Shown piece by piece: positions 1 through 46,037 of a stretch of 46,037 bases of DNA. Position numbers and translations under genes: made by a program. The stretch spans positions 1 to 46,037 of the forward strand of contig WGEY01000033.1 in NCBI GenBank assembly GCA_015492495.1. Direction: 5' to 3'. The notes under the pieces are model-generated. The model was not told the origin of the DNA and made no database searches. It saw only the letters and a program-made list of their open reading frames with translations. How positions within the stretch are numbered: the first letter of the stretch is position 1; every line of letters starts with the position of its first letter. Source of the DNA: Deltaproteobacteria bacterium. GTDB taxonomy: Bacteria > Desulfobacterota > GWC2-55-46 > DRQE01.

Positions 1-64
1 CCCAGGTTATATAGAAGTGCCTGCACCTGAAGCAGTCCACCCTTCTCTGTCTTTCCTCATCCAT
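1..64 (-). CDS. N-terminus of small CxxC protein, cut by left edge
   Basis: A leftward reading frame opens at ATG 64-62 and runs off the window. The 21 visible residues contain the motif CFRCRHFYITW: two closely spaced cysteines followed by an aromatic stretch. Similar CxxC-H-F/Y-Y-x-T-W starts occur in a family of small uncharacterised proteins of sediment anaerobes; that match is from memory. No good Shine-Dalgarno is seen, but an extended -10 element lies about 45 bases upstream, and the gene would diverge from the DJ-1 gene. Codon choice (AGG, ATA) matches the neighbours. Function unknown; too little is visible to be certain it is real. Confidence 0.5.
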   Translation of the reverse strand, partial: MDEERQRRVDCFRCRHFYITW

Positions 65-106
65 GTCAGCAGCAGCTTCCGTACCCAATCCTTAATATTT
101 TTTATC

Positions 107-115
107 ATTATAACA
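107..115 (-). promoter_or_regulatory. Extended -10 promoter element for the left-edge gene
   Basis: Reading leftward, TGT is followed directly by TATAAT, an extended -10 element (TGN-TATAAT). No convincing -35 is seen, which extended -10 promoters tolerate. It points toward the partial gene starting at 64. Confidence 0.45.
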
Positions 116-221
116 CAGGCACTTCACTTGAAAAACAGCCCTGCCCCTGAAAGGTGGTCCCAGCGGCCACGCCGGCCCTCCGGGCACACCTTATATCCTG
201 GTGGCTCACACGGGCAACGAT

Positions 222-249
222 TTGACAACGCAAGGTGCGGTTGTATAAT
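222..249 (+). promoter_or_regulatory. Sigma-70 promoter of the DJ-1 family gene
   Basis: Consensus TTGACA (222-227) and TATAAT (244-249) are separated by 16 bases. Transcription would start near 256, leaving a leader of about 40 bases that ends in the Shine-Dalgarno GAGGAGG (284-290) just before the ATG at 295. Confidence 0.75.
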
Positions 250-294
250 GGAGCCTGTGATCTACACCACTCTGTTTGAAGATGAGGAGGTTGC

Positions 295-846
295 ATGAAA
301 AGTGTACTGGTTCCACTGGCGCCCGGGTTCGAGGAGGTCGAGGCCGTCACCGTGGTGGACATCCTCAGGAGGGCGGGTATAGAGGTCATCGTCGCCTCGA
401 CGGTCGAAGGGGCGGTCGAGGGAAGGAACGGCATAAGGATGCTTGCCGACACCGGTATAGACGAGGTGGCTGACTCCCTATTCGACATGGTCGTACTTCC
501 CGGCGGCGCGAAGGGAACGGAAAACCTCAAAAAAGACGAAAGGATCAAAAGGATCGTCGAACGGCACCTCGACCGTGACCGGTTCATAGCCGCCATATGC
601 GCGGCACCGACCGTGCTATCGGCCATGGGCGTAACAGGGGGCAGGTCGTTGACGTGCCATCCTTCGGTGAGGGAAGAACTGAAGGGCGGTGAAAGGGTCG
701 TGGACGACCGCGTAGTCCGGGACGGCAAGATCATTACGAGCCAGGGACCCGGAACCGCCATGGAGTTCGCCTTCAGGCTCGTCGAGGTGCTCTGCGGCGG
801 AAAAAAGGCCGAAGATGTGAACAGCGGGGTGCTGGCGAGGCTGTGA
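295..846 (+). CDS. DJ-1/PfpI (ThiJ/YajL-like) family protein
   Basis: 183 residues, the usual length for the DJ-1/YajL subgroup, made of one glutamine-amidotransferase-like fold. The nucleophilic cysteine is C102 in AAICAAP, the acidic partner is E16 in GFEEVEAV, and H122 in TCHPS lies at the position equivalent to His126 of human DJ-1. The C-terminal TSQGPGTAMEFA block is also typical. Family members are cytosolic stress-response proteins credited with repair of glycated or oxidised proteins, glyoxalase or chaperone activity; which applies here cannot be told. The start is fixed by a strong GAGGAGG site four bases upstream. The gene is monocistronic and converges with the exonuclease III gene. 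No convincing intrinsic terminator is seen in 847-1021. Confidence 0.9.
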   Translation: MKSVLVPLAPGFEEVEAVTVVDILRRAGIEVIVASTVEGAVEGRNGIRMLADTGIDEVADSLFDMVVLPGGAKGTENLKKDERIKRIVERHLDRDRFIAAICAAPTVLSAMGVTGGRSLTCHPSVREELKGGERVVDDRVVRDGKIITSQGPGTAMEFAFRLVEVLCGGKKAEDVNSGVLARL

Positions 847-1021
847 AGCCAGGACCTTCAATGCCACCCGAACATTCTCTGTCGGCCGCTTCAATGGTAC
901 CCGAGGAAACACACCGCCTGAGATAGGGAGCCCCTTACCGGCCTCAAGCGGGCGTACCACATAACATCCACTGAGGGGATGTATCCGCGGATATGCCGTA
1001 ACATACGGCGTGAAAAAAAGA

Positions 1022-1792
1022 TTAGAGATCGAACTCGGCAACAACGGGCGCATGGTCCGAGGGCCTCGGCTTCAGCCTCGGTCCTGTATCGATCCATGCA
1101 CGGACGGACCTTTCGGCGAGTATCCTCGTAGCCCATATGTGGTCCACCCTCCAGCCGAGCCCCCGCTTCACCGCGTTCCTTATCCTGTAGTCCCAGAAGG
1201 TGAACCTCCCTTCCGACCGGTCGTGCATCCTGAACACATCGACGAACCCCCACTCCCTGAACCTCTCGAGTGCGGCGTGCTCATCCGGGTGGAAGCCGAC
1301 ATGTCCGCCGAGGAGCTCCGGATCGTAGACGTCCTCCGGGGCAGGGGCCACGTTGAAGTCACCCACCCACAGGACCGGGTCCGATGGGTTGAAGTTGGCC
1401 TCAAAGTACCCGTACAGCCTTGCGAACCAGTCGAGCTTGTAGCGGAACTTGGCTGAAAGCGGAAGAAACCCTTGGGGCACGTAGGTGTTCACCACCCATA
1501 CCCCCTCTATCTCGGCGGATATGATGCGTGTCTTCTCAGAGCCATCCCCTCCGAAACCCTTTCGCACCTTGCCGGGCCTGGATCTGCTCAGTATGGCAAC
1601 ACCGTTGTAGGACTTCTCGCCGCTGAATGCGCAGTGATAGCCGATCCCCTTGAGTGTCTCCAGGGGAAAGGCCGCATCCTGCACCTTTGTCTCCTGCAGG
1701 CACAGCACATCCGGCGCCTCCTTCCCGACCCACTCCGTGACTATGCCGAGCCTCGCCCTTATGGAGTTCACGTTGAAGCTTGCAACCTTCAT
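1022..1792 (-). CDS. xth: Exodeoxyribonuclease III (AP endonuclease)
   Basis: 256 residues beginning MKVASFNVNS. A longer upstream extension in this frame is possible but would run into the preceding helicase gene and has no homology-like sequence, so ATG 1792 is chosen. All exonuclease III motifs are present: N7, E34 in LQETK, Y104 in NTYVPQG, D145 and N147 in GDFNVAP, and the terminal SDHAPV with the catalytic Asp-His pair. The enzyme cleaves DNA at abasic sites and removes 3' blocking groups in base-excision repair. It lies 41 bases downstream of the UvrD-like helicase and is probably the last gene of the leftward transcription unit. Confidence 0.93.
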   Translation of the reverse strand: MKVASFNVNSIRARLGIVTEWVGKEAPDVLCLQETKVQDAAFPLETLKGIGYHCAFSGEKSYNGVAILSRSRPGKVRKGFGGDGSEKTRIISAEIEGVWVVNTYVPQGFLPLSAKFRYKLDWFARLYGYFEANFNPSDPVLWVGDFNVAPAPEDVYDPELLGGHVGFHPDEHAALERFREWGFVDVFRMHDRSEGRFTFWDYRIRNAVKRGLGWRVDHIWATRILAERSVRAWIDTGPRLKPRPSDHAPVVAEFDL

Positions 1793-1833
1793 CACCGCAC
1801 CACCGCCCCCGACCGCGCAACCAAGGATCAGCG

Positions 1834-3504
1834 CTAATCGAAAAGCCCCTTCTGCACCGGTCTTCTCCCGGTCTTTTTCCTGACGAACGTCGTATCGTGT
1901 ATGTAGCGCGAGGGCAGCTCGGCAAGAAAGGGAGACCTTCTCTGTTCGAGCACGCCCCCCCACATACGCCTCTTTCTTGCATTCAACAGAAAGAGCCTGT
2001 CCTTTGCCCTCGTAATACCCACGTAGAAGAGCCTCCTCTCCTCCTCAACGTCGCCGGGCCTGCCCTTGAGCTCGAGCGGCAGTATGCCCTCTTCGCATCC
2101 CGTTATGAAGACCACCGGGAACTCGAGGCCCTTCGCCATGTGGATTGTCATGAGGAGGACCCTGTCGGCCTCTATGTCGCAGGTGTCCGGGGGCTGCATG
2201 AGTACCAGGGATTCGATGAACGCCTGGAGCCGATCCTGCGGCCTTTCCATGCGGTCGAACCTCGAGGCGGTCCTTACGAGGGTTTCGATAAAACCCTTTT
2301 CAATGGAGAGTGATTCGGCCTCCCTCCTTACGATGTCGCTCAGATCCCCTTCCTGCAGGCACGCGTCCGGGTCGACGGCCCTGAGGTGGTCTACGAACCT
2401 TGGGAGGTCTTCAGGGACTGCGGCGACCTGGTACGGTATGGACGAGCGTTCAAAGGCATCACGCACGGCGTCCGCCTGACGGTTCGTCCTGAAGAGCACA
2501 GCGAAGTCGGAGAACCTGTAGGATCCGCCGATAGCGGCGGTGAGGCTTGTAAGCCCGCCCATGAGCCTCTCTATCTCTGCGGTGACAAACCCGGCCTCGT
2601 CCCTTTCATCTCCGCACTCTACAAGCCTTATCGCCTCTCCTACGGGCCTTACGGGTCGGGCAGCCTTCTTGATCCTCGATCTGTTGTTCTCTATGAGGGT
2701 GTTCGATGCATGGACGATGGAGGCCGTGGAGCGGTAGTTCGCAGCGAGGTCCAGGACCTTTGAACCGGGCCAGTCCTCTTCGAAGCTGAGAAAGCCCTCC
2801 ACATTGGCCCCGCGGAAGGCGTATATGGACTGATCCGGGTCTCCTATGGCAAAGAGGCTTGCACCGTTCTCCGCCAAGAGCCTTACGAGGCGCGCCTGAG
2901 GTGGATTTATGTCCTGGAACTCGTCTACGAGGATGTGCGAAAGGTGCCAGCTCGCCGCATCCCCGCGCTCGATGAGCCTGACCGCTTCAAGAACGAGGTC
3001 ATCAAGGTCCAGTGCACCCCTCTCCTCGAGCGCCTTCTGGTACAGCCGGAACACCTCGCCGTCCGCCCCATCGCGGTCCGGCCGTCCAATGAGGTTCTTG
3101 GCGGCCGATATCCTTTCGATGGCCCTGTCCACGTTCTTTACGCCGAGCTCCGTCAAAAGCTCTCTCTGGCCGCTCCTTCCAAGCAGTGTGAAGTCCTTCC
3201 TGTCCTTGAGAAGCCGCATGCAGAAGCTGTGGAATGTCCCTATACTGGAGCCGTCGATGACCGCGGATGAGGGACCGCATGCAGCCTGCACGCGGTCCCT
3301 CATCTCCATGGCCGCGCGGTTCGTGAAGGTTACGGCGAGTATCTCGCCGGGGCTTACACCGCGCTCCAAGAGATAGAGGTACCTCGCCACCAGGACCCGG
3401 GTCTTTCCGCTCCCAGGCCCGGCCACGACGAGGACATACCGGTCCTGTAAAAAAACGGCCCTCCTCTGGGCCGGATCAAGCGACTCGAAGACTTCGTTGT
3501 TCAT
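1834..3504 (-). CDS. UvrD/PcrA-like superfamily 1 DNA helicase, short form
   Basis: 556 residues, well below the roughly 720 of UvrD, PcrA or Rep. Helicase motifs appear in order: Q motif region (LDPAQRRAV), Walker A GPGSGKT (29-35), Ia (TFTNRAAMEM), II VDEFQD, III GDPDQSIYAFRGA, IV (FRTN), V (TIHMAKGLEF) and VI (YVGITRAKDRL). The N-terminal ATPase lobe is complete; the shortening falls between motifs IV and V, so the 2B subdomain is reduced. These enzymes translocate 3'-5' on single-stranded DNA in repair or fork rescue. No nuclease domain is attached. The next gene is exonuclease III, consistent with a repair pair. The exact role (UvrD, Rep or another paralogue) cannot be fixed. Confidence 0.88.
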   Translation of the reverse strand: MNNEVFESLDPAQRRAVFLQDRYVLVVAGPGSGKTRVLVARYLYLLERGVSPGEILAVTFTNRAAMEMRDRVQAACGPSSAVIDGSSIGTFHSFCMRLLKDRKDFTLLGRSGQRELLTELGVKNVDRAIERISAAKNLIGRPDRDGADGEVFRLYQKALEERGALDLDDLVLEAVRLIERGDAASWHLSHILVDEFQDINPPQARLVRLLAENGASLFAIGDPDQSIYAFRGANVEGFLSFEEDWPGSKVLDLAANYRSTASIVHASNTLIENNRSRIKKAARPVRPVGEAIRLVECGDERDEAGFVTAEIERLMGGLTSLTAAIGGSYRFSDFAVLFRTNRQADAVRDAFERSSIPYQVAAVPEDLPRFVDHLRAVDPDACLQEGDLSDIVRREAESLSIEKGFIETLVRTASRFDRMERPQDRLQAFIESLVLMQPPDTCDIEADRVLLMTIHMAKGLEFPVVFITGCEEGILPLELKGRPGDVEEERRLFYVGITRAKDRLFLLNARKRRMWGGVLEQRRSPFLAELPSRYIHDTTFVRKKTGRRPVQKGLFD

Positions 3505-3602
3505 AACAAAGGCACATCACTCTGTGTTTTCTTCACTGCCTGCGCATCAAAGCCGCGCTGCCTCCAAAGCATTGTACCACAGCCCCTGAACCGACAGGAT
3601 GA

Positions 3603-4460
3603 TCAGACCGGATCCATGTGTACGAAGACCTTCTGTATGGCCTCCAGGTCCTCCACCGCCCTCTCCACGCGTTCGCCTATGGCGTGCGAGTCATAGGTGG
3701 AGATGTACTTCGGCACCTTGACGTGTATCTCCACGTGGATGTACGGCCCCACGTAATGCGTCCTTATGATACCGGTATCCTCGACCCCTTCGACACCGAG
3801 CGCGGCCCTCCTTATCTCGGCCGTAAGCTCCGGGCCGGGGGACCTGCCCATGAGGTAGTCTATGTTCTCCATACCTATGGAATAACCCGTATAGATTATC
3901 CACATGCTTATGAGGAGACCGGCCAGCGGATCAAGGTAGGAGTAGCCGAACCTCGCCCCGGCGATTCCCACCAACGCGGCGAACGCCACCGCGACGTCAC
4001 AGAGCGAATCCACGCTCAAGGCCGTTATAGCCGGACTCCTCACGGCCCTGCCCACACCCCTGAAGTAAAGGGCCATGATCCCCTTTGCCGCCGCCGTTAT
4101 CACCGGGACGAGGAGGGTGAAGGTTCCAACGACCACACCGTCACCGCCTGTAAGCCTCCCCACGGATGTCCTTATGACCTCGAAGCCGAGTATTCCGGCC
4201 ATGATGGCAACGACGATGCCGGCTACGGGCTCGGCCCTCGAGTGTCCGAAGGGATGCCCCTCGTCGGCCTCCTTCGCGGAGATCTTCACGCAGATGAAGA
4301 CCGCGAGCGAGGATACCGTATCTGTAAGCGAGTTGAAGGCGTCGGACAGAAGCGCCACACTGCCCGAAAGAAGGGCCACAACGATCTTGAGTCCGAAAAG
4401 AAGCGTGTTGCCGAGGATACTTACAATGGCAGCCCTGGAGGCGGCAGAATCCTTCTTCAT
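3603..4460 (-). CDS. Cation diffusion facilitator (CDF) metal transporter
   Basis: About 285 residues from ATG 4460; an in-frame TTG at 4478 would add six. The N-terminal two thirds are hydrophobic, with about six membrane segments. Metal-site signatures are SDAFNSLTDT in an early helix and the DxxxD of SVDSLCDV in a later one, joined by the classic HPFGHSRAE loop motif. The last ~85 residues form the cytoplasmic ferredoxin-like dimerisation domain. CDF proteins export divalent cations (Zn, Fe, Mn, Co) across the inner membrane by proton exchange; the metal cannot be predicted from what is visible. It follows the GH15-like gene by about 75 bases and is probably cotranscribed with it. Confidence 0.9.
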   Translation of the reverse strand: MKKDSAASRAAIVSILGNTLLFGLKIVVALLSGSVALLSDAFNSLTDTVSSLAVFICVKISAKEADEGHPFGHSRAEPVAGIVVAIMAGILGFEVIRTSVGRLTGGDGVVVGTFTLLVPVITAAAKGIMALYFRGVGRAVRSPAITALSVDSLCDVAVAFAALVGIAGARFGYSYLDPLAGLLISMWIIYTGYSIGMENIDYLMGRSPGPELTAEIRRAALGVEGVEDTGIIRTHYVGPYIHVEIHVKVPKYISTYDSHAIGERVERAVEDLEAIQKVFVHMDPV

Positions 4461-4537
4461 TTTCTTCGCCGAATACAAAGCGCCTTAAGCCTCCGCAGGG
4501 TCGGTTCGAACAAAGGCCCTCAACCCGTGCATACGCG

Positions 4538-5791
4538 CTATGAGACAAACCGCCTTTCCATCAGCTCGTCGACGTGTGAAAGGCTCTGGCGGGCCACCAC
4601 GTAGAAGCTCTGTGCCCATGCAAGCGGCACGTTCGCGTTCATCTTTCCGCCGCTGTAAAGCTCCGGCACCTTGCCGTCGTCGGTCATGACCGACTCGAGC
4701 CTTTCCAGGTACCAGCGCGACCTTTCGATAAAGTCGCTCGGCCTGCCGAACATTCCGCCCATCCTAAGGGCCCTGAGCGCAAGCTTGGAGTACGCTATGC
4801 TGAGCCAGGCAAACCCCAGCGGCCATTCGGCCTCGTTTCCCATGGGTAAAGCCGGGTCGGCATTGAAGTACAGGTCGCCGGGATACCTTATGACACCCCT
4901 CTCCCTCACGAGGTTCTCCTCTATGTTCTTGAGTATCTGGTGGGCCTGGGACTCTGTGACGATGTTGTAGGGCCATATGAGGCTCAGCTGGGCCATGTCG
5001 TAGGGCCTGGAAGCCGATTCCGCCGGAAGGATCCTGTTCAGCGCATCCCGTCCGGCCTCGACGAACTCCTGCGGTATGGGGACATAGGTGTGGAGGTCTA
5101 TGGGATAGGAGTACTTGTAGTGATAATAGCCGTCATCATGCCACATGGTGAGCCCGGCAAGCACGGACCCTATGCTCGACGAATGGACCTCGGGCCCCTC
5201 CTCCCAGACGCCGAAGTCGGGATCCGAGTGCCATCTTACGGTCGTGAGATAGAGAACGATGTCCCTCAGGAGGAGCAATACCTCACCTTCGTCGGTCCCT
5301 ATCACATTGTGTCCTTTCTTGATCAGGTCTCCGCTCTTGTACAAAAAAAGCCCGAAGATGTCGAGCTGATGGTGTCCCCATTCGTGTGTTATCTCCTCGA
5401 GTGTCACAGGGTGCACCCTCGCATGAATGACCTCGTCGGCGCAGCTTCCCAGGTAATGACGCTTCCTCGCCCCGCTCGATATCTTGTGACGGTACTTCTG
5501 GAATATCCTCAGGATGAGCCTGTAGCTCTCTATCATCTTGTCGAACGAGCCTATGTATTCATTCGCATAGGTGGCGTACATTATGTCCCGGAGCCAGAAG
5601 ACATTGTACCTGTCCACACCGTCCTCGCCCTTGTACGGCGAGGCGATGTAGCCCCCGTTCAACCGGCGCAATTCCTCAAGGTGCCTGTAGGCCTGCAGAA
5701 GCTTCTCCCTCTCGGACAACTCCCTGAACCGCCTTTCACCGAACAGCTCCTCGACATCCAACCTTTTGCCAAAAGACCCTTTGTAAGACAT
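4538..5791 (-). CDS. GH15-like (glucoamylase / phosphorylase-kinase-alpha-like) protein
   Basis: 417 residues with no signal peptide or membrane segment, hence cytosolic. The sequence has the aromatic-rich, helical look of an (alpha/alpha)6 toroid: DRYNVFWLRDIMYA near the N-terminus, HEWGHHQLDIFGLFLY in the middle, and NEAEWPLGFAWLSIAYSK in the last third. The EW/Q-D and late NEAEWPL blocks resemble those of GH15 glucoamylases and of the eukaryotic phosphorylase kinase alpha N-domain. A role in intracellular alpha-glucan breakdown is possible, but no glycogen genes are nearby and activity is unproven. Start ATG 5791 has a GAGGGG element about ten bases upstream. It lies between the lipid-kinase-like and CDF genes in one leftward unit. 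Confidence 0.7.
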   Translation of the reverse strand: MSYKGSFGKRLDVEELFGERRFRELSEREKLLQAYRHLEELRRLNGGYIASPYKGEDGVDRYNVFWLRDIMYATYANEYIGSFDKMIESYRLILRIFQKYRHKISSGARKRHYLGSCADEVIHARVHPVTLEEITHEWGHHQLDIFGLFLYKSGDLIKKGHNVIGTDEGEVLLLLRDIVLYLTTVRWHSDPDFGVWEEGPEVHSSSIGSVLAGLTMWHDDGYYHYKYSYPIDLHTYVPIPQEFVEAGRDALNRILPAESASRPYDMAQLSLIWPYNIVTESQAHQILKNIEENLVRERGVIRYPGDLYFNADPALPMGNEAEWPLGFAWLSIAYSKLALRALRMGGMFGRPSDFIERSRWYLERLESVMTDDGKVPELYSGGKMNANVPLAWAQSFYVVARQSLSHVDELMERRFVS

Positions 5792-5897
5792 ATGTCAACA
5801 CCCCTCGTCAAACCTCCCCTGCGGGAGGTCCCGGATTGTACTGATCGTAATCAGGTGCACGCCACGTGCGCCGATCCCGTGCAGGCTACCCGCATCG

Positions 5898-6782
5898 TCA
5901 GAAGGCCCACACCCTCAATGCGTTCGGCAGTATGCCGAACCTTATCCTCGTACTGGCGGCGAACGTCTCCCCGTCTACATGTATCAGGCCGGGGACCTCC
6001 CTTATAACATCGACCACCGGGGCCTGGACGGACCTGAAGTACCTCGATCCCGCAATACTGCCTGCGAAAAGCCTTCGGGCCACATCGATCGCCCCTAAGA
6101 GACCCGGGCTTTCGACCATAGAGACATCGAGCAGCCCGTCGTCCGGCTCGGCATCCGGGGCTATGACCGCGCCCGCGCCGTACTCCCTGGTATTAGCCAC
6201 CGTAAGGATCAACGGCCTGCCGTGTATGCTTTCATTGTCCCATGCAACGGTCACGGAGTCCGGCCTGCGGGTGAAGAACTCCTTCAGAACCACAGGCACA
6301 TATGGCAGTATACCGCGACGCCGCAAGAGCCTTGTCCAGGACGCATAGCCCTTGCAGACGGCCGCATCAAACCCCACCCCCGCTGTGGAGAAAAAGTACC
6401 TCCCGCAGACGGTCCCAACGTCTATATACCTTGTTCTGCCCTTTACAAGGACGCTTACCGCCCACTTTATGTTCATCGGTATGTCGAGCGACCTTGCAAG
6501 GCCGTTGCCCGACCCCACGGGTATGACGCCGAGCACGGTCCTCGAGTTCACGACAGCCGAGGCCACCTGGTTCACGGTCCCGTCGCCCCCGCAGGCGAAG
6601 ACGGCCTCGTAACCCCTGTCCCTGGCCTCCTCGGCGAGCCTGTAGGTATCGTGCCTCGAGGAACTGACCTTTATCTCGAATATGCCGCGCTTATGGGCCA
6701 ACACCTCCCTGACCGCACCGGTTATCTCCTCTACCCTCTCGCCTCCGCCTGCAACGGGGTTGACAACGAACCTCACCTTCAA
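5898..6782 (-). CDS. Diacylglycerol/sphingosine kinase-family lipid kinase (YegS/BmrU type)
   Basis: 294 residues starting at TTG 6782, supported by GGAGAGG ten bases upstream and by the family's usual opening (KVRFVVNPVAGGG). The nucleotide-binding signature GGDGTVN is at 65-71 and GSGNGLAR at 90-97; the C-terminal DGLLDV (beta-sandwich) and HVDGE motifs are also present. Members phosphorylate diacylglycerol or related lipids at the inner membrane surface; the natural substrate of this one is unknown. It is the first gene of the leftward group that continues through the GH15-like, CDF, helicase and exonuclease III genes, and it has its own promoter upstream. Confidence 0.88.
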   Translation of the reverse strand: MKVRFVVNPVAGGGERVEEITGAVREVLAHKRGIFEIKVSSSRHDTYRLAEEARDRGYEAVFACGGDGTVNQVASAVVNSRTVLGVIPVGSGNGLARSLDIPMNIKWAVSVLVKGRTRYIDVGTVCGRYFFSTAGVGFDAAVCKGYASWTRLLRRRGILPYVPVVLKEFFTRRPDSVTVAWDNESIHGRPLILTVANTREYGAGAVIAPDAEPDDGLLDVSMVESPGLLGAIDVARRLFAGSIAGSRYFRSVQAPVVDVIREVPGLIHVDGETFAASTRIRFGILPNALRVWAF

Positions 6783-6832
6783 ACGCCCTGTACCTCTCCA
6801 TTCGTCAATTTTAGCGCATTTTTAAAGATATG

Positions 6833-6862
6833 AGTATAAGTTATATCGACTTTGTTTTTCAA
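6833..6862 (-). promoter_or_regulatory. Sigma-70 promoter of the leftward kinase-to-xth unit
   Basis: On the minus strand TTGAAA (6862-6857) and TATACT (6838-6833) are 18 bases apart in an AT-rich stretch that contrasts with the GC-rich surroundings. Transcription would start near 6826, about 44 bases before the TTG start. Confidence 0.6.
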
Positions 6863-6988
6863 GCTGTTTGACCTGCCGGCAAATACGCCCGAGGTCCAGC
6901 AAGGGCCCTACGGTGCTCGGAACGCCGGCACCATACGAACAAACGGATCATTCCCATGTCCGTCCCGCGGGCACGCACCCGAGGCTCA

Positions 6989-7016
6989 TTGCATTCCACG
7001 AAATCGGTTGTATACT
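6989..7016 (+). promoter_or_regulatory. Possible promoter for the PEBP-like gene
   Basis: TTGCAT (6989-6994) and TATACT (7011-7016) with a 16-base spacer. If used, transcription would start near 7023 and the hairpin repeat at 7042-7060 would lie in the leader just before the start codon. Confidence 0.4.
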
Positions 7017-7072
7017 TGAAGGTGTAAGGATTGCTCACTAACCCCGCAGAAGCTGCGGGGAATGTGCTCGCG
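7014..7072 (+). repeat. Intergenic hairpin repeat, copy A
   Basis: A head with GTGTAAGGAT, then GCTCACTAA, then a perfect 8-bp stem CCCCGCAG/CTGCGGGG (7042-7049 with 7053-7060, loop AAG), then GAATGTGCTCGC. Head and hairpin recur at 9269-9334, and the head alone at 13072. The tail contains an ATG (7062) that could be mistaken for the start of the next gene. Confidence 0.6.
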
Positions 7073-7076
7073 CCAC

Positions 7077-7640
7077 ATGTTCAAACCATTGGTTCGGTCT
7101 TTTACAATACTTGCGGCTCTGCTGCTGTTTACCGTTTTCTGCGGCCACACACGGGCGAAAGGGGGTACTGGTATGGGCTTTACGATACACAGCGAGGCGT
7201 TCGAAGAAGGCGGGGCCATACCGAAGGAGTACACCTGTGACGGCAGCGACCTGTCGCCTCCTTTGGAATGGGACGGCGCCCCCTATGGCACAAGGAGTTA
7301 CGCACTCATCGTAGAAGACCCTGATGCACCCCTGGGGACCTTCATACACTGGGTCGTATACGACATTCCGGCAGGACGCGGAGGACTTTCAAAGGGCACC
7401 TCCACATCAGCCTTGCTTGACGGCGGTATCAAGCAGGGCACGAACGACTTCGGCAGAACCGGCTACGGCGGGCCATGCCCGCCGAGAGGCCACGGACGCC
7501 ACCGTTACTTCTTCAGGCTCAGGGCGCTGGACGTAGAAACCCTCGGGCTGCCTCCCGGTGCATCAAGGAGAGAGGTGGAACGGGCGTTCAGTGGGCATCT
7601 TCTCGGCGAGGCGGTCCTTATTGGCACATACAGCCGTTGA
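7077..7640 (+). CDS. Exported PEBP-family (YbhB/YbcL-like) protein
   Basis: 187 residues from ATG 7077; ATG 7062 is in frame but lies within the tail of the hairpin repeat. Residues 1-30 form a signal peptide: a basic start (FKPLVR), a hydrophobic core (ILAALLLFTVF) and a small-residue end. Phe at -1 of the cysteine argues against a lipoprotein. The mature part has both PEBP signatures: DPDAPLGTFIHWVVYDIP, and GYGGPCPPRGHGRHRYFF near the end. PEBP proteins bind anionic ligands; bacterial members have no settled function. Neither possible start has a good ribosome site, the nearest G-run being the hairpin arm. The cytochrome gene follows after 70 bases and may share the transcript. Confidence 0.85.
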   Translation: MFKPLVRSFTILAALLLFTVFCGHTRAKGGTGMGFTIHSEAFEEGGAIPKEYTCDGSDLSPPLEWDGAPYGTRSYALIVEDPDAPLGTFIHWVVYDIPAGRGGLSKGTSTSALLDGGIKQGTNDFGRTGYGGPCPPRGHGRHRYFFRLRALDVETLGLPPGASRREVERAFSGHLLGEAVLIGTYSR

Positions 7641-7710
7641 GCCGCTTAAGCTGCAAGGCGGCCCGGCACCTTCAGGGCGTGCGTCCTTGCACCGGGCCGA
7701 AACAGAGACG

Positions 7711-8229
7711 ATGGCTGCATCCATGAACAGAGGCCGGGCAATAAAGATCGTGGCCATAGCCGTTGTAGCCGTCTCGGCCGTGATAGTCGGCGGCTGGCGG
7801 GCAGAGAGGTTTTTCAGCTCCACAGACTTCTGCATCTCCTGCCACGTGATGCGTTATCCGTTCGAGGAGATGAAAAGATCGCTCCATTACGCGGCATCGG
7901 GCGGAATACCTGAATGCGGAGACTGCCACCTGCCCCGGGATCCTGTGGACAGGACGATCACCCACGCGGCGAAGGGGATAAAGGACCTCTACGGCGTCTT
8001 CACAAAGGACATCTCCTCGCAGGAGGGGTTCAGCCGTTACAGGGACGAGCTTGCAGACAGTGCGGCCGCAGACCTCAGAAGGTGGGACGGCGGCCCCTGC
8101 AGGGGCTGTCACGGTGTGCCTGTGCCTTCTTCGGCACCGGGGAGGGCCGCACACATGAAACTTCAAAGGGGCGAGGCGACCTGCATTGACTGCCACAGGG
8201 GGATCTTTCATGCAGCACCCGGCACATAG
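7711..8229 (+). CDS. NapC/NirT/NrfH-type tetrahaem membrane cytochrome c
   Basis: 172 residues from ATG 7711 (ATG 7723 is an alternative). One N-terminal membrane anchor (about 11-28) is followed by a periplasmic domain with exactly four haem sites: CISCH 41-45, CGDCH 69-73, CRGCH 130-134 and CIDCH 158-162. The first is followed by V-M (CxxCHxM), as in NrfH, where methionine can ligate haem 1. These proteins oxidise menaquinol and pass electrons to periplasmic reductases such as NrfA. No nrfA, napA or other partner is in this window; nirBD, 2 kb downstream, is cytoplasmic and uses NADH, so it is not an obvious partner. The electron acceptor is therefore unknown. Confidence 0.88.
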   Translation: MAASMNRGRAIKIVAIAVVAVSAVIVGGWRAERFFSSTDFCISCHVMRYPFEEMKRSLHYAASGGIPECGDCHLPRDPVDRTITHAAKGIKDLYGVFTKDISSQEGFSRYRDELADSAAADLRRWDGGPCRGCHGVPVPSSAPGRAAHMKLQRGEATCIDCHRGIFHAAPGT

Positions 8230-8288
8230 CAGGGTGTTCACCGGCGGGAAAGTGCGCATGGAACGGAGCTATGATCCATGAAAAACGC

Positions 8289-9236
8289 CTACATCTCCAG
8301 CAGGACCTTTAGAACACCCTTTTCAGATGCATAACCGATCGCCTCTATCCCCCTTTCGACGGGGAATATCCTGCTGATAAGGGGCTCGACATCCACCCTC
8401 TTCGACTCGAGCGCCTTCAGGGCGGGCTCGAAGGGACCGCACCTTGAGCCTATGAGGGTGATCTCGTCTATCACCACCTTGTTCATGTCCACCTCCCTCG
8501 GGTCAGCCACCGTGGTCTTGACGACGACCCGGCCCCGCGGTTTGACCGCATCAAGGGCGCTCACGAGGGCCGGGGAGGACCCGGCTGCATCTATTACGAT
8601 GTCAAAGGCCCTGTTCCCTGGGACCCCGAGCATGGTTCTTATCCCCCTACTCTCCAGCATGGAGAGTTTTTCTCCGTGTCTTCCCGCAACGGTAAGATCA
8701 CACCCTGCAAGATGCAGAACCTGGGCGATAAGGAGGCCCAGCTTTCCGTCGCCCAGCACGCATACCCTTTCATCAGGGCCGATCTTCACCTGCTCCATTA
8801 TCTCAAAGGCCGCGGCAAGGGGCTCTGCGAAGACCGCCTCCTTGTCACCTACAGAATCAGGGATGAGATGGAGATTTTTGACGGGAAGGGTCAGATAATC
8901 GGCAAAGGCACCGTCTTTACCGAGGATTCCGAGGACGGAACGGTCCGGGCAGTGATTTTCCAAGCCCGACAGACAAAGACCACAGGTCCCGCAACCTATA
9001 TTGATTTCGCCGGTAACCCTTTTCCCGACAAGTTCCGGATCCGTACATTCCTCCACAACTCCTGCAAACTCATGGCCCGGTATGCCGCTGAAGCCCATGT
9101 ATCCCTTGAGGATCTCGATGTCCGTGCTGCATATACCCGCATATCTGACCCTTATGAGCGCCTCTCCTTCCGAAGGCACAGGCAACGGGTGGTCTTCTCT
9201 GTAGTACAGCCTGTCCTTCTTGACGAGTGCGCGCAT
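8289..9236 (-). CDS. Zinc-dependent alcohol dehydrogenase (MDR superfamily)
   Basis: 315 residues from ATG 9236; a TTG three codons upstream is the alternative and neither has a clear ribosome site. Catalytic zinc ligands C36, H55 and E56 (GHEFAG) and the structural-zinc cysteines C82, C85, C88 and C96 are all present. A Rossmann domain (VCVLGDGKLGLLIAQV) binds NAD(P). At 315 residues it is somewhat shorter than typical 340-residue members. The family interconverts alcohols or polyols with aldehydes or ketones; the substrate is not predictable. It converges with the cytochrome gene and has hairpin repeat copy B just upstream, which may also mark the end of the preceding GDT1 unit. Confidence 0.87.
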   Translation of the reverse strand: MRALVKKDRLYYREDHPLPVPSEGEALIRVRYAGICSTDIEILKGYMGFSGIPGHEFAGVVEECTDPELVGKRVTGEINIGCGTCGLCLSGLENHCPDRSVLGILGKDGAFADYLTLPVKNLHLIPDSVGDKEAVFAEPLAAAFEIMEQVKIGPDERVCVLGDGKLGLLIAQVLHLAGCDLTVAGRHGEKLSMLESRGIRTMLGVPGNRAFDIVIDAAGSSPALVSALDAVKPRGRVVVKTTVADPREVDMNKVVIDEITLIGSRCGPFEPALKALESKRVDVEPLISRIFPVERGIEAIGYASEKGVLKVLLEM

Positions 9237-9268
9237 TCTACACAATTCGGTCCGGTCTGGTAGGGAAT

Positions 9269-9334
9269 CTTCAAATGTAAGGATGTTTGTATTATATTCG
9301 CTCGCTAACCCCGCGGTAAACTGCGGGGGACGCG
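9269..9334 (+). repeat. Intergenic hairpin repeat, copy B
   Basis: Head CTTCAAATGTAAGGAT (9269-9284), then TTATATTCGCTCGCTAA, then the stem CCCCGCGG/CTGCGGGG (9309-9316 with 9321-9328, loop TAAA, one G-U pair). Same layout as copy A at 7014-7072. It lies between the start of the dehydrogenase gene and the end of the GDT1 gene. Confidence 0.6.
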
Positions 9335-9362
9335 TCCGCTATGCATTTTCACTCTGCCGGGC

Positions 9363-9635
9363 TTACGCTTTGACAAGCGTCCATATGCCTATGGCGATGA
9401 AGCCTATGCCGGCTATGTAATGAAGATGCTTTTCACTTATGTACTGTGAAACCAAACCGCCGGCCAGCACGCCGATACCAGAGGCCACCATCAGGGCCAA
9501 AGACGCGCCGATAAATACCGTGAGCTTGCTCACTTCTCTATCCGCGGCGAACAGCATTGTGGCCAGCTGCGTTTTATCGCCGAGCTCTGCGATGAATACC
9601 ACTGCGAAGACTGTGAACAGTACCTTGTATTCCAA
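9363..9635 (-). CDS. GDT1/TMEM165 (UPF0016) family membrane protein
   Basis: 90 residues, one repeat unit, as in the half-size bacterial members that act as homo- or heterodimers. The hallmark ELGDKTQLA motif (17-25) lies in the first of about three membrane helices. The family transports Mn2+ and/or Ca2+ (yeast Gdt1, cyanobacterial Mnx); bacterial members are linked to manganese export. The second family motif normally comes from a partner half, and no second copy is visible, so it probably homodimerises. The start is TTG 9635, placed one base after the stop of a small upstream ORF, which suggests translational coupling. The length matches the family without extension. Confidence 0.87.
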   Translation of the reverse strand: MEYKVLFTVFAVVFIAELGDKTQLATMLFAADREVSKLTVFIGASLALMVASGIGVLAGGLVSQYISEKHLHYIAGIGFIAIGIWTLVKA

Positions 9636-9636
9636 T

Positions 9637-9795
9637 TCAGTTCTTTTTGGTACCTGCTTTCTTGGGCCTATGTTCGGATAGCGGTGCTACGCAGGAGGCA
9701 TCCTTGTTCACCCGATCGTTAACCGCCCTTTCGCTCAAAGGGGCCAAGGGCCTGTTGTTTCTGTCCTCTATTCGGACGGTCGCGTCATGCATCAT
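9637..9795 (-). CDS. Possible 52-residue protein coupled to the GDT1 gene
   Basis: A short frame from ATG 9795 (a second ATG follows at 9792) ends at TGA 9639-9637, one base before the TTG of the GDT1 gene. The product is hydrophilic with a basic C-terminus (RPKKAGTKKN) and one cysteine in DASCVAPLS. Codon choice (AGG, AAG, AAC, ATA) fits the neighbours, and the tight junction favours a genuine coupled gene or leader ORF. A TTGACG/TATTAT promoter ends two bases before the first ATG, so the message would be leaderless or nearly so. No family recognised. The alternative is a non-coding leader. Confidence 0.42.
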   Translation of the reverse strand: MMHDATVRIEDRNNRPLAPLSERAVNDRVNKDASCVAPLSEHRPKKAGTKKN

Positions 9796-9796
9796 A

Positions 9797-9826
9797 ATAA
9801 TATCCGTCCTTGCCGTGGAACGTCAA
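9797..9826 (-). promoter_or_regulatory. Candidate promoter of the small ORF and GDT1 gene
   Basis: On the minus strand TTGACG (9826-9821) and TATTAT (9802-9797) are 18 bases apart. Usual spacing places the transcript start at about the second ATG of the small ORF, implying no room for a Shine-Dalgarno. Confidence 0.45.
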
Positions 9827-10181
9827 GAAAAAGCGGAGCCGCGGAATCGAGTCCTGAATCACGGCTTATTACCCTCAACCTGTTTGATATCCCCGCTCAA
9901 GCAGTGGATACCGTGGCTTGCCGAAGTCTCTTTCGGCGGCCCCCATGCCTTTTTGGTACGGCCTTAGTACAAACGGCCGCAGATGCCATGCATAATGAAG
10001 CATCCGCTCTTACCGCATCTCCTCGTCATGTCGTAACCCACGGCGCCCCGAGGATACGGCAACTTTTAATTAAAGGACACTTCTGCTCTCATTATCGACA
10101 TCCCCAACCCCAAATGCCTATTTTTTGGGCACGCAATATTCTGTAACCCCTAAAATCCCTATATTTTGCAGGCATTTCAGT
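9827..10181. other. Intergenic stretch without recognisable genes
   Basis: About 355 bases between the GDT1 promoter and the sigma-54 promoter. Open frames here have no protein-like composition. The stretch becomes AT-rich toward 10180 and would be where an enhancer-binding activator of nirBD should bind. An imperfect inverted repeat (TGCC...GGGCA, about 10115-10131) is the only candidate seen. Confidence 0.4.
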
Positions 10182-10197
10182 TGGCACGCGGCTTGCA
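10182..10197 (+). promoter_or_regulatory. Sigma-54 (-24/-12) promoter of nirBD
   Basis: TGGCAC-GCGGC-TTGCA matches the sigma-54 consensus TGGCAC-N5-TTGCW at every defined position. Transcription would begin near 10208, about 59 bases before the nirB ATG. It implies activation by an NtrC-type enhancer-binding protein, as expected for nitrogen assimilation or nitrite response. Confidence 0.88.
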
Positions 10198-10216
10198 ATC
10201 ATATATAAGTGCAGAT

Positions 10217-10231
10217 CCGGTGCTGCACCGG
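10217..10231 (+). promoter_or_regulatory. 15-base perfect palindrome in the nirB leader
   Basis: CCGGTGC-T-GCACCGG lies roughly 10-24 bases downstream of the predicted nirB transcript start. It could be an operator that blocks elongation or a hairpin at the 5' end of the message that protects it. Confidence 0.5.
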
Positions 10232-10266
10232 CACGAATTAAAGATCGATTTGCGAGGTGGGTATTT

Positions 10267-12717
10267 ATGGAGACGAAGAAGAAACTGGTCATGATAGGAA
10301 ACGGCATGGCCGGTATGAAGGCGATAGAGGAGATCATAGACATAAACCCGGATCTCTTCGACATAACCGTATTCGGGGCCGAGAGGCACCCCAACTACAA
10401 CCGCGTGCTCCTCTCCTCCGTGCTGGCCGGTGAGATGACGGTCGAGGACATAATCCTCAACGATGAGGAATGGTATCGCAAAAACAATATCACGCTGCAC
10501 CTCGGCAAGCCCGTGGTCGAGATCCAGCGCGGCTACAGGAAGGTCGTTGCGGCGGATGGAACCACGGCCGCCTACGACTGCCTGGTGATAGCCACGGGCT
10601 CCAAGCCCTTCATACTGCCGCTTCCCGGGGTGGACAAGGAGGGTGTCATAACCTTCCGCGACATCTACGACTGCGAGAGGATGATGGAGGCATCCGCGAG
10701 CTACCGGAAGGCCGCGGTGATAGGCGGCGGGCTCCTGGGTCTCGAGGCGGCCAAGGGGCTCGTGAACCTGGGCATGGAGGTCACGGTCATACACGACCGC
10801 AAGACGCTCATGAACATGCAGCTAGACGAGGTTGCGGGAGAGATGCTCAGAGAAAGCCTCGAAGAACAGGGAATGCGCTTCCGCACCTCGACGCTCACAA
10901 AGAGGATACTCGGCGACGATAGGGTAAGGGGGCTCGAGTTCGAAGACGGTTCCAGGCTCGAGTGCGACATCGTGGTCATGGCCGTTGGCATACGCCCCAA
11001 CAAGGACCTCGCCGAAGGGGCACGGCTTTTCTGTAACAGGGGGATCGTGGTGAACGACTACATGCAGTCCATAACCGACCCCTCGGTGTACGCTGTGGGT
11101 GAATGCGTGGAGCACAGGGGAAAAACCTACGGGCTCGTGGCCCCTCTCTTCGAGCAGGCGCGCATCCTCGCCTACCACATCACCGGACAGGGGCTCAAGA
11201 CGTACACGGGCTCGGTCGTATCCACGAAGCTCAAGGTCTCAGGGGTGGACGTCTTCTCCGCAGGCGACTTCGAGGGCAACGGCTCCTCGGACACGGTCAT
11301 GTACCTGGACCGCAAGGGCGGGATCTACAAGAAGATCGTCATAAAGGACGAGCGCATCATCGGAGCGGTCCTATTCGGCGATACGGCGGACGGCACGCGA
11401 CTCTTCCAGATGATGCAGGACGGAACCGACGTATCCGAACAGCGCTCCACCCTGCTCTTCGGCAACACCATGCTCGGTGACGCCGGCCACTCGGGGCTAG
11501 CTCAGGTGTCAATGATGAGCCCCGACACGATCGTCTGCGGCTGTAACGGGGTTACGAAGAAGATGATAGAGGACGCCGTTGTAAAGCACGGCCTCACCAC
11601 GCGCAAGGAGGTCACCGGATGCACCAAGGCCGCAGGATCCTGCGGCGGCTGCGGTCCGCTGGTGGACCAGATACTCGTCTCGATACTCGGAAGCTCCTTC
11701 GCCCGCTCGGCCAACGCCATGCCGCTTTGCGACTGCACCGAGCTCACGCATGACGAGGTGAAAGAAGAGATCCGCAGAAGGCGCCTTCTCACGGTCGGCG
11801 GGGCGATGCGGGCGCTTGAGTGGAAGGGCGAGGGGTGCGATACCTGCAGGCCCGCGCTCAACTACTACGTGCAGTCCATATGGCCAAAAGAGACGAGTGA
11901 CGATCCGGCATCCAGGCTCGTAAACGAGAGGATGCACGCAAACATCCAGAAGGACGGGACATTCTCCGTGGTCCCGCGCATGTACGGGGGGCTCACGACC
12001 CCTGAGGAGCTGATGAGGATAGCCAGGGTCGCCTCCGAATACAACGTACCGGCCGTAAAGCTCACCGGAGGCCAGAGGATCGACCTCCTGGGCATCAAGA
12101 AGGAAGACCTCACCGCGGTGTGGAGGGCGCTCGGCATGGAGTCGGGCTACGCCTACGCAAAGGCGCTCCGGACGGTGAAGACCTGCGTGGGGAGCCGGTG
12201 GTGCCGCTTCGGGACCCAGGACTCCATGGGGCTCGGCATAAACCTCGAAAAGATGCTCGAACGGGTGTGGGCGCCGGCGAAGCTCAAACTTTCGGTCTCC
12301 GGTTGCCCGCGCAACTGCGCCGAGGCGTCGATAAAGGACCTCGGGATAGTCGGCGTGGACGGCGGATGGGAGATATACTGCGGCGGCAACGGCGGCGTGA
12401 GGGTACGGGTCGCCGAACTCCTGTGCACGGTCCGCGATGCCGACGAGGTCATGGAGATCGCCAAGGCTTACGTGCAGCTCTACCGCGAAGACGCCCACTA
12501 CGGCGAGAGGACCTCGGTGTGGATTGAGCGGGTCGGGCTAGACCGTGTGAAGCGGGCCGTCGTCGATGACCCGCAGTCACGCGGCGCGCTCGCCGCAAGG
12601 CTCGACGAATACATCGAAACGCTCGGTGAAGACCCGTGGAAGGCCCGCATCAGGGAAGAGGAGGAGCGCCCGGGCATGAAACCCATAAAGATCGACGCAA
12701 GGGCTGTGAACGAATGA
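10267..12717 (+). CDS. nirB: NADH-dependent nitrite reductase, large subunit
   Basis: 816 residues, typical NirB size. Domains in order: FAD/NADH oxidoreductase (GNGMAG at 11-16, second dinucleotide fold around 150), a BFD-like [2Fe-2S] region with C424, C426, C459 and C462, then the sulfite/nitrite reductase half-domains with the sirohaem/[4Fe-4S] cysteines C640, C646, C680 and C684 (CVGSRWC and SGCPRNC). It reduces nitrite to ammonium in the cytoplasm at NADH expense, for assimilation or detoxification. Start ATG 10267 follows GAGGTG eight bases upstream. Its last codons overlap the nirD start (ATGA). No nitrate reductase or transporter is nearby. The sigma-54 promoter suggests nitrogen-status control. 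Confidence 0.96.
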   Translation: METKKKLVMIGNGMAGMKAIEEIIDINPDLFDITVFGAERHPNYNRVLLSSVLAGEMTVEDIILNDEEWYRKNNITLHLGKPVVEIQRGYRKVVAADGTTAAYDCLVIATGSKPFILPLPGVDKEGVITFRDIYDCERMMEASASYRKAAVIGGGLLGLEAAKGLVNLGMEVTVIHDRKTLMNMQLDEVAGEMLRESLEEQGMRFRTSTLTKRILGDDRVRGLEFEDGSRLECDIVVMAVGIRPNKDLAEGARLFCNRGIVVNDYMQSITDPSVYAVGECVEHRGKTYGLVAPLFEQARILAYHITGQGLKTYTGSVVSTKLKVSGVDVFSAGDFEGNGSSDTVMYLDRKGGIYKKIVIKDERIIGAVLFGDTADGTRLFQMMQDGTDVSEQRSTLLFGNTMLGDAGHSGLAQVSMMSPDTIVCGCNGVTKKMIEDAVVKHGLTTRKEVTGCTKAAGSCGGCGPLVDQILVSILGSSFARSANAMPLCDCTELTHDEVKEEIRRRRLLTVGGAMRALEWKGEGCDTCRPALNYYVQSIWPKETSDDPASRLVNERMHANIQKDGTFSVVPRMYGGLTTPEELMRIARVASEYNVPAVKLTGGQRIDLLGIKKEDLTAVWRALGMESGYAYAKALRTVKTCVGSRWCRFGTQDSMGLGINLEKMLERVWAPAKLKLSVSGCPRNCAEASIKDLGIVGVDGGWEIYCGGNGGVRVRVAELLCTVRDADEVMEIAKAYVQLYREDAHYGERTSVWIERVGLDRVKRAVVDDPQSRGALAARLDEYIETLGEDPWKARIREEEERPGMKPIKIDARAVNE

Positions 12718-13019
12718 AGTGGCTCAAGGTATGCCGTAAAGACGAGATCCCGGAAAGGGGAGGACGCGCGGTCCTGGCGGGCGGGAGCCGGATAGCCGTC
12801 TTCCGCCTCTCGGACGGGCGCGTAGTGGCGGTCGAGGACCGCTGCCCTCACAAGGAGGGTCCCCTCTCGGACGGCCTCTTGACCGGCGCAACCGTCATCT
12901 GTCCCATGCACCACTGGAAGATAGACCTCGAAAGCGGAAACGCCCTGCCCCCTGATTGCGGTTGCGTGAAGACCTACGAGACCAAGGTGGATGACGGTAT
13001 CGTGTGGCTCAGGCTTTAA
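12714..13019 (+). CDS. nirD: Nitrite reductase small subunit, Rieske-type
   Basis: 101 residues; the ATG at 12714 overlaps the nirB stop by four bases (ATGA), so translation is coupled. The Rieske [2Fe-2S] ligands appear as CPHKEGPL and, 17-18 residues later, CPMHHWKID. The rest is a compact beta fold ending in VWLRL. NirD pairs with NirB; in many bacteria the small subunit has lost its cluster ligands, but here all four (two Cys, two His) are kept. A stem-loop follows directly. Confidence 0.95.
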   Translation: MKWLKVCRKDEIPERGGRAVLAGGSRIAVFRLSDGRVVAVEDRCPHKEGPLSDGLLTGATVICPMHHWKIDLESGNALPPDCGCVKTYETKVDDGIVWLRL

Positions 13020-13070
13020 GCCCCCCTGGCAGGCAGCGAAACCGCGCTGCTGTTTGAAGCCGCCGGGGGC
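13020..13070 (+). terminator. Stem-loop after nirD
   Basis: An inner hairpin GCAGCG-AAACCG-CGCTGC (13033-13050) nests inside an outer GCCCCC/GGGGGC pair immediately after the nirD stop. There is no clean T-run, so it may act as a Rho-assisted terminator or a 3' end stabiliser. Confidence 0.45.
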
Positions 13071-13071
13071 G

Positions 13072-13107
13072 CTTCAAATGCAAGGATTTATATTCGGCCG
13101 TGTTACC
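13072..13107 (+). repeat. Head fragment of the intergenic repeat, copy C
   Basis: CTTCAAATGCAAGGAT matches the head of copy B at 15 of 16 bases and is followed by the shared TTATATTCG and a TTACCC that resembles TAACCCC. The GC-rich hairpin is absent, so this is a partial or decayed copy, in the convergent gap between nirD and the Hsp70-like gene. Confidence 0.4.
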
Positions 13108-13147
13108 CGAGGCGTGCTTTATTCACTACAGAATACGACGGCCGTAG

Positions 13148-15937
13148 TTACTGCAGCCTGAGCTCCGTCGGGACCTCTTTACCATCCCTTCCGTACCTTA
13201 TCCTGACCGCCCCGGAGGCATCGACGCAGAAGGTCACTTCGACGTCTTCTTCAACGGGCTCGTCGAAGGATAGGGTTACGGCCTTGAAGCCGTGGAGCTC
13301 GACCTCGTCGTAGGAGTGCTTGATGACCTGTTTTATGAACTCCATTCCGGACTCCCTCACCCACCTCCTGGTGACGAGGTTCTCCGGCACCTCGAAGATC
13401 TCCAGGTACATCTCCCTCTGCGCCCCCAGTGTCCTCGCGGGCTTTATGGAGAAGGTCTTTTCAATAGGCAGTGATTCGCCCTTTTCGAGTATTATCTCGT
13501 AGGAGTGGGGCCGCTCTTTGCCCTTGGTGGAAAACCTCACGGCGTACGCCATGCCCAGGTGCCTGTCGATGACGTCGCTCGTGCCGTACATCACTGCACC
13601 GCGGGCCACGGCCGTCAGCGGGCTGTGGTCGTAGATCGCGTTCCTGTCACCGAGCTCCGGAAAGGTGTGCGCGATCTTGTCCCTGAAAGAAGGTATCTGG
13701 GACGAACCCCCGGTAAGGAGCACGGCGTCTATCATCTCGCCCGTTACGCCCACCTTCTTCGCCTTCTTGAGGACGTAGGATATCTCCCTGTCCAGGTTCC
13801 TGTAGAAGTCGTGCTTGTCGAGCACCTCCTCGAAGTCGTCCCTCGTGACCTTGCACACCTCCCTGCCATCCCAGACAAATGGAACACGCCTGTACTCGGA
13901 GAGCGCGATCTTTATCTCCTCGGCGAGCGTGAGCAGCCGTGGCGGGATCTCCCTTCCGGCAAGCCCGCACCTTTCGGCCAGGTACTCGGCAAGCCACCTG
14001 TCTATGTCCTTTCCGCCGAGCATCCTCGAACGGTCGGGCTTGGCCACGACATGCACCTCGTCTATGTTCAGCCTGAGAAGCATTATGTCCAGCGTGCACC
14101 CGCCGAAGTCAAGGACCATGAAGAGCTTGTCCTTCTCCTCGGCGACCTGGTAACCTATCGCCGCTGCCAGCGGCTCCTCCACGAACTCCACCGGGATGTT
14201 CCTTGCGCTCTTCTTTATGATCCCGGCGAGTGCCTTCCTGTAGCCGTGGAAACCCACGGGCACGGTCACGCACAGACGGTCGCAGAGCCTGCCCGAAAGC
14301 CTCGAAAAAAGCCCCGTCTGTGTGTTCGCCTCCTTGAGGTGGCGGTAGAGGATACGGAAGTACCTATCCATGAGCTCTCTCCCGCCGGGGTCGCCCTCAA
14401 GTAGCATCTTCTTCATGTTGACGGCGGAAGCGCTCTCCTGGGCCTCCGCCCCTATGGCATCGGTCTCTGGCTCGATGAGGGTGGGGACGATGTATGTGTC
14501 GCCGTACTTTCTCGAGATGGCATCGAGGTGAACGAAGTCCGGCATGGCGTCTCCCCTCTTCCTCATGATGACGGTGTTGGTCGCACCAAGGTCTATTGAA
14601 ATGGTATCCCTGACAGAGGTCCTCGAGTGGACCTCCGCGGCGCTGTCCTTCCTGTAGTCCGGGCACACCTCCCTGACGAATACGGGCCTCTCTATCTCAC
14701 GTCCGTGGTACCTCTCCTTCAACTCGTTCAGGTGGGCTACGGCCTTCTTGACCGCATCCCTCAGGACGACCGGCTTTATCCACACATGGGCGTACGGTTT
14801 GAGTGTCTCTATCAGGCGTATGTCATTGAGCTTGTCCGAAAAGTCCTCGAGCTCCCTTGCGAAGAGCTGCGCGTACTTCTCCCTCGTGTACCTACGCTTC
14901 TTGCTCTCGTTTATCCTCTTCTCCTCGGCGACGATGACGTAGTCTATGACGTCGACCATCTCCACGTCCTGCATGCGGCTCCGTACCGAAAAGAAGGGTA
15001 GGCAGGTCTCTATTATCTCTGAGACGAGCGGAAAGAACTCCTCGGTCTTGGGCAGCTTCTTAAGGAGCTCTATCAACCCGTAGAGCCGGGTGAAAGGGTC
15101 CTTGATGGCGAGCGTGGCGTTGAAGGCCTCCCTGAAGGCGCTCTTGTAGAATGATATGAACTGCTCCGTGCCGGCGAGCTCGTCAGCTATGTACAGGAGC
15201 GCGTACTTCCTGTAATAGGGCTCCTCTATCTGAACCGCCGCCTTTATGGCGAAGTCTATGGCCTTCTTGTATAGCTCGAGAAACTCCCCCCTCTTGGGCA
15301 GCCCCCTCGTCACACCGAGGAAGGTGCGGTCTATGTAGAAGGTCTCGTCGCAGGACTTGGGCAGCTCCCTGGCTATCTCATCAAGCGAGTACTTCTTGTA
15401 GCCCGCCCCCTCGGCAAAGCCGAGCGCCACCCTGAGCGCATGGAGGGAAAGGGGCTCGAGGCCCTCCCAGTCCCTTAAGTTCTTCGCTATCTCAACGAGG
15501 GAGTGCCTGCGTATGACCCTGTCCTCTATCCTGTCGGCAATATCTATGGCACGCCTCATTATCGAGGCGTAGAGGTTGCTGAAGACGGCCCTGTGCGGCA
15601 CCTCGCCGGCAAGCCGCATGTAGGAGGACTTCTTGTGTATCGGAGACTCCTTGTTCGCCTCGACCGCCTCTACGGCACGCTCCATCGCCTCGGCGAACAG
15701 CGCGCTGAAGTCGCCCGTCTTGGGAACGGTCCGCACGAACTCGAGGAGCGCCTGCCTTCTCTGCGCTTCGTCTTCCATCGCGTCTATGAACTCGAATACG
15801 CGGCGGAACGCGTTTAGGCTGGTGACGTCCGGCGGGAGTTCCTTGAGGAGCTTCAACACGGCCCCCTTGCCCTCTTCACCCTCGCTGACGCCTCCATGCG
15901 CGCTGAGTATTTCGTTCAATCTGGTCTCAATATTCAT
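13148..15937 (-). CDS. Hsp70-like ATPase with N-terminal helical-repeat domain
   Basis: 929 residues from ATG 15937; a TTG at 15946 that overlaps the upstream stop is the alternative start. Residues about 50-320 contain around six degenerate units of ~41-45 residues with the pattern I-x-D-x3-R-x3-L-x2-IA-x2-LPKT-x2-F-x2-LY-x2-A, predicted helical. A charged linker leads to an actin/Hsp70 nucleotide-binding domain from about 447: phosphate-1 SIDLGATNTV, phosphate-2 VLDFGGCTLDIM, adenosine LLTGGSSQIPSF. A substrate-domain-like tail follows. It is much longer than DnaK (~640) and lacks its C-terminal EEVD-like end. It is the last gene of the protease/DUF1257/DUF2997/radical-SAM operon, suggesting a chaperone partner. 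Substrate unknown. Confidence 0.8.
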   Translation of the reverse strand: MNIETRLNEILSAHGGVSEGEEGKGAVLKLLKELPPDVTSLNAFRRVFEFIDAMEDEAQRRQALLEFVRTVPKTGDFSALFAEAMERAVEAVEANKESPIHKKSSYMRLAGEVPHRAVFSNLYASIMRRAIDIADRIEDRVIRRHSLVEIAKNLRDWEGLEPLSLHALRVALGFAEGAGYKKYSLDEIARELPKSCDETFYIDRTFLGVTRGLPKRGEFLELYKKAIDFAIKAAVQIEEPYYRKYALLYIADELAGTEQFISFYKSAFREAFNATLAIKDPFTRLYGLIELLKKLPKTEEFFPLVSEIIETCLPFFSVRSRMQDVEMVDVIDYVIVAEEKRINESKKRRYTREKYAQLFARELEDFSDKLNDIRLIETLKPYAHVWIKPVVLRDAVKKAVAHLNELKERYHGREIERPVFVREVCPDYRKDSAAEVHSRTSVRDTISIDLGATNTVIMRKRGDAMPDFVHLDAISRKYGDTYIVPTLIEPETDAIGAEAQESASAVNMKKMLLEGDPGGRELMDRYFRILYRHLKEANTQTGLFSRLSGRLCDRLCVTVPVGFHGYRKALAGIIKKSARNIPVEFVEEPLAAAIGYQVAEEKDKLFMVLDFGGCTLDIMLLRLNIDEVHVVAKPDRSRMLGGKDIDRWLAEYLAERCGLAGREIPPRLLTLAEEIKIALSEYRRVPFVWDGREVCKVTRDDFEEVLDKHDFYRNLDREISYVLKKAKKVGVTGEMIDAVLLTGGSSQIPSFRDKIAHTFPELGDRNAIYDHSPLTAVARGAVMYGTSDVIDRHLGMAYAVRFSTKGKERPHSYEIILEKGESLPIEKTFSIKPARTLGAQREMYLEIFEVPENLVTRRWVRESGMEFIKQVIKHSYDEVELHGFKAVTLSFDEPVEEDVEVTFCVDASGAVRIRYGRDGKEVPTELRLQ

Positions 15938-15942
15938 GGCCT

Positions 15943-16518
15943 TCAAGCCGCTGATCCGTCGATCCGGCTGAAACCCGTCTCAACGACGGTACCGTCTTCA
16001 CGGATAATGATCTCCGCCTTTCCCGGCATGTAAAAATCCTCTATCCGGTATGTGCCGTTCAGGAAGTGGAACCTCTGGTTGGTGGAGCCCCTTGCAAGAA
16101 GGGTGGGCTCCTTCCGTGTACGGTCGAACGCACCGTCGACGAGGACATCGACGTGGTCGAGCACGCAAGAGAGGTTTTGCCTTGCGCGGAGCTCGCCGTA
16201 ATCAAAGCCCGTGTACACGACCGTCGTGAGCCCGTACTCCTCTCTGGCCGCCTTCAGGAGGAGCAGCAGGCCGCGGGGCTGGAGAAAGGGCTCTCCGCCG
16301 CTGACCGTTATGCCCTCGATGCCTGCGGCGAGATGCTCCTCGAAGAGCTCCTCCGGGCTGTAGAGGCTGACCGTCTCAATGGGGTGGGTTCGGGGGTTGA
16401 AGCAGCCGGGACACCTTCGCGCACAACCCTGGAAGAACACGACCATCCTTGCACCCGGCCCGTTGACCCTCGAAAGAGGTATTACGGAATGTATGTTTAT
16501 TAAATCCTTCTCCGCCAC
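15943..16518 (-). CDS. NrdG/PflA-like radical-SAM activase
   Basis: 191 residues from GTG 16518. The radical-SAM cluster motif is C32-x3-C36-x2-C39 (CARRCPGC), as in activating enzymes, with TVSGGEP (71-77) for SAM binding and an early VNGPG element typical of NrdG-type proteins. The fold is the minimal activase with no extra cluster domain. NrdG and PflA install a glycyl radical on a partner enzyme, but no glycyl-radical protein (RVxGY-like motif) is encoded here. It sits 11 bases after the DUF2997 gene, and its stop is five bases before the ATG of the Hsp70-like gene, so it belongs to this operon. Its target may be one of the operon proteins or something distant. Confidence 0.8.
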   Translation of the reverse strand: MAEKDLINIHSVIPLSRVNGPGARMVVFFQGCARRCPGCFNPRTHPIETVSLYSPEELFEEHLAAGIEGITVSGGEPFLQPRGLLLLLKAAREEYGLTTVVYTGFDYGELRARQNLSCVLDHVDVLVDGAFDRTRKEPTLLARGSTNQRFHFLNGTYRIEDFYMPGKAEIIIREDGTVVETGFSRIDGSAA

Positions 16519-16529
16519 TTCGCACGGCT

Positions 16530-16715
16530 CTAATCACTTGTTTCTACCTTGATCCTCTCCTCGGCCTCGAACTCCTCTTCCTTCACGGTGAAGAGCTCCA
16601 CCTTGCCGAGGACCCTGGAGAGGTGCTCGGCCACCTCACGGCAGTCCTCGAATATGCTCGAATCCACCTCGACCTTTCCTTCCGGCGTGATCTTTATGCG
16701 TATCTCCCTGGACAT
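16530..16715 (-). CDS. DUF2997 family small protein
   Basis: 61 residues: an N-terminal beta hairpin (IRIKITPEGKVEVD), a helix (CREVAEHLSRVLG) and an acidic tail (EEEFEAEERIKVE). The I-x-P-x-G-x-V opening, the single cysteine before the helix and the small size match DUF2997, a family known from cyanobacteria and other bacteria without assigned function. The ribosome site AAGGAG lies about ten bases before the ATG. It is between the DUF1257 gene (27 bases upstream) and the radical-SAM gene. By its size and charge it could be a substrate carrier or adaptor; that is speculation. Confidence 0.75.
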   Translation of the reverse strand: MSREIRIKITPEGKVEVDSSIFEDCREVAEHLSRVLGKVELFTVKEEEFEAEERIKVETSD

Positions 16716-16742
16716 GGCTCCACTCCTTGCCTGCGGCCCCTT

Positions 16743-17084
16743 CTAACCCTTCAGAAGCAACGTTATATTGCCGGCCGACTCGCGCTCGACATCTATCTCG
16801 AAGTCAAGCGGCAGATTCTCCTTTATCGTCTGGTAGGCGTAGAACTGCTTGAACCTCTTTGTGAAGGCCTCGAGTATCCTGGAGTCCCCCTCGAGCTGGA
16901 AGTTGCCGGTCTTGGAATCCTGCTTTATGGTTATTGTGTCACCTGCGCGGTCCACCTGTATGATATCCTTTTTCACCAGGTGCTTGAAGCTCGTTATCTC
17001 GCCCCTGCGCTTCATCTCCTCGAGCGCGAGGATTATGTACTTGCGGTCCTTAAGCTCGGTCTTTATCACAGTGTAGAATGACAT
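16743..17084 (-). CDS. DUF1257 (Ycf35-like) protein
   Basis: 113 residues opening MSFYTVIKTELKDRKYIILALEEM, the characteristic start of DUF1257, which includes the plastid-encoded Ycf35. The middle has alternating beta strands (DIIQVDRAGDTITIKQD) and the end is LPLDFEIDVERE plus a short hydrophobic tail. No catalytic residues, signal peptide or membrane segment can be seen. The family has no established biochemical function. The ribosome site GAGGAGG four bases before the ATG is near-ideal, so strong translation is expected. It follows the AAA-peptidase gene by ten bases, consistent with stoichiometric partnership. Confidence 0.8.
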   Translation of the reverse strand: MSFYTVIKTELKDRKYIILALEEMKRRGEITSFKHLVKKDIIQVDRAGDTITIKQDSKTGNFQLEGDSRILEAFTKRFKQFYAYQTIKENLPLDFEIDVERESAGNITLLLKG

Positions 17085-17094
17085 CCCCGCCTCC

Positions 17095-19230
17095 TCAAAT
17101 TAAGGGGTTATCATTGAAGAACCTCTTTATGGCCTCGCCGTTCATCAGGACCTCGGAGGTGAGCCTGTCGACGAGCCTTTCGAGGAGGTCCTTGTTCTTT
17201 GAAATGCAGTCCTCGGTCTCCTCCTGCGCATTTGAAAGGATCTTCTGGATGTCGTCGATGACGTCCTTGCCGGAGGTGATGGCGTAATCCTGAAGCTCCA
17301 CGAGCGTGGTGTTCTTCATTATATCACCGAAGCCGTACTCCACGACCATCTTCTTCGCCTTTGCTGTGGCCTCGACGAGGTCCTGCGAGGCGCCGACCGT
17401 CTTTGCGTCGTCGCCGCACATCTCATCCTCTGCCACGAGCCCGCCCAGAAGCACCCCTATCTCCTTTTCAAGGTCCCTCTTCGTGCAGGTGCTCACCATA
17501 GATTCGTCCCTCGATATGAAGGCGTTGCCGTCCTTGTACGCATCCACGCTCACGAAGACCGGGACCTCGCCGAAGTGGTGCCACATCATTATTATGTGGC
17601 CCGCCTCGTGTACGGCGATGATCCTCTTCTCCTTGTCGGTGAGGGCCTCGGCGCGCTGCACAACGAGCGAACGCGACGCCGGGCGCGCCCTCTGGTGGCT
17701 CCACTCCCTCAGGTTCTCTATCTCCTCCTTCTTGAGGATGGAGAGCGGTGTGATGTTCCTCACGGAAGAAAGAAGGGTCTCCTGCTTGAGGTCCAGCCCG
17801 GAAAGGTTGTCAATGATCTCATCGGCCTCGTCCGCCTGCTTGCCGCTGTGCAGTGCGTTGAATGTGGTGACTATGGCATCCTTCACCGCCTGCTCTATCT
17901 CGGCGCCGGTATAGCCCTGGGAGTTCTCGACGAGCTCTGTAAGGTCGAACCTCGAGGGGTCCTGTCCCCTCCTCTCCAGATGGATGCGGAATATCTCCTC
18001 GCGCTCGTCCGCGCTCGGCAGATCCACGAAGAAGACCTCGTCGTAGCGCCCCTTCCTCCACATCTCCGGGGGCAGGTTCTGGGGGTCGTTCGCCGTGGCG
18101 ATGACGAAGACGGGCTTTTCCTTTTCCTGCAGCCAGGTGATGAAGGTTCCGAAGACCCTCAACTGGGTTCCGGAGTCGCCCTGGAAGCCGGTGACACCGC
18201 CGAAGGCCTTGTCGATTTCGTCTATCCACATTATACAGGGACTTACCGCCTCGGCGAGCTGTATGCACCGCCTTATGTTCTTTTCGGACTCTCCGACGGT
18301 GGAGCCGAAGAGCTTTCCGACGTCCATCCTGAGGAGCGGCAGGTTCCATATCCCGGCGATGGCCTTGCAGCAGAGGCTCTTTCCGGAGCCCGGCACACCA
18401 ATGAGGAGGAGCCCCTTGGGTATCTCCAGGCCGAAGCTCTCTATCTTCTCCCTGCTCAGGCGGAAGACGTGCTCCCTCTCTATGAACCACTTCTTGAGGT
18501 CCTCGAGCCCCCCTATGTGGTCTATGGTCTCCTTGTGGGGATAGTAGTCGAGGATCTTCTGCTTCTTTATGATCTGCTGCTTCTCGTCCTGTATGTACTT
18601 TATGCAGTCCTCGTTCAATACACCGTTGTTCTGGCTTATGGCCTTCCTGACCACCCGCTTGATGTTGTCCATGGAGAGCCCCTGGAGCGACTTATAGAGG
18701 ATGGACTTGGTTGAGGCGTGCCACGTCTCCGGGATGAGGTGGCCGTAGGTGTTCGTGACCATCTCCTCGATCTCGTCGTAATCCGGCAGCGAGAGCTCGA
18801 GCACCACGATGTCCTCCTCGAGCTCGGGCGGTATTTCCCTCAACGTCGGAGAGAGTATGCAGATCGTGTTCTCGGAACGCTGCTCGTCTATGACGGCCGG
18901 AAGGTCCCTGAACCTTCTGAGGAACTCGTGGGAGGCGAAGTAGCCGGCGATGTCCTTAAGAAGGAATATGTTGTTCTCCTCGTCGCTCTTGGTGATCCTG
19001 TCCTCGATGGCCTTGAGTATCTTCTCCCTGCCTATCTGTTCCCTCTTCTTCCTGTCCCCGCTGTAGAGCCCGCGGGATACCGACCAGCACCAGAAGGTGG
19101 CCCCCATGGACTTGGCGAGGTTCTCAAGTATCCTCTCCACCCTTCTCTCCTCGAAGGATACGAGCCACAGTATCGGGTACCTGGCCTGCACGTGTATCTT
19201 TATCTCGTTTTCAAAGCTCTGTCTGTTCAT
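17095..19230 (-). CDS. Ycf46-like AAA+ ATPase fused to an FtsH-type M41 peptidase
   Basis: 711 residues. Residues 1-220 resemble the degenerate N-terminal module of Ycf46 (KIHVQARYPILWLVSFEERR, then WSVSRGL). The active AAA+ module follows: Walker A GVPGSGKS 278-285, a pore-loop-like KLFGSTVGES 306-315, Walker B IMWIDE 333-338, sensor ATAND 378-382, arginine-finger region RKGRYDE. Where Ycf46 proteins end (~500), a zinc peptidase continues: HEAGH 541-545 with GASQDLVEAT supplying D617 as third ligand, as in FtsH. FtsH's two N-terminal membrane helices are absent, so this should be a soluble ATP-dependent protease. It heads the operon and has its own promoter. It is unlike ordinary FtsH in its AAA module and domain order. 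Confidence 0.88.
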   Translation of the reverse strand: MNRQSFENEIKIHVQARYPILWLVSFEERRVERILENLAKSMGATFWCWSVSRGLYSGDRKKREQIGREKILKAIEDRITKSDEENNIFLLKDIAGYFASHEFLRRFRDLPAVIDEQRSENTICILSPTLREIPPELEEDIVVLELSLPDYDEIEEMVTNTYGHLIPETWHASTKSILYKSLQGLSMDNIKRVVRKAISQNNGVLNEDCIKYIQDEKQQIIKKQKILDYYPHKETIDHIGGLEDLKKWFIEREHVFRLSREKIESFGLEIPKGLLLIGVPGSGKSLCCKAIAGIWNLPLLRMDVGKLFGSTVGESEKNIRRCIQLAEAVSPCIMWIDEIDKAFGGVTGFQGDSGTQLRVFGTFITWLQEKEKPVFVIATANDPQNLPPEMWRKGRYDEVFFVDLPSADEREEIFRIHLERRGQDPSRFDLTELVENSQGYTGAEIEQAVKDAIVTTFNALHSGKQADEADEIIDNLSGLDLKQETLLSSVRNITPLSILKKEEIENLREWSHQRARPASRSLVVQRAEALTDKEKRIIAVHEAGHIIMMWHHFGEVPVFVSVDAYKDGNAFISRDESMVSTCTKRDLEKEIGVLLGGLVAEDEMCGDDAKTVGASQDLVEATAKAKKMVVEYGFGDIMKNTTLVELQDYAITSGKDVIDDIQKILSNAQEETEDCISKNKDLLERLVDRLTSEVLMNGEAIKRFFNDNPLI

Positions 19231-19277
19231 GTCTCTGTGTTTATATACGGTTGGTTTTCGGACGATGATTTCTTATT

Positions 19278-19308
19278 ATTGTATCACATGTTTCAGGTGA
19301 GATGTCAA
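19278..19308 (-). promoter_or_regulatory. Promoter of the AAA-peptidase operon
   Basis: On the minus strand TTGACA (19308-19303) and TACAAT (19283-19278), the latter preceded by TGA to make an extended -10. The 19-base spacer is long, which the extended -10 could offset. Transcription would start near 19271, about 40 bases before the ATG. No heat-shock sigma-32 motif is evident. The rest of the gap up to 19530 is GC-rich with a small CCGCC/GGCGG hairpin (19421-19433) and no gene. Confidence 0.6.
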
Positions 19309-19530
19309 ATTTTATTTAACCGATTTTTGAAGGGAATTTGAGTACTTATCACTGAGGAGGTCTGGAGGGCGGCCGCCGCGACGAAGCGGCACGTGTCTTG
19401 TGCAACAGAGGGTTGCGGCCCCGCCTAAGGCGGCGGTCGGTTGGATATCGATACATACGGCACCGCGGCCGCACCAAGACAACGCACCTTCAACCTCACA
19501 AGCCCTTCAGTTTTTTCCCTTGTCCGCCGA

Positions 19531-19547
19531 TGTTCATAACATGAACA
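19531..19547 (+). promoter_or_regulatory. Operator 1 of the polysaccharide regulator
   Basis: TGTTCAT-AAC-ATGAACA is a perfect inverted repeat with 7-base arms, six bases upstream of the -35 box. It shares TGTTCA/TGAACA arms with operator 2; the centres are 48 bases apart. The likely ligand is the winged-helix protein encoded just downstream. Confidence 0.72.
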
Positions 19548-19553
19548 ATAACC

Positions 19554-19582
19554 TTGACACCCAGTAGCCCCCATGCTATGTT
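19554..19582 (+). promoter_or_regulatory. Promoter of the polysaccharide locus
   Basis: TTGACA (19554-19559) and TATGTT (19577-19582) with an optimal 17-base spacer. The expected transcript start, about seven bases past the -10, falls on the A of the regulator's ATG at 19589, which predicts a leaderless message. Confidence 0.65.
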
Positions 19583-19595
19583 CAAAATATGAACA
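19579..19595 (+). promoter_or_regulatory. Operator 2, overlapping the -10 box and the start codon
   Basis: TGTTCA-AAATA-TGAACA is an inverted repeat with 6-base arms. It covers the last four bases of the -10 element, the transcript start and the ATG itself, an ideal position for repression by a dimeric regulator. Confidence 0.72.
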
Positions 19596-20224
19596 ATAAT
19601 AACGGCCGTAACAACGAGCAGGACGACTACAGGTCACTGCTCCTTCTTGACGAGATATCCAGGAACAAGGACCTGACACAGCGGGACCTCAGCAAAAACC
19701 TCGGCATCGCGCTGGGGCTCATAAACTCCTACATAAAGAACCTCGCCTCAAAGGGCTACATCACCGTAGCCGCCATACCGAGGAAGAGGTACAGATATTA
19801 TCTCACCCCCAAGGGTTTCAGGGAAAAGACACGCCTCACCTACGAGCACCTCCGAAACTTCACGAACCTCTACCGCGTGGCCAGGAGGGACTTCAGAACG
19901 CTCTTCCGCCAGATAGAGGACTCCGATATAAAAAGGATCGCCTTCTGCGGAAAGGACGAGGTCACAGAAATAGCCTACCTCTCGCTACAGGAGGTCACGC
20001 TGGAGCTCGTGGGTGTGGCGGACGACGTGGAAAAGGGGAAACGCTTCTTTGACTACGACATCATTGCGCTCGAGGATCTGGCACCCCTTGAACCGGAGCT
20101 CGTGGTAATCACCTCCTTTCAGAGGGGGGACGAGCTTAAAAGGGCTCTCATGGATACCGGCATAGAGGCCGGCAGGATATGCGACATAAGCAGCGGCGGA
20201 TGGCTCAGGAAGCTGGAAAAATGA
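19589..20224 (+). CDS. EPS-type winged-helix regulator with C-terminal Rossmann-like domain
   Basis: 211 residues. An Asn-rich start (MNNNNGRNNEQ) leads into a winged helix at about 13-85 (DEISRNKDLTQRDLSKNLGIALG as helix-turn-helix, then a wing ending YYLTPKGFREKTRL), which resembles the MarR-like EPS-associated regulators found at the head of polysaccharide clusters. Residues about 108-200 look like an alternating alpha/beta nucleotide- or sugar-binding fold (IKRIAFCGKDEVTEIAYLSL, LVGVADD, LVVITSFQ), which the short family members lack. The start codon lies within operator 2 and no Shine-Dalgarno exists. It probably represses its own promoter and responds to a pathway metabolite. Its end overlaps an ATG, and the dehydrogenase gene follows. 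Confidence 0.78.
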   Translation: MNNNNGRNNEQDDYRSLLLLDEISRNKDLTQRDLSKNLGIALGLINSYIKNLASKGYITVAAIPRKRYRYYLTPKGFREKTRLTYEHLRNFTNLYRVARRDFRTLFRQIEDSDIKRIAFCGKDEVTEIAYLSLQEVTLELVGVADDVEKGKRFFDYDIIALEDLAPLEPELVVITSFQRGDELKRALMDTGIEAGRICDISSGGWLRKLEK

Positions 20225-20226
20225 TT

Positions 20227-20233
20227 AAGGAGG
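20227..20233 (+). promoter_or_regulatory. Shine-Dalgarno that selects the GTG start of the dehydrogenase
   Basis: AAGGAGG, five bases before GTG 20239. An ATG at 20221 overlaps the previous stop, but this strong site lies downstream of it and favours the GTG. Confidence 0.6.
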
Positions 20234-20238
20234 AAAAG

Positions 20239-21564
20239 GTGGCTGAAAACAAAAACCTGGACGGACTCATAAGGAAGACAGAGGACAGGACGGCCCGGAT
20301 AGGCATAATCGGGATGGGATACGTGGGACTTCCGCTCGTCCTCAGGTTCTGCGAGGAGGGCTTCGGTGTCACCGGCTTCGACGTCGACCCCGAGAAGGTG
20401 GAGACACTCACGGCCGGCAGATCATACATAAGACACATCCCATCCGAATCGATCAAGGGCTGGGTGGACCAGGGACGGTTCGAGGCCACGACCGAGATGT
20501 CGCGGCTCGGGGAGGTGGATGCGATAATAATATGCGTGCCCACTCCGCTTACCCGGACGAGGGAACCGGACATGAGGTTCGTCAAGGGCACGGCCTCAAC
20601 CATCGCGGAAAACCTCCGTCCAGGGCACCTCGTATCACTCGAGTCCACGACGTACCCGGGTACCACCGTTGAGGTGCTTCTACCGGAGCTCGAAAGGACC
20701 GGGCTCAGGGCGGGCGAGGACTTCTTCCTCGTCTTCAGCCCCGAGAGGGAGGACCCTGGAAGAAAGGACTTCTCGACAAAGACCATACCCAAGGTGGTCG
20801 GCGGGACGAGCCCCTGCTGCCTCAAGGCCGGGCGCACCCTCTACTCGAAGGTCGTCGACAGGGTCATCGAGGTCTCATCAACGCAGGCTGCCGAGATGAC
20901 CAAGCTCCTCGAGAACATATACAGGTGCGTGAACATCGCCCTCATGAACGAGCTCAAGATGCTCTGCGACAGGATGGGCATAGACATATGGGAGGTGATA
21001 GAGGCATCCAAGACAAAGCCCTTCGGCTTTCAGCCCTTCTACCCCGGTCCGGGCCTCGGCGGCCACTGCATACCCATAGACCCCTTCTACCTCACCTGGA
21101 AGGCGAGGCAGTTCGACTTCTCGACAAGATTCATAGAGCTTGCGGGCGAGATAAACACCTCCATGCCCTACTACGTGGTGAACAAGGTCGCCGAAGGCCT
21201 CAACCGCCACGGCAAGCCGCTCAAGGGCTCGCGGATACTCGTCCTCGGCGTTGCGTACAAAAAGGACGTCGACGACATGAGGGAGTCGCCGGCGGTCCAC
21301 ATAATAGAGCTCCTCAAAGAAAGGGGAGCCGTTGTGGACTACAACGACCCGTTCGTTCCGGCCATACCGAAGCTCAGGGGACACGACCTCGAGATGACCT
21401 CCACCGCACTCGGCGAAGAGGCGATGGAGCAGTACGACTGCGTGCTCATAGCAACGGACCACTCCTCTTACGATTACGGGTGGATCGTTGAAAGGAGCAG
21501 GCTCGTGGTGGACACAAGGGGTGCCACGGCCGGCATGAGGAGCGAAAAGATAATAAGGGCATGA
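20239..21564 (+). CDS. UDP-GlcNAc/ManNAc-type nucleotide-sugar 6-dehydrogenase
   Basis: 441 residues from GTG 20239 (ATG 20221 would add six). The N-terminal NAD-binding domain has GIIGMGYVGLPLV; the central part has STTYPGT and PEREDPG; the catalytic cysteine is in GGHCIPIDPFYL, and the C-terminal domain has LGVAYKKDVDDMRESP. The PFYPGPGLGGHCIP form is that of the WbpA/WecC group, which oxidises UDP-N-acetylhexosamines to uronic acids, rather than UDP-glucose dehydrogenase. It would provide an acidic sugar for the polysaccharide. It is the first biosynthetic gene behind the regulator and is cotranscribed with it. No partner epimerase for ManNAcA is obvious here. Confidence 0.88.
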   Translation: MAENKNLDGLIRKTEDRTARIGIIGMGYVGLPLVLRFCEEGFGVTGFDVDPEKVETLTAGRSYIRHIPSESIKGWVDQGRFEATTEMSRLGEVDAIIICVPTPLTRTREPDMRFVKGTASTIAENLRPGHLVSLESTTYPGTTVEVLLPELERTGLRAGEDFFLVFSPEREDPGRKDFSTKTIPKVVGGTSPCCLKAGRTLYSKVVDRVIEVSSTQAAEMTKLLENIYRCVNIALMNELKMLCDRMGIDIWEVIEASKTKPFGFQPFYPGPGLGGHCIPIDPFYLTWKARQFDFSTRFIELAGEINTSMPYYVVNKVAEGLNRHGKPLKGSRILVLGVAYKKDVDDMRESPAVHIIELLKERGAVVDYNDPFVPAIPKLRGHDLEMTSTALGEEAMEQYDCVLIATDHSSYDYGWIVERSRLVVDTRGATAGMRSEKIIRA

Positions 21565-21591
21565 AAAAACAAACTGCCGTGAGGTGTACTA

Positions 21592-22161
21592 ATGATAAGA
21601 CGATTTGTATCTGATTACATTTCCGAGCTCAAGGAGGTCCTCGAGAGGGTCCCGGTGGAGGGGTTCGAGCAGATGGTGGAGCTAATAATGGACGCCTACG
21701 AGGATGGACGCTCGATATTCATAATGGGCAACGGCGGAAGCGGCTCGACGGCGTCGCACTTCGCCTGCGACATAAACAAGGGCGCGTCATTCGGCCGCGA
21801 AAAGAGGTTCCGGGTCATCTGCCTGAACGACAACGTGCCCACCATGCTTGCATACTCCAACGACCTGTCCTATGAAGACGTATTCGCCGAACAGCTCAAG
21901 AACTTCCTCGCCCCGGGCGACGTCGTCATAGGCATATCGGGAAGCGGCAACTCCGAAAACGTCCTCAGGGCCGTGGGATACGCAAGGGACAAAGGGGCGA
22001 GGACGATAGGGCTCGTGGGGTTCGACGGCGGCAGGCTCGCCCGCCTGGTGGATGTACCGATAGTCGTCGATGTAAACGACATGCAGAAGGTCGAAGACAT
22101 CCATCTCGTAATAACCCACATGGTCATGCAGGTCGTCTGCAAAAGACTCTGCGGGCGGTGA
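21592..22161 (+). CDS. SIS-domain sugar isomerase, GmhA-like
   Basis: 189 residues, one SIS domain. The phosphosugar-binding motifs are GNGGSGSTASHFACD (46-60) and ISGSGNSENVLRA (115-127); the late QKVEDIHLVITH (165-176) matches the GmhA active-site region. GmhA makes D-glycero-D-manno-heptose 7-phosphate from sedoheptulose 7-phosphate. The other heptose genes (hddA/hldE, gmhB) are not in the window, so another phosphosugar is possible. Start ATG 21592 has GAGGTG six bases upstream, and the gene follows the dehydrogenase by 27 bases in the same transcript. Confidence 0.82.
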   Translation: MIRRFVSDYISELKEVLERVPVEGFEQMVELIMDAYEDGRSIFIMGNGGSGSTASHFACDINKGASFGREKRFRVICLNDNVPTMLAYSNDLSYEDVFAEQLKNFLAPGDVVIGISGSGNSENVLRAVGYARDKGARTIGLVGFDGGRLARLVDVPIVVDVNDMQKVEDIHLVITHMVMQVVCKRLCGR

Positions 22162-22204
22162 GACGGCCGGCGAAAAGGGCTTTGCATAAAAGGTGCATGG
22201 CAAG

Positions 22205-23677
22205 ATGGATACCGTTCAGAGGATAGCCAAGAACACCGGTGTACTGTTCGCGGCCCAGGTTGCGGGCTATGCGATGGGTTTCTTCTACATCATGTACACC
22301 GCGCGCTATCTCGGCGCATCGGGCTTCGGCGTGCTCTCCTTCGCCCTCGCCTTTACCGCCATATTCGGCATACTTACGGACCTGGGGCTTCAGCCCCTCA
22401 CAGTAAGGGAGGTGGCGAGGAAACGGGAGCTCGCTCCGGTGTTCCTTTCAAACCTCTCTGCCATGAAGCTTCTCCTCTCCATCGTAACGCTCGCGCTCAT
22501 CGCCATTACGGTGAACCTGATGGGTTACTCCGGCGAGACGGCAACGGTCGTCTATATCGTCGCTCTCTCGGTGGTCGTGAATTCCTTTACCACGATGCTT
22601 TACTCGATCTTCCAGGCCTACGAGAGCATGGAGTACCAGTCCGCCGGGCACCTACTGAACAGCGTATTGATGCTCGGCGGAGCGGCCGTGGCCATAAAGG
22701 CGGGGACGGGGGTCAGGGGCTTTGCGCTGCTCTACCTTGCGGCTGCGGCGGCCTGCCTCGTCTACGGGATAGTGATTCTCTACGCGAAGTTTCCGGAGGT
22801 CTTTTCCGGGTTGAGAGGACGCAAGGCCATGGTGGAGCTCTCATTCTGGAAGGAAACCCTGAAGGAGTCCCTGCCCTTCGGCCTGGGGGTCTTTTTCATG
22901 GTGATATTTTACTGGGTGGACTCTGTGATGCTTTCGGTCATGAAGGGGGATTCGGCGGTCGGCTGGTACAACGCGGCATACAGGATAGTAATGGTCCTCC
23001 TCTTCATACCCCATGCGTTCATCGCGGCCATCTACCCGGTGATGTCCGTCTTCTATAAGACCTCCGAAGAGTCTTTGAGGTCGGCACACGAAAGGTCCTT
23101 CAAGTACCTGACCATCATAGGCATACCGATCGCAGTGGCAACCACCATCCTTGCACGCAGGATGATCCTCATGATATTCGGTGTTGAATATACGAGCTCG
23201 GTACTGCCCCTACAGATACTCGCCTGGTCGGTCGTATTCATATTCATGAGCATCACCTTCGGCAACCTCTTCAACTGCCTCGACAGACAGGCCGTTGTAA
23301 CGAAGATAACGGGTGTCTGTGTCGTTGCGAACGTCGTCTTGAACATCCTGCTGATCCCGCGTTACAGCCTCGTAGGGGCAAGCATTGCAACCGTATTGAC
23401 CGAGGCCGTATCCTTGATACTCTGCTTTGTCTGGGGCTACAGGATCGGCTACAGCATCCCGGGAAGGAGACTCTCGGGCATTCTTGCACGGGTGCTGATC
23501 TCGAGTGTACTTATGGGTCTCTACATAGCGCTCTTTCACAATATGAACCTCATCGCACTGGTACCATCCGCGGCGATAATATACTTCCTCATCCTGTACA
23601 TCAGCAACGGCATAGACAAAGAGGATATCTCTCTGCTCCAGAGCGCGGTGCTGAGGAACAGTAATGTGAGGAGATAG
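22205..23677 (+). CDS. Wzx-type polysaccharide flippase
   Basis: 490 residues from ATG 22205, which has AGGTG nine bases upstream; a GTG at 22193 is less likely. The protein is hydrophobic throughout with about 12-14 membrane helices and begins with the family's usual NTGVLFAAQVAGYAMGFFYIMYTARYLG block. It belongs to the MOP superfamily polysaccharide exporters, which flip undecaprenyl-linked repeat units across the inner membrane. Its presence implies a Wzx/Wzy-type pathway, yet no Wzy polymerase or Wzz/Wzc protein is visible here. A basic end (LRNSNVRR) is cytosolic. Confidence 0.9.
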   Translation: MDTVQRIAKNTGVLFAAQVAGYAMGFFYIMYTARYLGASGFGVLSFALAFTAIFGILTDLGLQPLTVREVARKRELAPVFLSNLSAMKLLLSIVTLALIAITVNLMGYSGETATVVYIVALSVVVNSFTTMLYSIFQAYESMEYQSAGHLLNSVLMLGGAAVAIKAGTGVRGFALLYLAAAAACLVYGIVILYAKFPEVFSGLRGRKAMVELSFWKETLKESLPFGLGVFFMVIFYWVDSVMLSVMKGDSAVGWYNAAYRIVMVLLFIPHAFIAAIYPVMSVFYKTSEESLRSAHERSFKYLTIIGIPIAVATTILARRMILMIFGVEYTSSVLPLQILAWSVVFIFMSITFGNLFNCLDRQAVVTKITGVCVVANVVLNILLIPRYSLVGASIATVLTEAVSLILCFVWGYRIGYSIPGRRLSGILARVLISSVLMGLYIALFHNMNLIALVPSAAIIYFLILYISNGIDKEDISLLQSAVLRNSNVRR

Positions 23678-23681
23678 GACC

Positions 23682-24755
23682 ATGGAGCCCTTGGGCATAG
23701 CCGGCAGGATCGGCAACGGCATAAGGAAGACCATATGCGGCCTGGAAAATCTCATCCGCAGGGCATCCGGCGAATCGCTCAGACCGCGGTGGGTGGTCTT
23801 TGAGCTCACCGACAGGTGCAACTCCAGGTGCACGCATTGCAGTATCTGGAAGGGCAAGAGCAGAAAAGGCGAGCTGACGGCGGATGAAATAGAACAGGTC
23901 TTCAGTGACGGCCTTTTCAAGGATACGGAATACATTCAGGTCTCGGGCGGAGAACCAACGCTGAGGGACGACCTCGAAGAGGTCATCCTGAGAATACACA
24001 GGGCGCTGCCCGGCGCCACCATACAGTTGAGCACCAACGGGCTTCTGCCGGAAAAGGTGTTGAAGGTAGCCAGGGCTGCCTTAAAGAACGGGATCAACTT
24101 CTACGTCGGGGTCTCTCTCGACGGCATAGGCGAGGCGCACGACAGGATAAGAGGGATCAGGGGCAACTTCGATAAGGCCGACCGGCTGCTTCACGAGCTG
24201 GTCGCGCTCAGAAGTACCACCGGCGGCAGGCTCCATGTCTCTGCAGGCATTGTGGTATCGGACCTCACGCTCGAAAGCCTCGGGCCCGTAAGGGAGTACG
24301 CACGCAGGCTCGGCATAGAGCTCACCGAGGCATGGTACAACGAGTGCAGCTTCTACGGCAACGAGGGTGAGAACGCATTCAGCGCGAACCTGACCGATGC
24401 GATAAGGTCCCAGCCGCCCTCGCCGCTTAAGGAGCTCTGGCTCAGGGAGCTGGACGGAAGGCCCATCAAGTTCCCGTGCTTCGCCATGCATACCTTCTGC
24501 GTCATCAAGTGTAACGGCGATATCGTGCCGTGTCTGAACCTCTTCGATGAGTCGGCAGGTAACGTGAGGGAAATGACCCCGACGGAGATATGGCACAGCC
24601 CGGAGATGAAGAGGGTAAGGCAGAAGGTAAAGGACTGCCGTGGATGCCTGAACTCCTGGGGTGCAGGCTGGAGCCTTGAGACGAGCTATTACCAAAACCT
24701 CCTGTTCTATCTCAAACATCCGATCATCACCTTAAGGATGCTCCGTGAGGGTTGA
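23682..24755 (+). CDS. Radical-SAM protein with SPASM-like C-terminus
   Basis: 357 residues. The cluster motif is C46-x3-C50-x2-C53 (CNSRCTHC), followed by QVSGGEPTLRDD for SAM binding and VGVSLDGIGEAHDRIRG typical of the SPASM/Twitch group. Late cysteines (PCFAMHTFCVIKCNGDIVPC, then CRGC) can bind an auxiliary cluster. Such proteins modify peptides or small molecules; those in polysaccharide loci have no proven reaction. The start is ATG 23682 with GAGGAG upstream, four bases after the flippase stop. It may modify a sugar, a lipid carrier or a co-encoded peptide, but no small precursor peptide gene is seen beside it. Confidence 0.82.
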   Translation: MEPLGIAGRIGNGIRKTICGLENLIRRASGESLRPRWVVFELTDRCNSRCTHCSIWKGKSRKGELTADEIEQVFSDGLFKDTEYIQVSGGEPTLRDDLEEVILRIHRALPGATIQLSTNGLLPEKVLKVARAALKNGINFYVGVSLDGIGEAHDRIRGIRGNFDKADRLLHELVALRSTTGGRLHVSAGIVVSDLTLESLGPVREYARRLGIELTEAWYNECSFYGNEGENAFSANLTDAIRSQPPSPLKELWLRELDGRPIKFPCFAMHTFCVIKCNGDIVPCLNLFDESAGNVREMTPTEIWHSPEMKRVRQKVKDCRGCLNSWGAGWSLETSYYQNLLFYLKHPIITLRMLREG

Positions 24756-24758
24756 GTC

Positions 24759-25550
24759 ATGCTAAAGGGGATAACAAACTTTGTTTCAAGATATCTGTAT
24801 GCCGCAATGTCGTGCATCTACCTCTTTGCAGCGGGCTTCCTCTTCGTAAGGAACCGCCTGCTCATATACAAGATATCTTCACACTTCGGCTACCCGGAGG
24901 TCAACATCCCGGTGGTGGATCCCGCTTCAATCATCCCTTTGAAGAATCTGGAAGATTCCCCTGTACAGGTGCTCGAACCGATAGGAAGAGACGGTAACGT
25001 ATCAGCGGTTGAGCTGTTTATCATCAACCTTTTCATAAAGGCCATGAATCCTGTGAAGATCTTTGAGATGGGGACATTCGACGGCAGAACGACACTTAAT
25101 ATGGCCCGCAACTCTGCGGACCATGCCAGGATATGGACAATAGACCTGCCCAGAGAGAGGCTGGACAGCACCAAATTGCCCATCGTTCCTCTGGACAGGC
25201 AATTCATTGACAAACCATCGTCGGGCACATGCTTTGCGGGAAGAGAAGAAGAGAAAAAGATCACCCAGCTATACGGAGATACCGCCACATATGACTTCAG
25301 CCCCTTTTTCTCATCCATGGACCTCGTCTTCATCGATGCCTCGCATTCTTATGAGTATGTGTTGAACGACTCCAGAATAGCCCTGAAGCTGTTGAAGGAT
25401 AAAAAAGGGGTGATCATATGGCATGACTACATGATGTGGGAAGGTGTGACAAGGGCACTGAAAGAGCTCTATTCGACAGAACCGGAGTTCAAGGACATCA
25501 GACACATAGAGGGGACAAGCCTCGCTTGCCTCGTCAGGGGCTGGGGGTGA
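24759..25550 (+). CDS. Membrane-anchored class I SAM methyltransferase
   Basis: 263 residues. A hydrophobic stretch at about 15-33 would anchor it to the inner membrane. The Rossmann core shows motif I as IFEMGTFDGRTT, motif II as IWTIDLP, and LVFIDASHSYEYVLNDSRIALKLL followed by GVIIWHDY, which resembles the Methyltransf_24 group of polysaccharide clusters. It probably O-methylates a sugar. It starts three bases after the preceding radical-SAM gene. This gene and the next few are less GC-rich than the earlier cluster genes, as is usual for variable polysaccharide genes. Confidence 0.78.
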   Translation: MLKGITNFVSRYLYAAMSCIYLFAAGFLFVRNRLLIYKISSHFGYPEVNIPVVDPASIIPLKNLEDSPVQVLEPIGRDGNVSAVELFIINLFIKAMNPVKIFEMGTFDGRTTLNMARNSADHARIWTIDLPRERLDSTKLPIVPLDRQFIDKPSSGTCFAGREEEKKITQLYGDTATYDFSPFFSSMDLVFIDASHSYEYVLNDSRIALKLLKDKKGVIIWHDYMMWEGVTRALKELYSTEPEFKDIRHIEGTSLACLVRGWG

Positions 25551-25627
25551 GCCTGCCCGAAGACGCATATGCGCATGGATGAGCACATACTGAAAAACAC
25601 GTAAGGCGATTACGGAGGACAAGGGAT

Positions 25628-26278
25628 CTGCTTAAGAAGATATACCGCGAACTCATCGGAAAGTACAGCCTGGGCGGACTGCTCGCAAGGGAGCTCTCCG
25701 GACGCTGGACCATACTCGATGTGGGCTGCGGCCGGCACTCCTCGCTTACCGGCATAAACAAGGGGAGCCTTAAGGTCGGGCTCGACCACTACGAACCGTA
25801 CATACAGAGGAGCAGGCACGCAGGCGTTCACGACCATTACGTGATAGGCGATGCAAGGAGGCTGCCGTTCAGGACCGGCTCGTTCGACTGCGCGGTTGCA
25901 ACAGAGATACTCGAGCACATGGAAAAAAAGGACGGCGTGGAGATGATAGCCGAGATGGAGAGGGTCGCGAGGAAAAAGATAATACTGACCACCCCCAACG
26001 GCTTTCTGCCGACCGCACCCGGACCGGAGGATAACCCCGATGAGGAACACCTTTCGGGCTGGACCGCAGGCGAGCTCGAGGCCATGGGCTTCAAGGTATA
26101 CGGTTTCAGCGGCCCCAAGGGCCTGTGGACCATAAGGAACGGCCGGGCCGTGCTGCGGTTCGTTCCGCGCAGGCCGCATCTTCTCTCCGCGGTCGCCTCC
26201 GACTTAGCGGGCCTTTTCGTCCATAACAGGCCCGCCAGCGCGTTCCAGCTCTTCTTCGTAAAGGAGCTCAACGGCTGA
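25628..26278 (+). CDS. Class I SAM methyltransferase, start uncertain (CTG or frameshift)
   Basis: About 216 residues. Motif I is TILDVGCGRHSSL; a later DARRLPFRTGSFDCAVATEILEHM and KKIILTTPNG complete a Methyltransf_11-type core. Coding sequence clearly begins before the first in-frame GTG (25721, inside motif I). Upstream, no ATG, GTG or TTG exists in frame back to a stop at 25580. Two readings are possible: a CTG start at 25628, with GGAGG nine bases upstream, or an ATG at 25569 in another frame joined by a one-base slip in the A5 run at 25593-25597, which would give a plausible basic N-terminus. The gene lies in the polysaccharide operon and may methylate a sugar. Confidence 0.75.
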   Translation: MLKKIYRELIGKYSLGGLLARELSGRWTILDVGCGRHSSLTGINKGSLKVGLDHYEPYIQRSRHAGVHDHYVIGDARRLPFRTGSFDCAVATEILEHMEKKDGVEMIAEMERVARKKIILTTPNGFLPTAPGPEDNPDEEHLSGWTAGELEAMGFKVYGFSGPKGLWTIRNGRAVLRFVPRRPHLLSAVASDLAGLFVHNRPASAFQLFFVKELNG

Positions 26279-26280
26279 AG

Positions 26281-27366
26281 ATGAAAAAGCTCAAGGTGAC
26301 ATTCATATTGCCGGACGTGGACGTCTCGGGCGGGGTCAAGGCGGTCCTCGAATTCTCGAACCACCTCATATCGAGAGGACACGACGTGACGGTGGTCTAC
26401 CCGCTACTGCCCATGAGCGGGGGCGGGGGATGGTACAACCCCGGGGTCATGCTGAGAAGGGGACGCGGGCTCGGATCAAACATCCGTGCGGGCAACTCCG
26501 TCGACTGGTTCGACTACAGGGGCAACCTCGTGAGGGCCCCAACCCTTGCCGAAAAACATGTCCCGGACGGAGACGTCGTTGTGGCCACGTGGTGGGAGAC
26601 GGCGTACTACGTGAAGAGGTACGCAGGGAGCAAGGGGGAAAAGTTCTACCTGGTCCAGCACTACGAGGTATGGGGCGGGCCGAAGAAGGACGTGGACATG
26701 ACCTACAGGCTGGGGCTCTGGAATGTCGTCAACTCGAGCTGGCTCAAAGAGATCCTCGAAAAGGAGATAGGAGCGCCCGTCGAAGCGCTCGTGCCGCATG
26801 CGCCGGACCTGGACCAGTTCTACCCGGAGAGCCGAAGAGAAGGCTCGGACACCGTCCGGGTCCTCATACCGTACCGCGACATAGAGTGGAAGGGGATCGA
26901 GGACGGGGTGAGGGCCTTCGAGATCGCAAGGAAACGCCGCCCGGAGCTCCGGATGGTCATGTTCGGACCCCGCAGAGGCAGGGACGCGCCGGAGTACGCG
27001 GAGTTTCACGAGAACCCGTCGCGCGACGAGCTCAGAAGGATATACAACTCCTGCGATATATTCGTCTTTCCCAGCCGATGCGAGGGGTTCGGGATGCCTC
27101 CCATGGAGGCCATGGCCTGCCGGTGCGCCGTGGTCACGACAAGGGTCGGGGCGGTGCCGGACTACACCATAGACGGAGAGACCGCGCTCGTCTGTCCACC
27201 ACGCTCACCCGAGGCCATGGCCGAGTGCATCGTGAGGCTCGCAGAGGACGAAGGTCTGCGCACGAGGATAGCACAGGGAGGACACAGGCACATAACCTCC
27301 AACTTCAGCTGGGCCAGGTCCACGGAGATGCTCGAAGAGGTGTTTTTAAGGATACTTGAGAGATGA
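26281..27366 (+). CDS. GT4-family glycosyltransferase
   Basis: 361 residues with a GT-B fold. It opens LKVTFILPDVDVSGGVKAVLEF; the donor-binding signature is E-x7-E in SRCEGFGMPPMEAM, followed by RVGAVPDYTIDGETALV. No membrane segment; it should act at the cytosolic face of the inner membrane and use a nucleotide sugar with retention of configuration. Donor and acceptor are unknown. ATG 26281 comes two bases after the methyltransferase stop, and its own stop overlaps the next start (ATGA), so the genes are translationally coupled. Confidence 0.9.
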   Translation: MKKLKVTFILPDVDVSGGVKAVLEFSNHLISRGHDVTVVYPLLPMSGGGGWYNPGVMLRRGRGLGSNIRAGNSVDWFDYRGNLVRAPTLAEKHVPDGDVVVATWWETAYYVKRYAGSKGEKFYLVQHYEVWGGPKKDVDMTYRLGLWNVVNSSWLKEILEKEIGAPVEALVPHAPDLDQFYPESRREGSDTVRVLIPYRDIEWKGIEDGVRAFEIARKRRPELRMVMFGPRRGRDAPEYAEFHENPSRDELRRIYNSCDIFVFPSRCEGFGMPPMEAMACRCAVVTTRVGAVPDYTIDGETALVCPPRSPEAMAECIVRLAEDEGLRTRIAQGGHRHITSNFSWARSTEMLEEVFLRILER

Positions 27367-28325
27367 GAAAAGAACCGCTTGTATCCGTGATAATACCCTG
27401 CTACAACGGGGAGCGGTTCATCCGCGGCGCCATAGAGAGCGTCATCGCACAATCATACGAAAACTGGGAGCTCATCGTGGTCAACGACGCCTCCACGGAC
27501 GCATCGGGCGACATCGTTAGGGAATATACGCGCGACAACAGGATAAGGCTCATTGAAAACGAACGTAACACCGGCATACCGGGGACGAAGAACAGGGGGG
27601 TTCTGGCATCGAGGGGTGAGTACATCGCGTTCCTCGACCAGGACGACCTGTGGATGACGGAGAAGCTCGCCCTGCAGATAGAGGCGTTCGAAGGGAACGA
27701 GGGGATCGGGGTTGTGTGCACGGGCATGATATTCACCGACGAAGACCTCAATCAAGTGAACATATTCCCGGGCTTCGACGATTCGGATCAGAGAGGGATG
27801 CTCAAGAACCTCTACATTGCCCCGATAAACTCCTCGAGCATCATGATGATACGGCGTGACTGTGCGGCCGCAAGCGGACCGTTCGACGAATCGCTCAAGG
27901 GCTGGGACGACTACGAGCTCCTGATGCGGCTCGCCACAGGCTGGCGCGTTGCGTACGTTAAAAAGCCGCTCGTAAAAAAAAGGCTTCACCGTTCGAGCGC
28001 GCAACGCTCGAGCGATGTCATCGAAGAGACCGAAAGGGTCTTCGAGAAGATACTCGAGCTGCACCCCTTTCTCGCCCGGTACAGGGACGAAAGGGAAGCA
28101 GCCCACCTCTTCAACGAATCGGTCGTCCTCATGGGTGAAGGACGGAAAGAGACCGCCCGCAGGATGATCAGGAGGTGCATCGGGCTCAAACCCCTGCAAG
28201 CGAGGAACTGGGTCCTCTACCTCATATCCATGCTCCCGGGCCGCTCCCCGGCAAGGGTGGTAGAGGCCGTCTTCCGCGCAACCGGCAGGACAAAACTCAT
28301 CCTACACAGACGGAGGTACGCATGA
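27363..28325 (+). CDS. GT2-family glycosyltransferase
   Basis: 320 residues with a GT-A fold: VSVIIPCYNGERFI, VNDASTDASGD, and the metal-binding region FLDQDDLWM. A KGWDDYELLMRLA motif closes the catalytic part and the basic C-terminal third is helical without clear membrane spans. It adds one sugar to the growing repeat unit. The start overlaps the previous stop and its stop overlaps the epimerase start, both as ATGA. Specificity is unknown. Confidence 0.9.
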   Translation: MRKEPLVSVIIPCYNGERFIRGAIESVIAQSYENWELIVVNDASTDASGDIVREYTRDNRIRLIENERNTGIPGTKNRGVLASRGEYIAFLDQDDLWMTEKLALQIEAFEGNEGIGVVCTGMIFTDEDLNQVNIFPGFDDSDQRGMLKNLYIAPINSSSIMMIRRDCAAASGPFDESLKGWDDYELLMRLATGWRVAYVKKPLVKKRLHRSSAQRSSDVIEETERVFEKILELHPFLARYRDEREAAHLFNESVVLMGEGRKETARRMIRRCIGLKPLQARNWVLYLISMLPGRSPARVVEAVFRATGRTKLILHRRRYA

Positions 28326-29275
28326 AGATACTGGTAACCGGAGGGGCGGGGTTCATCGGGTCGAACGTGGTCGATCTTTACGTAAGGGAAGGGCACGAGG
28401 TCGTGGTCGTGGACGATCTCTCCTCGGGCAAGGAGGAGAATCTGAACCCCAAGGCCCGGTTCTACAGATGCGACATACGCTCCGCAGAGATGAGAAAGAT
28501 CCTTGAGACCGAAAGGCCCGACGTGGTAAACCACCACGCGGCCCAGATATCCGTACCCGCTTCGGTCGAGGACCCGGTCTTCGACCTGGATATAAACGTC
28601 CGGGGGTTCTTGAACGTCATCGAGGCCGCAAGGACCGCGGGGGTGCGCAAGGTCATATTCATATCATCGGGCGGGGCGATCTACGGGGAGGCGGAGGAGT
28701 ATCCCACGGGCGAAGACTACAGGCCGAAGCCCCTCTCGCCGTACGCCATAACAAAGTCCGTTGCAGAGGACTACCTCTTCTTCTACAACCACACCTACGG
28801 GCTCGACTACACGGTGCTCAGGTATTCGAACATCTACGGACCGCGCCAGATCCCCCACGGCGAGGCCGGGGTGGTGGCGATATTCATGGACAGGCTCATA
28901 CAGAGAAGGCCCTGTACCGTATACCGCTTCCCGGAAGATCCGCGGGGGATGCTGCGGGACTACTGCTACGTGGGGGATGTGGCGAGGGCGAACCTCGCGG
29001 CCCTTGAAAGGGGCAGCCTCGGGGCGTTCAACATAGCGACAGGCATCGCCACGCACACGCTCGATCTCTTCAACACCATCTACGATGAGCTGAAGAAGAG
29101 GGTCCCGGACCTTCCCCCCTCTCTCGGGGAACCTGACACTGGACCTGCAAGGCCGGGCGACATAAAGAGGAGCTGCCTCAGGATAGAAAGGGCCCGTGAG
29201 GGCCTCGGCTGGAGCCCCGAGGTCCCGCTCGAGGAGGGGATAAGGCGTACCCTCTCCTGGAGGCTCGGGGCATAG
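28322..29275 (+). CDS. NAD-dependent epimerase, UDP-glucose 4-epimerase-like (extended SDR)
   Basis: 317 residues. GGAGFIG (7-13) binds NAD; the catalytic triad is S116 in ISSGGAIYG plus Y141 and K145 in SPYAITK. The RYSNIYGPRQ and DYCYVGDVARAN blocks are those of GalE-like 4-epimerases. It would interconvert UDP-Glc/UDP-Gal, the N-acetyl forms, or a uronic acid made by the upstream dehydrogenase. The ATGA overlap with the preceding transferase sets the start. A small insertion region around PRPGDIKRSCLRIERA is typical of the family. Confidence 0.88.
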   Translation: MKILVTGGAGFIGSNVVDLYVREGHEVVVVDDLSSGKEENLNPKARFYRCDIRSAEMRKILETERPDVVNHHAAQISVPASVEDPVFDLDINVRGFLNVIEAARTAGVRKVIFISSGGAIYGEAEEYPTGEDYRPKPLSPYAITKSVAEDYLFFYNHTYGLDYTVLRYSNIYGPRQIPHGEAGVVAIFMDRLIQRRPCTVYRFPEDPRGMLRDYCYVGDVARANLAALERGSLGAFNIATGIATHTLDLFNTIYDELKKRVPDLPPSLGEPDTGPARPGDIKRSCLRIERAREGLGWSPEVPLEEGIRRTLSWRLGA

Positions 29276-29287
29276 ACGATACGTGCC

Positions 29288-30220
29288 ATGAACAGAGATG
29301 ACAAAAGACCGCTCGTCTCCATCATAACCCCGTCATACAACCAGGGGGAATACATAGAGGAGACGATAAGGAGCGTGCTTTCGCAGGACTACCCCAGGAT
29401 AGAGCTCATAGTCGTTGACGGCGGCTCCACGGACAATACGCTCGATGTGCTCAGAAGATACGGGGAAAGGCTCAGGTGGGTGTCCGAAAGGGACAGGGGG
29501 CAGTCCGACGCCATAAACAAGGGGGCAGCGATGGCCTCCGGCGAGATCCTGGCCTGGCTGAACTCGGATGACACCTACCTCGAGGGCGCCGTAAGGAAGG
29601 CCGTCGAGTTCTTCGACTCCCACCCCGACGTAGGGGTGGTGTACGGCAAGAGCTACTACACGGACCCTTCTGGCAGGGTGGTGGGTGAATACCCAGTGGC
29701 CCCCTTCGACCCGGGGAGGCTTGCGGTTACGAACTTCATCTGCCAGCCGTCCACCTTCTTCAGAAAGATGGTATGGGATGCCGTAGGCGGCCTGGACCTC
29801 TCGCTCCATTACGCAATGGACTACGACCTCTGGATACGGATGGCGGCACAGGCGGACTTCGGCTACCTGGACGAGTTCCTCTCCACCTACAGGCTCCACG
29901 GCCAGTCGAAGACCGTCTCCCCGGCCCACGCCCTCTCGCTGCAGCGCGAGATCCTCGATACCGTGGTGAGGCACTACAGATGGGCCCCGGCGAACAGGGT
30001 CTACGGGTACTGCCACCACCTCGCAGAGTACATGCTGCCCGGAGGGCTTGCGAGGATAAAGACGCTTACGGTCCTTTTATCGCTCATGCTCCTGCCCATA
30101 AAGTATATGATCTCAAACAGGGGAATGGTAAGGATCGAAGACGTGAAGATGATAACGCCCGGGAACATGAAAAAGCTCTTCAAGGACTGGATAGAGGTCT
30201 CAACGGGATACCGGCCATGA
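29288..30220 (+). CDS. GT2-family glycosyltransferase
   Basis: 310 residues: SIITPSYNQGEYIEETI, VVDGGSTDNT, then ILAWLNSDDTYLEG as the metal-binding motif, and MDYDLWIRMA in the acceptor region. The LNSDDTY and ICQPSTFFRK forms are typical of capsule and O-antigen transferases. A moderately hydrophobic stretch near 255-275 may associate with the membrane. Its stop overlaps the next ATG (ATGA). Sugar specificity unknown. Confidence 0.9.
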   Translation: MNRDDKRPLVSIITPSYNQGEYIEETIRSVLSQDYPRIELIVVDGGSTDNTLDVLRRYGERLRWVSERDRGQSDAINKGAAMASGEILAWLNSDDTYLEGAVRKAVEFFDSHPDVGVVYGKSYYTDPSGRVVGEYPVAPFDPGRLAVTNFICQPSTFFRKMVWDAVGGLDLSLHYAMDYDLWIRMAAQADFGYLDEFLSTYRLHGQSKTVSPAHALSLQREILDTVVRHYRWAPANRVYGYCHHLAEYMLPGGLARIKTLTVLLSLMLLPIKYMISNRGMVRIEDVKMITPGNMKKLFKDWIEVSTGYRP

Positions 30221-31344
30221 AGATAGCCGAGGTAGTGGCCACATTTCCTCCACACCACGGCGGCATGGGTTACGTGTGCTTTTACAATGCAATGGAGCTC
30301 GCCCGCAGGGGGCACGACGTGACGGTATTCACGCTCGACCGGGGGCAGGCCCCTCTCGGCAACGCTCCAGGAGGATTCAGGGTGAAGAGGCTCAGGACCC
30401 CTCTTTCCATGGGCGACGGGGGAATTGTGCCGCAGCTCTTCACGCTCACGAAGGGCTTCGACGTGGTGCACCTGCACTACCCGTTCTACGGGGGGGCTGA
30501 GTACGTGTACCTCGCCTCGCTCCTGAGGGGACAGAGGTACCTTCTAACCTATCACATGGACGTATACGGCGACACCCCGTTGAAGAACGCGATAATACGG
30601 ACCTACGAGGCGGTCTTCATGAAGAGGATCATAAGGGGGGCCGCCCTCGTCGGGGCGCTTACGCCCGAGCACATAAAAAGCTCCAAGGCAGCCCGGTTCA
30701 TCGACTGGAAGAGGGTCGTGGAGATGCCCAACGGTGTTGACACCGAGAGGTTCAGCCCCGGCCGAAGGGATGCCTCGCTCGTAAAGAAGTACGGCCTCGA
30801 AGAGAGGACCGTCGCACTCTTCGTCGGGAACCTCCAGCCCTTCAAGGGGCTCCACCTCCTCATGGAGGCCGTCTCGAGGACAAGGAAAAGGGATCTCGTC
30901 CTCCTCGTCGTTGGCGGTGGATACGGAGAGAGGGAGTACAGACGCCGGGTCCGGGAGATGGGGCTCGATGACAGGGTGATATTCGCAGGACCCAAGTCCC
31001 GGGATCTCCCGGAACACTACAGGCTCGGCGACTTCCTGGTCCTGCCCTCGACCCACTCGGAGGCCTTCCCCCTGGTGGTGCTCGAGGCCATGGCCTCGGG
31101 GATACCGGCCATAGTCTCCTCACTCCCGGGCCCGTCCGGGCTCGTAAGAGAGGGTAAAGACGGCCTTGTAGTAAGGGTCGGGGATGTTGAGGACCTTAGG
31201 GAGAAGATCGAGTACCTGGCAGGTAATACCGGTATACGAAGCGCCATGGGGCGCGAGGCGAGGAAAAAGGTCGTCGAGAGATACGGCTGGAAAAGCATAG
31301 GTGATCGGCTGGAGTCAACCCTCATGCGGCTCTGCGCACCCTGA
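30217..31344 (+). CDS. GT4-family glycosyltransferase
   Basis: 375 residues, GT-B fold. It begins KIAEVVATFPPHHGGMGYV with the glycine-rich acceptor loop; VGNLQPFKGLHLL, and the E-x7-E signature in HSEAFPLVVLEAM mark the donor domain. It is coupled to the preceding gene by an ATGA overlap, which sets the start at 30217. It is presumed to add a sugar to the lipid-linked repeat unit in the cytosol. Donor unknown. Confidence 0.9.
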   Translation: MKIAEVVATFPPHHGGMGYVCFYNAMELARRGHDVTVFTLDRGQAPLGNAPGGFRVKRLRTPLSMGDGGIVPQLFTLTKGFDVVHLHYPFYGGAEYVYLASLLRGQRYLLTYHMDVYGDTPLKNAIIRTYEAVFMKRIIRGAALVGALTPEHIKSSKAARFIDWKRVVEMPNGVDTERFSPGRRDASLVKKYGLEERTVALFVGNLQPFKGLHLLMEAVSRTRKRDLVLLVVGGGYGEREYRRRVREMGLDDRVIFAGPKSRDLPEHYRLGDFLVLPSTHSEAFPLVVLEAMASGIPAIVSSLPGPSGLVREGKDGLVVRVGDVEDLREKIEYLAGNTGIRSAMGREARKKVVERYGWKSIGDRLESTLMRLCAP

Positions 31345-31416
31345 GGCATAACGGCCCGGGACGGGTGGCGGGCGATCGATGATCCCCGAGGGAGGCTTCA
31401 AAGGGATATCCAAGTG

Positions 31417-32484
31417 ATGAAGAACGTCTTTGAAAACGAATATCCGCCAGTGACGATAGTAATACCCATGTACAACGCCGAAAGGCACATCAGGGAGGTA
31501 GTCCGGGCCGTCTTCGGCCAGGACTACCCCGGCGAGGTGGAGGTGATCGTCGTCAACGACGGCTCGACGGACAACTCCCTCGAGGTGGTCCGGAGCATCC
31601 AGAAGGAAGGGGGGCGTTCGTCTCTCAAGGTGATGGACCAGCCCAACCAGGGCGCGGTCGGGGCCACGAACAACGGATTCAAGGCCGCGAAGTATGATAT
31701 CATATGTTCCGTGGACTCCGACGTGGTCCTCCGGCCCGACTGGCTCAGGAAGGTCGTCGAGGAGTTCTCGGACCCAAAGGTCGGGGCGGTCCAGGGCTAC
31801 TACGCAACCCCCATCGGCGTCTCATTCTGGGCGAGGATGATGGGTTATGACGTCGAGGCCAGATACGACTCGATACGCAGCAAGTACGTGACCCAGGTCT
31901 GCACCGGGGATACGGCCTACAGGAGGGAGGCCTTGGAGAAGGTGGGGCTCTTTGATCCGCAGTTCGAGTACGGTTACGACAATGACATGAGTTACAGGCT
32001 CCTCAAGGCGGGCTACAGGCTCGTTTTCAGGAGGGACGCCGTCTGTGACCACTACTGGAAGGCTGACCTCGCGGGCTACATCAAACAGCAGTACCGCTCC
32101 GCATACGGCAGAATGCAACTTGTGAGAAAACACAGCGAAAGGATAACCGGGGACAGCTTCTCCGGGCTCAGGATGATCATGCAGGTGCCGCTTACCCTGC
32201 TCTTTTTTGCGCTGCTTGTACTGTCCACCGGTTCGGCCGTGTTCTTCACACCCCGTAGCGGCTGGTACCTTCTTGTAGCGGCGCTGTTCGTCTTGGGGGT
32301 CGTACTAGCCGACAGGTTCGCGTTTGCAGCCGGTGTATACAGGAAACAAAAAGATCCCGGCGTCCTCTTGATGCCCTTCGTGCATCTTCTGCGGAACGCT
32401 GTATGGTGCGCGGCCTTCCTCGGGTGGATCGTCGGCAGGAGTGGAAACCATGGCAAAAGGAAGGTGGAACAGGGGAATCCATGA
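31417..32484 (+). CDS. GT2-family glycosyltransferase with C-terminal membrane helices
   Basis: 355 residues from ATG 31417; the GTG immediately before it could also serve, with AAGGGA upstream. The catalytic domain has VTIVIPMYNAERHI, VVNDGSTDNS, the metal-binding SVDSDVVL and a CTGDTAYRREA block. After about residue 250 come three hydrophobic segments, so it is an inner-membrane enzyme like processive or lipid-acceptor GT2 proteins. It is separated from the preceding gene by 72 bases and followed by a repeat-filled gap, which may end the coupled run of genes. Confidence 0.9.
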   Translation: MKNVFENEYPPVTIVIPMYNAERHIREVVRAVFGQDYPGEVEVIVVNDGSTDNSLEVVRSIQKEGGRSSLKVMDQPNQGAVGATNNGFKAAKYDIICSVDSDVVLRPDWLRKVVEEFSDPKVGAVQGYYATPIGVSFWARMMGYDVEARYDSIRSKYVTQVCTGDTAYRREALEKVGLFDPQFEYGYDNDMSYRLLKAGYRLVFRRDAVCDHYWKADLAGYIKQQYRSAYGRMQLVRKHSERITGDSFSGLRMIMQVPLTLLFFALLVLSTGSAVFFTPRSGWYLLVAALFVLGVVLADRFAFAAGVYRKQKDPGVLLMPFVHLLRNAVWCAAFLGWIVGRSGNHGKRKVEQGNP

Positions 32485-32513
32485 TCAAGGAAACCCTGAT
32501 TTGTTGCCCGTCT

Positions 32514-32696
32514 CGCCATTGCAAGCGGAGCGAAGCGGTCCCAGATAGCTTCACCGGTTCATGCAACACGGGATCGCTTCGGGCCTTCGGCCCTCGCGAT
32601 GACATTAAGGAGGCGTCATCGCGGTGAAGCACCGAAAGGGAAGTCGTGCACGGCGACCTTGCGAATCGCCATCGCAAGCGGAGCGAAGCGATCTCC
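32514..32696. repeat. Cluster of degenerate REP/MITE-like repeats
   Basis: Two direct copies of CGCCATYGCAAGCGGAGCGA followed by AGCG (32514-32540 and 32667-32696) flank an inverted copy with GATCGCTTCGGGCCTTCGGC (32570-32604) and a weaker copy beginning CGTCATCGCGG (32613-32640). The unit resembles the widespread short element built on GAGCGAAGC-type cores. Adjacent opposite copies can form a long hairpin. The gap carries no credible gene. Confidence 0.7.
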
Positions 32697-32772
32697 AAGC
32701 GCCTGTTTTCTTGAAGATGAGATGCCTTTCTTCCATTCGCGACGATGTAAAAAGGAGAGTAGAACCGAGACC

Positions 32773-34224
32773 ATGAAGATATGCCTCGTCATACCCCCGG
32801 CCCGGTCTGCCGACCGGGTGCCTGAAAGGGTCTACGGCTGTACGTTCACGTACTACAACCAGCCGCCCATGCCACTTCTGTACGTCGCCTCTGTCCTCGA
32901 GGACGACGGGCACACGATTGCGCTCGAGGACTTCACGGTCGACAACTCCTGGGAGAGGTTCACCCGCTTTGTGAACGACGCGGACTTCGATCTCTACATC
33001 TTCCACACCGTGCTCCTTGCCGAGGGCATCGATACGAGGGCCGCGCGTTACATCCTCGAAAGAACGGATGCACGCGTCGTATTCTTCGGCCCGCACCCCA
33101 CCCTCAAACCGCGAAACTTCCTCCTCGACGAAAGGACGTATGTAGCAAGGGGTGAAGCGGAGTATGTCATAAGGGACCTCGTAAGGGCCCTACCGGCCGG
33201 CGACATCGAAGGCGTAAGAGGGATCTCCTATCTCAGGGGAACCGAGATGGTCGAAACCGACACAGCCGGTATAATCGAAGACCTCGACGGCCTGCCCTTT
33301 CCGGCGAGACACCTCATCGAGGACAAAAGGGAATCCTTCTTCAACCCCAAGCTCGCGGAAAGGCCCGTGGCGCTTGTGCTCACTTCCCGGGGCTGCAGCT
33401 TCCGCTGCTACTACTGCGTGCCAAACGCCATAAGCTGGGCGAGGGAGCTCGAGTGGAAGAGGTTCAACAGCGGCAGGAAACCGCCGGTCAGGCTGCGCTC
33501 GCCGAAGAACGTCGTAGAGGAGTTCGAGGCGGCAAAAGCCGAGGGCTACAGGGCCGTCTCCGTTGTAGACGACCTCTTTCTCTTCGGGGGCAGGAAACGG
33601 ATCATGGAGATATGCAGGGGACTCGGAGAGGTGGGGCTCCCCTTCGGCATACTGGCAAGGTGTGACCTCATACTGGACGAGGAGGTGGTCGAATCACTCG
33701 CCGGGGCGGGCTGCAGGTACGTGGACCTCGGTATCGAGTCCCTCGACCAGAAGGTGCTCGACGACATAAAGAAGGACATGGACGTCGCCGCCGTGGAAAG
33801 GGCGGTGGAACTCCTTAACAGGTACGGGATAGAGCCCAAGGCCAACATAATGTTCGGCGCATCCCCGGTCGAGACCAGAGAGAGTGTCGAGAAGACCATC
33901 GAGGGGGTATCGAGGCTTGCGATAAACTACTGCATGTTCAGCATAGCCACACCCTTTCCCGGTACCGAGTTCCACGAAAAGGCCGTTAAGGAGGGATGGG
34001 CCGTTGAGCCTGAGATACACGACCTCGAGGAGAACCTCTCGCCCACGGAAAAGTCGCTCGTCTCGTACCCTGGGCTCACGAAAGAGGAGCTTGAAAAGGC
34101 GATCAAGCACGCCTACAGGAGGTTCTACCTCACATCCGGCAGGATAAGGCACCAGCTCGGCAGGATAAGATCGCTCAAGGACCTGAAAGACCTTGTATTG
34201 ATGGGTCTGAAGGTGTTAAAGTGA
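32773..34224 (+). CDS. B12-binding-type radical-SAM protein
   Basis: 483 residues from ATG 32773. The first ~190 residues form an alpha/beta domain of the cobalamin-binding type (KICLVIPPA at the start, ARVVFFGPHPTLKP in the middle) and the radical-SAM domain follows with C208-x3-C212-x2-C215 (CSFRCYYC), VDDLFLFGG and DLGIESLDQKVLDDIKK. The C-terminal ~100 residues are helical and charged. Members methylate or rearrange unactivated carbons in hopanoid, antibiotic and lipid pathways; the substrate here is unknown. In a polysaccharide locus it may modify a sugar or lipid. The ribosome site is weak. Whether cobalamin is bound needs the axial motif to be checked. Confidence 0.82.
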   Translation: MKICLVIPPARSADRVPERVYGCTFTYYNQPPMPLLYVASVLEDDGHTIALEDFTVDNSWERFTRFVNDADFDLYIFHTVLLAEGIDTRAARYILERTDARVVFFGPHPTLKPRNFLLDERTYVARGEAEYVIRDLVRALPAGDIEGVRGISYLRGTEMVETDTAGIIEDLDGLPFPARHLIEDKRESFFNPKLAERPVALVLTSRGCSFRCYYCVPNAISWARELEWKRFNSGRKPPVRLRSPKNVVEEFEAAKAEGYRAVSVVDDLFLFGGRKRIMEICRGLGEVGLPFGILARCDLILDEEVVESLAGAGCRYVDLGIESLDQKVLDDIKKDMDVAAVERAVELLNRYGIEPKANIMFGASPVETRESVEKTIEGVSRLAINYCMFSIATPFPGTEFHEKAVKEGWAVEPEIHDLEENLSPTEKSLVSYPGLTKEELEKAIKHAYRRFYLTSGRIRHQLGRIRSLKDLKDLVLMGLKVLK

Positions 34225-34232
34225 GGTGACCT

Positions 34233-35666
34233 ATGGCAGCATCGGGAAGGAAGAAGAACAGACTCTACGGGATAATACTCGCCGGGGGCGTGGGAAGCCG
34301 CTTCTGGCCGCTCTCCAGGGCCACGGCGCCCAAGCAGCTTCTGCAGGTCGCGGGTAGTGAAAGCCTGCTCAGGTCCACGATAAAGAGGCTCTCACCGCTC
34401 GTTCCGCCGCAGAGGATCTCCATAGTCACGAATCCACGCCAGGCAGAAATAACAAGGACCCACCTCACTAACGGCGGCAAGGGGTCCTCCCCCGGGTTCA
34501 TCATAGAGCCAGCGGGCAGGAACACCGCGCCTGCGATCGGGCTTGCGGCGATGAAGCTCGCAGAAAAGGACCCGGACGCCGTCATGGCTGTCCTTCCGGC
34601 CGACCACCTCATAAAGGACGGCCCCGCCTTCTGCAGAACCCTCGAGGCCGCATCCGTCGTCGCTTCGGACGGCCACCTCGTAACCTTCGGGATCGTGCCC
34701 TCCGCCCCCGAGACGGGCTACGGCTACATAAAGGCCTCGCCGAGGGCCTTCAGGAACGTTGGGGGGCTGAAGGTCAGGAAGGTCAGGAGGTTCGTTGAAA
34801 AACCCGACATCGAGAGGGCCAGGAGATACCTCGATGAAGGGGGCTACTACTGGAACAGCGGCATATTCGTATGGAAGGCCTCGGTCATACTCGAGGAGAT
34901 GAAACGCCACCTCCCCTCTCTCTATGAAAGCCTCGCGCTCATAGGCCGGGGGGACGAGTTCGAGTCCGCCTACAGCCGGGTCGAGCCCGTCTCCATAGAC
35001 TACGGCATCCTCGAGAAGGCAGAAAACGTCGTCGTGATAGAGGCGGCCTTCCCGTGGTCGGACATGGGGTCCTGGAGCTCGCTGAAGGACGTCTTCGAGC
35101 CCGACGGGGACGGGAACATCATAAGGGGAAGGGTCGTGGACATAGGGAGCAAAGGTTCGTTCATAATAGGCTCCGACCGGGTAGTCGCGACCATAGGGCT
35201 AAGGGACATGATAATCGTTGACACGCCTGACGCAACGCTCGTATGTCCGAAGGACAGGACCCAGGACGTGCGGGAGATAGTCGGGGTGCTTAAGGACAAG
35301 GGCTACATAGAGCACGAGGTGCACGTGACCGTGGAGAGGCCGTGGGGCGCATACACGGTGCTCGAGAGCGGAGACCGTTACAAGCTCAAGAAGATACGGG
35401 TCGAGCCGGGCAGGCGGCTGAGCCTTCAGATGCACCGAAGGAGGAGCGAGCACTGGATAGTCATCTCCGGCAGGGCGCGTGTCCAGAGGGGCGAAGAAAC
35501 GGTCGAGCTCGGACAGAACCAGAGCACCTACATACCCAAGGGGGTCAAGCACCGGCTCGAAAACCCGTCCAAGAACACTCCCCTCGAGATCATAGAGGTG
35601 CAGAACGGCGACTACCTCGAAGAGGACGACATAGTGAGGTTCGACGACGACTACGACAGGAGATGA
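34233..35666 (+). CDS. manC: Mannose-1-phosphate guanylyltransferase / mannose-6-phosphate isomerase
   Basis: 477 residues with two domains. The nucleotidyltransferase part has LAGGVGSRFWPLSR near residue 17, PAGRNTAPAIGLAA, VLPADH, ETGYGYIKA, and FVEKPD. The C-terminal cupin (about 365-470) has RPWGAYTVLESGDRYKLKKI, SLQMHRRRSEHW, and PKGVKHRLEN, the isomerase signature of type II PMIs. It makes GDP-mannose from mannose 6-phosphate for mannose, fucose or related sugars. Start ATG 34233 has GAGGTG seven bases upstream, eight bases after the radical-SAM stop. It is the last gene of the native-style locus before the compositional break. Confidence 0.93.
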   Translation: MAASGRKKNRLYGIILAGGVGSRFWPLSRATAPKQLLQVAGSESLLRSTIKRLSPLVPPQRISIVTNPRQAEITRTHLTNGGKGSSPGFIIEPAGRNTAPAIGLAAMKLAEKDPDAVMAVLPADHLIKDGPAFCRTLEAASVVASDGHLVTFGIVPSAPETGYGYIKASPRAFRNVGGLKVRKVRRFVEKPDIERARRYLDEGGYYWNSGIFVWKASVILEEMKRHLPSLYESLALIGRGDEFESAYSRVEPVSIDYGILEKAENVVVIEAAFPWSDMGSWSSLKDVFEPDGDGNIIRGRVVDIGSKGSFIIGSDRVVATIGLRDMIIVDTPDATLVCPKDRTQDVREIVGVLKDKGYIEHEVHVTVERPWGAYTVLESGDRYKLKKIRVEPGRRLSLQMHRRRSEHWIVISGRARVQRGEETVELGQNQSTYIPKGVKHRLENPSKNTPLEIIEVQNGDYLEEDDIVRFDDDYDRR

Positions 35667-35839
35667 CGGACCCATGTCAGACGCCTGCTGCGCACAAACC
35701 TTTCCTACCACTTGCGTTAATGAAGGTAACACCTGTTCTTCTCACGAGCTTACAGCAAGCAGTATCTGCCGAAAGACGGTTATACGGTTATGGCGGCGAT
35801 CGAATAAATCCTAAAAACGGTCTTCGTCAACAAAGCGGT

Positions 35840-35869
35840 TTGACATAACCCTACCCACATTCATATAAT
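35840..35869 (+). promoter_or_regulatory. Consensus promoter of the defence cassette
   Basis: TTGACA (35840-35845) and TATAAT (35864-35869), both perfect, 18 bases apart. Transcription would start near 35876, leaving an unusually long leader of about 190 bases before the helicase gene. Confidence 0.78.
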
Positions 35870-35917
35870 AAGACCCGGTTTCAGTTTTTGTTGAAATAAC
35901 TCTATCCTCTGTAGGGC

Positions 35918-35941
35918 TTGGTCGCCACCTTAAGCGACCAA
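35918..35941 (+). promoter_or_regulatory. Leader hairpin upstream of the helicase gene
   Basis: TTGGTCGC and GCGACCAA pair perfectly over 8 bases around an 8-base loop, about 42 bases into the predicted leader. No T-run follows, so it is not an intrinsic terminator; it may be a protein- or RNA-binding control element. Confidence 0.5.
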
Positions 35942-36066
35942 CGGATGAGCCGATTTTCCTGACGCGCACAGACAGGGAAGTTTCAAAGAAGGGAAGTCGA
36001 CCGATGGATTAGGGCAGGAACAATCGACGCGCATAGTCAAGATGATAACGTAAAAGCTGGAAACCA

Positions 36067-39000
36067 ATGACAGCGTCAAGTAGCCAATTAAGAGAGGGTT
36101 GTATCGTCATCGGCTCGCTCTTCAATGAGCCGATGCGCGTAGAAACCGTGCGGAGCAGTGGCAATGGCACTTGGACTGTAGGGCTTGTCGGCACACAGTC
36201 GGAGCGGTTTCGTAAAGCGACCCTCACCGACAGCGATATTAGCACCCTCACCATCCTGGATTCCGCTTTCAGCTACGACGGGGACGGCCGCCTCCTGAGG
36301 CTGGGATTGCAGGCCTATTCACTCGGCATCGCCTACGAGTTCGATCCTTACTTTGGCCTTTCCATTTCGCGCGTTGACCCGCTGCCGCACCAGCTCGAGG
36401 CGGTATATGACTATCTTCTGAAGCTGGCGCGGGTGAGGTTCCTGCTGGCCGATGATGCCGGGGCCGGAAAGACCATCATGGCCGGGCTTCTCATTCGGGA
36501 GCTTCAGCTTCGCGGCCTGGCAGAGCGCATCCTGGTCGTGTGCCCTGCGAACCTGTCTTTCCAATGGCAGCGCGAGTTGAAAGAGAAGTTCGACGAGAAG
36601 TTCCTTGTCCTCAAAGGTGGCGATATCCGCGACCAGTTCGGCGTCAATCAGTGGCTGGAGCAGAACAAGGTCATCACGTCCCTTGACCTTGCCAAGCGGA
36701 CGGAGATCTTGCCTGGTTTGAAGCAAGTTCACTGGGACCTTGTTATCGTGGATGAAGCCCACCGGATGTCATGGACTCCGCCTGCTCGCAAGACCGCGCG
36801 GTACGCGCTCGGCGAGCTTATACGAGACACATCGGACCACATGCTGCTGCTCACGGCAACTCCGCACAAGGGCGACCCGGACAACTTCACGCTGTTCCTG
36901 CAACTGCTTGACGCCGATGCTTATGCCGACGTACGTTCCATCCGGGAAGCCATGAATCGCCGGCGCGCGCCGTTTTACCTGCGTCGTACCAAGGAGGCCA
37001 TGGTCTATTTCCCGGAACGCAGACCAGACGGCACGTGGGTGGCTGAGAAGATATTCACCAGGCGCATTCCGCACACCGTTGATTTCCAGATGGATGGACC
37101 GGAGTTCGACCTCTACAGGGAGGTTACCAGGTTCGTCAAGCGGCAGAGCGCCAGGGCCGCTGCGCTGGATGATCCCCGCGCCAGGGCGGTTGGCTTCCTG
37201 ATGTCTCTTTATCAGCGTAGGCTGGCCTCCAGTACCTACGCCATGCGGCGCAGCCTGGAGAACCGCGCCCGCAGGCTGGAAGAGGGGCTCAAACGCGCTC
37301 AAGAGCTCGTCCGCATTGCCCCACCTGACCTGCCTGATCCCGATGAACTCGAAGAGATGGAAGAGAACGAACGCGAGCGCCTGGAGCAGATGCTGGAGGC
37401 CATCACGCTCGCAGGGAATGCCGAGCAGGTGCGCGAAGAAATTGCAGAACTTCGCGGGCTTGCCGAGCAGGCCCGGGCTGTCGAGGAATCGAATTGCGAA
37501 GCCAAGCTGTCCAAACTCCGGGACCTGCTGCACAAGGAGGGCTTCTTTGATCATCGAGAACAACGTCTTCTTATTTTCACCGAATTCAAGGATACGCTCG
37601 ACTACTTGATGGAGAAGCTCAAGTCGTGGGGATTCAAGGTCGGTAGCATTCACGGCGGAATGAAACCTGGATCACGCGATGAACCCGGCACCAGGCTGTA
37701 CTCGGAGCAACTGTTTCGCGAGGGCAGCATTCAGGTTCTGGTGGCCACCGAAGCGGCAGGTGAAGGTATCAACCTCCAGGTCTGCAATATCCTCTTCAAC
37801 TACGACATCCCCTGGAACCCCAACCGGCTCGAACAACGCATGGGCCGCATTCACCGTTACGGCCAGCGCAAGGACTGCCTTATCTTCAACTTCGTGGCGA
37901 CGAATACCATCGAGGGCCGCGTACTCCAGCGGCTGCTCGTTAAACTCCAGGAAATCCGCGATGCCCTTGATGACGATGCGGTCTTCAACGTCGTAGGCGA
38001 GGTGTTACCCGCCGCGCACGTGGAGCGTATCCTGCGCGATTACTATGCCGGAAAACTGGGCGACGCCGATCTTGAAGAACGACTGCTCAAGAACGTAGAT
38101 GAAAAGCAATTCCGGGCGATCTGCCAAAACGCGCTCGAAGGGCTTGCTTCCAAGAAGCTCAACCTGGAGATGCTGGTCGAACGTCGTGCGCGGGCTCAGG
38201 AGCGGCGTGTCGTACCGGAGACCATCGCCAGATTCATTCGGGAGGCGGCCGAATACGTTCCGCTCAAGCTCAAGGTTGTGGACAGTCTCCCCCATGCCTT
38301 TGAACCGGCCCGGACACCGTCGGTACTGCGGCGCTACGAAAGAGCCCCGGATTGGAAACTCCCCTCCCTGGCTAACAAATACCCGCGCTGCTCGGCCGAC
38401 CGGGACACTGCTGAGAAGCACAACCTGGAATGGGTCACGCCCGGCCATCCGCTCTTCGAGGCCATCCGGCGCCACACTTTCCAATCTGCACAGGAATCGT
38501 TTTCAAAGGGGGCCTGCTTTTATTCCCTACAGAATGAGGAGCCTTCCAGGCTCGACTTCTATCGTGCACGGGTCGTGGACGGCCTTGGCCACGTGGTTCA
38601 CGAGCGCCTTTTTGCGGTGGAACTGCAAGCTCACCACAGACCTGCCTGCCGTGCCAGCGGCGCAGGCAGGGACCCAAAGGACCCGGAGAAGAAATACAGG
38701 CTTGTCGAACCGGCAATACTCGGGAACTTCACACCTGCTGAACCACCTGAACCGCTGCCTGGTATTGTTCGGGAACCAGAACCCACCGAGTGGTTATATG
38801 AAAATGCCCTACAGCCCTTTCTCGATGAAACCAGGCAGGAACGCCTGGCCGAGGTCGAGCGCATTGCAGAGCATGTGGAGCTTTCCCTTACCGAGCTGCT
38901 GCAGCGCGCGGACGAGGAGATCGGGAAGGCGAGCGTTGACAAGGAAAAGGGGGTTCCTGGGGCTAACGGCCGCCTGGCCCAGGCCGAGAGTCGCCACGCA

Positions 39001-39558
39001 GAACTACTGGCACGGCGGGAGCGGCGAAGATCGGAGCTCGAGCGCCAGCGTTCGCTGTCGCTTCAGGCGGTCGAGCGGGTCGCAAGCGTCCTGATCCTCC
39101 CGCACCCTGAGCGCGAGGCCCCCGAGGTACGCCGTCTGACGCCTAATCTTGAGACCGAGGCCACAGCCATGCAAGTTGTGATGGAGCATGAAAAGGCGCA
39201 AGGCCGCCGGGTCTATGACGTCCACGAGAAAAACCTGGGTTATGACATCACGAGCCTTGATCTCAACTCCGGTGAATTGCGTCTCATCGAGGTGAAGGGC
39301 CTGGCCGCGGATACCGGCACAATCATGCTTACACCCAACGAAAGGCGCGTGGCCGAGGACCGGCGAGAATGCTACTGGCTCTATATAGTTACAAACTGCA
39401 ATGCAGAGCCGGTCCTTCAGGAACCGATAAAAGACCCGGCAAGGCTCCCGTGGCACGAGGTCACCAAGGTGGCCCATTATTACCTGTCTGTGGATGCCAT
39501 GACCCGGCCGATGCGGGTACGGGAGGATTTGCCTCCGTATGGTAGACAAAATGACTAA
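36067..39558 (+). CDS. SNF2/RapA-like helicase with C-terminal DUF3883
   Basis: 1163 residues. The N-terminal ~100 residues precede a SWI2/SNF2 ATPase: DDAGAGKT (129-136) as Walker A, VDEAH (228-232), TATPHKGDP as motif III, then the second lobe LIFTEFKDT, GEGINLQ, and RMGRIHRYGQ (motif VI). A long charged, coiled-coil-prone stretch follows. The last ~110 residues (from about 1050: YDVHEKNLGYDITS, LRLIEVKG) are a DUF3883 domain, which has a nuclease-like core (D-x-n-E-V-K). It should be a DNA translocase of an anti-phage or restriction-like system. A palindromic repeat is inserted in frame near residue 860. It starts the cassette and overlaps the SIR2 gene. Confidence 0.88.
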   Translation: MTASSSQLREGCIVIGSLFNEPMRVETVRSSGNGTWTVGLVGTQSERFRKATLTDSDISTLTILDSAFSYDGDGRLLRLGLQAYSLGIAYEFDPYFGLSISRVDPLPHQLEAVYDYLLKLARVRFLLADDAGAGKTIMAGLLIRELQLRGLAERILVVCPANLSFQWQRELKEKFDEKFLVLKGGDIRDQFGVNQWLEQNKVITSLDLAKRTEILPGLKQVHWDLVIVDEAHRMSWTPPARKTARYALGELIRDTSDHMLLLTATPHKGDPDNFTLFLQLLDADAYADVRSIREAMNRRRAPFYLRRTKEAMVYFPERRPDGTWVAEKIFTRRIPHTVDFQMDGPEFDLYREVTRFVKRQSARAAALDDPRARAVGFLMSLYQRRLASSTYAMRRSLENRARRLEEGLKRAQELVRIAPPDLPDPDELEEMEENERERLEQMLEAITLAGNAEQVREEIAELRGLAEQARAVEESNCEAKLSKLRDLLHKEGFFDHREQRLLIFTEFKDTLDYLMEKLKSWGFKVGSIHGGMKPGSRDEPGTRLYSEQLFREGSIQVLVATEAAGEGINLQVCNILFNYDIPWNPNRLEQRMGRIHRYGQRKDCLIFNFVATNTIEGRVLQRLLVKLQEIRDALDDDAVFNVVGEVLPAAHVERILRDYYAGKLGDADLEERLLKNVDEKQFRAICQNALEGLASKKLNLEMLVERRARAQERRVVPETIARFIREAAEYVPLKLKVVDSLPHAFEPARTPSVLRRYERAPDWKLPSLANKYPRCSADRDTAEKHNLEWVTPGHPLFEAIRRHTFQSAQESFSKGACFYSLQNEEPSRLDFYRARVVDGLGHVVHERLFAVELQAHHRPACRASGAGRDPKDPEKKYRLVEPAILGNFTPAEPPEPLPGIVREPEPTEWLYENALQPFLDETRQERLAEVERIAEHVELSLTELLQRADEEIGKASVDKEKGVPGANGRLAQAESRHAELLARRERRRSELERQRSLSLQAVERVASVLILPHPEREAPEVRRLTPNLETEATAMQVVMEHEKAQGRRVYDVHEKNLGYDITSLDLNSGELRLIEVKGLAADTGTIMLTPNERRVAEDRRECYWLYIVTNCNAEPVLQEPIKDPARLPWHEVTKVAHYYLSVDAMTRPMRVREDLPPYGRQND
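38641..38670 (+). repeat. Palindromic repeat in frame within the helicase gene
   Basis: CCTGCCTGC and GCAGGCAGG pair perfectly over nine bases around a 12-base loop. Read through, it encodes a short Pro/Arg/Ala/Gly-rich segment (HHRPACRASGAGRDP) between two well-formed beta-like segments, which looks like an insertion in the protein. Confidence 0.55.
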
Positions 39559-40651
39559 ACCGCCGCTGACGAAAGAAATCGTGCTCAAGGCCATGCGCGA
39601 CTTCTTTCGCGAAAAGCCATTTGTATTCTTTGGAACTGGGATGTCTTGTGCGCTTGATCCCCGCTTTGGGATGCCAGCCTTGAAAGACGAACTTATTAAG
39701 AATGTCGTCCTTGATCCCGCATCGCCCGAGCAGGAGCGACAATGGGAGCAGGTACTGGAATTGCTGCGTAACGGCAGTGATTTGGAATCCGCGCTCGACA
39801 ACATCAATGACTCGGCATTGCTTCAAGAGATCACCCGTGTTACAGGACGGTTTGTTTCGTCCATTGATCGTGAGTTCGCATTGCGAATCGCAAGAGGTGA
39901 CGTGACTTGGCCCGCGACGGCCTTCTTCAAGCGACTGGTGGATACGCTTCCCGAAGGAGATCCTATCCTCCATGTCCTGACACCGAACTATGACACGTTG
40001 TTCGAGCATGCCTGTGATTCGATTGGCATTCCCTACACGAGTGGATTTGTTGGCGGAGTGGAACGGAGGATTGATTGGTATAGCGCTCAGCTATCCTTGC
40101 TTGTGCCTGAACGAGTTAGGTTCGGGCCACGATTCAAGCCGAACTACAGACATCGGAAGCACGTTCGCCTTTATAAGGTTCACGGATCATTGAACTTATT
40201 TTTTCACCGAGACAGCGTCGTTGAGAACAATGCATGGATGTGGGACGCACCGGATTTCTCTACTCGAGTAATAATCACGCCAGGACTCTCTAAATACCAG
40301 ACACTTCAACGCTACAGGCAAGAATTATTAAAGTCTGCCGATGCAGCGATTGACAGGGCACACCACTTCCTTTTCCTCGGCTATGGTTTCAATGACAGTC
40401 ATTTGGAAGAATACATCAGGCGAAAACTGGTTACCCAGAGCTGTAATGGGCTGATCATAACAATGGATTCCAATCCACGCATCGATGCCCTTCTTAATGA
40501 AGCCGAAAACCTCTGGCTGGTATGCAAGGCGAACGATGGCGATGTTGACGGAACGCGCGTGTTCAACAAGCAGTACGCAGGGAGGCTTTGTTTGCCCGCA
40601 AGGAAGCTTTGGGACATCGGTACGTTCACAACAGAAATCTTGGGAGGATAA
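39539..40651 (+). CDS. SIR2-family (NADase-type) defence protein
   Basis: 370 residues from ATG 39539, overlapping the end of the helicase gene by 20 bases (ATG 39551 is an alternative). SIR2 signatures are in order: FFGTGMS (31-36) for NAD binding, TPNYDTLFEH with N150 and D152, VHGS with H215, and LFLGYGFNDSHLEEYI. These residues match bacterial SIR2 proteins that hydrolyse NAD on phage infection. The immediately following gene, two bases on, is herA, the arrangement of the reported SIR2-HerA (Nezha) system, in which the two proteins form one complex. No membrane segment. Confidence 0.87.
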   Translation: MVDKMTKPPLTKEIVLKAMRDFFREKPFVFFGTGMSCALDPRFGMPALKDELIKNVVLDPASPEQERQWEQVLELLRNGSDLESALDNINDSALLQEITRVTGRFVSSIDREFALRIARGDVTWPATAFFKRLVDTLPEGDPILHVLTPNYDTLFEHACDSIGIPYTSGFVGGVERRIDWYSAQLSLLVPERVRFGPRFKPNYRHRKHVRLYKVHGSLNLFFHRDSVVENNAWMWDAPDFSTRVIITPGLSKYQTLQRYRQELLKSADAAIDRAHHFLFLGYGFNDSHLEEYIRRKLVTQSCNGLIITMDSNPRIDALLNEAENLWLVCKANDGDVDGTRVFNKQYAGRLCLPARKLWDIGTFTTEILGG

Positions 40652-40653
40652 CC

Positions 40654-42393
40654 ATGGCAATATTTACGTTTGATGCATCTCACGTGCTTGGGAAGGTACG
40701 GGCGGTAGATACGCGTCGCGTCGACGTGCAGGTCAACAGCGATGAGGACCTGCGGAAAGCGAGAGTTGGACAGCTTGTAGCTATCGCTCTGCCGGGAGCG
40801 ATTGAAGAATGGCTGATCGGTGTCATCGACAGGGTGGTTAAGACACCCATTCAAGAGGAACCGCCGGATCAGAACTTCGAAAGCGATGAAGGAATGGATG
40901 GCGTATCCCTCCCTCGTGAGAGTGTGCTCAATACAGTCCGTATCACTCTCGTAGGAACAGTAGGATTAACCCTGGACAACAATCCGCGATTCTCCCGTTC
41001 TTTGGTCCAGGTCCCGGAAATTGATGGTGCATGTCATGTTCTTCGGGATGCGCAACTCCAAGCCTTTATGGCCTTGCTTTCCGCCGAGGGGAAGACGAAA
41101 CATTCTTTAGAAATCGGCCGCTACACAATCGATGAAAAGGCGGCGGCATATCTCGATGGGAACAAGTTCTTTCAGAGGCATGCATCTCTTCTTGGTAGCA
41201 CAGGTTCTGGCAAGTCATGGTCCGTGGCGGCTATCTTGGAGCAAGCGGCCGAGCTTCCATCGTCTAATATAATCGTATTCGACCTCCACGGTGAGTATCG
41301 TGCGCTTTCATATGCTCGCCATCTTCGCATTCCAGGTCCAGAAGAACTGGGGAAAACGGACGAATCTCTCCTGTTCCTTCCTTATTGGCTTCTTAATGCC
41401 GAAGAACTCCAGGCCATGTTCATCGACAGGAGCGAATTTAGCGCGCACAACCAAGTTATGGCCTTTCAGGATATTGTCGTTGCCGAGAAGAAAAAGACGC
41501 TTGAATCGCTAAAGAAAACCGAGGTTTTGAATGCTTTCACTTTGGATAGTCCAGTTCCGTTTGCTATCGACAACGTAATTGCCGAACTCAAACGCATGAA
41601 TAAGGAGATGGTAAAGGGTTCGAGCGGCCGAGAGAAGCAGGGGCCCTTTTACGGTCAGTTCAGTCGGTTGCTTGTTCGTCTGAACAGCAAGGTCACTGAT
41701 AAGCGCTATGGATTCCTGTTTCAAGCACCTGACGAGGCGCACCAATATGAATCAATGGCCTCAATGGTGAAACAGTTAATGGATTATTCGGTATCGAAAG
41801 CCCAGATAAAGGTCATCGATTTTTCGGAAGTGCCCGCCGACATCTTGCCGGTCATTGTTGGGCTTGTTGCGCGCATTATTTACCAAGTGCAGTTCTGGAC
41901 GGACCGCAACAAAAGGAAGCCAATGGCTCTCGTTTGCGACGAGGCTCACATGTACCTGCCCAAAAAGGACGGAAAGAATCCTGTCGAGCAACGCGCTATC
42001 GAGAACTTCGAGAAGATCGCCAAGGAGGGACGCAAATATGGTGTTGCATTACTGATCGTCAGCCAACGTCCGTTCGACGTTAGCCCAACAATCCTCAGCC
42101 AGTGCAACAACGTTGTGTCTCTGCGACTCACCAATGGTGACGACCAAGCTACGGTGAAAAGGCTAATGCCTGAAAGCCTTGAAGGCCTGATGGACACCCT
42201 TCCAATCCTGGACATCGGGGAGGCTCTTGTTGTCGGCGACGCAGTGTTGCTCCCGAGCAGGATTCGCATTCACCCGCCCAAGGAAAAACCGTTGAGCGCC
42301 ACCATTGACTTTTGGGACGAATGGACAAAGGCACCAGATACGCCAGACTTCGCAAAGGCAGTTGAGAACATGCGAAGACAGAACCGGTCCTGA
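40654..42393 (+). CDS. herA: HerA-family hexameric ATPase
   Basis: 579 residues from ATG 40654, which has GGGAGG six bases upstream and follows the SIR2 stop by two bases. An N-terminal beta-rich HAS-barrel-like domain (residues ~5-100) precedes the ATPase: Walker A GSTGSGKS (181-188), FDLHGEYRALS, Walker B LVCDEAH with D429-E430, and LLIVSQRPFDVSPTILSQC with the family's sensor region. HerA proteins translocate DNA with NurA or assemble with SIR2 or DUF4297 effectors. No nurA is present, so the SIR2 protein is the likely partner. The end of the gene is followed by 258 bases containing a gene relic. Confidence 0.88.
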   Translation: MAIFTFDASHVLGKVRAVDTRRVDVQVNSDEDLRKARVGQLVAIALPGAIEEWLIGVIDRVVKTPIQEEPPDQNFESDEGMDGVSLPRESVLNTVRITLVGTVGLTLDNNPRFSRSLVQVPEIDGACHVLRDAQLQAFMALLSAEGKTKHSLEIGRYTIDEKAAAYLDGNKFFQRHASLLGSTGSGKSWSVAAILEQAAELPSSNIIVFDLHGEYRALSYARHLRIPGPEELGKTDESLLFLPYWLLNAEELQAMFIDRSEFSAHNQVMAFQDIVVAEKKKTLESLKKTEVLNAFTLDSPVPFAIDNVIAELKRMNKEMVKGSSGREKQGPFYGQFSRLLVRLNSKVTDKRYGFLFQAPDEAHQYESMASMVKQLMDYSVSKAQIKVIDFSEVPADILPVIVGLVARIIYQVQFWTDRNKRKPMALVCDEAHMYLPKKDGKNPVEQRAIENFEKIAKEGRKYGVALLIVSQRPFDVSPTILSQCNNVVSLRLTNGDDQATVKRLMPESLEGLMDTLPILDIGEALVVGDAVLLPSRIRIHPPKEKPLSATIDFWDEWTKAPDTPDFAKAVENMRRQNRS

Positions 42394-42450
42394 GAACAGA
42401 GGGAGACAAGAATTGAACATGGTCATAGCAGCAAGGGCGGAGGCAACCAA

Positions 42451-42527
42451 ATGATCCCCCTAAGGAATGCAAGCGCCTGGCTGAAGTCGACTTCTCGATT
42501 GCTGCCGTTTCAAAGCACTCGACGCGA
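42451..42527 (+). pseudogene. Relic of the 5' end of a second DUF1156 methylase gene
   Basis: Aligned by eye with the methylase start at 43684, 55 of 66 bases match after the first codons (from AAGGAATGCAA to AAAGCACTCG). Eight of the eleven differences are synonymous in the methylase frame, so this is the start of a diverged homologue, not a recent copy. Two extra bases after the ATG break the frame. It keeps its own Shine-Dalgarno (GGCGGAGG) 58 bases after herA. Beyond 42527 the similarity stops. Confidence 0.75.
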
Positions 42528-42651
42528 GTTGAATGCCACGCAGATATAAAAGTGGCTTACTATCACTTATAGGAAAACGTCATGACTCGGGCGATGCAAG
42601 TGCGAAAGTGTAAGGATGAAGTAATGTACGGCATATACAGGAGCAAACCTA

Positions 42652-43680
42652 ATGAACTACCGTGGTTCTCATAGAAAATTGCTGGGAAACGCTAAGGCTG
42701 CAATAATGGCAGCAATCGAAATCTATAATAAACCTGTTTTCCAATATCGCGACGAGTGTATGGTTATCCTCCTGCTGAACGCATGGGAACTCGCATTGAA
42801 GGCATTGCTTTCAAAGAAAAAACAATCTATCTTTTATCCGAAAAAGCGGAAGCAACCTTATCGAACGCTTTCATGGCAGGACGCATTGATAAAAGCAAGA
42901 CCATACTTCTCTAAGGATCTGCCATTCCTGCCTATTCAACACAACCTCGAATTGCTTGGAACTTATAGGGACAACGCTGTGCACTTTTACAATGCCAAGG
43001 ATTTCGGCGTCGTTCTCTACGCTCTCGCTCAGACATCCATTAAGAATTTCAGGGACCTATTGGAACAGGCATTCGCAGTTAAACTGGAAAATGAAATTAG
43101 CTGGCAACTTCTTCCTCTTGGTATCAGACCTCCAATTGATATTATCACCTATATCTCAGGTACACATAGCGGCAAGATGACGAAAGCCGTTCGCCAATTC
43201 TTGTCGGAATTATCGGAAGCAGTTGACTCGTTAAAGGCTGCTGGTGAGGATACCGGACGGCTCCTGACCGTGTTCAATGTAAAATTGGAGTCTATCAAGA
43301 AGATTGGGGATGCTGATGTAGTTGTGGGAGTAAAGAAGGCCCAAGGAACGACAGGACCACTTGCGGTAATAAAAACGCAGGACCCCAATATTACACATCC
43401 GTTAAGGCGTATAGACATTGCAGGGAAGAAGAATGCCCCAGGTATAATTAAGACCCTACATGGAAGACCTTTTACAAGCCATGTTTTCCAAGCGATCGTA
43501 TGGAAATATGATTTAAAGTCAAACCGCCAATACTGCTGGCAAGCCAAAGAGGGGGTGCTGACTAAGTATTCTAATGACATGGTTACATTCATAAAGAAAC
43601 TGTCTTCTGCGGATGTCGATGCGGCATTAAAAGATTACAGGAAACACCTGAAGTCAAGACGAAAGAGAAGGAAAAGTTAA
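42652..43680 (+). CDS. DUF3644 family protein with HEPN-like motif
   Basis: 342 residues, AT-richer than its neighbours. The N-terminal half (RDECMVILLLNAWELALKAL, then LELLGTYRDNAVHFYN) matches the DUF3644 family. R106-D107-N108-A109-V110-H111 fits the R[ND]x3H motif of HEPN ribonucleases, and the surrounding helices are the right kind. The C-terminal part (from ~240) has a distinct beta-rich section and a very basic end (KSRRKRRKS) suited to nucleic-acid binding. It may be an RNase effector or a regulator of the cassette. The ribosome site AGGAG lies nine bases before ATG 42652. The methylase gene starts three bases after its stop. Confidence 0.7.
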   Translation: MNYRGSHRKLLGNAKAAIMAAIEIYNKPVFQYRDECMVILLLNAWELALKALLSKKKQSIFYPKKRKQPYRTLSWQDALIKARPYFSKDLPFLPIQHNLELLGTYRDNAVHFYNAKDFGVVLYALAQTSIKNFRDLLEQAFAVKLENEISWQLLPLGIRPPIDIITYISGTHSGKMTKAVRQFLSELSEAVDSLKAAGEDTGRLLTVFNVKLESIKKIGDADVVVGVKKAQGTTGPLAVIKTQDPNITHPLRRIDIAGKKNAPGIIKTLHGRPFTSHVFQAIVWKYDLKSNRQYCWQAKEGVLTKYSNDMVTFIKKLSSADVDAALKDYRKHLKSRRKRRKS

Positions 43681-43683
43681 CCC

Positions 43684-46037
43684 ATGATCCCAAAGGAATG
43701 CAAACGCTTGGCCGAAGTTGATTTTCCGATTGCTGTCGTTTCAAAGCACTCAGCGCGGGAGAAGTCTATCCGCCATGGCCATCCCTCGACACTTCATCTC
43801 TGGTGGGCGCGTCGGCCGCTGGCGGCGTGCCGGGCCATGCTTATGGCACTGCTGTTGCCTGATCCGTGTGATGAGCATTGTCCTGAGGATTTCAAGAAAA
43901 AAGCGCGTGAACTCCTGCCAAAGGTCCAGGGTGCCCCGGGAGCAAAGGAAATCGATCTGAGAAAAGCGCTTCTCAAGTTCATCGGCGATTTTGCTAATTG
44001 GGACTTGTCTTCTCATCCGCTGTACCTGGATGTATCTCGTGGCTTGGTCAAGGCCGCACATCCAGAAGAAACACCGCTCGTGGTGGACCCCTTTGCCGGA
44101 GGCGGGTCCATCCCCCTGGAGGCCCTGCGGATCGGTTGCGAGGCGTTCGCCAGCGACCTCAACCCCGTGGCCTGTCTGATCCTCAAGGTCATGCTGGAGG
44201 ACATCCCGCGTCACGGGCCGAAACTGGCCGAGGAACTGCGCCGCGTCGGCAAGGAGATCAAGGAAAAGGCAGCGGAAGAACTCGCGGAGTTCTACCCGCC
44301 AGACCCCGACGGCGCGACACCCATCGCCTACCTGTGGGCGCGGACGGTGAAGTGCGAATCGCCTAACTGCGGGGCGGAGATTCCGCTCATGCGCTCTTTC
44401 TGGCTGTGCAAGAAGGCGAATCGCAAACGGGCGCTTCGTTACAAGATCGTCCGCGAACCCTCTCCCTCTGGGAGAGGGCAGGGTGAGGGGTATCAAGGCA
44501 GTAAAGTTGTACCGAGCACTTTACTGCAATTTGCCCGAGACTTGCGCAAGGGGCAAACGGATGCGGAAACAAAGATGTGGTCTCTCCTTCGTGATCGCAG
44601 ACTTGCGGGCAAGAAATTCCGTCGACAACATCCTATTCCACCCTATATTGTTGACTTCTACTGTCACGAAGCTTCGCTTGTCATAGAAATCGATGGTGGA
44701 CAGCACGCGGAAGATCGGCGCAGGGATAAGAAACGAATAGAGTTTTTGGAAAGGAAAGGGCTACGGGTCATTCGTTTCTGGAATAATGAGGTGCTTCAAG
44801 AAACGGAAGCGGTGTTGCAGGCGATATGGGATACTTTACATGATGAACCCTCACCCCCGCCCCCTCTCCCATTGGGAGAAGGGAGTTTTGTGCCCCGCGT
44901 GGAGTTCGAGATATTTGAGCCGAAGTCCGACAAGGAAGTGCCGAGCGGCACGGTAACACGTGCCAAGGCCACTTGTCCTTGTTGTAATATGGTTCTCCCG
45001 CCTGAGCGTGTTCGGGCGCAACTGGCGGAACAGCATGGTGGCGCAGATGTTATATTTGAACCCTCACCCCAACCCTCTCCCACTGGGAGAGGGAGGAGCG
45101 AAGCGGAGGGTGAGGGAAAACCAAGGCGAATCGGCGGTGCGAGGATGCTTGCTGTAGTTACACTTAGGCAGGGTGAACAGGGGAGGCATTATCGTTTACC
45201 GAATGAAAGGGATTATGAAGCCGTTTGGAAGGCGCAGAAACGGCTCCAGCGGCTACTCGATGAATGGGAGTGCAGTGGAAAGAAGGGCCTCTGTCCAGTG
45301 CCGGATGAGCCGCTGCCGACGACTTCCGGTGGGTTTATGGCACCGCCTACGTATGGAATGACTCGGTGGGGTGACCTATTCACAGCTCGGCAGAAGGTGA
45401 CGTTGACGGCTCTTGCCGAACTGATTAGGAGCACTAAGCAGACGGACTCGCGCGAGGCCAGCGCGTTAGCATTGTCGAAACTTTCAGAACTCGCGTGCTC
45501 TATCTGTGCCTGGGAGCCAATTGCAGAGTGCACGAGGCATGTCTTTGGTCGACAAGCAATTCCGATCGCATGGGATTTCGGCGAAGGCGTTCTGACCTCA
45601 ACTTCGAGTGGTAGTTTCGAAGTGTCCCTTGCGAACACTGCTTCTGGTTTGGATGCTGTAGGTGTACTTCCCAAAGCAGCTTCGCCGCAACTGGCCAACG
45701 CCACTGACCATCCACTTCCCGATCAGTGCACTAGCATCTGGTTTACCGACCCGCCCTATTACTTCGCGGTCCCCTATGCAGATATCTCTGACTTCTTCTT
45801 TGTTTGGCTAAAGCGTACATTGCCTGACCACCCCTTGCTCCGTGATCCATTTGATCTGAAAAACGTCTTGACTCCAAAGGGACCGGAACTCTGTGAGATG
45901 GCCCACTGGGATTCCGTACGTCATCCCGAAAAGGACAAACAGTTCTTCGAGGACGGCATGGCCGCAGCGTTCACTGAAGGTCGCCGCATCCTTCGGGAAG
46001 ACGGTATTGGCTCGGTGGTCTTCGCGCACAAGACGAC
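43684..46037 (+). CDS. DUF1156 adenine-specific DNA methylase with in-frame insertions, cut by right edge
   Basis: The frame is open for 784 codons to the window end. The DUF1156 start is intact ([36 protein letters not shown]), followed by motif [17 protein letters not shown] (~134-149), Zn-ribbon-like cysteines (CESPNC at 224-229; CPCC at 431-434) and the catalytic [10 protein letters not shown] (689). Between the cysteine groups, residues ~259-400 are foreign: a full DUF559 domain flanked by palindromic repeats. A second palindrome adds residues ~460-478. The N6-adenine methylase would protect host DNA in a restriction-like defence system. Whether the protein tolerates the inserts is uncertain, but the frame has been kept through both. 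The C-terminus is outside the window. Confidence 0.85.
44458..44490 (+). repeat. Palindromic repeat 1 (left flank of DUF559)
   Basis: CCCTCTCCC-TCT-GGGAGAGGG is a perfect 9-bp stem, followed by CAGGGTGAGGGG. It is the reverse complement in layout of repeat 2. Confidence 0.8.
44848..44883 (-). repeat. Palindromic repeat 2 (right flank of DUF559)
   Basis: CCCTCACCCCCGCC leads into CCCTCTCCC-ATT-GGGAGAAGGG (44862-44883), one imperfect pair. In inverted orientation to repeat 1. Confidence 0.8.
45061..45116. repeat. Palindromic repeat 3, full-length copy inside the methylase
   Basis: Outer arms CCCTCACCC (45061-45069) and GGGTGAGGG (45108-45116) enclose the stem CCCTCTCCC-ACT-GGGAGAGGG (45073-45093) and GGAGCGAAGCGG. 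It is translated in frame as [19 protein letters not shown]. Confidence 0.8.

Follow-up and report, generated by a model that had tools for sequence, protein, structure and literature searches.

Which motor drives an M41 zinc peptidase that has no membrane anchor? The question is raised by a 711-residue protein encoded in the 46,037-nucleotide stretch of DNA analysed here (the window), which a preliminary description had read as a Ycf46-like ATPase joined to a peptidase of the FtsH type. In the M41 proteases known to us the peptidase is paired with one type of AAA module and is membrane-anchored. Here the same peptidase stands on another motor, together with a second AAA domain, predicted to be inactive, and without an anchor. 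Ycf46 and Ycf35 are conserved in plastids and cyanobacteria, and we know of no molecular function for either.

The protein is best explained as a soluble zinc protease that depends on ATP, with a novel architecture among AAA+ metalloproteases. The novelty lies in this architecture and not in a new kind of chemistry. Beyond the preliminary description, the analysis added a degenerate N-terminal AAA domain, a conserved operon headed by the gene, and the spread of the fusion among related genomes. By titles and hit counts, no description of a Ycf46-FtsH fusion was apparent in the open-access literature, and no co-mention of "AAA protease" with DUF1257 was found there.

Domain layout and the AAA motor

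The coordinates of the gene, its domains and its neighbours are given in Table 1. The plus strand of the same interval contains stops, and the ORF reads on the minus strand only. Pfam placed AAA at residues 274-403 (3.8e-31), with a weak match to the AAA lid, and Peptidase_M41 at residues 530-701 (1.2e-19; 71.4 bits, cut-off 29.9). The Walker A motif is GVPGSGKS (278-285) and Walker B ends in WIDE (335-338). The highest 19-residue Kyte-Doolittle mean was 1.31, compared with 1.99 and 2.35 for the genome's own two FtsH proteins; the protein thus has no membrane helix, as had been claimed. An AlphaFold model of the full-length monomer was of moderate confidence (pLDDT 76, pTM 0.56; residues 564-581 below 50).

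Table 1. Location of the Ycf46-M41 fusion gene, its domains and the downstream genes in the window
Feature	Coordinates	Strand	Remarks
Ycf46-M41 fusion gene, 711 aa	17095..19230	(-), 19230 -> 17095, ATG start	single uninterrupted ORF
Parts of the fusion protein			degenerate AAA 1-225; active AAA ~234-456; Ycf46 C-terminal segment to ~520; M41 525-711 (predicted)
Degenerate N-terminal AAA domain, residues 1-228	18547..19230	(-)	predicted AAA fold without Walker A
M41 peptidase domain, residues 521-711	17095..17670	(-)	HEAGH 541-545, D617
DUF1257 (Ycf35)-like protein, 113 aa	16743..17084	(-)	profile-profile and iterated HMM
DUF2997-like protein, 61 aa	16530..16715	(-)	PF11211 E 0.0018, under cut-off; iterated HMM
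NrdG-like radical-SAM/4Fe-4S protein, 191 aa	15943..16518	(-)	
Hsp70-like protein, 932 aa	13148..15946	(-)	440-residue N-terminal region without Pfam match

The AAA module was scored against two HMMs, one built from the AAA segments of unfused Ycf46 sequences in named genomes, almost all of them from beyond the phylum of the window, and the other from FtsH alone. It reached 324.6 bits against the Ycf46 HMM versus 101.4 bits against the FtsH HMM. A second Ycf46 HMM, built from distant members only, gave 290.5 bits. In a maximum-likelihood tree of AAA modules, the fused proteins grouped with Ycf46 (100/100) and FtsH formed a clade of its own (100/99). With these scores and this placement, the proposed Ycf46-type motor was upheld; the outcome named beforehand as speaking against it, a better score of the AAA module to FtsH than to Ycf46, did not occur.

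The Ycf46 plan that had been traced over the N-terminal ~500 residues was likewise borne out. Residues 5-520 aligned over the full length of unfused Ycf46 proteins from cyanobacteria, Planctomycetota and Sumerlaeota, mostly at 38-45% identity. Like Ycf46 (Slr0374 of Synechocystis, the product of plastid ycf46), the fusion has the same degenerate N-terminal domain and has DUF1257 and DUF2997 genes as neighbours. Ordinary Ycf46, however, stops at ~500 residues, where the fusion goes on to add the M41 domain.

The catalytic residues of the AAA module, namely Lys284 and the following Ser in Walker A, D337 and E338 in Walker B, sensor-1 N381, and R392 and R395, were invariant in all 45 fused proteins. 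In the pore loop, FtsH has F-V-G, with Phe in 59 of 59 proteins, versus T-V-G with Thr311 in 45 of 45 fused proteins; unfused Ycf46 mostly has Leu at this position. Phe308, three residues before Thr311, is invariant in the fused proteins and is Phe or Tyr in 86 of 93 unfused Ycf46, and from its position could substitute for the FtsH pore-loop Phe. Because the aromatic residue of the FtsH pore is replaced by Thr, processive threading is uncertain, and threading of substrates by the fusion is plausible but not certain.

The AAA model of IetA, an anti-phage AAA ATPase, matched residues 260-512 (110.2 bits; 117 bits in a second scan), but 110.2 bits is far under the NCBIfam cut-off of 510. No gene for an IetS-type protease was recognised among the operon neighbours of the fusion. 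With nothing beyond this weak match from the AAA domain, a defence-system reading of the fusion was rejected.

The N-terminal and M41 domains

Pfam matched no family to residues 1-228, and a Walker A motif, looked for in the same domain, was absent. Nevertheless, an AlphaFold model of the domain, built on 33 sequences with and without the fusion, was confident (pLDDT 91, pTM 0.85), and its best 50 PDB matches were all AAA+ proteins (TRIP13, Vps4, RFC, RuvB, Orc and others; TM ~0.5-0.6). Within the full-length model, the region superposed on p97 D1 with Z ~13 and an rmsd of 3.4-3.6 A over 200 residues. Residues 1-225 share 24-32% identity with the N-terminal domains of Ycf46. Since the AAA fold predicted for residues 2-221 lacks Walker A, the best reading of Ycf46 itself is two AAA domains in tandem, the first of which would be dead, with the fusion appending M41 after the live second AAA. 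The order along the chain would then be dead AAA, live AAA, M41. Like p97/Cdc48, the fusion has two AAA folds in series, and residues 2-516 of the model align along D1-D2 (Z ~13). Unlike p97/Cdc48, its first AAA has no Walker A, and a built-in peptidase takes the place of a separate chamber.

In the alignment with FtsH, HEAGH (541-545) and D617 (in GASQDL) coincide with the HExxH motif and the third-ligand Asp. HExxH occurs as HEAGH, HEIGH, HEAAH or HESGH among the fused proteins; HExxH and D617 are invariant across those aligned. The predicted M41 part superposed on 2di4, the isolated FtsH protease domain, with Z 18.5 and an rmsd of 2.9 A over 167 residues. This fold match bears in part on the second outcome named beforehand as adverse, a modelled peptidase site unable to bind zinc. 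The Pfam score, the conserved ligands and the FtsH alignment agree with the M41 peptidase bearing HEAGH and D617 that had been described, and by analogy with FtsH the domain would carry out zinc-dependent proteolysis.

The two proteins otherwise differ: the fusion has no transmembrane helices, another AAA family, an extra degenerate AAA, Thr for the pore Phe, and shortened M41 loops, with ~13 residues missing after GFG and several in the IIPRG strand. In a tree of M41 domains, those of the fused proteins were monophyletic (100/100) and separated by a long branch from the 58 M41 domains of FtsH. Because of this long branch and the two shortenings, the specificity or the oligomer packing of the fused M41 may differ from that of FtsH. 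Among the fused proteins the M41 domain shows 55-70% identity, and the whole protein 71-81%.

Operon and distribution

The fusion gene heads an operon, followed on the same strand by the genes of the 113-, 61-, 191- and 932-residue proteins (Table 1); successive genes lie some 10-30 bases apart or overlap slightly. The 113-residue protein alone had no Pfam DUF1257 (PF06868) match; profile-profile comparison of its family with true DUF1257 gave 97% (E 1.1e-10), and an iterated HMM seeded with true DUF1257 recovered the gene in 44 of the 45 loci of fused proteins. DUF2997 was recovered by an iterated HMM in 42 of the 45. Gene order was identical in the 20 fused loci examined, one contig stopping short of the radical-SAM gene. 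Further named fused loci had the same order as far as their contigs extend, except for one insertion: ~2.6 kb lies between the DUF2997 and radical-SAM genes, elsewhere close neighbours, at L128:7566-10182. In three loci (L118:4391-7275, L127:9739-12334 and L139:9249-12112) the Hsp70-like gene appears as two overlapping ORFs, possibly through a frameshift, a sequencing error or a genuine split. The DUF1257-like gene was found in 42 of the 59 related genomes. Its presence and that of the fusion rarely disagree, and contig breaks may account for some of the disagreements.

Unfused Ycf46 shares these neighbours. DUF1257 adjoins it or lies near in 31 of the 93 loci fetched, DUF1257 and DUF2997 both in 28 of the 93, and the pair neighbours unfused Ycf46 in several phyla, sometimes also with Hsp70-like, HEAT-repeat and radical-SAM genes. 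The association of Ycf46, Ycf35 and DUF2997 therefore predates the M41 fusion or is independent of it. In cyanobacteria, duf2997-ycf35-fed7 is kept as a cluster (PMC4284462). One unfused Ycf46 operon has a protein with a sulfatase-modifying-factor domain between the radical-SAM and DUF1257 genes (L088:4327-6201, minus strand). In L080 and L081, HEAT-repeat proteins are encoded near Hsp70-like genes.

It had also been suggested that plastid and cyanobacterial Ycf46 works with a separate peptidase. Neither the gene neighbourhood nor the M41 profile gave support for this. The flanks fetched around unfused Ycf46 (at most 6-7 kb on either side, shorter where a contig ends) contained no M41 gene; the one exception, L112, is a locus of FtsH that had been picked up by its AAA match and does not belong to Ycf46. 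Cyanobacteria also encode stand-alone M41-like proteins of 241-254 residues that are marginal to Pfam M41 (E 6e-4 to 7e-3), at G449:C163:176237-176551, G440:C87:19594-19899 and G450:C74:18927-19244. These were considered as a lost partner and rejected, since a profile of the fused M41 finds FtsH and not them.

Matches to the fusion at or below 1e-40 were present in 44 of the 59 related genomes, nearly all of them fused over the full length and 71-81% identical; about 43 of the 59 carry the fusion. Among the exceptions, G058 has only an unfused Ycf46 relative (33% identity), G030 has the gene divided between two contigs, and in a few further genomes it runs off the contig end. In a sample of 395 genomes of the phylum, the three genomes G100, G117 and G151, which lie outside the class, also carry the fusion; other strong matches there aligned to ~residue 533 only and were mostly open frames of ~500 residues. 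The named GTDB genomes gave at least 27 matches at 70-81% identity, many on the same contigs as in the 59-genome set, and two of them end before the M41 domain. Their carriers are metagenome-assembled genomes titled mostly Deltaproteobacteria, with some Nitrospirae/Nitrospiria, one Desulfuromonadales and one "bacterium". The other 53 matches listed are Ycf46 aligned within residues 1-540 only, from Cyanobacteria, Planctomycetota, Sumerlaeota, Armatimonadota, Verrucomicrobia and one Deferrisomatales bin. Among the matches listed from 117 cyanobacterial, 149 planctomycetal and 40 sumerlaeotal genomes, none passes query residue 552. Six peptide patterns, run against IMG/VR contigs, revealed no viral carrier.

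On this distribution, the fusion looks like a single, lineage-specific event. Nearly all fusion-bearing relatives examined also have one or two canonical FtsH genes; the fusion is therefore an addition and not a replacement. One 1611-residue ORF (L094:6001-10833, minus strand) has Ycf46 at its C-terminus behind 1120 residues without a Pfam match and is possibly another Ycf46 fusion. Planctomycetal Ycf46 inside open frames of 952 and 1494 residues may resemble it.

Elsewhere in the window, a NirB-like nitrite/sulfite reductase and, after it, a Rieske protein are encoded at 10267-13019 (+), convergent with the Hsp70-like gene. A gene run at 19589-34224 (+) resembles surface-polysaccharide synthesis, with Pfam confirming a winged-helix regulator (19589-20224) and a glycosyltransferase (29773-31344). 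At 36067-43680 (+) stands a row of an SNF2/NO-VEIN helicase (best PADLOC model HmaA, also DrmD-like), SIR2, HerA and a PDC-S19 protein, which is likely an anti-phage island.

Proposed mechanism and alternatives

The fusion is probably a soluble, hexameric, ATP-dependent zinc protease with a Ycf46 motor, to which the operon partners would supply or condition clients. By analogy with FtsH and p97, an inactive AAA ring (1-225) and an active AAA ring (234-456) would be stacked on an M41 protease ring, like a p97 stack with its proteolytic chamber built in. The Ycf46 motor, in place of that of FtsH, would then drive the delivery of clients into the M41 chamber by ATP hydrolysis. The roles of the partners and the nature of the clients are more speculative. 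DUF1257/Ycf35 and DUF2997 may be small adaptors or substrates, and the Hsp70-like protein a chaperone that hands over clients. The radical-SAM protein may modify a client or an adaptor, or be a client itself.

The main alternative, although distinctly less probable, is that Ycf46 stays a remodelling ATPase and that the M41 domain makes single regulated cuts, for client maturation or adaptor release, with no processive degradation. The lack of an FtsH-type pore aromatic in the fused proteins, and mostly also in unfused Ycf46, is consistent with such limited cutting, as is the occurrence of unfused Ycf46 with the same DUF1257 and DUF2997 neighbours and no adjacent M41 gene. However, M41 peptidases usually work downstream of an AAA pore, and the catalytic residues of the second AAA (D2) and of M41 are retained together across the family.

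A catalytically silent M41 domain, kept as a scaffold for oligomerisation as in plant FtsHi subunits, is improbable. FtsHi motor complexes, which contain non-proteolytic M41 folds, were among the Foldseek fold matches, and the M41 domain diverges faster than the protein as a whole. A scaffold would not need HExxH and D617, yet both are invariant in the aligned fused proteins.

That the protein is an ordinary FtsH diverged after losing its membrane helices is very improbable. FtsH_fam (TIGR01241) was its best NCBIfam match, no Ycf46 model being returned in that scan, and Foldseek ranked FtsH first. Its 173.8 bits, however, are far under the FtsH cut-off of 600, residues 1-225 resemble the N-terminal domains of Ycf46, and the AAA comparison (325 versus 101 bits, and the tree) rules this reading out. 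An assembly artefact of metagenome bins would fit the metagenome-derived origin of the carriers among the named GTDB genomes, but can be dismissed, since the same in-frame fusion of ~710 residues recurs in dozens of genomes from different projects at 71-81% identity.

We therefore return to the soluble protease driven by Ycf46 and to what it would mean for Ycf46 itself. No description of the molecular activity of Ycf46 was found in the open-access literature. According to work cited in PMC7496141, inactivating ycf46 (slr0374) in Synechocystis reportedly reduces the extracellular activity of carbonic anhydrase, and the slr0374 operon responds to many stresses; the primary paper (Planta 2015) is cited in PMC12172450.

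The fusion offers a handle on the function of Ycf46. Given a natural fusion to a protease and a constant operon that also includes Hsp70-like and radical-SAM genes, the Ycf46 and Ycf35 families, annotated as of unknown function, gain partners that can be tested. Tentatively, and with somewhat less assurance than the protease itself, the chain of dead AAA, live AAA and M41 may represent a new class of soluble ATP-dependent metalloprotease and be the proteolytic form of a chaperone module made up of Ycf46 and Ycf35, in which Ycf46 powers client remodelling. If so, Ycf46 of cyanobacteria and plastids would drive a client-remodelling system, otherwise unknown, that involves Ycf35 and DUF2997.
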